Under the pieces are notes generated by a model. It was given only the letters and a program-made list of their open reading frames with translations. It was not told where the DNA came from and made no database searches. Below, in pieces: positions 1-46,046 of a stretch of DNA of 46,046 nt (its first letter is position 1; the number at the start of each line of letters is the position of its first letter). The stretch is taken from positions 1 to 46,046 of the IMG/VR virus record IMGVR_UViG_3300020125_000503. One strand, 5' to 3'. The stretch is from a virus. A program made the position numbers and the translations under genes.

Positions 1-127
1 CAGAAAATCGAGTCCAAAACTCACGGCCACACCTTCTCGATGGCAGCGACCGCTTCACGGAGCGCCGCGCGCCCGGCCGCGTCGAGCGGGCAGCCCGCGA
101 CGGTCTGCTCGGTGTCGATGGCGTCGG
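1..127. repeat. Terminal direct repeat, left copy (assembly overlap of a circular genome)
   Basis: Bases 1-127 are identical to 45920-46046. The length of exactly 127 equals a common largest k-mer of de Bruijn assemblers, so this is best read as the closing overlap of a circular contig rather than a biological terminal repeat. The copy holds the 3' end of the gene at 21-323 and the first bases of the gene annotated at 45767-45943. Confidence 0.95.
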
Positions 128-323
128 CGGCATCGGCCGGGTTGCAGTGGCGCCGCGCCATCGTCGCGAGGACCAGGGGGACCCACCACGACGGAACGGC
201 GCTGGCGGGCGCCATCAGAACGACCTTGCGCTCGAGCCGCTCGTACACGACGTGCGACGCGATCTTCGCCGTCGGCGCAGTCGGACCTGGCGTCCGTTCA
301 ACATCAGGCTCACGCGGCGTCAT
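21..323 (-). CDS. Hypothetical protein, last gene of the left operon arm
   Basis: I do not recognise this 100-residue protein. It has a Pro-rich start, a central segment with WWVPLVLATMARR, and a helical C-terminus ending AAIEKVWP. The ATG at 323 overlaps the stop of the gene upstream (ATGA), which favours it over earlier in-frame starts. Its own stop (21-23) overlaps a GTG start of the next gene, which appears at the far right of the window (45943) because the molecule is circular. It therefore belongs to one translationally coupled minus-strand operon. The hydrophobic stretch is short and I would not call it a membrane segment. Confidence 0.75.
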   Translation of the reverse strand: MTPREPDVERTPGPTAPTAKIASHVVYERLERKVVLMAPASAVPSWWVPLVLATMARRHCNPADAADAIDTEQTVAGCPLDAAGRAALREAVAAIEKVWP

Positions 324-601
324 CGGCGCGCCTCGGCGGCGAGGGTCGCGAGCACGAAGAGCGAGTCGGCGATGCCGCATAGCGCGGCGACGGCGCCGAG
401 CTCGGCCTGGGTGCCGTAGGTGGGCAGCTGCCCGGCGCCGAGCATGCGACGGGCCTCCAGGATCGCCTCGTGGGCCCGCTCGAGGCGCTGCTCGATCCCG
501 ATGACGCGCTCTTCGGCGCGCGGCGGCTCCGCGTGATCGCCTTCGGGCTCGAGCCCGGGCTCGAGCTCGGGCAAGCTGCGCAGGGCAGCGCCGCCGCTCA
601 T
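320..601 (-). CDS. Hypothetical protein, acidic/helical
   Basis: A 93-residue protein of unknown function. The N-terminus is rich in Pro and Glu. The rest is probably two helices (ERVIGIEQRLERAHEAILEA and a final AVAALCGIADSLFVLATLAA). The ATG at 601 overlaps the previous stop as ATGA, and the stop at 320-322 overlaps the next ATG in the same way. A longer open frame extends upstream, but it would cover the neighbour and its composition is Arg-rich like a shadow frame. The conserved coupling is the main evidence that this start is correct. Confidence 0.75.
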   Translation of the reverse strand: MSGGAALRSLPELEPGLEPEGDHAEPPRAEERVIGIEQRLERAHEAILEARRMLGAGQLPTYGTQAELGAVAALCGIADSLFVLATLAAEARR

Positions 602-921
602 GCCGAGGCTCCGCCGCTGCCGCCGCGCGAAACGGTCTCGAGGCGCGCCTGCGCGCAGGTGCGGAACGACCACCAGAACGATTGAAAGTCGGGATAGCTG
701 CGCGAGGTGCGCTCGCGCGGCAACGACGCCAGGTAGGCGGCGCTGCAGAGCTGATGCGCGGCGGCGACGTTGCGCGCGCACACGTACTGGTGCGTGGCCA
801 GGTTGAGCAGCTCCTGGATGAGCCGGTCGCGATCGAACAGGTAATCGATCGCGGGCGTCGGCGCCGGGCTCGGCGTCGTCGACGGCGCGGCTTCAGGGAA
901 TGGGATCACGTTCGGCTGCAT
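598..921 (-). CDS. Hypothetical protein, first gene of the left operon arm
   Basis: A 107-residue protein without a recognised domain. Residues 1-25 are Pro/Ala/Thr-rich. The remainder looks globular and mostly helical, with FDRDRLIQELLNLATHQYVC and a Trp/Phe-rich patch (FQSFWWSFRTC). It starts at ATG 921 with a purine-rich GGAGGAC site a few bases upstream on the minus strand. It is divergent from the gene at 1041, so its promoter should lie in 922-1040, where palindromes are present. Confidence 0.8.
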   Translation of the reverse strand: MQPNVIPFPEAAPSTTPSPAPTPAIDYLFDRDRLIQELLNLATHQYVCARNVAAAHQLCSAAYLASLPRERTSRSYPDFQSFWWSFRTCAQARLETVSRGGSGGASA

Positions 922-956
922 GGTTGTCCTCCGTCGTCTGTGGGTAAGGGTTTGCG

Positions 957-973
957 TGCGGCGATTTGCCGCA
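957..973. promoter_or_regulatory. Inverted repeat in divergent intergenic region, candidate operator
   Basis: Arms TGCGGC (957-962) and GCCGCA (968-973) are separated by GATTT. The repeat sits between the divergent genes at 921(-) and 1041(+), where a repressor could control both. No clear -35/-10 pair is visible to me. Confidence 0.4.
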
Positions 974-993
974 GAATGCGCGGCCTATTACGA

Positions 994-1029
994 CGTCGAA
1001 GCCACTCCGGGGCCACGGGGGCTTCGACG
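994..1029 (+). promoter_or_regulatory. Hairpin in the 5' leader of the 1041 gene
   Basis: Perfect 10-bp arms CGTCGAAGCC (994-1003) and GGCTTCGACG (1020-1029) enclose a 16-nt loop. The right arm ends at the GGGGGAAA ribosome-binding site (about 1029-1036) of the gene starting at 1041. The structure could therefore modulate access to that site, or act as an operator in DNA. Confidence 0.5.
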
Positions 1030-1040
1030 GGGGAAACGCG

Positions 1041-1640
1041 ATGAGCGACGAGAACGCGGCAAGAGAACGAGGGTACCGGTACTACAAGCAGCTCGAGGCG
1101 CAGCGACGGGGATACGCCTTCATTCGCGATACGATCGCCGAGTTTCTGATCAATCGGCGATGGCAACTCGGGCAGCGGGAGCAGGTGCAGGCGGTCGTGC
1201 TCGAGCTCGTCGACAAGCTGATGGAAGCCGGCGCGCTGGCGCTGTACCAGTGCGGCATCGACGTCGAGAACAACCAGGCCATCAAGGAGCAGGAGCAGCG
1301 CCGACAGCGTCAGCTGCGCCAGGCCGAGACCAGCAGCGCCGTCCATGAGGCGCGCGAAGACGAGCGGCTTCGGGTCGATCGTCGGATAGCCGAGCTCAAC
1401 GAGGAACGCGAGCGCGAGAAATACGAGGACTATCTGCGCCGCGAGCTCGCGCGCGCCAACGAGAAAGCTGCAAACGAGGCGGCGCGCGGGATTGACGGCG
1501 GAATCATCAGCGAGTCTTCCGCGGAGATCGCGCGCGCCGAGATCGCGCCGGTCGTGGCCAGAAGCGGGCGCGCGCGCCGCGGCACGAAGCAGATCGTCGC
1601 CGCGCGGCGCGCGAATCGTCTCAGCGACGGCGGGGACTGA
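1041..1640 (+). CDS. Hypothetical coiled-coil protein
   Basis: A 199-residue protein of unknown function. Residues about 85-155 are an extended charged helix (EQEQRRQRQLRQAETSSAV and REDERLRVDRRIAELNEERE), very likely coiled coil. The C-terminus is basic (ARSGRARRGTKQIVAARRA), which could contact nucleic acid. The ATG at 1041 follows a GGGGGAAA site and a leader hairpin. It is alone on the plus strand, divergent from the 921-21 operon, and followed by a run of six T right after the stop. Its position at a divergent control region makes an early regulatory or structural role possible, but nothing in the sequence proves this. Confidence 0.8.
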   Translation: MSDENAARERGYRYYKQLEAQRRGYAFIRDTIAEFLINRRWQLGQREQVQAVVLELVDKLMEAGALALYQCGIDVENNQAIKEQEQRRQRQLRQAETSSAVHEAREDERLRVDRRIAELNEEREREKYEDYLRRELARANEKAANEAARGIDGGIISESSAEIARAEIAPVVARSGRARRGTKQIVAARRANRLSDGGD

Positions 1641-1659
1641 TTTTTTGTGCGGTGCGTAG

Positions 1660-1676
1660 TTGACATAATATGCCAA
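1660..1676. promoter_or_regulatory. 17-bp near-perfect palindrome, candidate operator O1
   Basis: The site reads TTGACATA-A-TATGCCAA: eight-base arms around a single central A with one mismatch. It contains a TTGACA, but no -10 box sits at a sensible distance. It is one of few AT-rich islands in this GC-rich genome. A related sequence lies at 1823-1839. Confidence 0.5.
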
Positions 1677-1740
1677 GTGAGGACGCGCTTTTGACCCTAC
1701 CCCACTGAACGACCGCGCCGTAATTGAAGCAGCTGAAACG

Positions 1741-1757
1741 GCCCGAACACTTCGGGC
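1741..1757. terminator. Short hairpin downstream of the 1041 gene
   Basis: GCCCGAA-CAC-TTCGGGC forms a perfect 7-bp stem with a 3-nt loop. It could end transcription between the plus gene at 1041 and the minus gene at 2073-1879. No T run follows on either strand, so it is only a weak intrinsic-terminator candidate. Confidence 0.35.
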
Positions 1758-1822
1758 GCGAGCGACGTTTCCGTCGTCGGTGGGTTCACGCTCCGCGCTA
1801 GCCCGGTGCGCCATCGATAGCT

Positions 1823-1839
1823 GAAACGTATTATGCCGC
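1823..1839. promoter_or_regulatory. Candidate operator O2, related to O1
   Basis: The core CGTATTATGCC matches CATAATATGCC of the site at 1660-1676 at all but two positions, in the same orientation. The left half is more degenerate than in O1. The ten bases AGCTGAAACG occur at 1731-1740 and again at 1819-1828, just before this site. Confidence 0.35.
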
Positions 1840-1878
1840 GAAATCGCATAGCAAGAAATTGCAGAAAGAAATTTGTAA

Positions 1879-2073
1879 CTACGCGAAAGTCATCGCGGTC
1901 AACCCCTCCGAAATCAGGTTGACCTCCAGCTGGCGCATCCCTTCATCGATCAGCTCCTCAAGGCGGCGCGCGCGCGCCGGCGTGAAGCTCGTGTCGTCGG
2001 CAAACACCTGTCGATTGGCGCTCTCGATGACCCGCCGGCGCGCATCGCGAATCATGTCCGGGGTGAGGTGCAT
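1879..2073 (-). CDS. Small hypothetical protein, possible regulator
   Basis: A 64-residue, mostly helical protein (MIRDARRRVIESANRQVF, ARARRLEELIDEGMRQLEV). A good ribosome-binding site AGGGAG lies 7-8 bases before the ATG at 2073. It is a single minus-strand gene between plus-strand genes, facing the zinc/HTH gene at 2248 across about 170 bp with palindromes. That position is typical of small phage regulators, but no DNA-binding fold is recognisable. Confidence 0.75.
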   Translation of the reverse strand: MHLTPDMIRDARRRVIESANRQVFADDTSFTPARARRLEELIDEGMRQLEVNLISEGLTAMTFA

Positions 2074-2158
2074 GTAGATCTCCCTGATGCAGACTACGCG
2101 CTTTCGCCGATCCGAGCGCGAAAACGGCGTGAAAACGACAAACGGAAGGTGTGGGACG

Positions 2159-2236
2159 CTAATTCATTAGTACGGCGCTATTTGCGTGCGACGGGGAATG
2201 TGGCCTAGCACGCGAACACGAAGAGGCTGCGTGCTA
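2159..2236. promoter_or_regulatory. Divergent control region with two inverted repeats
   Basis: CTAAT-TC-ATTAG (2159-2170) is a perfect 12-bp palindrome. TAGCACGC (2206-2213) and GCGTGCTA (2229-2236) are perfect 8-bp arms 15 bases apart, ending 11 bases before the GTG at 2248. Both lie between divergent genes 2073(-) and 2248(+) and are candidate operators. Confidence 0.45.
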
Positions 2237-2247
2237 CCATAACCGCC

Positions 2248-2730
2248 GTGCGCGCGGTAGGCGCCGTATGTCCCCTCTGCGGCGTCCCGCTCGAGCGACA
2301 CCGGCCCTGCGCCGTTTGCTTCTCCACCAACGCCCATACCAGGCTCTGCACGTTCTGTCGTCGCCAGCATCAGGCGCTGGGCATCGACTGGAACGAAGAA
2401 GATGCGCCGACCGCCGATGGCGTCGACATCGGCAGCGATGATCGCCATCCGCTCGCGGTGCCGCTGGCCGAGCTCGCGGGTCGCCGGCGCGCCCGCCGGC
2501 CGGCGGCGAAGCTCGCGCGCGTGATGCAGCTGCTGCTGATCCGCGACGAGGTGACGGCCGTGCGGCGCATTGATGACCGCGGCCGCTTTCGCGGATCGTA
2601 CTGCTGCCGAGTCCCGCTTTCGCGCCGCGGCGTCGCTCGACGTGCGGGGTGTAGTCACACCTACGTAAATCGGATCTTTCGTCAGCACGTTCGTGCACGG
2701 CCACAGCAGGCGACGAAAAAAGATATGTAA
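2248..2730 (+). CDS. Zinc-finger plus helix-turn-helix protein, probable DNA-binding regulator
   Basis: A 160-residue protein. Three CxxC pairs lie at C8/C11, C21/C24 and C34/C37, followed by H41, forming a probable zinc-binding head. An acidic linker (about 48-66) follows. Residues about 125-147 (SRRGVARRAGCSHTYVNRIF) resemble a helix-turn-helix of the type that positions an operon activator or repressor. The start is GTG, just after an 8-bp inverted repeat that could be an autoregulatory operator. This is the best candidate in the genome for a sequence-specific transcription regulator, either the lysis/lysogeny switch or an early-to-late switch (inference). Confidence 0.7.
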   Translation: MRAVGAVCPLCGVPLERHRPCAVCFSTNAHTRLCTFCRRQHQALGIDWNEEDAPTADGVDIGSDDRHPLAVPLAELAGRRRARRPAAKLARVMQLLLIRDEVTAVRRIDDRGRFRGSYCCRVPLSRRGVARRAGCSHTYVNRIFRQHVRARPQQATKKDM

Positions 2731-2741
2731 TAATTATACGG
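2712..2741. promoter_or_regulatory. AT-rich patch, candidate promoter or repressor target
   Basis: About 28 of 30 bases from 2712 on are dominated by A and T, including TAATAATTATAC (2728-2739). This is striking against the GC-rich background. It covers the end of the 2248 gene and precedes the gene starting near 2810. TATAAT can be read on the minus strand and TAATAAT on the plus strand; no convincing -35 is seen for either. Confidence 0.4.
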
Positions 2742-2809
2742 TGATCGCCCTCTTGCCCGGCGTCGACGGGGTGGGCAGGGTGGAAACTCACTCTGCGCAA
2801 TCAGGCGTC

Positions 2810-3577
2810 ATGCGAGATTCGGCTGGCAACGAGGATCGCTCGAAAGTCTTCCTCACCGACGACGATATCAAAGCCCTGTGGGAGGAGCGGCTCGTGTCGC
2901 TCCAATGCTTGACCGGGAACGGCGAGGGGCTGATCCCACAATTGGCCGACGGCGTTCCTGGGTGGTTCAAGGCGCAGGAGCTCGGGCTCGCGCTCGATCA
3001 ATCACCCTCGATCTTGTCGACGGTGTACGGATGCCCGCAGCACGATGTGCCGTCGCTCCGCGAGGCGAATGCGAGTCGGAAGCACCTCGAGCGCGATCTC
3101 GAGAACAGCCTCATCAAAGCATTGCTCGCGGCGACGCCCAGCAAAGTGGTGAGGGCGCGCGTGAAGCTGATTCCGCCGGCGCGCGGCTGTAGCGGCTGCT
3201 CTTCGTGCGTGCCCGACACGCGGCTGCGGCCGACGCGCGGGCGCGATCGCGCCCGCCTGGCAAGTTGGACGCCTGGCAGCATGCGCCCCGTCGACGCGGC
3301 GGTGGTCTCGTTCCTGCGCGCGGCCGCGGTAGCTGTGCGGCGCGCTCGCCGCGAAGATCGCGCGGTCATTTCGTTCCTGCGCGCCGGCGCCGCCGCCATC
3401 CGTCGCGCGCGCAGCGACGGGCAATCCGCCACCAAGCGGCAACGCAAGGATCGCCACAACGGCGCGCGTGCGCAGATGCAGGCGCGCCGCGACGAGACAA
3501 AGGCCATGCGCGCGGTCGCGCGTCGCGTCGGCGTTCGCGTCAAGAACGGCTCGGTCACGCGCGAGGGCAGCTCGTGA
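2810..3577 (+). CDS. Hypothetical protein with two basic internal repeats
   Basis: A 255-residue protein of unknown function. The N-terminal 110 residues look globular (VFLTDDDIKALWEERLVSLQ, PQLADGVPGWFKAQELGLAL). The C-terminal half is very basic. It carries a duplicated motif, VVSFLRAAAVAVRRARRED followed by AVISFLRAGAAAIRRARSDG, then Lys/Arg-rich sequence, suggesting nucleic-acid or membrane-surface binding. No start has a strong ribosome-binding site: ATG 2810 is used, but GTG near 2779 or 2741 are alternatives. Its stop overlaps the next GTG (GTGA). It opens the Ku/recombinase cluster. Confidence 0.65.
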   Translation: MRDSAGNEDRSKVFLTDDDIKALWEERLVSLQCLTGNGEGLIPQLADGVPGWFKAQELGLALDQSPSILSTVYGCPQHDVPSLREANASRKHLERDLENSLIKALLAATPSKVVRARVKLIPPARGCSGCSSCVPDTRLRPTRGRDRARLASWTPGSMRPVDAAVVSFLRAAAVAVRRARREDRAVISFLRAGAAAIRRARSDGQSATKRQRKDRHNGARAQMQARRDETKAMRAVARRVGVRVKNGSVTREGSS

Positions 3578-3726
3578 GGCTGCAACTCGCCATCATGAGC
3601 GTCGTGCTCTTCATCGTCGGCGGCGTCGCGCAAGTCATGCATTTATTCCGTTCGCCGCCGCGCCGCCGCACGCGCGCAGGTGAGAGCCGCGCCGGCGGCG
3701 CGAGCTCGCGCCGCCGGCGCGCGTAG
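3574..3726 (+). CDS. Small single-pass membrane protein
   Basis: A 50-residue product starting at a GTG that overlaps the upstream stop (GTGA). Residues 4-24 (QLAIMSVVLFIVGGVAQVMH) form one hydrophobic segment. The remainder is a strongly basic tail of Arg and Gly. Function unknown. It is a typical small phage membrane protein and precedes the Ku gene by 31 bases. Confidence 0.6.
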   Translation: MRLQLAIMSVVLFIVGGVAQVMHLFRSPPRRRTRAGESRAGGASSRRRRA

Positions 3727-3757
3727 CACCAACCAGACTTCCACAGAGGAGCTTTCG

Positions 3758-4582
3758 ATGGCACTGCGCTCGATCGCGAACGCGACGATCCTGTTCGGCA
3801 TGGTGCGGATTCCTGTCCGCGTGCACGCAGCCATCGAATCGTCCGAGCAGATCAGCTTCAACCTCTTGCACGCCAATTGCGGGTCGCGTCTGCGGCAGCA
3901 ATACGTCTGCATCAACGAGAACGTCGTCGTCGACCGCGACGCGACGGTCAAGGGCTACGAGGTGCAGAAGGGCCAGTACGTCACGCTGACGCAGGAGGAG
4001 CAGAAAGCGCTCGAGGACGAATCGACGGCGACGATCGCCATCGCCGAGCTGACCGATCCTTTCCCGGCGATCACCTATCTCGATCGCTGCTACTTCCTCG
4101 GTCCCGACAAAGGCGCCGATCGCGCCTACAAGCTGCTCGTCGCCGCGCTCAGCGAGACCGGCTGCGGCGCCATCGCGCGCTACTCGGCGCGCGGCAAGCA
4201 GTACCTCGTCATGCTGACGATCTCGCGCGGCCGCCTGCTCATGTTGCAGCTCCATTACGCCGACGAAGTGCGCTCGATCGACGATGTGGAGCTCGGCGAG
4301 ACCGCCGAGTTCGGCGCGGAGGAGCTTCGCCTGGTCAAGAGGCTGGCGCGCAAGCTGCGCCGCCGCGGCGTCTTCGACATCAGCCAATACCGCGACGAAG
4401 TCAAGGAGCGGCTGCGCGCGCAGATTCAGCGCAAGATCGACGGCCAAGAGATCATCGCGGCGCCGACCGCCGATGCACCGGCCCCCATCGTCGATCTGCT
4501 CGAGGCGTTGAAGCAGAGCATCAGCACGCGGCTAGCGCCGGGCCCGATCGGTTCGCGCGCCTCGGCGAAGGCGGCACGTTGA
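3758..4582 (+). CDS. ku: Ku-type DNA end-binding protein
   Basis: A 274-residue protein matching the bacterial Ku family, whose homodimers ring double-strand DNA ends and recruit ligase in non-homologous end joining. Visible family features are the N-terminal FGMVRIPVRVHAAIES (13-28), ISFNLLHANCGSRLRQQYVC (32-51), VKGYEVQKGQYVTLTQEE (64-81), then IDDVELGE and the basic bridge region. Length is normal for the core; the basic C-terminal tail common in bacterial Ku is short (SRASAKAAR). AGAGGAG lies 6 bases before the ATG. No LigD is present, so a host ligase would be needed. Mu Gam is a distant Ku relative, and some mycobacteriophages carry a Ku used in genome circularisation; this protein looks like the bacterial form. 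Confidence 0.88.
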   Translation: MALRSIANATILFGMVRIPVRVHAAIESSEQISFNLLHANCGSRLRQQYVCINENVVVDRDATVKGYEVQKGQYVTLTQEEQKALEDESTATIAIAELTDPFPAITYLDRCYFLGPDKGADRAYKLLVAALSETGCGAIARYSARGKQYLVMLTISRGRLLMLQLHYADEVRSIDDVELGETAEFGAEELRLVKRLARKLRRRGVFDISQYRDEVKERLRAQIQRKIDGQEIIAAPTADAPAPIVDLLEALKQSISTRLAPGPIGSRASAKAAR

Positions 4583-4785
4583 TGGACCCGGAACAGGGCC
4601 GCCTGCTCTTCGGCATCCTCGAGACGGCCGGCGGGCTCAACATCCGCGCGGGCGCGACGCCCGAGCAGCTGCTTCCACTTCTGCTCAACGTCGTCGAGGA
4701 TCTGCGCTTCCAGGTTTTCCAACGCCGCCTACAAGGCGATCAGCGGGTGCAGGTCGTTCCAGCCGGCGCGATCAAGCTCCAGTGA
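4582..4785 (+). CDS. Small hypothetical protein coupled to Ku
   Basis: A 67-residue protein with a helical N-terminus (PEQGRLLFGILETAGGLNI, PEQLLPLLLNVVEDLRFQVF). Its ATG shares one base with the Ku stop (TGATG), so translation is coupled. No domain is recognised. A partner or adaptor of Ku is a guess from position only. Confidence 0.7.
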   Translation: MDPEQGRLLFGILETAGGLNIRAGATPEQLLPLLLNVVEDLRFQVFQRRLQGDQRVQVVPAGAIKLQ

Positions 4786-4997
4786 GCCGCGAAATGTTCG
4801 ACATGTTCGATGATCTCTTCGGTGCTCAATTCGTGCACCTCGGCGAGCTCAACGTGCTGCTCGAGCTCGAGGCACTCAAGCGGCGCGATCCTGCGTCGTT
4901 CACGGCCCAGGTCGTTCGTCGCGCGATGGAGGCGGCGCAGCGAGGTGGATACGAGGCCAACTTCTGGCGCCGATATCTGCGACGGCTGACGAAATGA
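4782..4997 (+). CDS. Small hypothetical protein in the Ku operon
   Basis: A 71-residue protein, acidic at the start (MFDMFDDLFGAQFVHLGELN) and basic at the end (FWRRYLRRLTK). The GTG start overlaps the previous stop (GTGA), and its own stop overlaps the next ATG (ATGA). Function unknown. Confidence 0.7.
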   Translation: MSREMFDMFDDLFGAQFVHLGELNVLLELEALKRRDPASFTAQVVRRAMEAAQRGGYEANFWRRYLRRLTK

Positions 4998-5284
4998 TGC
5001 CCATGGACACGACAATCGAGAAGCTCGTCAACGCCGCCTTGAAGCTCAACAGCAAGGAAGTGAGCATCCGCGTCCGACGAATCGACCAGGAGCACCTGCG
5101 CGTGGAGATCAACGCGAGAGTGGACGAGCGGCGCTTCGCTGACGCGATCGAGATTCGGATTGCCGACTGGCCCGAGCTCGCGGATGCGCCGCCGAGGTTC
5201 ATGTATCGCCGGATGTTCTACACGCTGCTCGACGCGCTCGAGCGTCTGCCATCTGAAATCGCCGCAATCGCCGCAGCCCCATGA
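4994..5284 (+). CDS. Small hypothetical protein in the Ku operon
   Basis: A 96-residue protein with alternating strand and helix character (KEVSIRVRRIDQEHLRVEI, FMYRRMFYTLLDALERLP). It is linked by ATGA overlaps to the genes on both sides, placing Ku and the recombinase on one coupled message. No known domain is recognised. Confidence 0.7.
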   Translation: MMPMDTTIEKLVNAALKLNSKEVSIRVRRIDQEHLRVEINARVDERRFADAIEIRIADWPELADAPPRFMYRRMFYTLLDALERLPSEIAAIAAAP

Positions 5285-5952
5285 AGCTCGTCGCCTACTC
5301 CCGCGTCTCGACGGAGGAGCAGGCGAAGGACGGGTTGTCGCTCGTCGCGCAGCGCGCGCGCTTCGAGGCCTACGCCACAGCGTTCAATCATGAGCTCGTT
5401 GCAGTGATCGAGGATGCCGGCATCAGCGCCAAGTCGCTGAAGCGTCCCGGTCTACAGCGCGCGCTGCGGATGTTGCGCAAGCGCGAGGTCGACGGGCTGC
5501 TGATCGCCAAGCTCGATCGCCTTTCACGAAGCCTGATTGGATGGGCGACGCTGATCGAGAAGTTCTTCAACGAGAAGAGCGGTCGGCATCTGCTATCCGT
5601 CTCGGACTCGATCGATACCAGCAGCGCCAGCGGCCGCCTGGTGCTCAACGTGCTCATGTGCGTGGCGCAGTGGGAGCGCGAGGCGATCGCCGAGCGCACC
5701 AGCGAAGCACTGCAGCACAAGAAGCGCAGTGGCGCGCGCCTCGGCGCGGTGCCGATGGGCTTTCAACGCCGCGGCGACACGTTCGTCGAGGATCCGCTCG
5801 AGCAGTCCGTGCTGGCGCGCGCGCGCGAGCTCGCCGCCGGCGGCGCCAAGCTCGGCGCGATCGCCGCCGCGCTGGCAACCGAGGGCCACCAGACGAAGCG
5901 GGGCGGCAAATGGCACATCACGACGGTGCGAAAGCTGCTGACTCGGCGATGA
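5281..5952 (+). CDS. Small serine recombinase (resolvase/invertase family)
   Basis: A 223-residue protein. Its N-terminal catalytic domain has YSRVSTEEQ with the nucleophile Ser10 and Arg8, AKLDRLSRS carrying Arg80 and Arg83 (equivalents of Arg68 and Arg71 of gamma-delta resolvase), and a long E helix (NVLMCVAQWEREAIAERTSE). The C-terminal 80 residues (GAKLGAIAAALATEGHQ, GGKWHITTVRKLL) resemble the helix-turn-helix/recombinase-domain part seen after the catalytic domain. At 223 residues it is far shorter than large serine integrases. It could resolve multimers, invert a segment, or integrate. A 28-bp palindrome with a 2-bp centre at 6397-6424 is a candidate site. Confidence 0.9.
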   Translation: MKLVAYSRVSTEEQAKDGLSLVAQRARFEAYATAFNHELVAVIEDAGISAKSLKRPGLQRALRMLRKREVDGLLIAKLDRLSRSLIGWATLIEKFFNEKSGRHLLSVSDSIDTSSASGRLVLNVLMCVAQWEREAIAERTSEALQHKKRSGARLGAVPMGFQRRGDTFVEDPLEQSVLARARELAAGGAKLGAIAAALATEGHQTKRGGKWHITTVRKLLTRR

Positions 5953-6155
5953 CGCCATGCAAGCTTTGCGGCGAACCCGTCTCCACTTTCGCACGCGTTG
6001 TGCTGGGTTCAAGCGTCGTTCACCCGGCGCTGCTACACCGCCGGTCTTCAAGCCGAGCTCGAGCAGTTGCGCGAGCAACTGCTGGCACGCGCGTTGTCAA
6101 CTCGGGAAACCGAATCGTCCGATTAGGTTTCCCGAACGTCACTTCCCGTCGCTGA
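5949..6155 (+). CDS. Small zinc-finger protein, probably frameshifted
   Basis: The ATG overlaps the recombinase stop (ATGA). The start MTPCKLCGEPVSTFARVV has a CxxC pair, but this frame then becomes Arg/Ser-rich like a shadow. In the +1 frame, from about 6019, the sequence reads FTRRCYTAGLQAELEQLREQ and continues to a TAG at 6124-6126. That looks like the true second half, giving CxxC followed by RRC and a leucine-rich helix. Either one base is wrong in the assembly near 6015-6019, the gene is broken, or the ribosome shifts. The uninterrupted frame ending at 6155 is reported, but the real protein probably ends at 6126. Confidence 0.5.
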   Translation: MTPCKLCGEPVSTFARVVLGSSVVHPALLHRRSSSRARAVARATAGTRVVNSGNRIVRLGFPNVTSRR

Positions 6156-6468
6156 ACGCCGACGGCGGCACAAAAGCAACGGGGCCACCGTCGCCGGTGA
6201 CCCCGCTGGGCGCGCCCGATCGGGGACGCGCCATCAGCCACCAGCGTAAGGCCCGTTCGATTCGCCCGTCAATCCGCGTCTCGTTCCTCCCAGCTGCAGG
6301 CCACAGCGCCGGCACGAAATCGGGGAGCAGGCGAGGGGGCGATGACGGGTAACTCTCCGTCGGTGGCTGCGCGCCGCGGCCGACCAAATACACCTGGGTG
6401 TACGAGACGTTCGTCTCGTACACCAGCTACCCGCTGATGGTCATTCCCCGTCGCTGAGGAGCCATAGA
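6156..6468. other. 313-bp spacer with hairpins and the 28-bp palindrome
   Basis: This stretch holds no confident gene. It contains a hairpin at 6180-6205 (CGGGG-C-CACC / GGTG-A-CCCCG), followed on the minus strand by a short T-rich run, and the compound palindrome at 6389-6424. A minus-strand open frame from GTG 6423 to 6139 has fair composition and would end 12 bases from the shifted zinc gene, so it may be coding. It has no visible ribosome-binding site and I leave it unannotated. Confidence 0.5.
6397..6424. promoter_or_regulatory. Perfect 28-bp palindrome with 2-bp centre, candidate recombination site
   Basis: Arms GGTGTACGAGACG (6397-6409) and CGTCTCGTACACC (6412-6424) flank TT. A further TACACC lies at 6389-6394, so the hexamer TACACC/GGTGTA occurs three times in 36 bases. 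The size of 28 bp with a 2-bp core is that of a resolvase crossover site. A strong operator for the gene at 6469, or a transcript hairpin, are alternatives. Confidence 0.55.
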
Positions 6469-6735
6469 ATGCATGACGTTTTCGGCTCGGAAGCGCGCCG
6501 GCGCGCGCAAGCCGCGAAGGATGCGGTCGATGTCGCCCGTCCGGTCGTCTACGTGAAGGGCTTGCTCGCGCTGCGCCCCATCGCAGAGCGCCTCGCCGCT
6601 GCCACGCCGCCGAGCCGCTCCGAGGAGGAGCTCGCAGAGCGCCGCGCGCACAGACGGCACAATCGACAGAGGGCGCGGCGCCGCCGCTTCCATCGTCCAG
6701 TCTCGTCGAAGAATCGCGCGCGCGCCGCCGCGTGA
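6469..6735 (+). CDS. Small basic hypothetical protein
   Basis: An 88-residue protein. GAGGAG lies about 9 bases before the ATG, a good ribosome-binding site. The N-terminal half has a helical look (ARRRAQAAKDAVDVARPVVY). The C-terminal third is a run of Arg, His and Lys, implying binding to nucleic acid. It starts 45 bases after the 28-bp palindrome, which may control it. Confidence 0.65.
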   Translation: MHDVFGSEARRRAQAAKDAVDVARPVVYVKGLLALRPIAERLAAATPPSRSEEELAERRAHRRHNRQRARRRRFHRPVSSKNRARAAA

Positions 6736-6751
6736 ATCCCGGAGCCGTTCG

Positions 6752-7225
6752 GTGAGCCACAAGCGCCCGCCCGACGCGTGGGCGCTCGAGATTCAGCTCG
6801 CAAAAGAGGAGCAGCGCAGCGCCGAGCTGATCATCGAGAATCGCGGGCTCAAGACTCGCGTGGCCGAGCTCGAAGCCGCGCTCGCTGGCGAGCGCTACCA
6901 ACGCCACCTCGGTCGAGCGGCGCAAGTTGTGCGCGGGTCAAGTGGCGACGTTCTCGGCTACACACTCGACGCTCCGGGCTTCGACGACGTGTATGTGGGC
7001 CCCGACGGCGCTTTGCATGGCCGTCCATCTGCTCCACCGGCGGCGACGTCGCAGCAGATCGCATCCGCAACAACGCCAGCACCCGCGCCGGCGTCAAAGG
7101 GATTTTCCTCCGCCCTCGACCGTCCGCCCATCGGCAACGGCTTCGAAGGCGTGGATTCCACCGCTCAGAAGCTGCAGCAGCCCAAGTCGGAACCCACGCG
7201 GTTCACGTTCCTCGAGGTCGACTGA
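6752..7225 (+). CDS. Hypothetical coiled-coil protein
   Basis: A 157-residue protein starting at GTG 6752. Residues 10-50 (LEIQLAKEEQRSAELIIE, GLKTRVAELEAALAGE) form a coiled coil. Then comes a compact motif, GDVLGYTLDAPGFDDVYVGP, and a Pro/Ala-rich disordered tail. Function unknown. The stop shares a base with the ATG of the lipoprotein gene downstream (TGATG). Confidence 0.75.
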   Translation: MSHKRPPDAWALEIQLAKEEQRSAELIIENRGLKTRVAELEAALAGERYQRHLGRAAQVVRGSSGDVLGYTLDAPGFDDVYVGPDGALHGRPSAPPAATSQQIASATTPAPAPASKGFSSALDRPPIGNGFEGVDSTAQKLQQPKSEPTRFTFLEVD

Positions 7226-7746
7226 TGAAATCTCTTTTCGCTTTGCTCTGCATCGGCAGCGTTTTCGCCGGCTGTGTTCGGTCTTCTTCGGTTGGAAGCG
7301 CGCAGGCCGCGCTCGAGGCGAATGACGGCGGCGCCGACGCAGCTGTTGTCGATGCGTCCGTCCCCGATCTCGGCCCCGGCGGCATCGGCACGCCATGCAA
7401 CTCCGATCGCGACTGTTTCATGACCATCGTCTGCAGCCCGAACAGCAACGGCGGCGAGGATTGCGTCGGCACGCTTCACTGTCCGATCTGCGGCGACGGG
7501 AACACCTGCACTGTCGACGGCGTCTGTGACGGGCCCGTCTGCGGCGGCGGCAATGTCGTGTGCAATCCGCTGTACGTCTGCGCGCTCGACGGCAACTGCG
7601 TGCCGCCGTGCCGCGACAACGTGACCGATGAGGTCATTTACGAGGGCGTGTGGGGCTGCGAGGGCGTCGGAGAATTGACAGCTGCCGACGGACGCTGCTT
7701 TATCCCCGAGTGGTACCCGCTGTGTCGACGATCCGGAGGCCATTGA
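7225..7746 (+). CDS. Cysteine-rich secreted lipoprotein, possible cargo gene
   Basis: A 173-residue protein. MKSLFALLCIGSVFAGC is a lipoprotein signal with the lipidated Cys at 17. An Asp/Ala/Gly-rich linker (NDGGADAAVVDASVPDLG) follows, then about 115 residues with many cysteines in a repeating pattern (GTPCNSDRDC, CPICGDGNTC, GVCDGPVCGGG), as in small disulfide-rich repeats. Such linker-plus-cysteine lipoproteins are very common in Myxococcota and rare in phages. It would be anchored in the host envelope, where a role in surface change or superinfection exclusion is possible. It is coupled to genes on both sides, so it is a regular part of the operon rather than an isolated insertion. Confidence 0.8.
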   Translation: MKSLFALLCIGSVFAGCVRSSSVGSAQAALEANDGGADAAVVDASVPDLGPGGIGTPCNSDRDCFMTIVCSPNSNGGEDCVGTLHCPICGDGNTCTVDGVCDGPVCGGGNVVCNPLYVCALDGNCVPPCRDNVTDEVIYEGVWGCEGVGELTAADGRCFIPEWYPLCRRSGGH

Positions 7747-7862
7747 TGCTGCGGTTCATCATCGCCATCGTCTGCATCGATGCATTCGCCATTGGCCTGT
7801 GCATCAACGGTTGCTCGATGCGCGACGTAGACGTTCAAGACGTCTGCTGCGGTCCGCGATGA
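7746..7862 (+). CDS. Very small membrane or lipoprotein-like peptide
   Basis: A 38-residue product with a hydrophobic N-terminus (FIIAIVCIDAFAIGLCINGC). The end of this segment resembles a lipobox with Cys23. It is coupled to the lipoprotein gene by TGATG. It may be a membrane peptide or a lipoprotein accessory; no family is recognised. Confidence 0.55.
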   Translation: MLRFIIAIVCIDAFAIGLCINGCSMRDVDVQDVCCGPR

Positions 7863-7924
7863 AGCGTCGCCCGCTGCCGAGATTTTCTCGCAAGGTTTGG
7901 CGGCGGCGGCGAGCTCGCCGATAA
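7859..7924 (+). CDS. 21-residue basic peptide ORF
   Basis: An ATG overlaps the previous stop (ATGA), and its TAA overlaps another ATG (TAATG at 7922-7926). The product is Arg/Lys-rich. The double overlap is what real genes here show, but the ORF is so short that it may only serve to carry ribosomes to the gene at 7945. Confidence 0.3.
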   Translation: MKRRPLPRFSRKVWRRRRARR

Positions 7925-7944
7925 TGCGGCCCGGAGGTTCGCCA

Positions 7945-8700
7945 ATGGATCCCGCGCAAGAGATCATTCAGGCCGCCGCCGAGGAGCTGCTACTCAAATT
8001 CGCCGCCTGTCCACTGAGCCAGCAGGCCTTGCGCGCGATGACCGCGTTTCTTCATACCCTCACCGTCGAGGAAGACCCGAGGCGCCCCGGCCATATTTTG
8101 CTCAGCGGAAGTGAACATCACGCGAACGCACTGCGTGAAGCCGTACGCCAGGACGGCGGCATGGGTCCAGTGCCGCCGGAGGTTCTGGCCGCGCTCGAGG
8201 GAGCAGCACGGGAACAAGACGATATCGCCTATGCCTGCCTGTCTGCGATGCGCAACGGTTGTCCCTCTGGCAGGGCCGTCGGAATCACGCTGCGGGCATA
8301 TGCGGAGCAGCGCGCCTTTTTGAAGCGGCGAGCGCACCTCATCGCGGAGGAGGCAGGCGTCGTCGGCCAACCGCAACCGCAACCGCGCATCAATCGCGCG
8401 TATGTTCCGCTCGAGGATTTCACGGCGCTGAAGAGCGAGCTCGAGAAGACGAAGGCCGACCTCGAGAAGAAGAGCAAGGCCGAGAGCCGAATGCGCGAGG
8501 TCGCCGACGAGCTGCTGCGGTTCGTCGCGACTCTGCCGCTGCAGGATCACAGCATTCAGGTCCAGCGACAGCGCGAGGGTATCGTCCATCGAGCTCTAGC
8601 AGCGCTGCGCCCGCCGCTCACTGTCTCGCTCAGCGCAGACGAGCTCGAAAAGATCACGCGCGCGGTCGCGATCGCCGCGTTCAGGCTTCCCGACGCCTGA
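7945..8700 (+). CDS. Hypothetical protein with central coiled coil
   Basis: A 251-residue protein. GGAGG (7933-7937) with a 7-base gap selects ATG 7945, though ATG 7924 is in frame and coupled to the small ORF upstream. The first 140 residues are helical and include HTLTVEEDPRRPGHILLSGS. Residues about 160-190 (ALKSELEKTKADLEKKSKAE) form a coiled coil. The C-terminal part is again helical. No catalytic motif is seen. It lies in the block of unknown middle genes and is coupled to the zinc protein downstream (TGATG). Confidence 0.75.
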   Translation: MDPAQEIIQAAAEELLLKFAACPLSQQALRAMTAFLHTLTVEEDPRRPGHILLSGSEHHANALREAVRQDGGMGPVPPEVLAALEGAAREQDDIAYACLSAMRNGCPSGRAVGITLRAYAEQRAFLKRRAHLIAEEAGVVGQPQPQPRINRAYVPLEDFTALKSELEKTKADLEKKSKAESRMREVADELLRFVATLPLQDHSIQVQRQREGIVHRALAALRPPLTVSLSADELEKITRAVAIAAFRLPDA

Positions 8701-9044
8701 TGAAAATCGGGAACGTCACGCTCTGCGATGACTGCGGCGCAGCGTATACGCCGCACGCGCGCGACTGTCCCAAGTACGGTGCCCGCCCGCCGATGCTCGG
8801 CAGTATCGAAGTCTCGCTAAACGGCAAGGTCATCGTCCCTGCGAAGAGCATCCGCGTGACCGTCACCCAGCGGAACCGGCCTATTCAGCAGTGTGAATGC
8901 GGCCGGCAAATCTGCGCTGAACGATGCGCATGCGGAGCCCGCGCAGGCCAACATCATCATCGGCTCTGCGAGCACGAAGTGCCCCTCCCAAGGCGTGACG
9001 ACCAGCTCGATCCATTCTTCTGCCAGAAGCAACCTGACCCGTAA
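8700..9044 (+). CDS. Zinc-binding protein with two cysteine clusters
   Basis: A 114-residue protein. The first cluster is C9/C12 and C23. The second is C65/C67, C72, C76/C78 and C90, followed by a His-rich patch (QHHHRLCEHE). Between them a beta-rich segment (IEVSLNGKVIVPAKSIRVTV) is seen. The pattern suggests two zinc sites. Its start overlaps the stop upstream, and its stop overlaps the next ATG (TAATG). One of about ten small cysteine-pair proteins in this genome; role unknown. Confidence 0.7.
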   Translation: MKIGNVTLCDDCGAAYTPHARDCPKYGARPPMLGSIEVSLNGKVIVPAKSIRVTVTQRNRPIQQCECGRQICAERCACGARAGQHHHRLCEHEVPLPRRDDQLDPFFCQKQPDP

Positions 9045-9244
9045 TGAGCGCACGTAGCCGCAGCCATCCGTGGTTTCGCAATGGCGTCCTAGAGAACCGA
9101 GCACGCGCGAGACGCGAGCTCGATTGGCGCCGTGGCGAGGCCTTCGTGTGGAGCGAGGCGCGACATGGACGTGGCAGCAGCGACCAGCTCGTCACCTTCG
9201 CGTGGTGGGCCTACGACATGTTGATGAGCGCAAGCGGTCGCTGA
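9044..9244 (+). CDS. Small hypothetical protein
   Basis: A 66-residue, Arg/Trp-rich protein (RRELDWRRGEAFVWSEARHG, FAWWAYDMLMSASGR). The ATG overlaps the upstream stop as TAATG. No known domain. It is the last gene before a 215-bp non-coding, highly structured stretch. Confidence 0.65.
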   Translation: MSARSRSHPWFRNGVLENRARARRELDWRRGEAFVWSEARHGRGSSDQLVTFAWWAYDMLMSASGR

Positions 9245-9459
9245 GGGGGGCCTCGAAAAATTCGGGCCCGGCCGTGCGGGTTGCGCGGGCGCTACCTATT
9301 TTTGGTGATCTGAAGGCCCCGGGGTGCCTGGGGCACCTTTCGCATCGTCGGTGACTTGCGCCCGACGGTGAGCCGGCCATCGCCGACGCGCGCCTGTTAC
9401 GCGCATACGGCGGACGATGGAACGACCGGCGATCCTTTCACAACGGGAGCAACGAAGAG
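9245..9459. other. 215-bp structured non-coding spacer
   Basis: No convincing gene. Several hairpins can be drawn: GAGG/CCTC at once after the stop; GGTGCC-TGG-GGCACC at 9323-9337 followed by TTT, a weak plus-strand terminator; and CGTCGG/CCGACG near 9347-9368. A T run follows TACCTA near 9300. It separates the early/middle block from a new block leading to the terminase, so it may carry a terminator plus promoter or a packaging or origin signal. Confidence 0.5.
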
Positions 9460-9813
9460 ATGCCGCACTACAAAGACGGCACCGAGGCGCGCGTCGGCGA
9501 CCACGTCATCGGCAAGCCCTACAACACGGCGCACGATGTCGCCGGCACGGTCGTCTCGCTCACGCTCGGCGTGACGTCGTGCAATCTGCAGGTGGAATAC
9601 ATCGAGTCGATGCCGATCACCGGCTCGCCCGATGCCGACGGCACACGTCGATGGCGGCGGCCGAATATGTACGCCGGCGAGGCGCTGCCGCGCTTCGCCC
9701 ATACGCGCGAGCATGGCTCGGCAGGCCCCGAGCACGTGCGCATGATCTGCCGCGACTACGGCGCCGTCAGCGACTTCAAGCTGGTGTCGCGGCCGTCGCA
9801 CGTCGAAGCCTAA
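9460..9813 (+). CDS. SH3-like (KOW-type) small phage protein
   Basis: A 117-residue protein beginning MPHYKDGTEARVGDHVIGKP, followed by AGTVVSLTLGVTSCNLQVEYI. This DG-x-x-A-x-x-GD-x-V-x-G pattern with alternating strands is that of small SH3-like barrel proteins common in phages. The second half is Arg/His-rich with no motif. GAAGAG precedes the ATG closely. It opens the block of small genes before the terminase; function unknown. Confidence 0.7.
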   Translation: MPHYKDGTEARVGDHVIGKPYNTAHDVAGTVVSLTLGVTSCNLQVEYIESMPITGSPDADGTRRWRRPNMYAGEALPRFAHTREHGSAGPEHVRMICRDYGAVSDFKLVSRPSHVEA

Positions 9814-9816
9814 CGA

Positions 9817-10017
9817 ATGTTTCAGCCAAGGCGCCCGGGGTTATGGCGCTGGGTTGGTGACGCGCTCCTCGACGGCAAGATCCCGCCCGGCAAGACCACG
9901 CTCCGCATCGCGGTGCTGCGGCGCCTGCTCGAGCTCGGCGCCAACGCCACCGATGAGGAGCTCGAGCTCGAGCTCCAGCACTTTGCGCGCGGCGGCCGCA
10001 AGCGAGGCCTCGGCTGA
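9817..10017 (+). CDS. Small hypothetical protein
   Basis: A 66-residue protein whose centre is helical (TTLRIAVLRRLLELGANAT, DEELELELQHFARGG) with a basic end. It starts 3 bases after the previous stop. Function unknown. Confidence 0.65.
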   Translation: MFQPRRPGLWRWVGDALLDGKIPPGKTTLRIAVLRRLLELGANATDEELELELQHFARGGRKRGLG

Positions 10018-10024
10018 CAACGAC

Positions 10025-10114
10025 ATGCGCATCGACGAGCTCGTCCGCTGCCATTTTCGTTGGTACGAGGTTCCGCTGGCGATCGTCCTGATGCTCCTCC
10101 GAGGCTGCCGATGA
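10025..10114 (+). CDS. 29-residue peptide with hydrophobic end
   Basis: MRIDELVRCHFRWYEVPLAI and then a hydrophobic VLMLLRG segment. The stop overlaps the next ATG (ATGA at 10111). The small size keeps confidence low, but the coupling supports it. Confidence 0.45.
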   Translation: MRIDELVRCHFRWYEVPLAIVLMLLRGCR

Positions 10115-10248
10115 AGAGCCGCATCCCATTCTACGGCGACGCGCGAGACGTCGTGTATCTCCTCGCCGGCGCCGCCGTCGCCTGGCTGGCGGGCGGCTTC
10201 TATCGCGCGCAGCGCCTCGCCGCGCGCTGGTGGGCGCCGAGGAGATGA
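10111..10248 (+). CDS. Small membrane protein
   Basis: A 45-residue product with one membrane segment (VVYLLAGAAVAWLAGGFYRA) flanked by charged ends. It is coupled by ATGA overlaps both to the peptide upstream and to the gene at 10245. Function unknown. Confidence 0.6.
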   Translation: MKSRIPFYGDARDVVYLLAGAAVAWLAGGFYRAQRLAARWWAPRR

Positions 10249-10433
10249 CGATGAAGAAGAACACGAAGGTCAGTTGGACGACCAAGGACGGAAACCAGGG
10301 TTTCGGTATCACGGTGGGCGATGAGGAGGACGGACATGTTCTCGTCGCCGTCATGTCCGACGGAGAAAAGCACCACGTCATTTGGTGCACGGTAACGTGG
10401 CTAACGCCTCTTGGCGTCGTGAGCGCCCAATGA
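10245..10433 (+). CDS. Small SH3-like protein
   Basis: A 62-residue, strand-rich protein (MKKNTKVSWTTKDGNQGFGI, GHVLVAVMSDGEKHHVIW), probably a small beta barrel. The ATG at 10245 overlaps the previous stop; a second ATG at 10251 follows a GGAG site and may be the real start. Confidence 0.65.
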   Translation: MTMKKNTKVSWTTKDGNQGFGITVGDEEDGHVLVAVMSDGEKHHVIWCTVTWLTPLGVVSAQ

Positions 10434-10443
10434 AGACGATTCC

Positions 10444-10614
10444 GTGATCCTCGATCCATCGTCGTCGCCCGGTCGCGACGTGCTCTATGCGTTCGCGTTG
10501 CTGGCCGATATAGCCACCGGATTCAATCCTCGCGTTGCGTGGTACGCGTTCCTCGCCACCATGCGCCAATTCGAAGAGGGGCGGCGCCTTGCCAAGCAAG
10601 AAGTCCGGCGGTAA
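10444..10614 (+). CDS. Small hypothetical helical protein
   Basis: A 56-residue product from GTG 10444, overlapping the stop of a five-codon ATG frame (GTGA). The sequence includes GRDVLYAFALLADIATGFNP and VAWYAFLATMRQFEEGRRLA, which looks like real helical protein. It overlaps the start of the next gene by 26 bases. Confidence 0.6.
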   Translation: MILDPSSSPGRDVLYAFALLADIATGFNPRVAWYAFLATMRQFEEGRRLAKQEVRR

Positions 10615-10984
10615 GCGCGCCGTCGAGAAGAAGCACGACGAGCGGGCGGCTCGCCGCCGCCGCGGCCGCTGGAAAGAGGCGACCTGGCGCGCGCGCTACG
10701 CCGCCGCGGAGGCGCCCACCGATCCGCGGCAGGCTCACGAGCACGTCGCCAAGATGGTGCTCATCGCGCTCGAGGAAGCGGCAAGCGACCCGGGGCCTCC
10801 GCCCGAACAGCGCCGCGATCAGATCGCGCGCATCGCCGCCATCTTCGCCAAGGTCAACGACCCGGCCGAGCTGATGGCCGAGCTGCGCGAGCTCTACGAC
10901 GCGTTGAAGAAGGGGTCCGACGGTGCCGCACACGAGCCGAGCGGAGATGCTCCGGTTCGCGCGGCGCCGGCTTCTCTCTCGTGA
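10589..10984 (+). CDS. Probable small terminase-position protein
   Basis: A 131-residue protein immediately before, and overlapping by 62 bases, the large terminase. The TTG start follows an AGAGGGG site; the longer ATG-started frame lies over the previous gene. The N-terminus is very basic (MPSKKSGGKRAVEKKHDERA, RRRRGRWKEATWRARYA). The centre is helical (QAHEHVAKMVLIALEEAASD, RDQIARIAAIFAKVNDPAEL). A small terminase subunit that binds the packaging site is inferred from position and the basic/helical make-up; no defining helix-turn-helix is seen. Confidence 0.55.
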   Translation: MPSKKSGGKRAVEKKHDERAARRRRGRWKEATWRARYAAAEAPTDPRQAHEHVAKMVLIALEEAASDPGPPPEQRRDQIARIAAIFAKVNDPAELMAELRELYDALKKGSDGAAHEPSGDAPVRAAPASLS

Positions 10985-12578
10985 CCGCTACGTCGACGCG
11001 CTGCTCGTCATCGAAGCGCACACCGGCGAGGAGCTGCTCCGCGTCGGCGGCTGCTGGGATATGCACGCCGAGCGGTACGTCGATCGACCGGTGCAGGCGC
11101 GCGTCGTCCGGCTCGAGGAGTCGCAGCTCGAGCTCGGCCGCGCGCTGGCGCGATGGATCGCCGATCGCCAGGCGGCCAGGCGGCGCGCGCGCGCGATCGT
11201 CGCCGGCGGCCCGCGCGGCTCCGGCAAGACCTGGTGCATGGCCGGCGTCTTCTTCGCGGTCATGGCGCTGGCCTTTCCCGGCGAATGGATGTTCGGCATC
11301 AATCTCACGCTGAAGCAAAAGCGTGAATGCATCGAGGCCATCGAAGCCGTCGTCGATGCGAAATGGATCGCCGGCGAGGTGAATGACTTCCGCGATCCAC
11401 AGCTGCAGTTTCTGACGGGCGCGACCATCAGCTGGAAGTCGGCGCAGAACCCGCGCGCGATTCGCGAGGCGGGCCTGCGCATCTCGTACATCCTCATCAA
11501 CGAGGGACAGGACCAGCCCGAGATCGTTTTCATCAACGCGATTTCCGCGATTCGCAATTGCGGCGCGCTGCTCGGCATCGCCACCAACCCGCCGCGCGAA
11601 GATCGTAGCGACTGGGTCGCTGCGGTGTGGGAAGGCATCGAAGCCGGGCGCCTCAACGGCGAGCGCTACTTCGTCGACAACAAGAAGAACCGCTCGATCG
11701 ATCAAGCGTCGCTCGGTGACATCGCCGAGTTCATCCGCACCGTCAATCGCGAGGCGGCGGAGGCCGACGCCGACGGCGTCTTCAAGCTGTCCGGCCCGAT
11801 TGCATATCCAGCGTTCCGAGCGCTGCCGCGCGAGCGCGGCGGGCACGTCGGCGCGCCGCCGATCGTCCAGGTCGGCCGCGGCTGGGCCGATGTCACGCGC
11901 GAGATCAGCGCGGCCGCCGTCGAGAGTCAGGCCGGATATGACTTCGTTGTCGGCGTCGATTTTCAGCGACTGCCCGGCTGTATCGGCGTCATCGCCAAGC
12001 TGTATCGCGACGAGCGCGGGCGCATCATCCTGCACGTCATCGACATCGTCGCCGTGCGCGGCGTCGAGCCCGACTTCTCGCAGGGGCTGATCGCTGCCGG
12101 CTATTTCCCAGCGCACGGCATGGGCGGACCGACGGCGTTGCTCGTCGGCGACGCTACCGGAGCTCGGCAGAACGCAGAGCATCGCTTCGCTCAGCCGCCG
12201 TCGTTCACGGCGCTGCGCGCGGACGGCTGGAAAATCGTTCCGCCGATGTATCACTGGCGGCGCGGCACGCCGTGGAACCCGATGGTGCGCGACTCGCGCG
12301 CGCAGATGCACGGGCTGCTCGAGCAACATCAGATCCTGCTATCCGAGCGCTGCGCCGAGCCTGCGGATGGGTTCCCGTCGCTGATCGAATCGTTCCGCCG
12401 CGCCAAGGTCGGGCCACGCGGTGGCCTCATCGAGCTCGGGCAGTACCAGCACGGCCCCGACGGCGTGCGCTACCTGGCCTGGCGTTTTCTGCCGCGGCCG
12501 AAGCCGCAAACGCCGGCGCCAACGCTCGACGAGCAGACGCTCGACAAAGTGCGCGGCGTGAAGATCTTCGGCTCCTAA
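10923..12578 (+). CDS. terL: Terminase large subunit (packaging ATPase and nuclease)
   Basis: A 551-residue protein that drives DNA into the prohead and cuts it. Walker A is GGPRGSGKT (95-103). The Walker B position is YILINEGQD (189-197), where Asn193 stands in place of the usual Asp before the catalytic Glu194. The coupling motif LLGIATNPP (217-225) resembles the TxNP of Mu-type terminases. The nuclease half begins YDFVVGVDFQRLPG with Asp346 as first metal ligand, and LLVGDATGARQ supplies Asp410. Start is GTG with AAGGGG upstream. Order small subunit-TerL-portal-protease is the standard head operon. Confidence 0.92.
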   Translation: MPHTSRAEMLRFARRRLLSRDRYVDALLVIEAHTGEELLRVGGCWDMHAERYVDRPVQARVVRLEESQLELGRALARWIADRQAARRRARAIVAGGPRGSGKTWCMAGVFFAVMALAFPGEWMFGINLTLKQKRECIEAIEAVVDAKWIAGEVNDFRDPQLQFLTGATISWKSAQNPRAIREAGLRISYILINEGQDQPEIVFINAISAIRNCGALLGIATNPPREDRSDWVAAVWEGIEAGRLNGERYFVDNKKNRSIDQASLGDIAEFIRTVNREAAEADADGVFKLSGPIAYPAFRALPRERGGHVGAPPIVQVGRGWADVTREISAAAVESQAGYDFVVGVDFQRLPGCIGVIAKLYRDERGRIILHVIDIVAVRGVEPDFSQGLIAAGYFPAHGMGGPTALLVGDATGARQNAEHRFAQPPSFTALRADGWKIVPPMYHWRRGTPWNPMVRDSRAQMHGLLEQHQILLSERCAEPADGFPSLIESFRRAKVGPRGGLIELGQYQHGPDGVRYLAWRFLPRPKPQTPAPTLDEQTLDKVRGVKIFGS

Positions 12579-12609
12579 AACCATTCGATCGCGGGAGGCG
12601 CGTTCCCAC

Positions 12610-14109
12610 ATGGATGCGTCCTCGTTCGGCATGCTGGTCGTCCAGCGCATCAGCTCGGCGCTCGGCTACCGCAACGCGCCCGACGACGATGAAGGCGGCC
12701 TGCCGCGCATTCGGCGCGAGCCGCCGATTCAGATCGCGCCGTCGTTCAAGACGGTGCAGGACTGCGCCGACACGATCACGTTGCTCGATTTCGGGCAGTT
12801 CATGCTGCCCGCCTGGCTCATCGAGCAAATGCTCTGGAATAGCCGGCTGCGCGGCGTCACCAACACGCGCCTCGACGGCCTGGTCGGAACGGAGATTCGC
12901 TGGGAGTACGGCCGCAACAATGCGCTCGGCCGGCGCGCGGCGCGCGACATCGTCGAGGACTGGCCGCTGATGATGAGCGCGCCGACGCGCAAGCAGCTCT
13001 CGAAGTGGGGCCTGTTCCTCGGCGTCGGTCTCGGGCAAAAGCACTGGTACGAGTCGCCGACGTCGGGACGAATGATCCCGCGCGTCGAGACCTATCACCC
13101 GCAATGGTGCCTGTGGGACTGGTACCTGCGCGCTTATCGCGTGTGGACGCTCGACGGCTGGGCGCTGGTGCCGTCGCCGTCGCTGCAGGTTCCCGGGCAG
13201 CCGTGGCAGCCGCTCATCGGCTCGGCGTCGACGCCGCTCGGCCAGCCGGACACGCTGCGCCGCTGGGTGGTGCACGAGCCCTTCGGTCAACACTCGTGGC
13301 GCGAGGCGCTCGTGCACGCGGCGTGGCGCCCGTGGCTTGGCCATGAGTGGGCCAATCGCGACCTGTCGCGCGCGAGCGAAAAGCATGGCCTCGGAATCCT
13401 GAAGCTCAAATATCCGAAGGCCACCGACAGCAACGCGCTCAACAAGCTGATCTCGTATCTGCGTCGCCTCGGCAGCGAAGGCATCGTCCCCGTCGAGCAA
13501 TACCGAGACGACACGGGCATGGCGAGCTACGACGTCGAGCCGCTCGAGTGGAATGGCGCCGGCGCCGATATCATCCGCAGCACCAAGGAATCGAACGCCT
13601 CCGATATGGCGGTGCTGATGCTCGGCCACAACACCACGGCCGAGACCAAGGGCGCCTCGGTGGGCGCGAGCGCGCAGGTCGGAAACCTCATCCGCGGCGA
13701 CATCAGAATCGGCGACTGCTGCAGCGATTGGGTGACCGTCTACAACCTCGCGCGTGATTGGTGCGAGGTCAATTACGGCGATCCGGGCGCGGCGCCGATT
13801 CCGGTCTACGTAACGGATCCTCCGTCGGAGAATCAGGCGGCGGCGATGACGCTCTTCAACGTCGCGCAAGCCGTCGACAAGCTGCGTGTCGCGGCCCCCG
13901 GCGTCGACTTCACCGAGCTGCTCAACCGCTTCCGCGTTCCGATGGGGCCGACCGGCGCCAAGGTTGTCCTGGCGCCGGCGCCCGGCGCGGCGCCGCCGGG
14001 CGAGCCTGGCGGCGCACCGGCGCCGGCGAAGAGCGACCCGCCGGCGAAGGACGACAGCGGCGAGGACGACGACGACGCTGAAGACGATGACGAGGAAGGA
14101 GACGAGTAG
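12610..14109 (+). CDS. Portal protein, Mu gp29/DUF935 type
   Basis: A 499-residue protein between the large terminase and the capsid protease. It forms the dodecameric head vertex through which DNA passes. Supporting features are the helical N-terminal region with WLIEQMLWNSRLRGVTNTRL, repeated Trp-rich strands in the wing (QWCLWDWYLRAYRVWTLDGW), KHGLGILKLKYP and the late motif LGHNTTAETKGASVGASAQV, which resembles the Gly/Ser-rich segment near the end of DUF935 proteins. The final 60 residues are Pro/Ala-rich and then very acidic (DSGEDDDDAEDDDEEGDE). GGAGG precedes the ATG. Confidence 0.88.
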   Translation: MDASSFGMLVVQRISSALGYRNAPDDDEGGLPRIRREPPIQIAPSFKTVQDCADTITLLDFGQFMLPAWLIEQMLWNSRLRGVTNTRLDGLVGTEIRWEYGRNNALGRRAARDIVEDWPLMMSAPTRKQLSKWGLFLGVGLGQKHWYESPTSGRMIPRVETYHPQWCLWDWYLRAYRVWTLDGWALVPSPSLQVPGQPWQPLIGSASTPLGQPDTLRRWVVHEPFGQHSWREALVHAAWRPWLGHEWANRDLSRASEKHGLGILKLKYPKATDSNALNKLISYLRRLGSEGIVPVEQYRDDTGMASYDVEPLEWNGAGADIIRSTKESNASDMAVLMLGHNTTAETKGASVGASAQVGNLIRGDIRIGDCCSDWVTVYNLARDWCEVNYGDPGAAPIPVYVTDPPSENQAAAMTLFNVAQAVDKLRVAAPGVDFTELLNRFRVPMGPTGAKVVLAPAPGAAPPGEPGGAPAPAKSDPPAKDDSGEDDDDAEDDDEEGDE

Positions 14110-14113
14110 AGCA

Positions 14114-15694
14114 ATGGACCTTCCTCTGTTGCTTCATGCGATCGTCGGCAGCCCGCTCGCAATCTCGGCGCGCGGCATGGCCGAGCTGCTCGCGATCGCC
14201 AACGGACAGGTGGCGCCACGCCAGCGGCGGCGGCCGCTCTCCGACCGGCTGCAGCTCGAGGCGATCCAGGCCTACGACGACGAGCCGCTCGAGGACACGC
14301 ATACCGCAGAGGTCCGCGACGGCGTCGCGATCATGCTCGTGCGCGGCCCGATGATGCGCCACGCGAGCTCGTTCCGATATTGGTTCTCGAACGCGACGAG
14401 CTACGGCGAGCTCCGCAAAGACTTCCAGCGCGCGCTCGACGATTCTTCGGTGCGCGCCATCTTGTGGGACTTCGATTCGCCCGGCGGCCAGGTCAACGGC
14501 CTGGCCGAGCTCGGCGAGGCCATCTACGCCGCGCGCGGCAAGAAGCCGATGCGCGCGTACGCGTCGGGTGATTGCTGCAGCGCCGCTTATTGGCTCGCCA
14601 GCGCCGTCGGGGACATCCGCTGCTCGCCGACCTCCGAGCTCGGATCGATCGGCTGCAAGATGCTCTATTTCGACGACACCAAGGCCCTTGACGAGATCGG
14701 CTACAAGCGCGTCGAGATCGTCAGCTCGAATGCGCCCGGCAAGGCCAGCGATCCGTCCGACCCCGACTACAAGAAGCGTCTGCAGGCGCAGTGCAACGAA
14801 TACGGAGCGCTCTTCGCCGCGACGGTGGCGCAGTACCGCGATGTCGCCCTCGACGCCGTCCAGTCGGATTACGGCAAGGGCGACGTGCTCATCGGCGCCA
14901 GCGCCGTCGAGGCGGGTCTCTGCGATGGGCTTAGCAATTTCGAAGCGGTGCTCGCCGAGATGAAAGCGAGCACGCCGAGCGGCCGCGGCGGCCGCGCCAA
15001 TTACTTCCCCGGCATGGGAGGAGCGAACCACATGGACACCAAGATCATCGCCAAGCTGCTCAAGCTCGAGGAGGGCGCCAGCGAGCGCGAGATCGAAGAT
15101 CGCGCCCAGTCGCTCGCCCAATTCGAGCGCGAGGTATTGGCCGCCGCCGGCAGCACCGACCCCGACGAAGCCGTGGGCAACGTGCGCGCCGGCATCGAGG
15201 CGCTCAAGGAGCGGGACGAGCTGCGCGCCGACCTCAAAGCGCAGAAGCACGACACCACGCAGAGCGAATTTCGGCGCACGGTGAAGAAGGCGCTCAAATC
15301 TCGCAAGCTGACGCTCGGCCAGGTGGCCACCCACGTCGTGCCCTTCCTCAAGGAGGAAGAGGCGGCGAAGGCGACGGCGGCGATCGCCGCCGTGCCCGAG
15401 CAGACGAAGAAGCTGGTGCTCGACGCGCTGTGCACCGCGCAGGCCTCGCCCAAGGCGCTCAAGAAGCTGCAGGCGTTCCTTTCCAAGCAGACCGAGCAGC
15501 TGCCGACCGGCAAGGACGAGCCGCCGCCCGACGACGCCAGCCGCGCGCAGGTGCTGACGCTGAGCTCCGACCAGGCCAAGCAATTCGGCAAGGACTACGG
15601 CCTGAAGCAGGAGACGATTTCGAAGTTTCTCAACGTCACGAGCGTCGAGGACATCCACAAGGCCCACAAGGCGGCGGTCGACGCCAAGAAATAG
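14114..15694 (+). CDS. Head maturation protease (S49 type) fused to scaffold
   Basis: A 526-residue two-part protein. Residues about 65-285 form an SppA/S49-like serine protease: ILWDFDSPGGQVNGLAELGE (116-135), catalytic Ser156 in GDCCSAAYWLAS, and the probable Lys210 of the Ser/Lys dyad in NAPGKASDPSDP. Residues about 307-526 are a charged helical scaffold with KLLKLEEGASEREIEDRAQS and a basic C-terminus. A strong internal ribosome-binding site and ATG (15032) allow the scaffold to be made separately, as in the lambda C/Nu3 and Mu I/Z arrangement. The protease would cleave the scaffold so that the capsid can mature. Confidence 0.88.
   Translation: MDLPLLLHAIVGSPLAISARGMAELLAIANGQVAPRQRRRPLSDRLQLEAIQAYDDEPLEDTHTAEVRDGVAIMLVRGPMMRHASSFRYWFSNATSYGELRKDFQRALDDSSVRAILWDFDSPGGQVNGLAELGEAIYAARGKKPMRAYASGDCCSAAYWLASAVGDIRCSPTSELGSIGCKMLYFDDTKALDEIGYKRVEIVSSNAPGKASDPSDPDYKKRLQAQCNEYGALFAATVAQYRDVALDAVQSDYGKGDVLIGASAVEAGLCDGLSNFEAVLAEMKASTPSGRGGRANYFPGMGGANHMDTKIIAKLLKLEEGASEREIEDRAQSLAQFEREVLAAAGSTDPDEAVGNVRAGIEALKERDELRADLKAQKHDTTQSEFRRTVKKALKSRKLTLGQVATHVVPFLKEEEAAKATAAIAAVPEQTKKLVLDALCTAQASPKALKKLQAFLSKQTEQLPTGKDEPPPDDASRAQVLTLSSDQAKQFGKDYGLKQETISKFLNVTSVEDIHKAHKAAVDAKK
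15032..15694 (+). CDS. Nested in-frame scaffold protein (internal start)
   Basis: ATG 15032 (residue Met307 of the protease gene) lies 8 bases after GGAGGAG (15017-15023), a better ribosome-binding site than that of the full gene. The 220-residue product is almost wholly helical and charged, as expected for a capsid scaffold. Nested scaffolds inside protease genes are well known. That this one is used is an inference from the start signal. Confidence 0.6.
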   Translation: MDTKIIAKLLKLEEGASEREIEDRAQSLAQFEREVLAAAGSTDPDEAVGNVRAGIEALKERDELRADLKAQKHDTTQSEFRRTVKKALKSRKLTLGQVATHVVPFLKEEEAAKATAAIAAVPEQTKKLVLDALCTAQASPKALKKLQAFLSKQTEQLPTGKDEPPPDDASRAQVLTLSSDQAKQFGKDYGLKQETISKFLNVTSVEDIHKAHKAAVDAKK

Positions 15695-15762
15695 CGCGTT
15701 CCGCGCGCCGGCGATTCGCTCGACGCGCTCATTCATCGTCGCACCATTTCGCGCCCACCTCT

Positions 15763-15782
15763 GAGGCCCCGTCGAGGGCCCG
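15763..15782 (+). promoter_or_regulatory. Leader element A: GAGGCCC direct repeat before decoration gene
   Basis: GAGGCCC-CGTC-GAGGGCCCG is followed by a GC-rich hairpin (CGGAAATACCGG region), ending in GGAGGAG before ATG 15825. Similar paired heptamers occur in front of the capsid, sheath and tube genes and nowhere else that I noticed. Confidence 0.45.
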
Positions 15783-15824
15783 CTCGGAAATACCGGCGGG
15801 GAGCCGCGCCCTCGGAGGAGCACC

Positions 15825-16853
15825 ATGACCGCAGCCACGGACAACAGGAAGTTCACCGGCGACGGCTCGAATCTGTCGCGCGACGCCTACGGCTCGGAGT
15901 TCAACGGCCCGGCCAAGGGCGGCCAGTTCTTGAAGACGGGCTGCCTCGCAGGGCAGCTGTACAACGACACCAATAACCCGCCCTTCGTCTACGACTACGT
16001 CGCCGACGGCACGATGCGGGCGATCGGCTTCGTCACGCTCGGCGCCGATCTGACCGGCCTCGCCGACAACTCGCGGCCGATCCGCGTCATCGCCGAGACC
16101 GGCATGCTCGTCGACAAGAACAGCGGCGGCGGCAACGCGCTGACCAACGCGAACATGTGGGGCCCGGTCTACGGCGTCGACAACCAGACCTGCTCGGCGC
16201 TGGCGTCGGACAGCCCCGGCGGCCAGGTCATCGGCATCCTGACCGGCTTCGACAAGGCGACGGGCAACCCCATCGTCTCCGTCGACGGTCCGACGGCGGC
16301 CGCGCTCGCGCCGTTCGTCGGCAAGGCCACGCCGACCTCGCGCCAGGCGCGCGCGGTGGTGACGGCCAACCAGGCCTCGCTGACCACGCTCATCACCGCC
16401 GACGGCGTCACCTTCGCCGCCGGCGACGTGATGCTGCTCGTCGGGCAGACGACGGCGTCGCAGAACGGTCCGTGGATCGCGGCGGCGGGCGCGTGGCAAC
16501 GCCCGTCGTGGTTCACGACGCAATTCGGCGCGCTCGCCGATTCGAACTTCGAGATCAGCGAGGGCACGAGCTGGGCGCATTCGACGTGGAAGCTGACCAC
16601 GCAGGGCAACATCGTCGTCGGCACCACGAGCCTCGCGTTCTATCCGCGCATCGTGAAGGGCTCGCAGGCGCTCAGCGGCGGCGCCGCGACCATCAGCAAC
16701 CTCTACATTCTGACCGGCGCCACCTGCGCGCTGGTCGACACGACCGCGGCCGCCGCGGTCAAGGGCGTCATCACCCCCGGCCAGGGCACGGGCTCGCTCG
16801 CGCTCACCGGCACGACGACGGACACGATCCTCTGGACCGTCTTCAACTGGTGA
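15825..16853 (+). CDS. Head decoration/fibre protein
   Basis: A 342-residue protein between protease and capsid, the position of decoration (cement) proteins. The first 130 residues are Gly/Asn-rich strands (FNGPAKGGQFLKTGCLAGQL, DYVADGTMRAIGFVTLGADL), as in capsid-binding trimers. From about 165 the character changes to a fibre-like domain with GQTTASQNGPWIAAAGAWQR. The end has Thr/Gly-rich repeats. It probably forms spikes or fibres on the head surface. GGAGGAG lies 6 bases before the ATG. Family assignment rests on position and composition. Confidence 0.65.
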   Translation: MTAATDNRKFTGDGSNLSRDAYGSEFNGPAKGGQFLKTGCLAGQLYNDTNNPPFVYDYVADGTMRAIGFVTLGADLTGLADNSRPIRVIAETGMLVDKNSGGGNALTNANMWGPVYGVDNQTCSALASDSPGGQVIGILTGFDKATGNPIVSVDGPTAAALAPFVGKATPTSRQARAVVTANQASLTTLITADGVTFAAGDVMLLVGQTTASQNGPWIAAAGAWQRPSWFTTQFGALADSNFEISEGTSWAHSTWKLTTQGNIVVGTTSLAFYPRIVKGSQALSGGAATISNLYILTGATCALVDTTAAAAVKGVITPGQGTGSLALTGTTTDTILWTVFNW

Positions 16854-17047
16854 TGAGTGCCGCCATGAACGCCACCGATATCGAGTGGCGCTGCTCGTGC
16901 GGCACCTTGCTCGGCAAGCTCACCGCCGGCGGCGAGCTCGAGCTGCAGTACAAGGGCGTCACCTATCGCGTGCGCGGCATCGTCAAGACGATCTGCCGCC
17001 GCTGCAAGACGCCGGCGGCACGTTCGACGGCTCCATCAGCGACGTAA
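16853..17047 (+). CDS. Com-like small zinc-finger protein
   Basis: A 64-residue protein coupled to the decoration gene (TGATG). The pairs C14/C16 and C48/C51 enclose GTLLGKL, GELELQYKG and TYRVRG, a layout like Mu Com, a zinc-binding RNA regulator that activates mom translation. No mom-like gene follows; the next gene is the major capsid. A translational role on the neighbouring leader, which is unusually repeat-rich, is possible. The alternative start Met5 cannot be excluded. Confidence 0.6.
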   Translation: MSAAMNATDIEWRCSCGTLLGKLTAGGELELQYKGVTYRVRGIVKTICRRCKTPAARSTAPSAT

Positions 17048-17090
17048 CACGACGTCACGCGACGTAACACGGCGTCGCGCGACGTCGACA
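17041..17090. repeat. Five tandem 10-bp repeats upstream of the capsid gene
   Basis: The unit GACGTAACAC varies to GACGTCACGC, GACGTAACAC, GGCGTCGCGC and GACGTCGACA. Alternate units are most alike, giving a 20-bp period. The array begins at the last codons of the Com-like gene and runs into the capsid leader. It could be a protein or RNA binding array, or a by-product of replication slippage. Confidence 0.7.
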
Positions 17091-17113
17091 ACAGAAAAAC
17101 AACCGGTCGCCAA

Positions 17114-17158
17114 GAGGCTCTCCGAAGCCCGGACACGACGCATGGTGCGTCGCCGGGC
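17114..17158 (+). promoter_or_regulatory. Leader element B with long hairpin before the capsid gene
   Basis: GAGGCTC-TCC-GAAGCCCGG (17114-17132) is a divergent form of the paired heptamer. The following hairpin (17127-17158) pairs GCCCGG with CCGGGC and GACGCA with TGCGTC around a TGG loop. A stable 5' hairpin could protect the abundant capsid mRNA. The capsid ribosome-binding site GGAGG lies just downstream. Confidence 0.5.
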
Positions 17159-17179
17159 GGCCCGCATTCGGAGGCCACT

Positions 17180-18268
17180 ATGGCGTTCGCGGGTCCCATC
17201 AACGCATCCAACAACCTGAACCTGGTCACGGCGGTTCGCGTCCGGTTCATGGAAGCGTACGCCGACGCCTACGGCGATGCGGCGTACAGCTCGTGGGAGA
17301 AGTTCGCCTATCTCGACGATCCGGCCGGCGACCTCATCTACACGATCTACGCCGAGCCGATGAAGCCGCTGCGCGCGTGGCTCGCGGATCGGCCGATGAG
17401 CTCGACCGACTTCCGCTACTGGACGCAGAGCGTTCGCACGTTCGGCGACGGCATGGAGCTCGACGTCGACGACCTCAAGGACGACGCGAACCCGGCCAAG
17501 CGGCAGATGTACCTGACCACGGCGCAGAAGTTCGCCGAGGCCGCGCTCGGGCTGTGGCCGTCGCTGATCGCGGAGACGATCATCAAGGGCGTCACGGCGA
17601 CGTGGCTGCCCGACGGCCAGCAGATCTACTCGCTGCATCCGTATTCGCCGTCCAACTCCAGCCTCGGCAACTTCCGCAACTACTACGCCAACAGCTCGCA
17701 GGGTGGCTCGGCGGCGTTCCCGCTCAACTACGCCAACCTGCTCACGCTGCTCAAGAACGGCTTGGCGTTCAAGTCGCCGACGGGGCTCGACTACCCGATC
17801 ATGTATTCGCACCTGGTGGTGCCGCCCGGCGCGCTGAAGTCTGCGCAGCGCCTGGTGACGTTCGACCGGCTCCCGGTGGCCGAAATCTTCGGGCAGACGC
17901 TGGCGAGCACCAACGCCGGCGGCGACGCGGTGAACGAGATCGCCGCGCTCTACGCGCCCGAGGTCGTGCCGCTGGCCAACATGCCCGCCGGCACGTGGGC
18001 GCTGATCGATGCGCGCACGCAGTCCGAGCGCCCGATCGCGATCAAGAAGCGCCAGGACATCACGTGGCAGTACGTCGGCCCGTCGGCTGGCGATGTCAAC
18101 GGCTTCCCCGTCTCCGACGAGGGGAACGTCTCGGAGATGGTGTTCAACAAGAACAAGACCAAGTACGGCCCCAAGGCGCGCGGCGACGGCTATCACCGCA
18201 ACTGGTGGCGCGCCGTCCTCGCCGACGGCAACGCGTCGCCGGTGACCTCGCTCTCGATCGTCTCGTAA
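17180..18268 (+). CDS. Major capsid protein, Mu gpT type
   Basis: A 362-residue protein in the position and of the size of Mu-like major heads. Typical features are the N-terminal arm (SNNLNLVTAVRVRFMEAYAD) and the segment YWTQSVRTFGDGMELDVDDL ahead of the backbone helix (AQKFAEAALGLWPSLIAETI). A loop domain follows with YSLHPYSPSNSS, and a C-terminal strand region with ERPIAIKKRQDITWQYVGPS. GGAGG lies a few bases before ATG 17180. The upstream leader with tandem repeats and hairpin fits a gene with very high expression. Confidence 0.88.
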   Translation: MAFAGPINASNNLNLVTAVRVRFMEAYADAYGDAAYSSWEKFAYLDDPAGDLIYTIYAEPMKPLRAWLADRPMSSTDFRYWTQSVRTFGDGMELDVDDLKDDANPAKRQMYLTTAQKFAEAALGLWPSLIAETIIKGVTATWLPDGQQIYSLHPYSPSNSSLGNFRNYYANSSQGGSAAFPLNYANLLTLLKNGLAFKSPTGLDYPIMYSHLVVPPGALKSAQRLVTFDRLPVAEIFGQTLASTNAGGDAVNEIAALYAPEVVPLANMPAGTWALIDARTQSERPIAIKKRQDITWQYVGPSAGDVNGFPVSDEGNVSEMVFNKNKTKYGPKARGDGYHRNWWRAVLADGNASPVTSLSIVS

Positions 18269-18279
18269 AGGAGCTCGCG

Positions 18280-18915
18280 ATGATCCAAGGAATCTTGAAG
18301 CCGATGCCCGACTACGGCGCGCACTTCATCGCCGGCGTGGAGATCACGACGGCCGGGCGCGCGTTCGTGGTCGACGATCGAGAGGTCGACGCGGCCTTCG
18401 CTCACCACGAGAAGATGCCGCCCGACAAGAAGCTCGAGCTCGTCACGACGCGCCTGCGCGGCCAGCAGCACAGCGACGCCTTCAACGTCTATCAGCCGTG
18501 CAAGTCGGGCATCGAGCACGAGCGAAATGCCGAAGGCAAATCGACGCGCGCCGTGCCCTACAAGATCTACGACGCGCACGATGCGCCGCTGCTTCTGTCG
18601 ACGGCGGCGTACGAGATGATCTTCCGGCCGGTGTTCGGGCGCCTGCTCATCTGCGAGCCCGTGGGTGGCCCGATCGGCGGAAGCGAGACCGTCGAGCGCA
18701 TGGCGGCGCTCGAGGAAGAGGCTGCGCATGCGCGCGCGCGGGAACAGGAGACGTCGCGCCAGGCGAGCGCGCGGATCGTCGAGCTCGAGGACGAGCTCGA
18801 GCGGACCCGTGAAGGCAACCGCGCCGGCATGAGCGAGCTCGACAAGGCGCGCGCTCGCATCGCCGAGCTCGAGGCCGCGGCGGCCGCCGGCGCCAAGGCT
18901 CCGGCGAAGAAATAG
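18280..18915 (+). CDS. Virion-module protein with C-terminal coiled coil (Mu gp35 position)
   Basis: A 211-residue protein directly after the capsid gene, where Mu has gp35. The N-terminal 130 residues look like a mixed fold (HFIAGVEITTAGRAFVVDDR, YKIYDAHDAPLLLSTAAYEM). The C-terminal 70 residues are a coiled coil (TVERMAALEEEAAHARAREQ, ARIVELEDELERTREGNRAG). A strong AAAGGAG site precedes the ATG. Function is not known for this position; a minor head or assembly factor is likely. Confidence 0.65.
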   Translation: MIQGILKPMPDYGAHFIAGVEITTAGRAFVVDDREVDAAFAHHEKMPPDKKLELVTTRLRGQQHSDAFNVYQPCKSGIEHERNAEGKSTRAVPYKIYDAHDAPLLLSTAAYEMIFRPVFGRLLICEPVGGPIGGSETVERMAALEEEAAHARAREQETSRQASARIVELEDELERTREGNRAGMSELDKARARIAELEAAAAAGAKAPAKK

Positions 18916-18918
18916 CCG

Positions 18919-19620
18919 ATGCCTGCGGTGCTGCTGCCGAATCAGCCCCAGCTGATTCAGCCGGCCGATCTGCTGCAAATCGCGACGGCCAGCGATCTGC
19001 TCGCGCAGTTCCAGCTGCGCCCGCTGACGCTTCAGATCGTGACCGGTGGCGCGCTCGGCACGATGACGTGGCAGTGGCAGCAGCAGGGCGACACCGCGTT
19101 CACGCCGGCGCTGGCGAGCGAGCTGCCGGCGCCGTTTACCTTCCTGCTCCCCGACCCTGGCTTCGGTACGTTGACGTTCGCGTCGGGGACCTACAACGCG
19201 AACGACACGTACAGCGTGAGCTCCGCCGGCATCGTCACCGGCGGATCCGGCGGCGGCGTCGGGCTCATCACGGCGACGCGCTTCAACGTGCCGCAGCTCG
19301 CGTGCATCGAGACGGTATCGCTGGCGGTGACCTGGCTGCAGCCGCGCGTGGTGCCGCCGGTGCTCTCGATCGGACCGCAGATCCTGGGCTGGCTCGCCGA
19401 CCTGGTCATCTATCGCCTGCGATCGCGCCAGGGCATGACGCCGCCCGACGGCGGCGTCGGCGACGACAACGTGCGCGCGCGCGCCAAGGACGCCGAGCTG
19501 CAGCTCAAGGCGATCGGCGCCAGCCAAGATCGGCCGCCCGACATCGTCGATTCGTCGGCGAGCGACACGGGCGCCGGCTTCTCGGCGTTACCGCAGAGCG
19601 ACGACCTTCGAGGCTGGTGA
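18919..19620 (+). CDS. Head-tail connector, Mu gp36/DUF1320 type with inserted beta domain
   Basis: A 233-residue protein. The C-terminal part (LGWLADLVIYRLRSRQGMTP, RARAKDAELQLKAIGASQDR, and a Leu/Trp end) resembles the helical gp36 family that joins portal and tail. Residues about 36-102 are an extra beta module (LQIVTGGALGTMTWQWQQQG, then LTFASGTYNANDTYSV), which also occurs twice in the sheath and once in the baseplate J-like protein. It is probably a surface-exposed insertion. The gene is coupled to the one downstream by TGATG. Confidence 0.65.
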   Translation: MPAVLLPNQPQLIQPADLLQIATASDLLAQFQLRPLTLQIVTGGALGTMTWQWQQQGDTAFTPALASELPAPFTFLLPDPGFGTLTFASGTYNANDTYSVSSAGIVTGGSGGGVGLITATRFNVPQLACIETVSLAVTWLQPRVVPPVLSIGPQILGWLADLVIYRLRSRQGMTPPDGGVGDDNVRARAKDAELQLKAIGASQDRPPDIVDSSASDTGAGFSALPQSDDLRGW

Positions 19621-20210
19621 TGCCGCTGACGGGAGACTTCGATCGCCTCAAGCGGATCGCGCGCGAGATGGCGAGCATGGCGCGCACCGACGGCGCTGGG
19701 CAGAAGACGCTGCTCCGCGGCGTCAAGCAGCAGGTGACGCTGGTGCTCAAGGAGGAATTCAGGACGAGCACCGATCCGAGCGGAGCGCATTGGAAGAACA
19801 CGGTGCGCGGCCAGCCGGCGATGCAATCGAAGAAGCTGCCGCAGGCCTTCGAGCTCGAGCTCGTCGACGGTGCCGTCAAGGGCGTCGGCAAATCCAAGCG
19901 CGACCTCCTCGAGGCGCTCGACCAGGGCCACGAATTCGCCGCGCGCCAGGTCGCCGCCAACAAGCAGTACCTCAGCTTCAATCGCCAGGGGAAGCTGGTC
20001 AAAGAGGGGCGCCTCTTCAACCGCGCCGGCCAGCTCCGCCGCGGCGTGCAACAGGTCTTCGCGCGCGCACACGCCATCGGTAAGCGCATCTTGCCGCCGC
20101 GCCCGATCATCCCCGGCGGCGGCGGCACGCTGCCGGCGCGCTGGGATGCGGCGGTGCGCGCGGGCATCGCGGTCGGCATGAATTGGTTTGCCGAGCGCCT
20201 GCAGAGGTGA
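19620..20210 (+). CDS. Virion morphogenesis protein (Mu gpG-like, head/tail completion)
   Basis: A 196-residue basic protein. The segment FRTSTDPSGAHWKNTVRGQP resembles the F-x-x-x-x-P-x-G-x-x-W motif of phage virion morphogenesis proteins (Mu gpG, P2 gpS). The middle has RDLLEALDQGHEFAARQVAA, and the end PPRPIIPGGGGTLPARWDAA resembles the family's RpflG-type C-terminal motif. Proteins of this family are needed to complete the head or tail before joining. Coupled to the gp36-like gene. Confidence 0.75.
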   Translation: MPLTGDFDRLKRIAREMASMARTDGAGQKTLLRGVKQQVTLVLKEEFRTSTDPSGAHWKNTVRGQPAMQSKKLPQAFELELVDGAVKGVGKSKRDLLEALDQGHEFAARQVAANKQYLSFNRQGKLVKEGRLFNRAGQLRRGVQQVFARAHAIGKRILPPRPIIPGGGGTLPARWDAAVRAGIAVGMNWFAERLQR

Positions 20211-20213
20211 TCG

Positions 20214-20915
20214 ATGCCGTCTCCGGTCTCGCAGCTGCCAGCGATGGTCACCGCCATCCAGGCGGCGCCGACGCTCAACGGATTCGCGCCGGTTTACCTC
20301 GGCAGGAAGTTTCTGACGAAGCAGTGGAGCCCTCCGCAAATCGTCATCTTCCCGGTGGGCGGCCCGATCGAAGGCGCGAAGCACACCGACGTCGCCGGCC
20401 TCGACGTCGATCGCACGATCGCGGTGCGACTCCGCGGCAAGGACTTCGACCAGCTGCGCGAGCTCGAGGAGCGCTTCTTTCAGGCGCTCTATTTCCAGTC
20501 GATCGGCGGGTTGTCGTCGTCGACGACACCGGCGCCGGGTCCGTACTGGAAGGGCGTGAGCGAAGACTGGATCACCGACGCCGACTCGTCGAGCCAGGGC
20601 GAAGAGATGACCGTCTTCATCAAGGTGCTCGACTCGCTCGACCTGGTGCCGCCCACGCTCGGCGAGGTCGACCAGGTGGGCCTCGTTTCCAACACGACGA
20701 AGCTGTCGACGTCGATGGGCACGAGCGACACGACGGCGTCGGTCAACGGCGTGCTCGGCTTCCCGAGCTCGGGCCTCATTCAAATCGATGCGGAGATGAT
20801 CCGCTACAGCGGCGTGACGCCGACGAGCTTCACCGGCCTGATTCGCGGCCAGAACGGAACGAGCGCAGCGTCACACGCGCTCAACGCAACCGTATCGCCG
20901 GTGCAGCACACCTGA
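20214..20915 (+). CDS. Tail terminator/connector protein with exchangeable C-terminal module
   Basis: A 233-residue protein. Residues 1-140 look like the small globular tail-terminator class (Mu gp37 position), with PPQIVIFPVGGPIEGAKHTD and EEMTVFIKVLDSLDLVPP. Residues 159-230 are a separate module (GVLGFPSSGLIQIDAEMIRY, TPTSFTGLIRGQNGTSAASH) that recurs in the J-like baseplate protein at 28592-30367. The two copies share a 19-base exact match, GCGTGACGCCGACGAGCTT, pointing to recent exchange or duplication. The module may sit on the virion surface. Confidence 0.6.
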   Translation: MPSPVSQLPAMVTAIQAAPTLNGFAPVYLGRKFLTKQWSPPQIVIFPVGGPIEGAKHTDVAGLDVDRTIAVRLRGKDFDQLRELEERFFQALYFQSIGGLSSSTTPAPGPYWKGVSEDWITDADSSSQGEEMTVFIKVLDSLDLVPPTLGEVDQVGLVSNTTKLSTSMGTSDTTASVNGVLGFPSSGLIQIDAEMIRYSGVTPTSFTGLIRGQNGTSAASHALNATVSPVQHT

Positions 20916-20929
20916 GAGGAGCTCGCAAA

Positions 20930-21352
20930 ATGGCTGAAAAAGAGGAGCCGCTCCACGGCGGCGCCGGCGGCGGCGGTGGTGGTGTGCTCGAGCTCGTCGA
21001 GCGGCCGCTCGTCGACGCGCGCGTGGTGGAGAAAGTTCTCGTCGATGTGACGGTCTCCGAAAAGCAGGAGCGGCAAAGCGTCTACGAGCTCGTCGCCGAT
21101 CACGTCGCAACGGAGCACCAGGGTGAGCTGACGGTGCGCGAGCACCTCGAGGCGGCCGGAATCCGTCAGACCGTCGTGGCCGATCCGCACGCCGACCCGC
21201 GCGCGCCGGTGGCGCCGATGATGCGCATCGATCACGTCGAGGCGGCGGCGCTGCTCGCGCGCTTCAAGGCCCAAGGCCTCACGGGCGAGACCCGCATCCC
21301 GAAGGACGTCTTCGACCAGGCGCTCCACGAAGCTCGGCACGGTCGCATTTAG
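20930..21352 (+). CDS. Hypothetical virion-region protein
   Basis: A 140-residue protein between the tail terminator and the sheath. A Gly-rich stretch (GGAGGGGGGV) is followed by strands (VVEKVLVDVTVSEKQERQSV) and helices (VREHLEAAGI, AAALLARFKAQGLTGE). A GAGGAG site precedes the ATG. Position suggests a tail assembly or minor structural role; not recognised. Confidence 0.65.
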   Translation: MAEKEEPLHGGAGGGGGGVLELVERPLVDARVVEKVLVDVTVSEKQERQSVYELVADHVATEHQGELTVREHLEAAGIRQTVVADPHADPRAPVAPMMRIDHVEAAALLARFKAQGLTGETRIPKDVFDQALHEARHGRI

Positions 21353-21358
21353 AAATCT

Positions 21359-21374
21359 ACAACCCGCGGGTTGT
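21359..21374. promoter_or_regulatory. Perfect 16-bp palindrome before the sheath leader
   Basis: ACAACCCG/CGGGTTGT lies 7 bases after the stop of the preceding gene and directly before leader element C. It may be an operator, or a short hairpin that ends or stabilises a transcript. No T run follows. Confidence 0.5.
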
Positions 21375-21420
21375 GAGGTCCCGAGAGGCCCCGGCCAAAA
21401 CGCCGGCCCCGCATGGAGGA
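21375..21420 (+). promoter_or_regulatory. Leader element C before the tail sheath gene
   Basis: GAGGTCCC-GA-GAGGCCCCGG (21375-21394) is the paired heptamer. A hairpin with CCGGCC/GGCCGG-type arms around AAAA follows, and then GGAGGAG before ATG 21428. Same layout as elements A, B and D. Confidence 0.45.
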
Positions 21421-21427
21421 GCACTCC

Positions 21428-23254
21428 ATGTCTCTCGGCGACTCCCTATGGAACGTCGTCGCTGGCGGCGGCCAGCAGAAGACGAATTCGGCCGCGCTCG
21501 CGCGTGCGCTGTTGCAGCTCGGCGTCTGCACCGGTCCCGGTCCCACGTCGGTCGTCAACACGCTGCTGCAGCCTGGCGACCAGAACAGCCTGCTCAGCCT
21601 CGCCGGCGCCGGCCCGCTCGTCGAGGCGGCCGCATTGCGCCTGCGGCTCGGGCTGCCGTGCTTCCTCATGCCGGTCACGCCGTCGCAACCCGGCGGCGTC
21701 AGCGCGGCGGTGTCGCTGACGGGCAGCGGCCCCGGAACGATCACGCCCACCGGTGTGCCGCATCTGAGCATCTCGGTCACCTGCGTCACCGGCGGCGCGC
21801 TCGGCACGGCGACGTTCCAATTCTCCGTCAACGGCAGCCCCTACGGGCCCGTGATCACGTCGCAGGCGTCGGCGCCCTGGCTATATCTCGTTCCCGGGAC
21901 CTTCTGCACGTTGTCGTTTCCGACGGCGACGTACGTCGCCACCAAGACGATGACCGTCGGTCTCGACGGCACGGTCACGCTCAATAGCGGGTGGGTCGGC
22001 AACGTCACGCAGAGCGCGAGCCCGCTCGACTGGTACGACGTCTACATCCAGGTGATCACCGGCGGCGCCCTCGGCACCGCCGTGCTGTCGATCAGCCTCG
22101 ACGGCGGCCCGGGCCCGACGGGCGGCGGGTCGTTTCTGCCGCAGATCCTGATCCCGAGCAACGGCAAGGTCATCCTGCCCGGCACGGGCCTGCTCTTGAC
22201 GTGCGCGAGCACGTTCACCGGCGGCGATCTCTACACCTTCTCGGCGGCGCCGCCGTCGTATTCGACCACCGATTTGAACACCGCGCTCACCGCGGCGCAG
22301 AACCTGCGCAACGTGCAATTCGAGCAGCTGCATTCGACGACCCTGCCGGCATCCGCGGCCGGCGCGGCGTCGCAGCTCTCGACGATGGACACGGCGCTGG
22401 CGACGGCGTTCGCTTCCAACGGCCTCGACTGGGGCGGCATGTGCGAATGCCCATCGGCGTCGAACAACGCGTCGGGTGCCGGCGACATCGTGATCAGCGG
22501 CTCGAATGCCATCCGCGATTCCGCCGACACCGATTCCGTGATCATCGCGGCGCGCGGCACCGATACCAATCGCACGGCGCTGCACGTCGGTACCTACCGC
22601 ATGACCTCGCCGATCACCGGGCGCAAGCAATTGCGTCCGGCGGGCTGGGCAGCGGCCGCGCGCTTCGTCGACACCGATCCCTCGCAGGACCTGGCGGCGA
22701 AGCAGCCCTTCGGATCGCTGCCGATCTACATCCCAGCCGGCGCACTCACCATCGGCCGCGATGAATCGGTGACGCCGGGCATCGACGCCGTGCAATTCAA
22801 CACGCTGCGCACCTACCGCGCCAGCACCGGCGCGTATTTCTCGATCACGTCGAGCGGCTCGGGCTGGAAGAACGCGTCGACGACGGCGGTCTGGCAGGAC
22901 AAGGGGTTCGTGCGCGTGCTCAACGTCGCGATCGCGACGCTGCGCCCGATCGCGCAGAACTTCCTCGGCCAGCGGCCGCCGGTCAATCCCGACGGCACGA
23001 TCGAAGAATCGATCCGGCGCGCCTGGTCGACGACGCTCGACCAGGCGTTCAAAAAGGCCGTCGGCCTCATTCCCGGCGGCGGCTTCTCTTCGGGGCCGCA
23101 AGCCTCGTTCGCCTCGGCGACGGTGAGCCCGGCTTCGCAACTCGGCCAGGCGCCGAGGCTCCTCATCATCAACTACGTGTTGGTCTCGCTCGGCTTCGTC
23201 TCGGCCGTGCAGAACAACATGTACTTCACCAACACGCTCGCCGCCGCCGCGTAA
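21428..23254 (+). CDS. Contractile tail sheath protein (DUF2586-like) with two inserted beta modules
   Basis: A 608-residue protein; the sheath marks this phage as a myovirus. The C-terminal 320 residues show the conserved sheath character: ADTDSVIIAARGTDTNRTAL, GKQLRPAGWAA-type core, IPAGALTIGRDESVTPGIDA, a VWQDKGFVRVLNV segment and the long last helix (EESIRRAWSTTLDQAFKKAV). Residues about 104-180 and 200-275 are two copies of a beta module beginning VTGGALGTATF and VITGGALGTAVL, also found in the gp36-like and J-like proteins. ATG 21428 follows GGAGGAG and is preferred to ATG 21413, which lies within that site. Confidence 0.85.
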   Translation: MSLGDSLWNVVAGGGQQKTNSAALARALLQLGVCTGPGPTSVVNTLLQPGDQNSLLSLAGAGPLVEAAALRLRLGLPCFLMPVTPSQPGGVSAAVSLTGSGPGTITPTGVPHLSISVTCVTGGALGTATFQFSVNGSPYGPVITSQASAPWLYLVPGTFCTLSFPTATYVATKTMTVGLDGTVTLNSGWVGNVTQSASPLDWYDVYIQVITGGALGTAVLSISLDGGPGPTGGGSFLPQILIPSNGKVILPGTGLLLTCASTFTGGDLYTFSAAPPSYSTTDLNTALTAAQNLRNVQFEQLHSTTLPASAAGAASQLSTMDTALATAFASNGLDWGGMCECPSASNNASGAGDIVISGSNAIRDSADTDSVIIAARGTDTNRTALHVGTYRMTSPITGRKQLRPAGWAAAARFVDTDPSQDLAAKQPFGSLPIYIPAGALTIGRDESVTPGIDAVQFNTLRTYRASTGAYFSITSSGSGWKNASTTAVWQDKGFVRVLNVAIATLRPIAQNFLGQRPPVNPDGTIEESIRRAWSTTLDQAFKKAVGLIPGGGFSSGPQASFASATVSPASQLGQAPRLLIINYVLVSLGFVSAVQNNMYFTNTLAAAA

Positions 23255-23283
23255 AGCGGCGCGCGCGTCCCTCGCTCAACCAC

Positions 23284-23318
23284 GAGGCCCATCGAGGCCC
23301 AGCCGTAGGCCGGGGCCC
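23284..23318 (+). promoter_or_regulatory. Leader element D before the tail tube gene
   Basis: GAGGCCC-ATC-GAGGCCC (23284-23300) is the clearest copy of the repeated heptamer, followed by a GGCC-rich hairpin (GGCC/GGGGCC around 23307-23318) and the ATG at 23321. A weaker relative, GAGACC-CGA-GAGGTTC, lies at 23796-23812 before the next gene. Confidence 0.45.
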
Positions 23319-23320
23319 CG

Positions 23321-23785
23321 ATGTCGACGATCAACGGTCAAGAATATCAGCACGCGCTCATCAAGCTCAACGTGCTGGCGGGCGCGCCCATTCGCCTGAA
23401 GACCTTCTCGAAGCTCAATTTCAAGTGCACCGGCGAAAAGAAGCCGGTGCAGGACGCGCAGGGCCAGGTGATCGGCTGGACGCTCGACGGCCAAAAGTTT
23501 GAAGGCTCGATCACGATGCTGCGCTCGGAGTGGCTGTCGCTCAAGACCACGGTGCTGTCGCAGAATCCAAACCTCGGCATCCTGCAGGTGCGCAACGACT
23601 GGGATGTCACCTATGGCAACTCGTTCGTGACGTTTCAGACGGCGCGCCTCACCGGCGTGATGTTCAACGTCGACACGTTCGATTCCGAGAACAATCAGGA
23701 AGCGCTCGCCGTCGACATCCCGCTCTTCATCATGGGCTCGACCGACGAGAACGGCCTGCCTCCCATCGTCTACTTCAACTCGTAA
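23321..23785 (+). CDS. Tail tube protein
   Basis: A 154-residue, strand-rich protein right after the sheath, as in all contractile tails. The start MSTINGQEYQHALIKLNVLA and the segment QKFEGSITMLRSEW fit the tube fold, whose hexamers stack inside the sheath. The length is normal for tube proteins. Assignment rests mainly on gene order and size. Confidence 0.8.
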   Translation: MSTINGQEYQHALIKLNVLAGAPIRLKTFSKLNFKCTGEKKPVQDAQGQVIGWTLDGQKFEGSITMLRSEWLSLKTTVLSQNPNLGILQVRNDWDVTYGNSFVTFQTARLTGVMFNVDTFDSENNQEALAVDIPLFIMGSTDENGLPPIVYFNS

Positions 23786-23813
23786 TCCTCCGTAAGAGAC
23801 CCGAGAGGTTCGC

Positions 23814-24530
23814 ATGAACATCAATCCCCCATCACCCGAACGTTTCGCCGCGCTCGTCGCCGCGCACGCTCACCGCTACCCCGAAAAGGCCGCGGTGACC
23901 GTGATCGGCGATCGCGGGCTGCCCGTGCGCCTTCCTTTCGTCTTCGGCAACCCCGCGGGCGCGAGCCGCATGCCCGCCGGCGAGACGCCGTCGCCGGCGT
24001 GGAACCGAGCGATCGCGACAACGCTCGGCTTGCCTGGCGACGAAGATCCGCAGCGCCTGCTGACCGATTGCATGCTGTGGCCGGAACCGCCGACGTGGGT
24101 CGAATGGTCCGAGCGTTGGCCGGCGATGTGGAGCGAGGCGCTGCGCGCGCTGCGCATCAAATACGGCGGCGCCGACGATGCCATCGAAGAGCCAGGCTTC
24201 GACGAGCCGCCGCCGGCCGCGTTGGCCTCGGCCGTGGTCTCGAGCCCGAGAGTCGTGTGGCGACGCCTCAAGCCGCCCAAGCGCGCGCCGATCGCCATCG
24301 CCATCGAATCGCCGCCGGCGGATCGCTGGCAGCTCTTCCGCGACGCACTCCAAGCTGACGGCGCCGACGTCTGGCGCCTGACGCACGAAATGGTGCAGGC
24401 GCAGGTGCGCGCGTGCGAAATGGATTACGTCGAGCTGAGCCTGCGCTGGCCAGGCTTCGTGCTTCACGCGCTGCGTGTCATCTCCCGGCTCGCAGGCAAG
24501 GCGGCGAAGATCGAAGTGGGGGAATGGTAG
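23814..24530 (+). CDS. Tail assembly chaperone-position protein
   Basis: A 238-residue protein between tube and tape measure. It is rich in Pro, Trp and Arg (PEPPTWVEWSERWPAMWSEA), with a helical C-terminal third (WRLTHEMVQAQVRACEMDYV). Tail assembly chaperones occupy this place and are often followed by a frameshift extension. Here the gene ends GTG GGG GAA TGG TAG, and a second open frame in the -1 register overlaps this end. Confidence 0.65.
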   Translation: MNINPPSPERFAALVAAHAHRYPEKAAVTVIGDRGLPVRLPFVFGNPAGASRMPAGETPSPAWNRAIATTLGLPGDEDPQRLLTDCMLWPEPPTWVEWSERWPAMWSEALRALRIKYGGADDAIEEPGFDEPPPAALASAVVSSPRVVWRRLKPPKRAPIAIAIESPPADRWQLFRDALQADGADVWRLTHEMVQAQVRACEMDYVELSLRWPGFVLHALRVISRLAGKAAKIEVGEW

Positions 24531-24694
24531 CGGCGTACGAGCGCGCGATCTTCGATCCGTCGTACGCCGCCGAGCTGCTCCTCGCCTATCGCGGCATCGA
24601 TTCCCCTTCGTCCAAGCAGCGAATCGGCGCGTTCATCGAAGCCGACTTCATGACGCGGGTGATCGGATTTCTGCCGCGGCCCAAGAAGAGGTGA
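24524..24694 (+). CDS. Second tail chaperone frame, possibly reached by -1 frameshift
   Basis: A 56-residue frame (MVAAYERAIFDPSYAAELLL and so on) overlapping the preceding stop by seven bases in the -1 register. A run of five G (24518-24522) lies just before the stop, so a -1 slip would yield a fused product, as in lambda G/GT. Independent start at ATG 24524 is equally possible. The small helical product sits directly before the tape measure gene. Confidence 0.6.
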   Translation: MVAAYERAIFDPSYAAELLLAYRGIDSPSSKQRIGAFIEADFMTRVIGFLPRPKKR

Positions 24695-24697
24695 TGC

Positions 24698-26377
24698 ATG
24701 TCGGCGCTCGAGTTCCAGATCAATTTGTCTGGCAACTTCGCCGGCGCGCTCGAGCACTACAGCCAGGGCGTCGACAACGCCGAGAAGCACACCCACGGCG
24801 CGCGCAAGGAGCTCGAGCTCTTCGAGGCCGAGACGGGCAAGGCCAAGGCCGAGCTCGGCGGCTTCGGCCTCAACCTCTCTGCGTTCGCCAAGGGCGGAAG
24901 CCTTCTGACGTTCGACATGGCCGAGGGCGCCGCGATGGTGCTCGAGGCGTTCAAGGCGGTATTCGAAATCGCCGAGAAGATCGTCGACGCGGTCATCGAA
25001 GTCGGCAAGGAAATGCTGAAGTCGGCCGCCGACGCCGAGGATCTGAATCTGGCAATCAGCCTCAACGTCCATGGCGACAAGGCGGCCGAGGCGGCCATCA
25101 ACGAGCTCGGTGAGTCCTTCGAGAAGACATCCCGCTTCGGTGGCAAGCAGGTCAAGGAGTCGCTCCTACCGCTCCTCGAGGAGGGGCTGACCGATCCGAA
25201 GCAGCTCGACGATCTTGCGACTGCCGCGACCGACATCGCCGCGCGCCGCAAGCAGGGCATCGAAGGCGTGCAGGCGGCGCTCGGTTCCTTCGAGCAGATC
25301 GCGTTGCGGCGCGAGGTCAATCCGAAGCTGCTCAAGGGCCTCGCGATCAACGCGCAGGACTATTTCAACGACCTCGGTAGCCTGCTCGGGGTCACCGCGG
25401 CCGAGGCGGAGAAGAAGGCCAAGGAGGGCAAGCTCCAGTCACGGACCCTCTTGAGCGTGGCGCTGCACCAGATCGCAGAGCGAGAGGGCGGGGCGCTCGG
25501 CAAGGCGGACCTCGCCGCCGGCGGCACCGTCAATGCGCTGCTCGATAGAATCCATCGCCTACCCGAACGCTATTTCGAGACGCTCGCCGATTCGCCGGCG
25601 TACGAGAAATTCCGCCAGACGTTGGCGAAGATTTTCGACGCGCTCGATCCGGCGTCGCCGACGGGACAGCGCATCCTCGGTGGTCTCGAATTTTTGGGCA
25701 CCAAGATCGGCGACATCCTCGACAGCATCGGCAGCGACGAGGGCATCAATTTTCTCACCGGCGCCGTGAATGAATTCGTGATCGACATTCGCGTCGCGAT
25801 TTCGATCGTCGAGAAGTTCGTCCACGTCATCGAAGCGCTCTTCGACATCGCCGTCAAAACGACGGCGCCGATGCAACGGCTGATGGACATCGGCGATCGC
25901 CTGCTCGGCAACCAGGCGCCGCAGGCCGACAGCGTCGACAAGATGATCGACCAGCTGCGCCAGGGCTGGGAGAGCGGCGCGATCGACAGCAACCAGCTCG
26001 CCCACGTCGTCGATTCGATGTCCGACGACATCAAGGCGCGCTTCCGCGAGAAGATGGGCATTCACAGCCCGTCGTCGGTCTTCGAGGAATTCGGCCGACA
26101 AACCATCGCCGGCTTCGAGCGCGGCTTTTCCGGCGGCGACTCCGCCGGCGACGTCGCCGATGCCGGGCGCTCGATGGTGCAGGCGGCGGCCGCGGTGGGC
26201 GGCCGCCAGGCGATCGGCGGCGGCCCGAGCATCGTCGTCGGCGACATCGTCGTGCAAATCGCGGCCGGCGCCGATGCGCACGAGCAGGGACAGATCGCGG
26301 GCCAGGCCGCGCGCATCGAGATCAAGAAGCTGCTCGACGAGATCGGCTACACCGTCGGCGCTCCCCAGTCCGTCTAG
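24698..26377 (+). CDS. Tape measure protein
   Basis: A 559-residue, mostly helical protein that sets tail length. Helical hydrophobic stretches are seen around 75-115 (MVLEAFKAVFEIAEKIVDAV) and 340-390. The C-terminal motif FREKMGIHSPSSVFEEFGRQ followed by TIAGFERGF is characteristic of tape measure proteins. At about 1.5 angstrom per residue, as known from other phages, the tail would be about 80 nm long, short for a myovirus. AAGAGG lies before the ATG. Confidence 0.88.
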   Translation: MSALEFQINLSGNFAGALEHYSQGVDNAEKHTHGARKELELFEAETGKAKAELGGFGLNLSAFAKGGSLLTFDMAEGAAMVLEAFKAVFEIAEKIVDAVIEVGKEMLKSAADAEDLNLAISLNVHGDKAAEAAINELGESFEKTSRFGGKQVKESLLPLLEEGLTDPKQLDDLATAATDIAARRKQGIEGVQAALGSFEQIALRREVNPKLLKGLAINAQDYFNDLGSLLGVTAAEAEKKAKEGKLQSRTLLSVALHQIAEREGGALGKADLAAGGTVNALLDRIHRLPERYFETLADSPAYEKFRQTLAKIFDALDPASPTGQRILGGLEFLGTKIGDILDSIGSDEGINFLTGAVNEFVIDIRVAISIVEKFVHVIEALFDIAVKTTAPMQRLMDIGDRLLGNQAPQADSVDKMIDQLRQGWESGAIDSNQLAHVVDSMSDDIKARFREKMGIHSPSSVFEEFGRQTIAGFERGFSGGDSAGDVADAGRSMVQAAAAVGGRQAIGGGPSIVVGDIVVQIAAGADAHEQGQIAGQAARIEIKKLLDEIGYTVGAPQSV

Positions 26378-26386
26378 GAGCTCACC

Positions 26387-26980
26387 ATGCCTGTGTTTCC
26401 CGCGCTTGGGCCCACCGGCACCAACGGCGGCCCGACGTATCTCACCGGCTGGGACCGTCTCGACGTCGGCAACTTCACGATGCCCGGCCGTTGGCAGATG
26501 ACCGGCGGCTCGATCAAGCTGAAGATCGATCACAAGGCCAAGGCCGGCGTCCACGGCGCCAACCCGACGGCCCATGGTCTCGATCCTCAGCCGTTTGAAG
26601 CCGAGGGTTATTTCTGGACCGATGACCAGCTCGTGCAGCTGCTGCAGATCCTGCCGCAGATTTTGCCGCTGCCGGGGCAGACGCCGAAGCCGTTCTACAT
26701 CGCGCACGCCGACATCCTGCACCTCGGCGTCGCCGTCAACATGCTCATCACCGGCGCCGGCGCGCTGCAGCGCGAGGGAACCGCGCGCCGGCTGAAGATC
26801 TACATGCTGCATTGGATGCCGGCGACGTCGCCGAAGAATCAGAAGGCGCAGTCGACGCCGGTGCGCCAGGTCAAGAACCTTCGCGCCGAAGCGGCCGCGC
26901 AGCGAACGCCGCCCAATCCGCTGCCCACGTCGCAGCCGGGACTCGTCGGCCCGCCGGTCAGCTTCCAACCCGGGCAGTAG
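26387..26980 (+). CDS. Tail/baseplate protein
   Basis: A 197-residue protein after the tape measure. The middle has YFWTDDQLVQLLQILPQILP and HLGVAVNMLITGAGALQREG. The tail end is Pro/Gln-rich. Mu has gp43 (DNA circulation protein) here, but the sequence shows no sure match. A GAGCTC-type ribosome-binding site AGGAG is seen before the ATG. Confidence 0.6.
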   Translation: MPVFPALGPTGTNGGPTYLTGWDRLDVGNFTMPGRWQMTGGSIKLKIDHKAKAGVHGANPTAHGLDPQPFEAEGYFWTDDQLVQLLQILPQILPLPGQTPKPFYIAHADILHLGVAVNMLITGAGALQREGTARRLKIYMLHWMPATSPKNQKAQSTPVRQVKNLRAEAAAQRTPPNPLPTSQPGLVGPPVSFQPGQ

Positions 26981-26988
26981 CAGCGCCG

Positions 26989-27675
26989 ATGGCTGTCGTC
27001 ACGTACGCCGGCGCCGACGTGCTTCACGGCGAAGTGCACATCCCCATCCGCGGCGCCTGGTGGGCGAACCTCAAGCTCGACCAGGCCACGGCGCCGTCCG
27101 TGGGATCGTCGGGCGCGCTCGCCGGCGATGGCGGGTTGAGCCTGTCGGGGACCGTCGTCAAATCGGGCGCCTTCCTCGATGCGTCGTTCGTGCGCGTCGC
27201 CGGCGGCGCCGGCGGCATGGGCGTGAGCGTGCCGCCCAAGGCATTCCAGACGGCGCTGGTGCGCGATGTGCTGAGCGCCATCCTGAACGCCGCCGGCGAG
27301 AACGCCTCGTCGACGATTTCGCCGAGCCTGACGAATTTGTCTCTGCAGACGTGGACGCTGACGAGCAAGCACGCTGCCCGACTTCTCGACGAGCTCTGCT
27401 GGGCAGTAGGTCAAGCGACTGGACAACAGCCGATCAACTGGCGGCCACTTGGCGACGGCACCATCTGGATCGGCGCCGAGAGCTGGCCGTCGCAGAGCCT
27501 GCCCGCCGGCGCTGACGTGCTCTGGCAGCACCCCGTCGGTCCGTGGTTCGAGATCGGCTGCGAGACGCCGGCGCTGCTTCCGGGCGTGAACCTCTCCGAC
27601 ATCGGCGGCCTCAACGTCGTCGGCGTCGATCACTGGATCGAGCCTCACTCGATTCGCACCTGGGCGTGGACCTGA
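26989..27675 (+). CDS. Baseplate hub-position protein
   Basis: A 228-residue, strand-rich protein (YAGADVLHGEVHIPIRGAWW, LSLSGTVVKSGAFLDASFVR). It lies where the hub protein (Mu gp44/P2 gpD) is found, before the spike-like gene. It is shorter than a full gpD, so it may be a partial hub or a related baseplate component. Its stop is directly followed by the next ATG. Confidence 0.55.
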   Translation: MAVVTYAGADVLHGEVHIPIRGAWWANLKLDQATAPSVGSSGALAGDGGLSLSGTVVKSGAFLDASFVRVAGGAGGMGVSVPPKAFQTALVRDVLSAILNAAGENASSTISPSLTNLSLQTWTLTSKHAARLLDELCWAVGQATGQQPINWRPLGDGTIWIGAESWPSQSLPAGADVLWQHPVGPWFEIGCETPALLPGVNLSDIGGLNVVGVDHWIEPHSIRTWAWT

Positions 27676-28173
27676 ATGGACATCACGGCGAAGTTCCGCG
27701 CGGTCGTCCGCGCGATCGTCGGCATGCCCGACGATCCTGGCCAACCGCCGCATTTCGATCGCCTGGCGCTTTATCGCGCGCAGGTGATGACCTGCGCGTC
27801 GGACGGCTCGACCTGCGACGTGCAGCCTGAAGACGCGCGCATTTCGCCGGAGAAATTCGTCAAGGTTCGGGTCGGCATTCCGAGCGCGCAGGTGGTCGTG
27901 CAACCGGGCGCGGTCGTGCTGCTGGGATGGGAGCGGGGCGATCCCGCTCGTCCCTATTGCATGCCCGCGTGGGAGCCGGGCGCCGTTCTCGTGTCTCTTG
28001 CCATTGGCTCGTCGCCCGACAACGTCGTCACCAAGCAGGATCTGACGGCCCTCATCGCCTCGCTGCAAGCGGCGAAATATACGCCGGGCCCAGGCACGCC
28101 GACGGTGCTCGATTTCTCGGCGGTGCCGCTACCGACGAGCTACGCCTCCAATAGCATCAAGGTCCAGCGCTGA
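27676..28173 (+). CDS. Baseplate spike/assembly protein (Mu gp45/gpV-like)
   Basis: A 165-residue protein. The motif VRVGIPSAQVVVQPGAVVLL followed by GWERGDPARPYC fits the OB-like fold of gpV/gp45 baseplate proteins, with the conserved GDP and PY. The C-terminus is short, so the spike tip, if any, is small. Coupled to the next gene by TGATG. Confidence 0.65.
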   Translation: MDITAKFRAVVRAIVGMPDDPGQPPHFDRLALYRAQVMTCASDGSTCDVQPEDARISPEKFVKVRVGIPSAQVVVQPGAVVLLGWERGDPARPYCMPAWEPGAVLVSLAIGSSPDNVVTKQDLTALIASLQAAKYTPGPGTPTVLDFSAVPLPTSYASNSIKVQR

Positions 28174-28592
28174 TGCCGGCCGTGGTGTACGGCACCACGA
28201 TCCAGGCGCTGACGGACCTGCCCGATCCGGCGGTTCTGTGCTCCGAGGTTGTCGCCGCCGCGTACGCGTGCGCGCGCCGCTGGGCGACGCCGCCAGGCGC
28301 GCTCGCCGACATCGGTGAGATCGAGCCGTACGAATCGATCGACGTCCGCGATTGGCTCGGCAGCCGCTTCAACCTCACCGACCAATCGGTGCTCAACGAC
28401 CTCGAGCGGCAAGCGACGATTGCGCTGTACGACGAGCCCTACGTCCAATCGGCGACGGTGCGCGTCACCTTCGCGGCCGGCATCTTGACGCTGATCGGAC
28501 AGGTCCAGGGCGCGCAAGGCCCCTTCACGCTCGTGTTCGCCGCCGGCCCCGCCGGCGTCACCGCGCAAATCCTCCTACCCGGACAAAGCTGA
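28173..28592 (+). CDS. Baseplate wedge protein (Mu gp46/gpW-like)
   Basis: A 139-residue protein in the gp25/gp46 position between spike and J-like gene. It has the segment VRDWLGSRFNLTDQSVLNDL and strands VQSATVRVTFAAGILTLIGQ near the end, in line with gp46's C-terminal strand pair. It is TGATG-coupled to both neighbours, supporting a stoichiometric assembly unit. Confidence 0.65.
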   Translation: MPAVVYGTTIQALTDLPDPAVLCSEVVAAAYACARRWATPPGALADIGEIEPYESIDVRDWLGSRFNLTDQSVLNDLERQATIALYDEPYVQSATVRVTFAAGILTLIGQVQGAQGPFTLVFAAGPAGVTAQILLPGQS

Positions 28593-30367
28593 TGTCGACA
28601 CCCACGCCGCAGTTCTCGGATCTGACGACGATCCCGACGCAGGCGCAGGTGCTCGCAAACGAGGTGCTGCCGCAGCTCACCGGCAACGGCGTCAACACCT
28701 CGTCCTGGGTCCTCAACGATCCGTATCGCAACCTGGCGATGGCGGTGGCCTTCTGCCGCCAGCTCGCCCGCGTGGCGCTCGCCGCCATCGTCTGCGCCGG
28801 CTTCGAAGACTTCGTTTTCGGGCGCTCGATCCCACCGGGTGGACTCGACGTCACGGGCTGGGCTCCGTTCGTCGCAAGAAATCGCTACGGCCTTTTGCAA
28901 AAGCCGGCGACCTATACGCAGCGCACGATCACGCTGACGAATACGACGGCGTCGACGTACTCGAATCTGGTGCCCGGCTCCATCATCATCGCGTTCCCGT
29001 CGGGCAATCGATACTTTCTGCAGGGAGGGCAGACGACGGTGACCGTCGCGATCGCCGCGGCCGACACATCCGCCCTCGTCGGGTCCACGCTGGGCTTTCC
29101 GGCGACGGGCACGATCCTCATCGACAGCGAGCAGATCACGTACACCAGCGTGACGCCGACGAGCTTTCTCGGCCTCGGCCGCGGCGCCAACGGCACCACG
29201 GCGGCGACGCACGCGCTCAACGCGGCCGTCTCGCAAGTGATCACGATTCCGGCAAACGGCTCGCTGCAGACGACCTTCCGCAGCGAATTCACGTTCGGGC
29301 CGGGCTCGACCTACAACACCGATCCGCCGGGTTCGACGCTGGCGATGGTGACGTCGAACTTCCCCGGCGTAACGGCGAGCAATCCGGCACCGGTCTTCTC
29401 GCCTGTGGCAACAGCCGGCAGCGGCCTCGGAACGGTCACGCCCAGCGGCTCGCCGACGGGCGGCCCACACAACGTCACCGTGCAGATCTTGGGCACGGGC
29501 TCCGTCGCCGGCTCGACGGTGCAGTGGTCGACCTCGCTCGACGGCGCGCCCTTCGTCAACCAATCGGGCTCGAGCGCATCGGTCGGCTCTGGCATCACGG
29601 TCACGCTCGGCGACAACAGCGGCGGCACGAACGCCTTCGTGCAGGGCACGTTCTACTACTTCACGACGCCGGGCACCGACATCACCCAGGTCGGCGCGGC
29701 CATCGAGACGCCGCAGGCGCTCGGGCAACGCTGCGCAGGCTTGTGGCCGCTGCTGCCGTTCCTCTACGATCAATTCGGCAACTTCGTTCCGCCGGCATCA
29801 CCGACGACGAATGCGTATGTCGCGCTCGCGCTGACCGTCAACAAGAACGTCGTCATCGCGTTCGTGCAACAGGACGCGAACATCAACGGACTGGTCCACC
29901 TCTACGTGGCCGGGCAGGGCGGCGCGTCCCTGCCGGCCACCGTCGTCGCCAATGTGCAGCAGACGTTTCAAGCGTTCAACATGCTCACCGACCAGGTGGT
30001 GGCGACGACGCCCACGGGGCGTTCGGTCTCGCTGAGCCTGTCGAGCGGCGCCATTCAATGCAAGAGCTCGCTCTTGGCGAGCGCCAAGCAGACGATGTCG
30101 CAGCGCCTGGCGGCCTATCTCGGCGGCACCGACCCGGTGCAGCCGCTCGGCATCAACGGCACCATCGACTACGACTACTTGATCTCGCTCATTCGCACGA
30201 CACCGGGCGTGACCAAAGTTCCGGCCGGTGCACTCGTCGTGACGCTCAACGCCGTCAACTACACCACCGACGTTCCGCTGCCGATCACCCCCGGCGCCGT
30301 CGAAGTCGCGCAATGGAGCCAGGCCGGCGCCGACATGGCGACCGTCTTCTCGTTCCAGACCATCTAG
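28592..30367 (+). CDS. Baseplate J-like protein (Mu gp47) with two inserted modules
   Basis: A 591-residue protein. The N-terminal 100 residues and C-terminal 220 residues (LVHLYVAGQGGASLPATVVA, TTPTGRSVSLSLSSGAIQCK) resemble baseplate J/gp47 wedge proteins. Two modules are inserted. Residues 147-216 (STLGFPATGTILIDSEQITY, TPTSFLGLGRGANGTTAATH) match the C-terminus of the tail terminator at 20214-20915. Residues about 279-360 (NVTVQILGTGSVAGSTVQWS and so on) match the beta module of the gp36-like and sheath proteins. Insertions into the middle of J proteins are known; sharing them with head-neck proteins is unusual. Confidence 0.75.
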   Translation: MSTPTPQFSDLTTIPTQAQVLANEVLPQLTGNGVNTSSWVLNDPYRNLAMAVAFCRQLARVALAAIVCAGFEDFVFGRSIPPGGLDVTGWAPFVARNRYGLLQKPATYTQRTITLTNTTASTYSNLVPGSIIIAFPSGNRYFLQGGQTTVTVAIAAADTSALVGSTLGFPATGTILIDSEQITYTSVTPTSFLGLGRGANGTTAATHALNAAVSQVITIPANGSLQTTFRSEFTFGPGSTYNTDPPGSTLAMVTSNFPGVTASNPAPVFSPVATAGSGLGTVTPSGSPTGGPHNVTVQILGTGSVAGSTVQWSTSLDGAPFVNQSGSSASVGSGITVTLGDNSGGTNAFVQGTFYYFTTPGTDITQVGAAIETPQALGQRCAGLWPLLPFLYDQFGNFVPPASPTTNAYVALALTVNKNVVIAFVQQDANINGLVHLYVAGQGGASLPATVVANVQQTFQAFNMLTDQVVATTPTGRSVSLSLSSGAIQCKSSLLASAKQTMSQRLAAYLGGTDPVQPLGINGTIDYDYLISLIRTTPGVTKVPAGALVVTLNAVNYTTDVPLPITPGAVEVAQWSQAGADMATVFSFQTI

Positions 30368-30377
30368 GAGCTCGCCC

Positions 30378-30806
30378 ATGTTCCAGCGCCTGCCGCAACC
30401 ATTCGGGCAATGCATCAGCCTCGTCGGCGCCGCGCTGACGACGGCCTTTCAGGGAGGCACAGCCGTCGCCATCTCCGGTGCCGAAGAGATCGACGTCGAG
30501 CTGCTCGCCACGTTCGATGCGTCCACGACGCTCACCAATCAAATTTTTCAGCTGCAGGTCTCCGACGACAATTCCAACTGGGAGCCGGTAGCGACCACGC
30601 TCGCATCGACTGGCGCGGCGCCCGCCACGTCGCAAACGCTCAATGCGTCGGCGGGCACCACCGTGCGCGATCGCATGCAGATTTCGTCGGCTAGCCTGAC
30701 GACTTTCCGCAACGCCAAATACGTGCGCGTCGCCGCCAAGTGCACCGGCACCGTGAAGACGGGCGACTCGGCGGTGGCGAACCTCAACTACACGATCCTC
30801 GGATAG
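30378..30806 (+). CDS. Virion protein, probable baseplate/fibre component
   Basis: A 142-residue, strand-rich Thr/Ala protein (EEIDVELLATFDASTTLTNQ, IFQLQVSDDNSNWEPVATTL) lying between J-like and I-like genes. The pattern suggests a single beta-sandwich domain such as those binding sugars. AGGAG precedes the ATG. No family name can be given. Confidence 0.6.
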   Translation: MFQRLPQPFGQCISLVGAALTTAFQGGTAVAISGAEEIDVELLATFDASTTLTNQIFQLQVSDDNSNWEPVATTLASTGAAPATSQTLNASAGTTVRDRMQISSASLTTFRNAKYVRVAAKCTGTVKTGDSAVANLNYTILG

Positions 30807-30812
30807 CAGCCG

Positions 30813-31868
30813 ATGGCGTTCCCCGCTTCGACCTATTTCCAGGCGTGGGCGTCGCGCCTGCGCCTGTCCATCATGGGCATCAAGGGCACCGCCATCCTGA
30901 CGGCGTTCGCCAAGGTGCTCGGCGATATGACGGTCGACTGGGGCACGCAGGCGAACCTCGAGCACCTGTCAGACTTCGCTGGCGCGCAAAGCGTCGCGCT
31001 GATCGCCAGCGAGCGCCAGCTCGATACCATCCCCGGAGAAACGACGGCCGCGATCGGCGCGCGCGCGCCGCAATGGATCACGCTCGGCCGCTTCGTCGGC
31101 ACACCACTCGGGATGCTGTTGGGGCTGCATTTCCGCGGCTTCGACAATGCCGTCATCGTCACGCAAAACGGCATGGCGTATCAGCTGAGCCTGCCCCTTC
31201 CGCCCTTCATCGTTGGGCAGCCGTGGGACCCGACGCCGAATCTCGTACGCACGGCCGAATCGAGCCTCGCTGTCGCGCTGACGTCGAACAAGACGCCGCC
31301 GACAACGCAGCAAGCAGGGCGCAAGATCCCCGCCGGCAATAGCTGGTGGGCGTTTGATAACGACACCGATTTCAGCTCGCGCTTTGCAATCTTGTTTCCG
31401 GGCCCGACATTCCCGACTTATTTCCTGACCTGGGCGCGGGTGACGTTCACCGCGACGAGCTCGGGCGCCGCCGTCTGGAACAACGTTTTCCCCGATACGA
31501 CGTACGTGATCGGCTCGATCGGCGTGACGGTCACTGACGGTGGCCCGTCGGTAACGGTGCATGCCGATGGCAACACGAAGACCGCGACGGGCGTGACGCT
31601 GGTGGCGTCGGAAGCATTCACCGGTTACGCCGACGTCGTCGCTTACCAGGCAGGCGCGACCAATCCCTACGCCGATCTGCATCCCTCAGATCTGCAGCGC
31701 CTGCAGACGACGATCAAGAAGTGGCGGCCCGCCAAAGCAACGTGCGTGGGCGTCTACGTCCTGGTGCAGGGGCACTTCTGGGCCTGGCCACCACAGACGT
31801 GGGGTCAGGCACAAGCGGCTGGCTATGCGTGGGGCCCGTCGACGATCGCAAGGATGGATGGAGCATAA
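30813..31868 (+). CDS. Tail protein I-position (Mu gp48-like)
   Basis: A 351-residue protein in the place where baseplate protein I links wedge and fibre. The N-terminal part has FAKVLGDMTVDWGTQANLEH and the C-terminal part LQRLQTTIKKWRPAKATCVG, followed by VLVQGHFWAWPPQTWGQAQA. The latter is like the W-rich tail of Mu gp48/P2 gpI proteins, where a helix ends in KKWRPA. A strand-rich insert lies between. Its stop is followed at once by the adhesin gene. Confidence 0.65.
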   Translation: MAFPASTYFQAWASRLRLSIMGIKGTAILTAFAKVLGDMTVDWGTQANLEHLSDFAGAQSVALIASERQLDTIPGETTAAIGARAPQWITLGRFVGTPLGMLLGLHFRGFDNAVIVTQNGMAYQLSLPLPPFIVGQPWDPTPNLVRTAESSLAVALTSNKTPPTTQQAGRKIPAGNSWWAFDNDTDFSSRFAILFPGPTFPTYFLTWARVTFTATSSGAAVWNNVFPDTTYVIGSIGVTVTDGGPSVTVHADGNTKTATGVTLVASEAFTGYADVVAYQAGATNPYADLHPSDLQRLQTTIKKWRPAKATCVGVYVLVQGHFWAWPPQTWGQAQAAGYAWGPSTIARMDGA

Positions 31869-32912
31869 ATGTCGACCCTCTACACAGGCAATCCCGCTGC
31901 CACACAGGCTCCGGCGCCGGCCCCAGGGATCGGGGCGATTCCGATTTTTTCACTTCCGGTGAGTGCTGACGGGCTCGATCCGACGAGCATTTATCAGGCA
32001 CTGAAATGCACCGCTGACTATCTGACCTATCTGAATCAGCAACCGAAATCGCTATTCACCGATGGCCTCGACGGCGATGCCACTCTCGACGGGACAAATA
32101 CCGTAAGCTGGGCGAGCAAAGTCGGTAACGTCTACACGATGACGCGCGATGCGTTTCCGCGCAATCTGACGATGACCAACGCCGGCGTCATCCTCAAAAC
32201 GGCAAACTGGAGGCTTCTCGGCAGCGGCCTGTGTACAACGGTCGGCGGGGCGGTTATCCAAAACGACGGCCCCGCTGGAAGCGGTGGAAATGGCGGCGTC
32301 GCCATCGCCGCTGGGTCGCTCGGAGTGGGATCGAACGGTGGGTCTAATCTTGCGACGAACAATCCGGGCGGAAACGGTACAAATCTCACCGCCGTGATCG
32401 GCGCGCGTGGTGGCAGCGGCGGTACAGCGGGTGCGAACGGCGGCGGCGCCGCAGGAACCATCACGGCCCCCGCGGCTTCGGCCGGAAGCGTTCACGTCCT
32501 GAATCCGCAGACCGCTGGATTCATTTTCAGCACCACTGCGACCTGGCTGCAGATCAATGGTGGCAGCGGCGGCGGCGCCGGCGGCGATGCATCCGTTACT
32601 GGCAGCGCCGGTGGCGGCGGCGCTGGCGGCGGAATCATGGTCGTCATGTTTCGACAGTTCAATCTTGCCAATGCGTCGGATATCCATTGCGCTGGCGGAG
32701 CTGGCGCAAACGCTGTCGCCGGCGGAGGGACTGGCAGCGGCGGCGGCGGCGGCGGCGGTGGCGGCGTACTCATCCTCGCCGCTGGCAACATCAATCAGAC
32801 GCTGTCGGCGGCAGTCAACTGCGCCGGAGGCGCCGGCGGCCTTCATGCGGGCACGGCCGCCGATGGCGTCGCCGGAAGCAATGGAACGCTTCTCTTATTC
32901 TCGCTGGCTTAG
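31869..32912 (+). CDS. Glycine-rich tail adhesin/fibre
   Basis: A 347-residue protein. The first 130 residues are an ordinary attachment part. From about 135 to 210 and 225 to 340 the chain consists of Gly-rich blocks (GPAGSGGNGGVAIAAGSLGV, GGAGANAVAGGGTGSGGG) separated by short strands. This resembles the polyglycine sandwich of T-even gp38-type receptor-binding adhesins. It directly follows the baseplate I-like gene, so a receptor-binding role is likely. The glycine codons give simple-sequence DNA here, which is coding and not a separate repeat. Confidence 0.7.
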   Translation: MSTLYTGNPAATQAPAPAPGIGAIPIFSLPVSADGLDPTSIYQALKCTADYLTYLNQQPKSLFTDGLDGDATLDGTNTVSWASKVGNVYTMTRDAFPRNLTMTNAGVILKTANWRLLGSGLCTTVGGAVIQNDGPAGSGGNGGVAIAAGSLGVGSNGGSNLATNNPGGNGTNLTAVIGARGGSGGTAGANGGGAAGTITAPAASAGSVHVLNPQTAGFIFSTTATWLQINGGSGGGAGGDASVTGSAGGGGAGGGIMVVMFRQFNLANASDIHCAGGAGANAVAGGGTGSGGGGGGGGGVLILAAGNINQTLSAAVNCAGGAGGLHAGTAADGVAGSNGTLLLFSLA

Positions 32913-33098
32913 CGGACGGGTACAGCTCGGATCGGAGAATTTCTTGTCGCCGAGCTGATACGCGACACCACCGTCGATGCTGATGGATGTACACGTCGCC
33001 TCGGAGCTGGGGGACGCAGCCACCGTTTCCTCGGCGGGCAAACCCTCTGCAACGCAGCCTGACATCATGATCGCCGCCACCATCGCCAATAGACGCAT
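32895..33098 (-). CDS. Minus-strand lipoprotein, candidate moron/superinfection exclusion gene
   Basis: A 67-residue product on the minus strand inside the plus-strand tail region. MRLLAMVAAIMMSGC is a signal peptide with a lipobox and lipidated Cys15. The mature part is about 50 residues with two cysteines (ATCTSISIDGG, DPSCTRP). Its last bases overlap the end of the adhesin gene tail to tail. Small outer-membrane lipoproteins expressed separately from late genes often block receptors against related phages (T5 Llp type). Its place next to the adhesin makes that a good guess, but it is inference. Confidence 0.65.
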   Translation of the reverse strand: MRLLAMVAAIMMSGCVAEGLPAEETVAASPSSEATCTSISIDGGVAYQLGDKKFSDPSCTRPLSQRE

Positions 33099-33102
33099 GA
33101 GG

Positions 33103-33118
33103 GTACGACGGATCGTAC
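33103..33118. promoter_or_regulatory. Inverted repeat just upstream of the minus-strand lipoprotein
   Basis: GTACGA-CGGA-TCGTAC begins 4 bases before the lipoprotein start (33098, minus strand). The same half-sites GTACGA and TCGTAC occur, with wider spacing, in the 28-bp palindrome at 6397-6424. It may be an operator or a leader hairpin of the lipoprotein mRNA. Confidence 0.4.
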
Positions 33119-33191
33119 TCCCGGATTATTTTGCGATCTACTGCGGCATTTCGTCGCAGGTCTAACCCAATAAAACGCTGAGGTTTTGCCG

Positions 33192-33434
33192 ATGGCCCTG
33201 CAGGTCGTGACGGTCACGCTGACCGCGCAGGCCAGCAAGACCTTTGTCTTCAACAAGCCCGTCGCCAATTACGGCAAGAGCGCCGCCGGCCTGTCGATCA
33301 CCGACGGTAGCCCGCCGCCGGCGCAGTCGTACATCGCCGACGTCGACAACGGCAACGGCACCATGACCGGCACCCTCAACCTCTCCGAGACCGTCACCGG
33401 CACGGCGACGATCGTGGTCTACGACACGCCATGA
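33192..33434 (+). CDS. Small strand-rich protein, probable virion component
   Basis: An 80-residue protein (VVTVTLTAQASKTFVFNKPV, GTLNLSETVTGTATIVVYDT) with the look of a single beta domain. Its stop overlaps an ATG at 33431. It lies between adhesin and the secreted fibre-like protein, so a fibre accessory is plausible. Confidence 0.6.
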   Translation: MALQVVTVTLTAQASKTFVFNKPVANYGKSAAGLSITDGSPPPAQSYIADVDNGNGTMTGTLNLSETVTGTATIVVYDTP

Positions 33435-33442
33435 GGAGCTTC

Positions 33443-34900
33443 ATGCGCAAGCTGTCTATCGTCTTCCTCGTGCTCTTCGCCGCGGCCGGCGTCGCTCGCG
33501 CGCAGGGCTCGCAAGGCATGCGCGGCACCTACTGGCTGTCGCTCACCAAGCTCGGCTCCAATCCATGCGGCGCTTCTCAATACTGCCTGTACATGCGCAG
33601 CAGCGACGGCCACCTCATCTACAGCAATAGCGGATCGACAACCGACCTGAGCGCCGGCGGCGGCGCGGGCACGCTGTCGACGGTTTACGCTGCTGGCGCT
33701 GGCCAATCCGACTCGACGATGACGCTCGATTCGACGCGCCTCGGTGTGCGCATTCTCGACGCGGGGACCTCGATCAATACGCTCTTCACCGTCGCCAACA
33801 ACGCGGCGAGCACGAATTACTTCCAGCTCACGACCAACGCGCAGCAGCTCATCAAGGGCGCGATGGCCGACGGTGCGAGCGCCGTTGGTCTCGGCATCGA
33901 CACGACCACGACATGGGCGAACGCGACGAGCAAGCCGCTGCGCGTGCTCACCGGCGGCTCCGAGCGGTTCAGCGTCACCGGCGCCGGCAATCTGAACCTC
34001 GTAGCGAACGCGTCGATCGTCGGCGCGAGCTCGGCGACAAACACGACGGCGCTGACGCTGAGCCCGAACGTCGCCGATGGTGCCAGCTCGATCGCCTGGC
34101 TATTGAACAACACGACGACGCTGAGCAACGCGACGGCCGAGCTCATGGATGTGCAGAACAACGGCACATCGAAATACCGGCTGCTCGTCTCGAGCGCGCA
34201 GTATTCCGGCTCGCTCAAGGTCGGCGGTCTCGGCGCGCCGACGTACCAACTTGTCGTCGGTCCCGACGTCGGCGGTAGCGCCTCAAACGTGGTCGCGACG
34301 TTCTCCAAGGGCGCGGCCACGAGCGCGTCGATCTTCGTTGGTCCGGGGAGTTCCTTCGGAGAATATGGATGGGACAACGCCAACTCGCGCGTCTACTTCA
34401 TCACCTCTGCGTCGAATCAGGCGATTTGCTTCGGCCAGGGTGGTAATGGCAACGCCAACTGCACCCTCTTTCTCGACGCCAACGGCGCCATCAGCAATCT
34501 CTCGGCTGCTGTTGCCGGCACCGTCGGCACGTCGTCGAATATCTACAGCCAGGTCTGGCAGCGGCAGAACATCGGCGTCTCGACGGCGCCGGCGTTCTCG
34601 GCGACGGTCGCCGTCAATTGCACCAACGGCGAGCTCGTGCACATCGGTTCGGTGAACGCGAACGTCACCGGCGCAACGATGACGTCGGGGTCTGGCGCCA
34701 ACGAGCATTGCACCGTCGTGTGGGCGAAGGACGCGACCGCGAACGCCTATACGATCACCTGGTCGGGCAGCAACGTGCGCGCGGTCTCGGCCGAGGCGAT
34801 GAGCACGACGGCGTCGAGCCTCTTCGTACAAAAGTTCGTCTGGGATGATCGCCTCGGCACCGCGGCATGGGTCGAGGAATCGGCCAAGCAAACGCCGTAA
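33443..34900 (+). CDS. Fibre-like repetitive protein with a Sec signal peptide
   Basis: A 485-residue protein. GAGGAG gives ATG 33443 as the best start (ATG 33431 is also in frame). MRKLSIVFLVLFAAAGVARA is a textbook Sec signal with cleavage after ARA. The mature part is Thr/Ser/Asn/Gly-rich and repetitive (LGIDTTTTWANATSKPLRVL, ALTLSPNVADGASSIAWLLN), as in bacterial and phage fibre stalks. A C-terminal domain has EHCTVVWAKDATANAYTITW. A signal peptide on a tail-fibre-like protein is unusual, because phage virions assemble in the cytoplasm. It may instead be an exported surface protein. Confidence 0.65.
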   Translation: MRKLSIVFLVLFAAAGVARAQGSQGMRGTYWLSLTKLGSNPCGASQYCLYMRSSDGHLIYSNSGSTTDLSAGGGAGTLSTVYAAGAGQSDSTMTLDSTRLGVRILDAGTSINTLFTVANNAASTNYFQLTTNAQQLIKGAMADGASAVGLGIDTTTTWANATSKPLRVLTGGSERFSVTGAGNLNLVANASIVGASSATNTTALTLSPNVADGASSIAWLLNNTTTLSNATAELMDVQNNGTSKYRLLVSSAQYSGSLKVGGLGAPTYQLVVGPDVGGSASNVVATFSKGAATSASIFVGPGSSFGEYGWDNANSRVYFITSASNQAICFGQGGNGNANCTLFLDANGAISNLSAAVAGTVGTSSNIYSQVWQRQNIGVSTAPAFSATVAVNCTNGELVHIGSVNANVTGATMTSGSGANEHCTVVWAKDATANAYTITWSGSNVRAVSAEAMSTTASSLFVQKFVWDDRLGTAAWVEESAKQTP

Positions 34901-34920
34901 CTCGAGAAGGGATATTCGCC

Positions 34921-35286
34921 ATGATTCGTGTCGTGCTTCTGCTCGCTTTGTTCTCGGTGCCGTTTCCGATTCTTTCGACGGCTCCGATTCAGCAATCGAT
35001 CTCCGGCGGCAACGTCACCGCAGCCTGCAATCTGACGCCGCTGACCATTCAGCTCAACGCCGACGGCAGCTTCGCGGTCGTCCTCGATGCCGCGCTCAAC
35101 GGCGCTCACCGAACGCGCGTCAACGGCATCTCCGCCGACGGGACGACGTTCACCCTCGACGGACAGCCGATCGTCTCGCCGCCGGCCGCGCTGCAGGCGC
35201 TCGGCACGCACCTCGCCGCCGCCTCGCCCAAGATCACCGCCGCGTATAGCGCTGCTGCGGTGTCCGCCGCGATTTGTGGACCGTGA
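34921..35286 (+). CDS. Small secreted protein
   Basis: A 121-residue protein with an N-terminal signal sequence (MIRVVLLLALFSVPFPILST) and a strand-rich mature part (LTIQLNADGSFAVVLDAALN, GTTFTLDGQPIVS). AGAAGGG precedes the ATG. It follows the signal-bearing fibre-like gene, so the two may work together outside the cytoplasm. No family is recognised. Confidence 0.6.
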   Translation: MIRVVLLLALFSVPFPILSTAPIQQSISGGNVTAACNLTPLTIQLNADGSFAVVLDAALNGAHRTRVNGISADGTTFTLDGQPIVSPPAALQALGTHLAAASPKITAAYSAAAVSAAICGP

Positions 35287-35294
35287 GGACGAAG

Positions 35295-35435
35295 ATGGAA
35301 GACCTGGAGCAAGCCCTGGCGACCCTGACCCGTACCGTCGACGCACTCGAATGCCCCGAGCAGGAGCGCCGCGATGAGCAAGGACGAGATGAAGTCGAGC
35401 TCGAGCCCCAGCTCGAGCCCGCTCACGCTGGCTGA
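35295..35435 (+). CDS. Short acidic ORF overlapping the next gene
   Basis: A 46-residue product (MEDLEQALATLTRTVDALEC, then Glu-rich) with GAGGA before the ATG. It overlaps the gene at 35374 by 62 bases in another frame. A nested pair in a lysis region recalls i-spanin/o-spanin layouts, but no signal or lipobox is present here, so that reading is not supported. Confidence 0.4.
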   Translation: MEDLEQALATLTRTVDALECPEQERRDEQGRDEVELEPQLEPAHAG

Positions 35436-35847
35436 CCTCGACGCCAAGCTCGATCGTATCGCCGGCCAATGCGCGCAGGCGATCGTCCAGAGTGACCGTG
35501 CCATCCGCGTCTTCGCCGCCAACGCGCAGCTCGACGTGCGCACCAAGCGCGAGATGCAGGACGTCCTCACCGAGACGCGCGCCGTGCTCGCTCAGGTGCG
35601 CGATAGCCGCACCGCGCTCGTGAAGCAGGCCGAGCAGCGCGCCGACTTCGCGCCAGCGCCGCGCAAGCGCGCGGACGACTCGATCACCGCCTCGTTCAAG
35701 CTCGAGATGCGGGGCAAGCGCGACGACGACGAGCTCGACGACGAGCCCAAGAAAAAGAAGATCCGCATCATCCTCGCCATCATCAAGGCGGCGGCGGCGA
35801 TCGCCGCCGGCGCCGCGGGGCACTGGCTGTGGCCCGGGGCGCGATGA
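35374..35847 (+). CDS. Membrane-anchored coiled-coil protein, lysis region
   Basis: A 157-residue protein. The first part is Ser-rich. Residues 20-95 are helical (LADLDAKLDRIAGQCAQAIV, REMQDVLTETRAVLAQVRDS). A charged KKKK stretch precedes one C-terminal membrane segment (130-149, RIILAIIKAAAAIAAGAAGH). It is a tail-anchored type of protein. Its location upstream of the lysis enzyme suggests a holin accessory or spanin-like role (inference). The stop overlaps the next ATG (ATGA). Confidence 0.6.
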   Translation: MSKDEMKSSSSPSSSPLTLADLDAKLDRIAGQCAQAIVQSDRAIRVFAANAQLDVRTKREMQDVLTETRAVLAQVRDSRTALVKQAEQRADFAPAPRKRADDSITASFKLEMRGKRDDDELDDEPKKKKIRIILAIIKAAAAIAAGAAGHWLWPGAR

Positions 35848-36218
35848 ACGAGCGCAGCTACCGCACGCCGGCGACCGTGGCCGAGCTCCGGCAGCTGTCC
35901 CCGAACGACCCCGCCGTGCTCGCGCTCGAGCAGCCGCTGCCCGAGGCCGAGGCGCTGCCGCCGCCACCCGTCGGGTCGTCGAGGTCCTGGCTTGACCAGG
36001 GCAGCAGCGAGCTTTCCGACATCATTCGACCGGTCTATTCGCCGCGCGAGGCCAACGAGAAGCTGGCGGCGGCCGCGGCCGCGCGCGCGGCCGGCAGCTC
36101 GATCGAGGCGCGGCTGCAGGCCCTCGAGGCCGAGCTCGCTCAGATGAGGCGCCGGCGGTTCCCGCTCGCGCGCCTGTTTCGATGGTTCCGCCTGCAGCTG
36201 CGTCGCGCGCGCGGCTGA
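35844..36218 (+). CDS. Hypothetical protein, lysis region
   Basis: A 124-residue protein starting MNERSYRTPATVAELRQLSP. It has a Pro-rich centre, SWLDQGSSELSDIIRPVYSP, and an Ala-rich helix (EARLQALEAELAQM) with a basic end. It is coupled to the membrane protein upstream. Not recognised. Confidence 0.6.
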   Translation: MNERSYRTPATVAELRQLSPNDPAVLALEQPLPEAEALPPPPVGSSRSWLDQGSSELSDIIRPVYSPREANEKLAAAAAARAAGSSIEARLQALEAELAQMRRRRFPLARLFRWFRLQLRRARG

Positions 36219-36245
36219 TCGCTTTCACCAAAAAGGAGATTCCCA

Positions 36246-36917
36246 ATGCTGAAGCAGTGGGTGGCCGCCGTTGGCGTGCCGCAGCTGGTGGTCATCGGCG
36301 CGCTCGTGGTGCTGTGGCTGCTCGAGCAGATCCTGGCCGCGACCAAGAAGGTCACGGCCAATTCGATCACGCAGTCCATCTTCAACGCGCTGTGGACGTG
36401 GGCGAAGTGGCGCTACCCGTTGGTGGCCAAGCTCGGCAACGTCGCGTCGCCGCCCGCGCCCGACAAGGCCACGCCGAACAATACGCCGACGCTGTCGATG
36501 CTGTTGCCGTTGCTGGCGTTGCCGGCATTGCTCTCCGTCGGGTGTACCGTAACCGCGCGCCAGGCGCTGAAGCAGGACGAAGCCAAGGCGGCCGCGGCGA
36601 TCCTGAAAATCGAGCCCTACCTGAAGGACCTCGAGGACGGCGCCATCGACGTCGGGCCGTGTGGCGTCGATGCGGCGGCGGATGTGGCGGCTGCGCTCGC
36701 CGGCGCCAAGGGCTGGGTCACGACGATCTACAACTTCTATTCGTGCATGCGCGAGGGCATCAAGAAGCTGCGCGCCGAGATCGCCGCCAACCATTTGCCA
36801 ACGCCGACGATCGAGCACCTGCAGGCGGTGCAGACGATCAACGTGCTGGCCGTGCGTGCGCACTCCACGTTCGGGCCGCTCAACGCCGCGCCGGCGCCGC
36901 CGGCGCCAGCACCGTGA
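36246..36917 (+). CDS. Two-segment membrane protein, possible holin or lysis factor
   Basis: A 223-residue protein. A first membrane segment lies at 11-30 (VPQLVVIGALVVLWLLEQIL). After a linker, a second one at about 83-100 ends LLSVGC, which looks like an imperfect lipobox. The C-terminal 120 residues are helical and soluble-looking (AAAAILKIEPYLKDLEDGAI, EGIKKLRAEIAANHLPTPTI). AAAAGGAG precedes the ATG. It lies 6 bases before the lysis enzyme, the usual holin place. If Cys100 is lipidated and the first segment is retained, the product could span inner and outer membranes. Confidence 0.6.
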   Translation: MLKQWVAAVGVPQLVVIGALVVLWLLEQILAATKKVTANSITQSIFNALWTWAKWRYPLVAKLGNVASPPAPDKATPNNTPTLSMLLPLLALPALLSVGCTVTARQALKQDEAKAAAAILKIEPYLKDLEDGAIDVGPCGVDAAADVAAALAGAKGWVTTIYNFYSCMREGIKKLRAEIAANHLPTPTIEHLQAVQTINVLAVRAHSTFGPLNAAPAPPAPAP

Positions 36918-36923
36918 CGAGCC

Positions 36924-37559
36924 ATGGATCCGCAGCTCGTCCGCGGCGCCTTCCTATGGCAGAGCGGCTTTCGCGTCGATGCTGACGGGTCGCCGCGCGC
37001 ATATGCGTTGCCCGGCAGCGGCCTACATGGCCTCGACGCGATCGCCAACGCCGGACACCCCGGCAAATGGGAAGGCGTCTTCGTCAACGCCGCCGGCGAC
37101 CCGGTCATTCAGGGCCCCGACGATCCGGCGCCGGGTTATTGCGTCAGCGACACCGCGCTCAGCGATCACCGATACGGCGATCGCGATCCGCGGCGCTACG
37201 TGAACGCGGAGACGGTGCCCTACGTTTCGGTCCCGCCCGATCTCGTCCACCGCGGCGTGCGCATGGGCGACGCCGCGGTCGTCATTCACAAGGGCATCAT
37301 CGCCGGCGCCATCGTCGCCGACGAAGGGCCGCACGGGCGCTACGGCGAGGGATCGATGGCGCTGGCGGCCGCGCTCGGCCTGCCGAGCTCGCCGCGCAAC
37401 GGCGGCTGCAGCTGGGGCGTGACCTGGCTCGTGTGGCCAGGCTCGCGCGCGACGCCGGCGTGGCCACGCGACGTGGTCGATTTTCAAGCGCAGGCGTTGA
37501 AGCTGTTCGCGAGTTGGGGTGGCGTTGCGGGCGTGCCCTGGATGGCGCCGAGCGTCTAG
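36924..37559 (+). CDS. GH75 (chitosanase-fold) lysis enzyme, probable endolysin
   Basis: A 211-residue protein. TVPYVSVPPDLVHRGVRMGD (98-116) and AGAIVADEGPHGRYGEGSMA (127-146) match the glycoside hydrolase family 75 core. Asp133 and Glu142 stand nine residues apart, the same spacing as the catalytic Asp160/Glu169 pair of the Fusarium chitosanase. It lies last in the late operon after membrane genes, so cutting the peptidoglycan glycan for lysis is the natural role. No signal peptide is seen, so export would depend on a holin. Most phage lysins belong to other families. Confidence 0.75.
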   Translation: MDPQLVRGAFLWQSGFRVDADGSPRAYALPGSGLHGLDAIANAGHPGKWEGVFVNAAGDPVIQGPDDPAPGYCVSDTALSDHRYGDRDPRRYVNAETVPYVSVPPDLVHRGVRMGDAAVVIHKGIIAGAIVADEGPHGRYGEGSMALAAALGLPSSPRNGGCSWGVTWLVWPGSRATPAWPRDVVDFQAQALKLFASWGGVAGVPWMAPSV

Positions 37560-37702
37560 CCGCGCGCCTTCTTGCGGCCGGGCTTCTTGCGCGGCGTACC
37601 GTCGATTCGTCTTCCCCATGGCGCCTTGGCGGTGCGCCCGGCTGTCGTCTTCCTCGACGCTGATCGTTTCTTCCCTGCGTTACCCTTCGCCGTCTTCTTC
37701 AT
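37556..37702 (-). CDS. 48-residue very basic protein
   Basis: The product (MKKTAKGNAGKKRSASRKTT, then KKPGRKKARG) is about 40% Lys/Arg, like histone-tail or HU-tail peptides, and should bind DNA or RNA. GGAGGCGAGG precedes the ATG. It is the last gene of the long minus-strand operon, and its stop overlaps that of the lysis enzyme, so the two operons meet exactly. The opposite strand has no better frame here. Confidence 0.65.
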   Translation of the reverse strand: MKKTAKGNAGKKRSASRKTTAGRTAKAPWGRRIDGTPRKKPGRKKARG

Positions 37703-37919
37703 CCTCGCCTCCATGCTCGATCCTCGTCGAGCAATCTAGTGGCACGTGCGCGAACGTCAGCGGCACGCTCTGCCCAACATTCCCAATTGCCAGTTCTACC
37801 TCTGTGAGCGTCACGTTGTGAAACTCGTGACGCGCGCCGAGCTCGTCGGTCACCACGAGCGTGCGCGTCCCATCGTCCTCGTCGATCCATTCCAGCGCCG
37901 TGACGATCAGCGTCGGCAT
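37680..37919 (-). CDS. Small hypothetical protein
   Basis: A 79-residue, strand-rich protein (MPTLIVTALEWIDEDDGTRT, LVVTDELGARHEFHNVTLTE) with an acidic tail. It follows the previous gene's stop without a gap and overlaps the start of the basic protein. Function unknown. Confidence 0.7.
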   Translation of the reverse strand: MPTLIVTALEWIDEDDGTRTLVVTDELGARHEFHNVTLTEVELAIGNVGQSVPLTFAHVPLDCSTRIEHGGEDEEDGEG

Positions 37920-38216
37920 TCAGCGCCGGACCATCGTCCTGAGTCGTTCGGCGCGCTGCTCGAGCCTGGCACGTTGCTCGTCGAGCCGCTGATGCAGGGC
38001 TGAAGTCGCGGAGATGATCAACCCCGTCTCGATCAAGTCGGTGGGCGTCTGCGTCACACCGGTCAGTTTCTTGGCGTGGTCGACGACCACAAGCATCGAA
38101 TCCACCATCTGCCGAAAATGCCGCGCCAGCGCCTCGGTCGCGTCGAGCGAGGCGCGCTCCTCTTGTTGGCGTTGCTGGAACGCGTAATTGAGCATCTTCT
38201 CGATGTCCAACGTCAT
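37920..38216 (-). CDS. Helical hypothetical protein coupled to the HerA-like ATPase
   Basis: A 98-residue protein. It is nearly all helix (MLNYAFQQRQQEERASLDAT, ALARHFRQMVDSMLVVVDHA, LHQRLDEQRARLEQRAERLR). ATG 38216 overlaps the ATPase stop (ATGA). Helical small partners next to ATPases can regulate or load them, but there is no motif to prove this. Confidence 0.7.
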   Translation of the reverse strand: MTLDIEKMLNYAFQQRQQEERASLDATEALARHFRQMVDSMLVVVDHAKKLTGVTQTPTDLIETGLIISATSALHQRLDEQRARLEQRAERLRTMVRR

Positions 38217-39985
38217 GCGGTCGCTCCGAGGAAGAGGGTGGGCGAGGCGGCGATCCCGCCGCCGGCGACGGCGCTGCTCTCGATTAGGCCATTGGAGCGG
38301 AGCTCCGCGAGATAGGTCCCGAACGTGCCACTGTCGGGCGACATGTTGACGGCGCCGGCGAGCTCGTCGCGCGTCAATCGCTCGGGGTATCGCGCCACCA
38401 GCGTCGCCAACATGCTGCGCGCGCCGGCGCGGAAGCGTCCGCTCCACATCTCGACGAGCGCGGCTGTGGTCGGCGGCTTCGGATCGACGGGGCCAACGAA
38501 TGCGCGCCCGGCCTCCGTGATCGCCCAATCGCTGCCACCTTCCTCGACGACGTAGCCGGCGCGCCGGAGCTCGCTGAGATAGGTGCCGAACGTGCCGCTG
38601 CCCGGGCTCATGCCGGCGAGCGTCGCGAGTTGGCGACGGGTGAGCTGGCCCATGCGCGCCAGCTGCAGCAGCATGGCGCGCGCGCCTTTGCGGAAGCCGT
38701 TCGCGCCCGACGGCGCTTGCTCGCGCGCGCTCGGATCACGAACGCGCACCGCCGCTGGGCGTGGCGCCACATGGCGCGGAGTCGCAAACGAACCGAGCGC
38801 GAGGGCAAGCTCGCTTGCAATCTCTCGCACCCTGTCCTCGCGGCTGTGCAGGTCCTCGGCGGCCGCGAGCATCCGACGGACCTCGGCCTCGAGGCGCTTG
38901 ATCTGCTCGTTTCTGAGCACGGGCACCTCGACACGCTTCTCTTCGACGCGTACCACAGGCGCGCCGGCAGACACTCCCGGCTTTGCCGGCGTGGCCTTCT
39001 GGACCTTGGCGAGCTCGGCGCGCAGCCGTGCTACCTCCGCCCTCAACGCCTTCGGATCGTCCTGCTTCGCCTGCTCGACCAATTCCCCCATGGCCGATTC
39101 GAGCATGCCGAGATCGAGCGTTTTCGGCGGCGGCAGCTGCTCGACCACCAGGTCGCCGGGCTCTGGCGTCTTCGACGAATCGAAGGTGCGCTTCGGTGCA
39201 ATCTTGAGCGCGCGCTCGCCCATCATCTTCAGCCACTGCGGCGACCAGATGAATGCGCACCCGTCGTCGAGATACGGCGATTCGGTGTTGACGCGAGCGA
39301 CGGCGCTCTTCGGGTCGGGCGCCACGTTGGCCACCCAGCCCGTCACCGCCTTGCGCTCGTGCTCGCCGAACAGACGCAGCGTGATGACGCATTCGGCGAG
39401 ATTGAGGCAGCGCTTGTTGAGCGACTGCGGAGCCTGTGAGACGAGCGTCCAACCGATGCCGTGATTACGTCCCTGGCGCGTCAGGCGCTTCCAGCGATTG
39501 AGCATGACGTTCTGCTCGCGCTCTGGATTTTGCGGCATGAGCTCGTGCGCTTCCTCGACGAAGAGATGCACGGGCGACGGTGCTCGCTTCTTGCGCGCGA
39601 AGAAGCGCTCGGCGAACGCCGAGCAGAAGCGCGCGATATCCGCGTCGGAGAATTCCGACAGGTCGATGACCGCCGAGACGCGCGTATCAACGAGCGCATC
39701 GGCGAGTAGGGCGCCGCCGTCGGCCACGATCGGAACGTCGCCGTGCGGACCGCCGAGCACAGCGAGGTTGAAGCCCGGCGACCGGCCATCGGCGTCGACG
39801 CGCAACCCCCACCACGGACCGGCGACGTCGATGGCAATGACCTGGTGACCGCCGGCGAGCATGAGCTCGGCGGCTTTCATCGCGGCGTACGTCTTGCCCG
39901 CACCGCTGGTGGCGAGAACGGCGATGCGGCGGGTCACCGCATCGTCGGGCAGCGCAACGCCGGCGGCGAGTTCATGCTTCCTCAT
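38213..39985 (-). CDS. HerA/FtsK-superfamily ATPase with duplicated C-terminal repeats
   Basis: A 590-residue protein. Walker A is TSGAGKT (26-32) and Walker B is LFVEEAH (141-147). TLVSQAPQSLNK (180-191) fits the sensor region of HerA-type DNA translocases, which move DNA or drive end resection with NurA. There is no N-terminal HAS barrel. Residues about 312-400 form a coiled coil. The C-terminus has two similar winged-helix-like repeats: QLTRRQLATLAGMSPGSGTF (447-466) and RLTRDELAGAVNMSPDSGTF (536-555), each followed by GTYL-x-ELR. The start ATG 39985 is coupled to the gene upstream. In a genome with Ku, a role at DNA ends is attractive but not shown. Confidence 0.8.
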   Translation of the reverse strand: MRKHELAAGVALPDDAVTRRIAVLATSGAGKTYAAMKAAELMLAGGHQVIAIDVAGPWWGLRVDADGRSPGFNLAVLGGPHGDVPIVADGGALLADALVDTRVSAVIDLSEFSDADIARFCSAFAERFFARKKRAPSPVHLFVEEAHELMPQNPEREQNVMLNRWKRLTRQGRNHGIGWTLVSQAPQSLNKRCLNLAECVITLRLFGEHERKAVTGWVANVAPDPKSAVARVNTESPYLDDGCAFIWSPQWLKMMGERALKIAPKRTFDSSKTPEPGDLVVEQLPPPKTLDLGMLESAMGELVEQAKQDDPKALRAEVARLRAELAKVQKATPAKPGVSAGAPVVRVEEKRVEVPVLRNEQIKRLEAEVRRMLAAAEDLHSREDRVREIASELALALGSFATPRHVAPRPAAVRVRDPSAREQAPSGANGFRKGARAMLLQLARMGQLTRRQLATLAGMSPGSGTFGTYLSELRRAGYVVEEGGSDWAITEAGRAFVGPVDPKPPTTAALVEMWSGRFRAGARSMLATLVARYPERLTRDELAGAVNMSPDSGTFGTYLAELRSNGLIESSAVAGGGIAASPTLFLGATA

Positions 39986-40412
39986 GGCGCGCCTCCGGCA
40001 GCAGGCGCGCGAGCTCGAAGAGCGCGCGCAGATGGGCGACGACAGCGCGCTCTCGCTTTTCCAGTTCGGCGATGATGAGCGGAGCATGGTAGGAGCATCG
40101 GGGCTCGCATCCCTCCTCACAAATGCATTCGATGTGCGGGCAGCACGTGCAGCCGAGACGGCGCGCATCGCCGAATTTGTAGCGGTCGTGCTCGCTGCCA
40201 ATCGTTCCGCCCTTGAATTGCATTCCGACGGCCAGGCCGCGCTCTTCGATGCTCGCGCGGAGCTCATGCAGCGCCGCCACGATCGGGGGCGCGGCGTGAT
40301 TGGCCTCGAGCGCGGCCTCGACGAGCTGCAGGTTGCACCGCCGTTCGAAGGCCATGATGGCGCGCGTCGCTGCATGCGGATCTGTCGTTCTCGTTTCCAT
40401 GGCGCCGCTCAT
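39972..40412 (-). CDS. Cysteine-cluster protein
   Basis: A 146-residue protein with helical ends and a central block of seven cysteines between 88 and 106 (GCTCCPHIECICEEGCEPRC), probably a metal-binding knuckle. ATG 40412 overlaps the upstream stop (ATGA). Its own stop lies 13 bases inside the ATPase gene. Function unknown. Confidence 0.7.
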   Translation of the reverse strand: MSGAMETRTTDPHAATRAIMAFERRCNLQLVEAALEANHAAPPIVAALHELRASIEERGLAVGMQFKGGTIGSEHDRYKFGDARRLGCTCCPHIECICEEGCEPRCSYHAPLIIAELEKRERAVVAHLRALFELARLLPEARHEEA

Positions 40413-40789
40413 CGTGAATCTCCTCCGCGGCTGCGATCTCCGCCTCCATCGGGGATTCCGCAGTAGCCGACGCGCCCGAACTTCTTGGTGATGAAGACCG
40501 TCATCGCAGGCCGGCCACATCTGCAACGTTCGCCGGGGCGCGGCTTCTCTTCGCCAACGGCGACGTCCCTGACGAGCTGGGGCGGCATCCACCAGGCCGT
40601 GCCGGTTGCGACGGCATCGATGGCGTCGCTGGCCATGCACATCGTCGAGCAGAAGCCGGCGATCAGCGCGGCGATGAGGAGCTGTACATCTTCGAGATGG
40701 ATCTCCACCTGCTGCGGCGGGCGAAGAGGGCTGTTGCACCGACGACAACGCCGGCAATTGATAGCCGTCTCGACGGCGGCGCGGTTCAT
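40409..40789 (-). CDS. Zinc-binding protein, paralogue of the 41291 gene
   Basis: A 126-residue protein. The N-terminal 67 residues, with C15/C18, GFCSTMC (45-51) and GTAWW (63-67), parallel those of the protein at 41291-41965, where GFCSMSC and GKAWW fall at the same numbers. A second cluster is RCRCGRP (88-94) and C110. The domain looks like an FCS/zinc-ribbon variety. Coupled by ATGA on both sides. Confidence 0.7.
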   Translation of the reverse strand: MNRAAVETAINCRRCRRCNSPLRPPQQVEIHLEDVQLLIAALIAGFCSTMCMASDAIDAVATGTAWWMPPQLVRDVAVGEEKPRPGERCRCGRPAMTVFITKKFGRVGYCGIPDGGGDRSRGGDSR

Positions 40790-41052
40790 GATGCACCTCC
40801 GGGCGTTCCTGGCGGCTCGCGGCGGCGGAGCTCGGCGAGCGCCTCGGTGTAGATGATTGCGGCCCGCTCGAGCCCGACGCCGGCGCCGTATTCATCCTCG
40901 GTCTCAAGGCTGTCGGTGAAGTTGCGGGCGCAGGCGCGCAGCTTGACGCGCGCCTTCTCGAGCTCGAGCTTGGCGGCCGCGATCTCGGCAGCGCGCATCG
41001 CCGGCAGACCTTCCCGGTGTTCAGCTCCCACGCTACGACGCGGCCGAGTCAT
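40786..41052 (-). CDS. Small helical protein
   Basis: An 88-residue protein. MRAAEIAAAKLELEKARVKL and RAAIIYTEALAELRRREPPG indicate two long helices. ATG 41052 overlaps the upstream stop; earlier ATGs would cover the neighbour. Function unknown. Confidence 0.65.
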   Translation of the reverse strand: MTRPRRSVGAEHREGLPAMRAAEIAAAKLELEKARVKLRACARNFTDSLETEDEYGAGVGLERAAIIYTEALAELRRREPPGTPGGAS

Positions 41053-41294
41053 CGGACACCAACCGTGTAGAAGTTGAGGGCGCGCTCGATGAGCTCGCGT
41101 TCCTCGACGGTGACCGAGAATTCCTGCTCCGTCCTCGTCTGCACCTCGAGGGCAAACCACGCCAGGATGATGAGCGCCTCGTCCTTGGACATGTCGTTGA
41201 CGTAGCTCTCTCGAAGTCCCTCGACCATGCGCAGCACCTGCTGCTGCAGGACCTCACGGCGCGAGGTGTTCATTCTGTCTCGCGGCGCGCTCAT
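41049..41294 (-). CDS. Small helical protein
   Basis: An 81-residue protein (REVLQQQVLRMVEGLRESYV, DMSKDEALIILAWFALEVQT). It is coupled by ATGA overlaps to the genes before and after. It might be a partner of the zinc protein upstream; no family is recognised. Confidence 0.7.
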   Translation of the reverse strand: MSAPRDRMNTSRREVLQQQVLRMVEGLRESYVNDMSKDEALIILAWFALEVQTRTEQEFSVTVEERELIERALNFYTVGVR

Positions 41295-41965
41295 GCGTCA
41301 CCCACGCGCAAGCAGTCGACGCAGAGCACTCCGCCGCGGCCGCGGCTTGCGCACCAGGGCGCGCCGTCGCCTTCGTCGATGCACAGGTCGGGATTGGGTT
41401 GCACGCAGACGCGCCCGCCGCAACCGCCGCAGACGCCGAGCTCGTCCACGAGGCGCAGCCGTGCGCAGCATTCGCAGGTGTGGAGCTGGCGCCCGCTGGC
41501 GATCAGCGCGACCAGATCGGCGACGGCGCTGCCGCAGGTAACGTTTCCGCAAGTGGCTTTTCCGTCGAGGGCAGGAAGGCCGCACGCCGGACATGCCGGC
41601 CAGTTCGCCGGATACGCGGCGGCGGCGACGACGGCGCCGACGCCGGCGGCCGTCAGGGGCGTGCGCGGCTGGAATACGGCGCCACAGCTGGCGCACGTCC
41701 AGCCGGGCACGAGCTTCGATTGGATCGCCGGTCCTTGGCAGCTCGGGCAGACGACCTGGCGCTGCCACCAGGCTTTGCCCGCGGCGACCTTTTTGACCGC
41801 GTTGACGCCGGCGCAGGACATGCTGCAGAAGCCGGCAAGGTACGCGATGAGGTGCCCCACCTCGTCGGCCTGGTGCGGTTCGATTGCTCGCGAGCACTCA
41901 GAGCATTTGCGCGCGTTGGTGATATCCACGCGTGCTACGGTCTCGTAGCGGGTAGGGGTGCGCAT
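41291..41965 (-). CDS. Multi-zinc-ribbon protein
   Basis: A 224-residue protein with at least six CxxC knuckles: C21/C24, C73/C76, C91/C94, then CPACG, CECC and CGGCGG further on, ending VLCVDCLRVGDA. The first 67 residues resemble the protein at 40409-40789. An Ala/Val-rich hydrophobic stretch near 105-117 could be a membrane segment or just a packed linker. GAGGAG precedes the ATG. Proteins with arrays of zinc ribbons usually bind nucleic acid or act as protein adaptors. Confidence 0.7.
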   Translation of the reverse strand: MRTPTRYETVARVDITNARKCSECSRAIEPHQADEVGHLIAYLAGFCSMSCAGVNAVKKVAAGKAWWQRQVVCPSCQGPAIQSKLVPGWTCASCGAVFQPRTPLTAAGVGAVVAAAAYPANWPACPACGLPALDGKATCGNVTCGSAVADLVALIASGRQLHTCECCARLRLVDELGVCGGCGGRVCVQPNPDLCIDEGDGAPWCASRGRGGVLCVDCLRVGDA

Positions 41966-41981
41966 TTCACTCCTCCTCGTA

Positions 41982-42024
41982 GGGCCGTCCGTTCGGTGCC
42001 AGCCGGCGGACGGCCCGCCTTTTT
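41982..42024 (+). terminator. Intrinsic terminator pointing against the operon
   Basis: GGGCCGTCCG (41982-41991) pairs perfectly with CGGACGGCCC (42007-42016) and is followed by GCC and TTTTT (42020-42024) on the plus strand. All annotated genes around it are on the minus strand. It would stop antisense transcripts coming from the left. On the minus strand the same stem has no T run. Confidence 0.6.
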
Positions 42025-42057
42025 GATGGTTCTCGTGGTGACGTCAGCGAACCGCAT

Positions 42058-44136
42058 TTAATTCACCTCGGACCGGTCGCTGGCATTCCGCCGCTTGGCC
42101 GGCGGCGGAGGCATTTCGCAGCTCTTACAAAAGCCGTTGCTGTCGACGGGGACATTGACCTCGCCGCACCCGCGGCAGTAGGCGACGTCGACGCGCCCCG
42201 GCGGCTTCGCCGAGCTCGGCGACAGCGGGATGTACGGCAAGCCGTTGCGTACGTCCTTGTGGGCGATGGTGGCGTAGAGCTCGAGCGGATCTTCTTCGGC
42301 GAAGAATTCGCGCAGAAGACCCTCGACGTATTCCTTGGCCGTCGGCGCGCGCCCGAGCTCGCGCGTGATCTTGTCGCCGAAGCGGGTCGTCGACGCCCAG
42401 CTGGTGAGGCTGCCGCGCACCTGCATGCGGTTGATGGCGGCCGACGCGATATCCTTGAGACGGCCGCTGGTCATCGTCGCCGGCTGCGAGAAGGTGAAAT
42501 GCATCGACTGCAGGCGACGCCACCAATCGGTGACCGGCATGTTGGCGGTTTTGCCGTCGGGGTTGCGGCTGGCGTCGCGCGCCTCGATCCAGCCCGGGCG
42601 GCGCACCATCTTGAATTCGGCCATGAGCGCGCGATCGTCAGCATCCTCGGCGTCGAGCTCGCGCCCGAGCTCGTTTTGTTTGGCATCGAGGCAGCGACGG
42701 CATACGCGCCATCGTTGGCTGGTGCCCTCGGGCACGAAGTGGCATTTCTTGCAATGACGATTGGGTTGGCCGACGAGAATCGACCAAATCTCATTGGCAT
42801 TCTTGAGCACGTCGTCGACGGTGCGAATGCGATTGAGCGGGTTGCCGTCGGGCGTGATCTTGGCGAGCAGGTTGCCGCGCACCTGGAGCTCGAGGCGCCA
42901 CACCGGCACCACCTGGTGGTAGTGCTTCTCGTCGCAATGAGGGCAGAGCCGGCGCACCACGCGCGGAAGCATCGACACCGGCGGCTCGGTGTCCTCGAGC
43001 CCAAGGGCCTGGCGCACGCGCTGCTGCTGCTTGGTGAGCCGCGGCCGCGGGGGCAAAATCTCGTCGGGCAGTAGCGGCGCGTCGGCGGGCACGACGACGG
43101 CCTTGTCGTGCTCGCGGCCGCAGCCGCGGCAGTAGCTGTGAAGGTACCCTTCCGAGCGATTCCAGACCGAGTAGAACCACACCTTGTCGGGGCTGTTCGA
43201 CTTGATCTCGAAGGTCTTGTCGTAGATGCGCACCAGCAGCGGATCGCCGCCGCCGAAGCTCCAGCCCGTGAATTGCCGTCGAGGATTGCCGCCGTAGCGT
43301 TGCATCGGCAGCGCGCCGTGCTCGAGCATCGCGCCCCGGGGGAGCAGGTGAGGGTTGGGGCAGCGTTCGCCGCTGACGACGACGCCGAAGCGTCGTAGGC
43401 GGCGGCCGTAGGTCGTCACGAGCTCGCCGGCGTCCTGGTGCACCAGGTGCGCGGGCAGCTCGCGCTCGAGCACCAGGTCCTTGCGGCGCGGCGCCTTGCA
43501 GACGGAGCAAATGACGGCGCGGTCATCGAGGAACGGCGCGTCGCAGGCGACGCAGAGGCCCTTGAGGTCTTGGAAGTCGGGCGGCCGGCGCGCGCGCGAG
43601 ACCATGGCGATCTGCATGTCGCGGTGAAAGCCGACGCCCTGAAAGTCGACGGTGAAATCGATGCGTGCGGGTCGGGCTTCGAAGGCGGGGCCGCACCCGC
43701 ACAGCTCGGCCACCAGGCGCCGGGAGAGCTGATAGGCCTCCTCCTGACCGAAGTGCCACAGCACGCGGCTGCCGAGCTCGACCTTGACGCCGGGCGCGGT
43801 GGCGGCGTCGGTGAGGAGCAGGGCCATGCTCCATTCCTCGGAATAGAGTCGCCAGCGATAGCGCTTGGTCGCGCTGGGCGACATCTCGAACGCGATCGCG
43901 CCAGACGCAATAGCAGCCCCGTGGCGCCCTTCGCCGCCGAGGAAGAGCAGCTCGCCCTGATTTCGCTGCGCGGCCACCTTGAGCGTTTCCAGGCGCAGCG
44001 CGAGGTCCTTTCCGATCTCGATCGGCGCCGTGTAGTGGAGCGTGTCCACGCCGACAGCGACGACGGGATAGGACGCGAGCCGCGCCTCGGAGTCGGTATT
44101 TGCCGGTGTTGGCATCCTCGGTTTTTCCTCACCCAT
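42058..44136 (-). CDS. rep: Large replication initiator, Rep_trans-like, with zinc-finger insertions
   Basis: A 692-residue protein. Motifs typical of the replication initiation factor (Rep_trans) family are VGVDTLHYT (28-36), ARIDFTVDFQG (157-167), LLVRIYDKTFEI (300-311) and VWRLELQVRGNLL (412-424). These proteins nick or open an origin in rolling-circle plasmids and filamentous phages such as CTX. Inserted are cysteine pairs C195/C198, C210/C213, C336/C339, C398/C401, C462/C465 and C479/C482, and another pair group at the very end. That makes it about twice the usual length. ATG 44136 is chosen; ATG 44115 has a closer GAGG. Its identity is by motif reading only, and the catalytic Tyr is not assigned. 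Confidence 0.6.
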   Translation of the reverse strand: MGEEKPRMPTPANTDSEARLASYPVVAVGVDTLHYTAPIEIGKDLALRLETLKVAAQRNQGELLFLGGEGRHGAAIASGAIAFEMSPSATKRYRWRLYSEEWSMALLLTDAATAPGVKVELGSRVLWHFGQEEAYQLSRRLVAELCGCGPAFEARPARIDFTVDFQGVGFHRDMQIAMVSRARRPPDFQDLKGLCVACDAPFLDDRAVICSVCKAPRRKDLVLERELPAHLVHQDAGELVTTYGRRLRRFGVVVSGERCPNPHLLPRGAMLEHGALPMQRYGGNPRRQFTGWSFGGGDPLLVRIYDKTFEIKSNSPDKVWFYSVWNRSEGYLHSYCRGCGREHDKAVVVPADAPLLPDEILPPRPRLTKQQQRVRQALGLEDTEPPVSMLPRVVRRLCPHCDEKHYHQVVPVWRLELQVRGNLLAKITPDGNPLNRIRTVDDVLKNANEIWSILVGQPNRHCKKCHFVPEGTSQRWRVCRRCLDAKQNELGRELDAEDADDRALMAEFKMVRRPGWIEARDASRNPDGKTANMPVTDWWRRLQSMHFTFSQPATMTSGRLKDIASAAINRMQVRGSLTSWASTTRFGDKITRELGRAPTAKEYVEGLLREFFAEEDPLELYATIAHKDVRNGLPYIPLSPSSAKPPGRVDVAYCRGCGEVNVPVDSNGFCKSCEMPPPPAKRRNASDRSEVN

Positions 44137-44284
44137 TACCTGTGTGAATTCCGACCCCCCCTCCGCCAGCCGCAAGTGCTCGAATTTCGGTGACCCGTGC
44201 ATGCAAACGCGGTTGTTAAAGGGTGGTGTTACTCGTCCCACCAGAAGCGCCGGCTACGCCGACGCCTCCGGAGCCGTGCTGTCG

Positions 44285-44509
44285 CTACCTCAGCAGGTCG
44301 ATTTGCGCCGCCTCCGCCGGCGCTGCGCAGCCGCTGCTGCTGGTCGGTTTGTCGTCGACGAGCATGGCGCGCCGGCCAGCGCGCTCGTGCTCGTTCCCGA
44401 TGCGCAGGGCTTCGCCGTGCGTCAGCGCTGGGGTGACGAGCTGCCAGCGCTTGATCCCGTCCTGGCCCTCCAGGTAGACGCTCACGCGATAGAGCTGCGC
44501 GCGCTTCAT
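44285..44509 (-). CDS. Small hypothetical protein
   Basis: A 74-residue protein (MKRAQLYRVSVYLEGQDGIK, LVTPALTHGEALRIGNEHER). The pattern of a strand followed by HGEAL and a helix suggests a small alpha/beta fold. GGAGC precedes the ATG closely. It lies upstream of the initiator gene across a 148-bp gap that could hold the rep promoter. Confidence 0.7.
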   Translation of the reverse strand: MKRAQLYRVSVYLEGQDGIKRWQLVTPALTHGEALRIGNEHERAGRRAMLVDDKPTSSSGCAAPAEAAQIDLLR

Positions 44510-44576
44510 CTGAGCTCCGGCTGCTCGAGCGCCATGCTCCCGGTGTTGCCGGCGAACACGGAAACCTCTGCCGGCG

Positions 44577-44837
44577 TCATCGCGGCCTCCGCTGGTGGTT
44601 GCGCCGCGCCTTCAGCCGCCGGACGGCATCTGCAGGCTTCCGGGTTCGGCGATCGCGATTGCCGGGAAGGTGCAGGCACCTGCTGCTACGGCACTGCGCA
44701 CAGACCTTTTTCCGATAGGGCAGCCGCTGACGCGCGCGCCACCTGGTGCGACACGTCTCGTCGCAATAGCGCTTGTTCGGGCGCGTGAACGCCGGGAATG
44801 CAGCGTAACAACCTTGGCAACGTCCCCAATCCATCAT
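44577..44837 (-). CDS. Small zinc-finger protein (FCS/ribbon type)
   Basis: An 86-residue protein. C7/C10, C25/C29 and C46/C49 are arranged as GRCQGC, RPNKRYCDETCRTRWRARQR and VCAQC. The C-x-x-C...YC-x-x-x-C-R-x-x-W-R pattern is common in small nucleic-acid-associated zinc proteins. The tail is strongly basic. ATG 44837 overlaps the upstream stop; ATG 44834 is an alternative. Confidence 0.75.
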   Translation of the reverse strand: MMDWGRCQGCYAAFPAFTRPNKRYCDETCRTRWRARQRLPYRKKVCAQCRSSRCLHLPGNRDRRTRKPADAVRRLKARRNHQRRPR

Positions 44838-45265
44838 CGGTGCGCCTCGGGTTGGAAAAGCGCCGGTCTCTCCCGGCTGTCACGCCATTGCTTGGAGGCG
44901 ACGTTCCACCGCTGGGCCCCGCCGCCAGCTCGGCCTACTTGCGGGCCCGCGCCGTCCCGACCAGCGCCCGCGTTCGTTTGGGATAAAGCGCCCGGCCGAC
45001 GGGCGGAGGGGGCGCACCGCCCGTCGGCATCGAGTTGCGACCTCGGGCCTTGGATCCTCGCGCACGTGCTCGGACCAGCGTCGGGCGCGACTCGGGTTGC
45101 GACCCCGGGATGCGAAAAGGTGCCCCGATAGCTTCGTTTCTCCGTCGGCGGGCAAGAGCTCGAGCCCGCAAACGCCGAGTCGTCGGAGCATCGACGCCGC
45201 GACTTCGCGCTCGACTTGCAGTCGAGGAGCGCCGCCACGAAGCCTTCAGCGGGCAAGTCGATCAT
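44834..45265 (-). CDS. Doubtful 143-residue protein, frame uncertain
   Basis: The ATG shares a base with the stop upstream (TGATG), and the stop overlaps the next ATG (ATGA), so coupling supports this frame. The first 20 residues (MIDLPAEGFVAALLDCKSSA) look coding, but after about residue 45 the sequence is of low quality. A second minus frame, 45171-44935, gives a more natural end (GGAPPPPVGRALYPKRTRAL). A frameshift error or two overlapping genes are possible. Confidence 0.4.
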   Translation of the reverse strand: MIDLPAEGFVAALLDCKSSAKSRRRCSDDSAFAGSSSCPPTEKRSYRGTFSHPGVATRVAPDAGPSTCARIQGPRSQLDADGRCAPSARRPGALSQTNAGAGRDGAGPQVGRAGGGAQRWNVASKQWRDSRERPALFQPEAHR

Positions 45266-45459
45266 CAGCTGCTGCTCCTCTTCGGCTGCACGACATGTGG
45301 AGATGAAAGCCAGCGCGCGGCGTGCTCGAGCTGATCGCGCGCGAGCGTCAGGCACGAGAAGGCCTCGCAATTGGTCGGCGTCGCGAGCTCGAGCGCGCGC
45401 GCGAGCTCGAGCGCGCGCGCCGTCTGCTCGCGCACCATCTCCACCGACGGGCAGCTCAC
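45265..45459 (-). CDS. Small helical protein
   Basis: A 64-residue protein with SVEMVREQTARALELARALE and a further helix LTLARDQLEHAARWL. A perfect 18-base tandem duplication near 45388-45423 encodes the repeated Ala-Arg-Ala-Leu-Glu-Leu, so the helix may vary in length between related phages. It is coupled to both neighbours (ATGA at 45456-45459). Confidence 0.7.
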   Translation of the reverse strand: MSCPSVEMVREQTARALELARALELATPTNCEAFSCLTLARDQLEHAARWLSSPHVVQPKRSSS

Positions 45460-45770
45460 GACGACGCTGACGCCGCCGTTTCTCGCTTGCCGCCCTGTTC
45501 CTGTTCCTGTTCCTGCTCGCGATAGCGGGCTTCGATCGCTTCGCGAAGAAGAATCCGAATGGCATCGGTGCGGGTGGCCGCGCGGACGACGCTCGCCGGC
45601 TTCTTTTTGCTCGCGCTCCCGCCCATCCGCCCGAGCACCTTGGCGGCCCTTTCTTCGGCTGCCCGCGTGATCTCGTCCGCGACGTGGTCGACCTGCGCCA
45701 CGAGAATGGGCTCGAGCAAGAAATTGACCCGGATGAAAGGCCGCTTGCTCGGCCGCTCGTCTTTGTTCAT
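45456..45770 (-). CDS. Ribbon-helix-helix DNA-binding protein
   Basis: A 104-residue protein. A strand FIRVNFLLEPILVAQVDHVA (12-31) is followed by a Lys-rich loop and then TRTDAIRILLREAIEARYRE (66-85), where RTDAIR and the following helix are typical of ribbon-helix-helix repressors and partition regulators. The loop is longer than usual. The C-terminus is Gln/Glu-rich (EQEQEQEQ). ATG 45770 overlaps the upstream stop; ATG 45779 is also possible. It is a candidate operon repressor or segregation protein. Confidence 0.65.
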   Translation of the reverse strand: MNKDERPSKRPFIRVNFLLEPILVAQVDHVADEITRAAEERAAKVLGRMGGSASKKKPASVVRAATRTDAIRILLREAIEARYREQEQEQEQGGKRETAASASS

Positions 45771-45943
45771 TGCTGACATTGGCGTGTGTCCTTCTTCAGG
45801 GTGTTCTCGACGGCAAATGCGTGTGCTTCGCTGAGACAGCCCGCGCAGAGGTTGACGTTCGGGAAAACGAAGACGACCACCGGCTGGGGCTCGCCACATT
45901 CGTCGCACCGCCCGTCGGGCAGAAAATCGAGTCCAAAACTCAC
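45767..45943 (-). CDS. Small zinc-ribbon protein at the circular join
   Basis: A 58-residue protein with C13/C16 (RCDECGE) and C33/C36 (LCAGCLSE), a classic small zinc ribbon. GTG 45943 overlaps the stop of the gene seen at 21-323 once the molecule is closed. GAGAAGG sits nine bases before it, so GTG 45949 is less likely. The first bases also appear at 1-24 in the repeated end. Confidence 0.7.
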   Translation of the reverse strand: MSFGLDFLPDGRCDECGEPQPVVVFVFPNVNLCAGCLSEAHAFAVENTLKKDTRQCQQ

Positions 45944-46046
45944 GGCCACACCTTCTCGATGGCAGCGACCGCTTCACGGAGCGCCGCGCGCCCGGCCGCG
46001 TCGAGCGGGCAGCCCGCGACGGTCTGCTCGGTGTCGATGGCGTCGG
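45920..46046. repeat. Terminal direct repeat, right copy
   Basis: Identical to bases 1-127. Removing one copy gives a unique circular length of about 45,919 bp. The minus-strand operon then reads continuously from 921 down to 1, and from 45919 down to 37556. Confidence 0.95.

Follow-up and report, generated by a model that had tools for sequence, protein, structure and literature searches.

A gene for a 274-aa Ku protein is located at positions 3758–4582 on the plus strand of the window, i.e., the whole stretch of 46,046 nt that constitutes the IMG/VR virus record IMGVR_UViG_3300020125_000503. It starts with ATG, six bases downstream of a Shine-Dalgarno sequence, AGGAG (3747–3751, same strand). 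The gene opens a tight plus-strand operon that continues with three small ORFs, whose junctions overlap or are close, and ends in a gene for a small serine recombinase. The first small ORF (4582–4785, 67 aa) overlaps the Ku stop codon, the second (4794–4997, also 67 aa) has no assignment, and the third (4994–5284, 96 aa) overlaps its neighbors; neither the first nor the third matches any PHROG or known family. The recombinase (5281–5952, 223 aa), overlooked in the first-pass annotation of this DNA, matches the Pfam domains Resolvase (121 bits) and Recombinase (24 bits), as well as PHROG_95, integrase (207 bits), and PHROG_125, invertase (133 bits). Its assignment to the large serine integrases was rejected: the latter have about 450–600 residues and a C-terminal domain with a zinc ribbon and a coiled coil, whereas this protein has the size of a resolvase or invertase, and its recombinase domain breaks off after the initial part.

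The operon is flanked by palindromes. The longest perfect palindrome of the genome (34 bp, 3688–3721, plus strand) is situated 36 bp upstream of the Ku start. It has half-sites of 17 bp, compared with at best 14 bp in 20 shuffles of the window, and folds as a strong RNA hairpin (z −3.4); judging by the sequence, it is a candidate attenuator, terminator, or operator. The gap of roughly 500 bp downstream of the recombinase gene holds a near-perfect palindrome of 32 bp with the asymmetric center TC (6103–6134) and a 28-bp palindrome with perfect 13-bp half-sites and the asymmetric center TT (6397–6424). The latter is not significant by itself, as its length is within the range of the shuffles, and a scan for it across the collection found none. 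Palindromes with asymmetric centers behind a recombinase gene are arranged like serine-recombinase crossover sites or like hairpin terminators; hence, the two downstream palindromes could be crossover sites of the recombinase or hairpins bounding the transcript.

The product of the first gene is almost certainly a genuine bacterial-type Ku, as judged from both sequence and model. Such a protein had been proposed in the first-pass annotation, and the ORF has exactly the boundaries given there. The match to the Ku family PF02735 (128 bits, E = 4.8e-37) is far above the curated cut-off of 25, and a six-frame family search agrees. The protein also matches PHROG_4873, "Ku-like DNA end binding" (121 bits), and the solved Ku chains of B. 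subtilis and M. tuberculosis (E = 1.5e-28 in a phmmer search of PDB), and the assignment further draws on Foldseek and VIA-align. Both stretches that had initially suggested Ku, FGMVRIPV and CGSRLRQQYVC, were found in the protein. The codon bias of the gene is like that of its neighbors, with a GC3 of 0.88 compared to 0.85–0.95 in seven other genes of the same phage.

The AlphaFold model, built from eight sequences, is of modest to moderate confidence (pLDDT 62.5). In a Foldseek search with this model, solved Kus rank first (E = 1e-17). The whole model superposes poorly (rmsd about 20), good superposition being confined to the predicted core, residues 3–172, which aligns with B. subtilis Ku (9vnq) at Z 15.6 and rmsd 3.4 over 152 residues with 38% identity, and with 9i91 at Z 14.8. 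At the level of the monomer, the fold thus came out as that of Ku. The predicted layout comprises the Ku70/80 beta-barrel core domain (approximately residues 13–189), a conserved minimal LigD-docking C-terminus (approximately 240–254), and a short basic tail of 20 aa.

Functional residues were placed with the help of the residue map for M. tuberculosis Ku (PMC9638933, PMC12658125). In bacterial Ku, LigD binding and ligation have been tied to the minimal C-terminus (PMC9638933), and M. tuberculosis residues D250, L251, L255, S258, and R262 are all retained, as D246, L247, L251, S254, and R258. D247 of M. tuberculosis is not retained, and it is missing from the nearest cellular relatives as well. 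In bacterial Ku, the bridge encircles the DNA, and its His and Cys residues stabilize the dimer. This region can be aligned in the window protein; the equivalents of His35 and Cys48 are kept and that of Cys51 is not, again as in the nearest cellular relatives. The synapsis loop has GMV in place of GLV. The tail contains four lysines or arginines in 20 aa and no acidic residue, compared to approximately 12 in 37 aa in the cellular relatives.

The first and last 127 nt of the record (1–127 and 45920–46046, plus strand) are identical, and we read the record as a complete circular assembly of 45.9 kb. On this reading, absences from it are meaningful; at the same time, circularity hides where the virion DNA physically ends. 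Packaging and head genes, all on the plus strand, begin with the large terminase (10923–12578; PHROG_2, 39 bits), followed by a Mu-type portal (12610–14109; Portal_Mu, 77 bits, and PHROG_113), an S49 head protease with a scaffold-like C-terminus (14114–15694; PHROG_53, 254 bits, and Peptidase_S49), and a Mu gpT-like major capsid protein (17180–18268; Mu-like_gpT, 31 bits, and PHROG_371). Then come the tape-measure protein (24698–26377, weak PHROG matches) and a baseplate J-like protein (28592–30367; Baseplate_J, 29 bits). The portal, capsid, and baseplate matches bear out the initial claim of Mu-type structural genes. The minus strand encodes a 590-aa HerA/FtsK-like ATPase with C-terminal winged-helix repeats (38213–39985; Pfam DUF87/HerA, PHROG_2666); the label "terminase" given by PHROG to this ATPase family may be wrong. 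A 685-aa minus-strand protein (42058–44115) matches neither Pfam nor PHROG. We also noted an inverted repeat of 36 nt, whose copies (30993–31028 and 41477–41512) are 92% complementary, 10.4 kb apart, and apparently in frame in both genes, encoding the common peptide VALIASxRQLxT.

As had been claimed, Ku has no ligase partner here: searches of the window for ATP-dependent (PF01068) and NAD-dependent (PF01653) ligases, both with positive controls, and with a whole LigD query gave no match. Profiles of MuA/MuB transposition (PF09299) and of Mu Gam, run without positive controls, had no match in the window either. Apart from the serine recombinase and Ku, which overlap weakly, no transposase was found among the ORFs scanned, which include part of the small ones. 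No tail sheath was recognized by profile in the window, and neither a repressor nor a true integrase was found. The phage has no near relative in the collections searched: the first 25 kb of the window had no near DNA relative and the terminase had no tblastn match in the phage collection, single-protein scans of viral contigs with Ku or the terminase revealed no relative, and a motif scan of viral contigs tuned to the Ku type of the window and Gemmatimonadota found none.

The nearest cellular Kus are chromosomal proteins of Gemmatimonadota, with 45–51% identity over nearly the full length. Many of them have the motif CGSRLKQQYVC, and their C-terminal helix is the same as in the window protein. 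They differ in that they are mostly encoded beside LigD, which was found within the flanks read at 33 of 41 distinct Gemmatimonadota Ku loci, and have a longer basic tail, whereas the window copy stands alone and is long-branched. Ku is also common on plasmids; those of Cupriavidus, Caballeronia, and Burkholderia encode Kus that are 40–47% identical (Cupriavidus 46–47%) and reside, like that of the window, in the context of a mobile element, but several of these plasmids carry ligD within a few kb. In a maximum-likelihood tree of 61 rows, the Gemmatimonadota clade is the sister group (support 91/88) of the window Ku, which sits on a long branch. The phylogeny suggested in the first-pass annotation thus yields a candidate donor, most likely Gemmatimonadota-like by sequence; this placement is a lead rather than proof, since the phylum is by far the most densely sampled one and the window branch is long. 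A second hint, also at the level of protein similarity, may concern the host: a Gemmatimonadota prophage encodes homologs of the HerA-like ATPase (29% identity over 610 aa) and of the head protease (41%), and its contig is chromosomal in setting, with UvrA, PEPCK, BipA, FliF, and FliG. The ATPase also occurs in 16 other viral contigs, all lacking Ku; hence, the gene pool of this ATPase does not invariably include Ku. Taken together, we infer that the window Ku was acquired from a cellular Ku–LigD locus, independently of the mycobacteriophages.

Ku is rare among described phages. The first-pass annotation held that it is known in a few mycobacteriophages; this is an understatement, as roughly 80 mycobacteriophage records from two clusters carry it. 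A search of 50,697 annotated phage records with four diverse Ku queries found these and one short fecal fragment only. One Streptomyces phage with Ku, BillNye, has been reported (PMC11936186), and the predicted-structure library contains a Ku homolog from an uncultured Caudovirales. An NHEJ component has been reported absent in about 3000 actinobacteriophages (PMC7719229).

A motif scan of IMG/VR yielded six further contigs, G003–G008. Like the window, these are viral contigs with a single Ku; unlike it, they have other hallmark genes, and their Kus share 34–37% identity with that of the window. In the related contigs G008 (4157–7358) and G003 (1521–4567), both with 69% GC, the Ku gene is succeeded by three small ones and then by that of a tyrosine integrase; G008 also encodes a GpA-type terminase and a tail sheath. 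Ku shortly before a site-specific recombinase recurs in unrelated uncultured phages. A possible kinship of the small genes downstream of Ku in the window and G008 was rejected, as they show no similarity. Contigs G005 (67 kb), G006 (68 kb), and G007 (a 30-kb fragment) form one group, in which G006 has confirmed phage head genes and G005 a ParB-like gene; no PF01068 ligase was found in the three. In G004 (3927–9187), Ku is localized near two ATP-ligase ORFs of 282 and 454 aa, so that this may be a phage equipped for end joining with two components of its own. A single lineage of all phage Kus was rejected (AU test, p = 0.0003), the window and mycobacteriophage proteins being on opposite sides of the starred tree branches. 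That the window Ku shares an origin with those of G008 and G003 alone (p = 0.16), or with all non-mycobacterial uncultured phage Kus (p = 0.105), was not rejected.

The reading that we favor, with about an even chance of being correct, is that Ku binds the ends of the linear phage genome and recruits the host LigD. A homodimeric Ku ring would thread onto linear DNA ends, either those of the injected genome or those of genomes that break on replication or are cut by host nucleases. It would keep two ends together and, as the phage lacks a ligase of its own, bring in LigD of the host. The phage would benefit mainly by closing its ends into a circle or by repairing breaks; the circularization role, assumed already in the first-pass annotation, is carried over by analogy. 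The retained docking residues, the lack of a ligase in a complete genome, and the location of most cellular relatives beside LigD speak for recruitment, whereas the short, less basic tail and the loss of D247 and of the second bridge cysteine, both of which the nearest cellular relatives lack as well, speak against it. The main rival, to which we assign a smaller but appreciable probability, is that Ku coats the linear ends and, like Mu Gam, protects them from RecBCD/AddAB-type exonucleases, so that ligation is unneeded. This rival would mark the sequence in almost the same way. M. tuberculosis Ku indeed binds ends and forms DNA-coating filaments (PMC12658125), and the absence of both a ligase and, in a search without positive control, a Gam match from a phage with a Mu-type head is in line with protection. 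However, end coating alone would not need the conserved LigD-docking helix, and LigD recruitment is favored for this reason. Repair proper, in which Ku and the host LigD would mend breaks made by host defense nucleases or during replication while the genome is circularized otherwise, seems rather unlikely: it involves the same biochemistry as LigD recruitment and agrees with the location of Ku in the presumed early region, upstream of the packaging genes, but no linked defense or counter-defense gene was recognized, and error-prone joining is costly within genes.

The overlapping genes ending with a recombinase, the near-perfect palindromes around them (3688–3721, 6103–6134, and 6397–6424), and the succession of Ku and a tyrosine integrase in the unrelated pair G008 and G003 could mean that the recombinase cooperates with Ku and the three small proteins in site-specific circularization, integration, or the resolution of multimers, with the palindromes as sites. 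This is improbable: similarity is lacking between the small genes of the two phages, no role of Ku alongside site-specific recombinases is known, and the hairpins may be plain transcription boundaries. A marginally better, still low probability is given to the notion that the operon and its palindromes constitute a single transferable module for DNA ends, with Ku passing ends or circularized DNA to the recombinase. It is very unlikely that Ku is a moron by which a lysogen supplements host NHEJ and aids host survival under stress; the small serine recombinase is a possible temperate feature, and plasmids frequently carry Ku too, but with neither a repressor nor a true integrase found, lysogeny is not established. 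A last explanation, that assembly joined a host Ku gene to a phage contig, is hardly credible. The phage is known from a single record with no near genome relative, which would allow for such a chimera; yet the assembly is circular, the codon bias of Ku matches that of other phage genes, no recognized cellular gene adjoins it, and its long branch has diverged from host Kus.

So far, the use of end joining by phages has rested on actinobacteriophages, mainly mycobacteriophages. The window is a complete genome of a phage with a head of the Mu type and a Ku that was acquired independently, that is, a known kind of phage Ku in a new phage lineage. Together with the other uncultured phages, it suggests repeated recruitment of Ku by phages in LigD-bearing bacteria. 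It can now be tested whether exploitation of host NHEJ by phages is general, and why some of them, such as G004, also bring a ligase.

Two known systems are relevant here. Mu Gam binds DNA ends and likewise belongs to a phage whose head genes are of the Mu type; the window differs in having a full bacterial Ku and, in the search lacking a positive control, no match to the Gam profile. The closer parallel is with the mycobacteriophages of Omegavirus (Cluster J, e.g., Pound and WXIN) and Corndogvirus (Cluster O, e.g., Catdawg), whose single-domain Ku is likewise phage-borne and has a LigD-docking C-terminus. The Omegavirus Kus are about 30% identical to the window Ku and form a separate branch of the tree. 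The mycobacteriophages have larger genomes and, in the regions seen, no recombinase adjacent to Ku, unlike the window; phages of the Omega group have Ku near an FtsK-like gene and possess an Lsr2-like tail (PMC3706429). A further mark of the Omega and Corndog type is short genome overhangs (4 nt) that require NHEJ, a trait that a circular assembly such as that of the window conceals. Circularization by NHEJ is ascribed to Corndog and Omega in PMC4351075 and PMC3706429, and these two as well as PMC7719229, all citing Pitcher et al. (2006), propose this role for phage Kus. As in these phages, Ku of the window is encoded in a phage genome, together with the terminase, Mu-type portal, capsid protein, and protease, and without a ligase of its own; in the Omega and Corndog type, the host LigD has been proposed to close the genome, and we propose the same for the phage described here.
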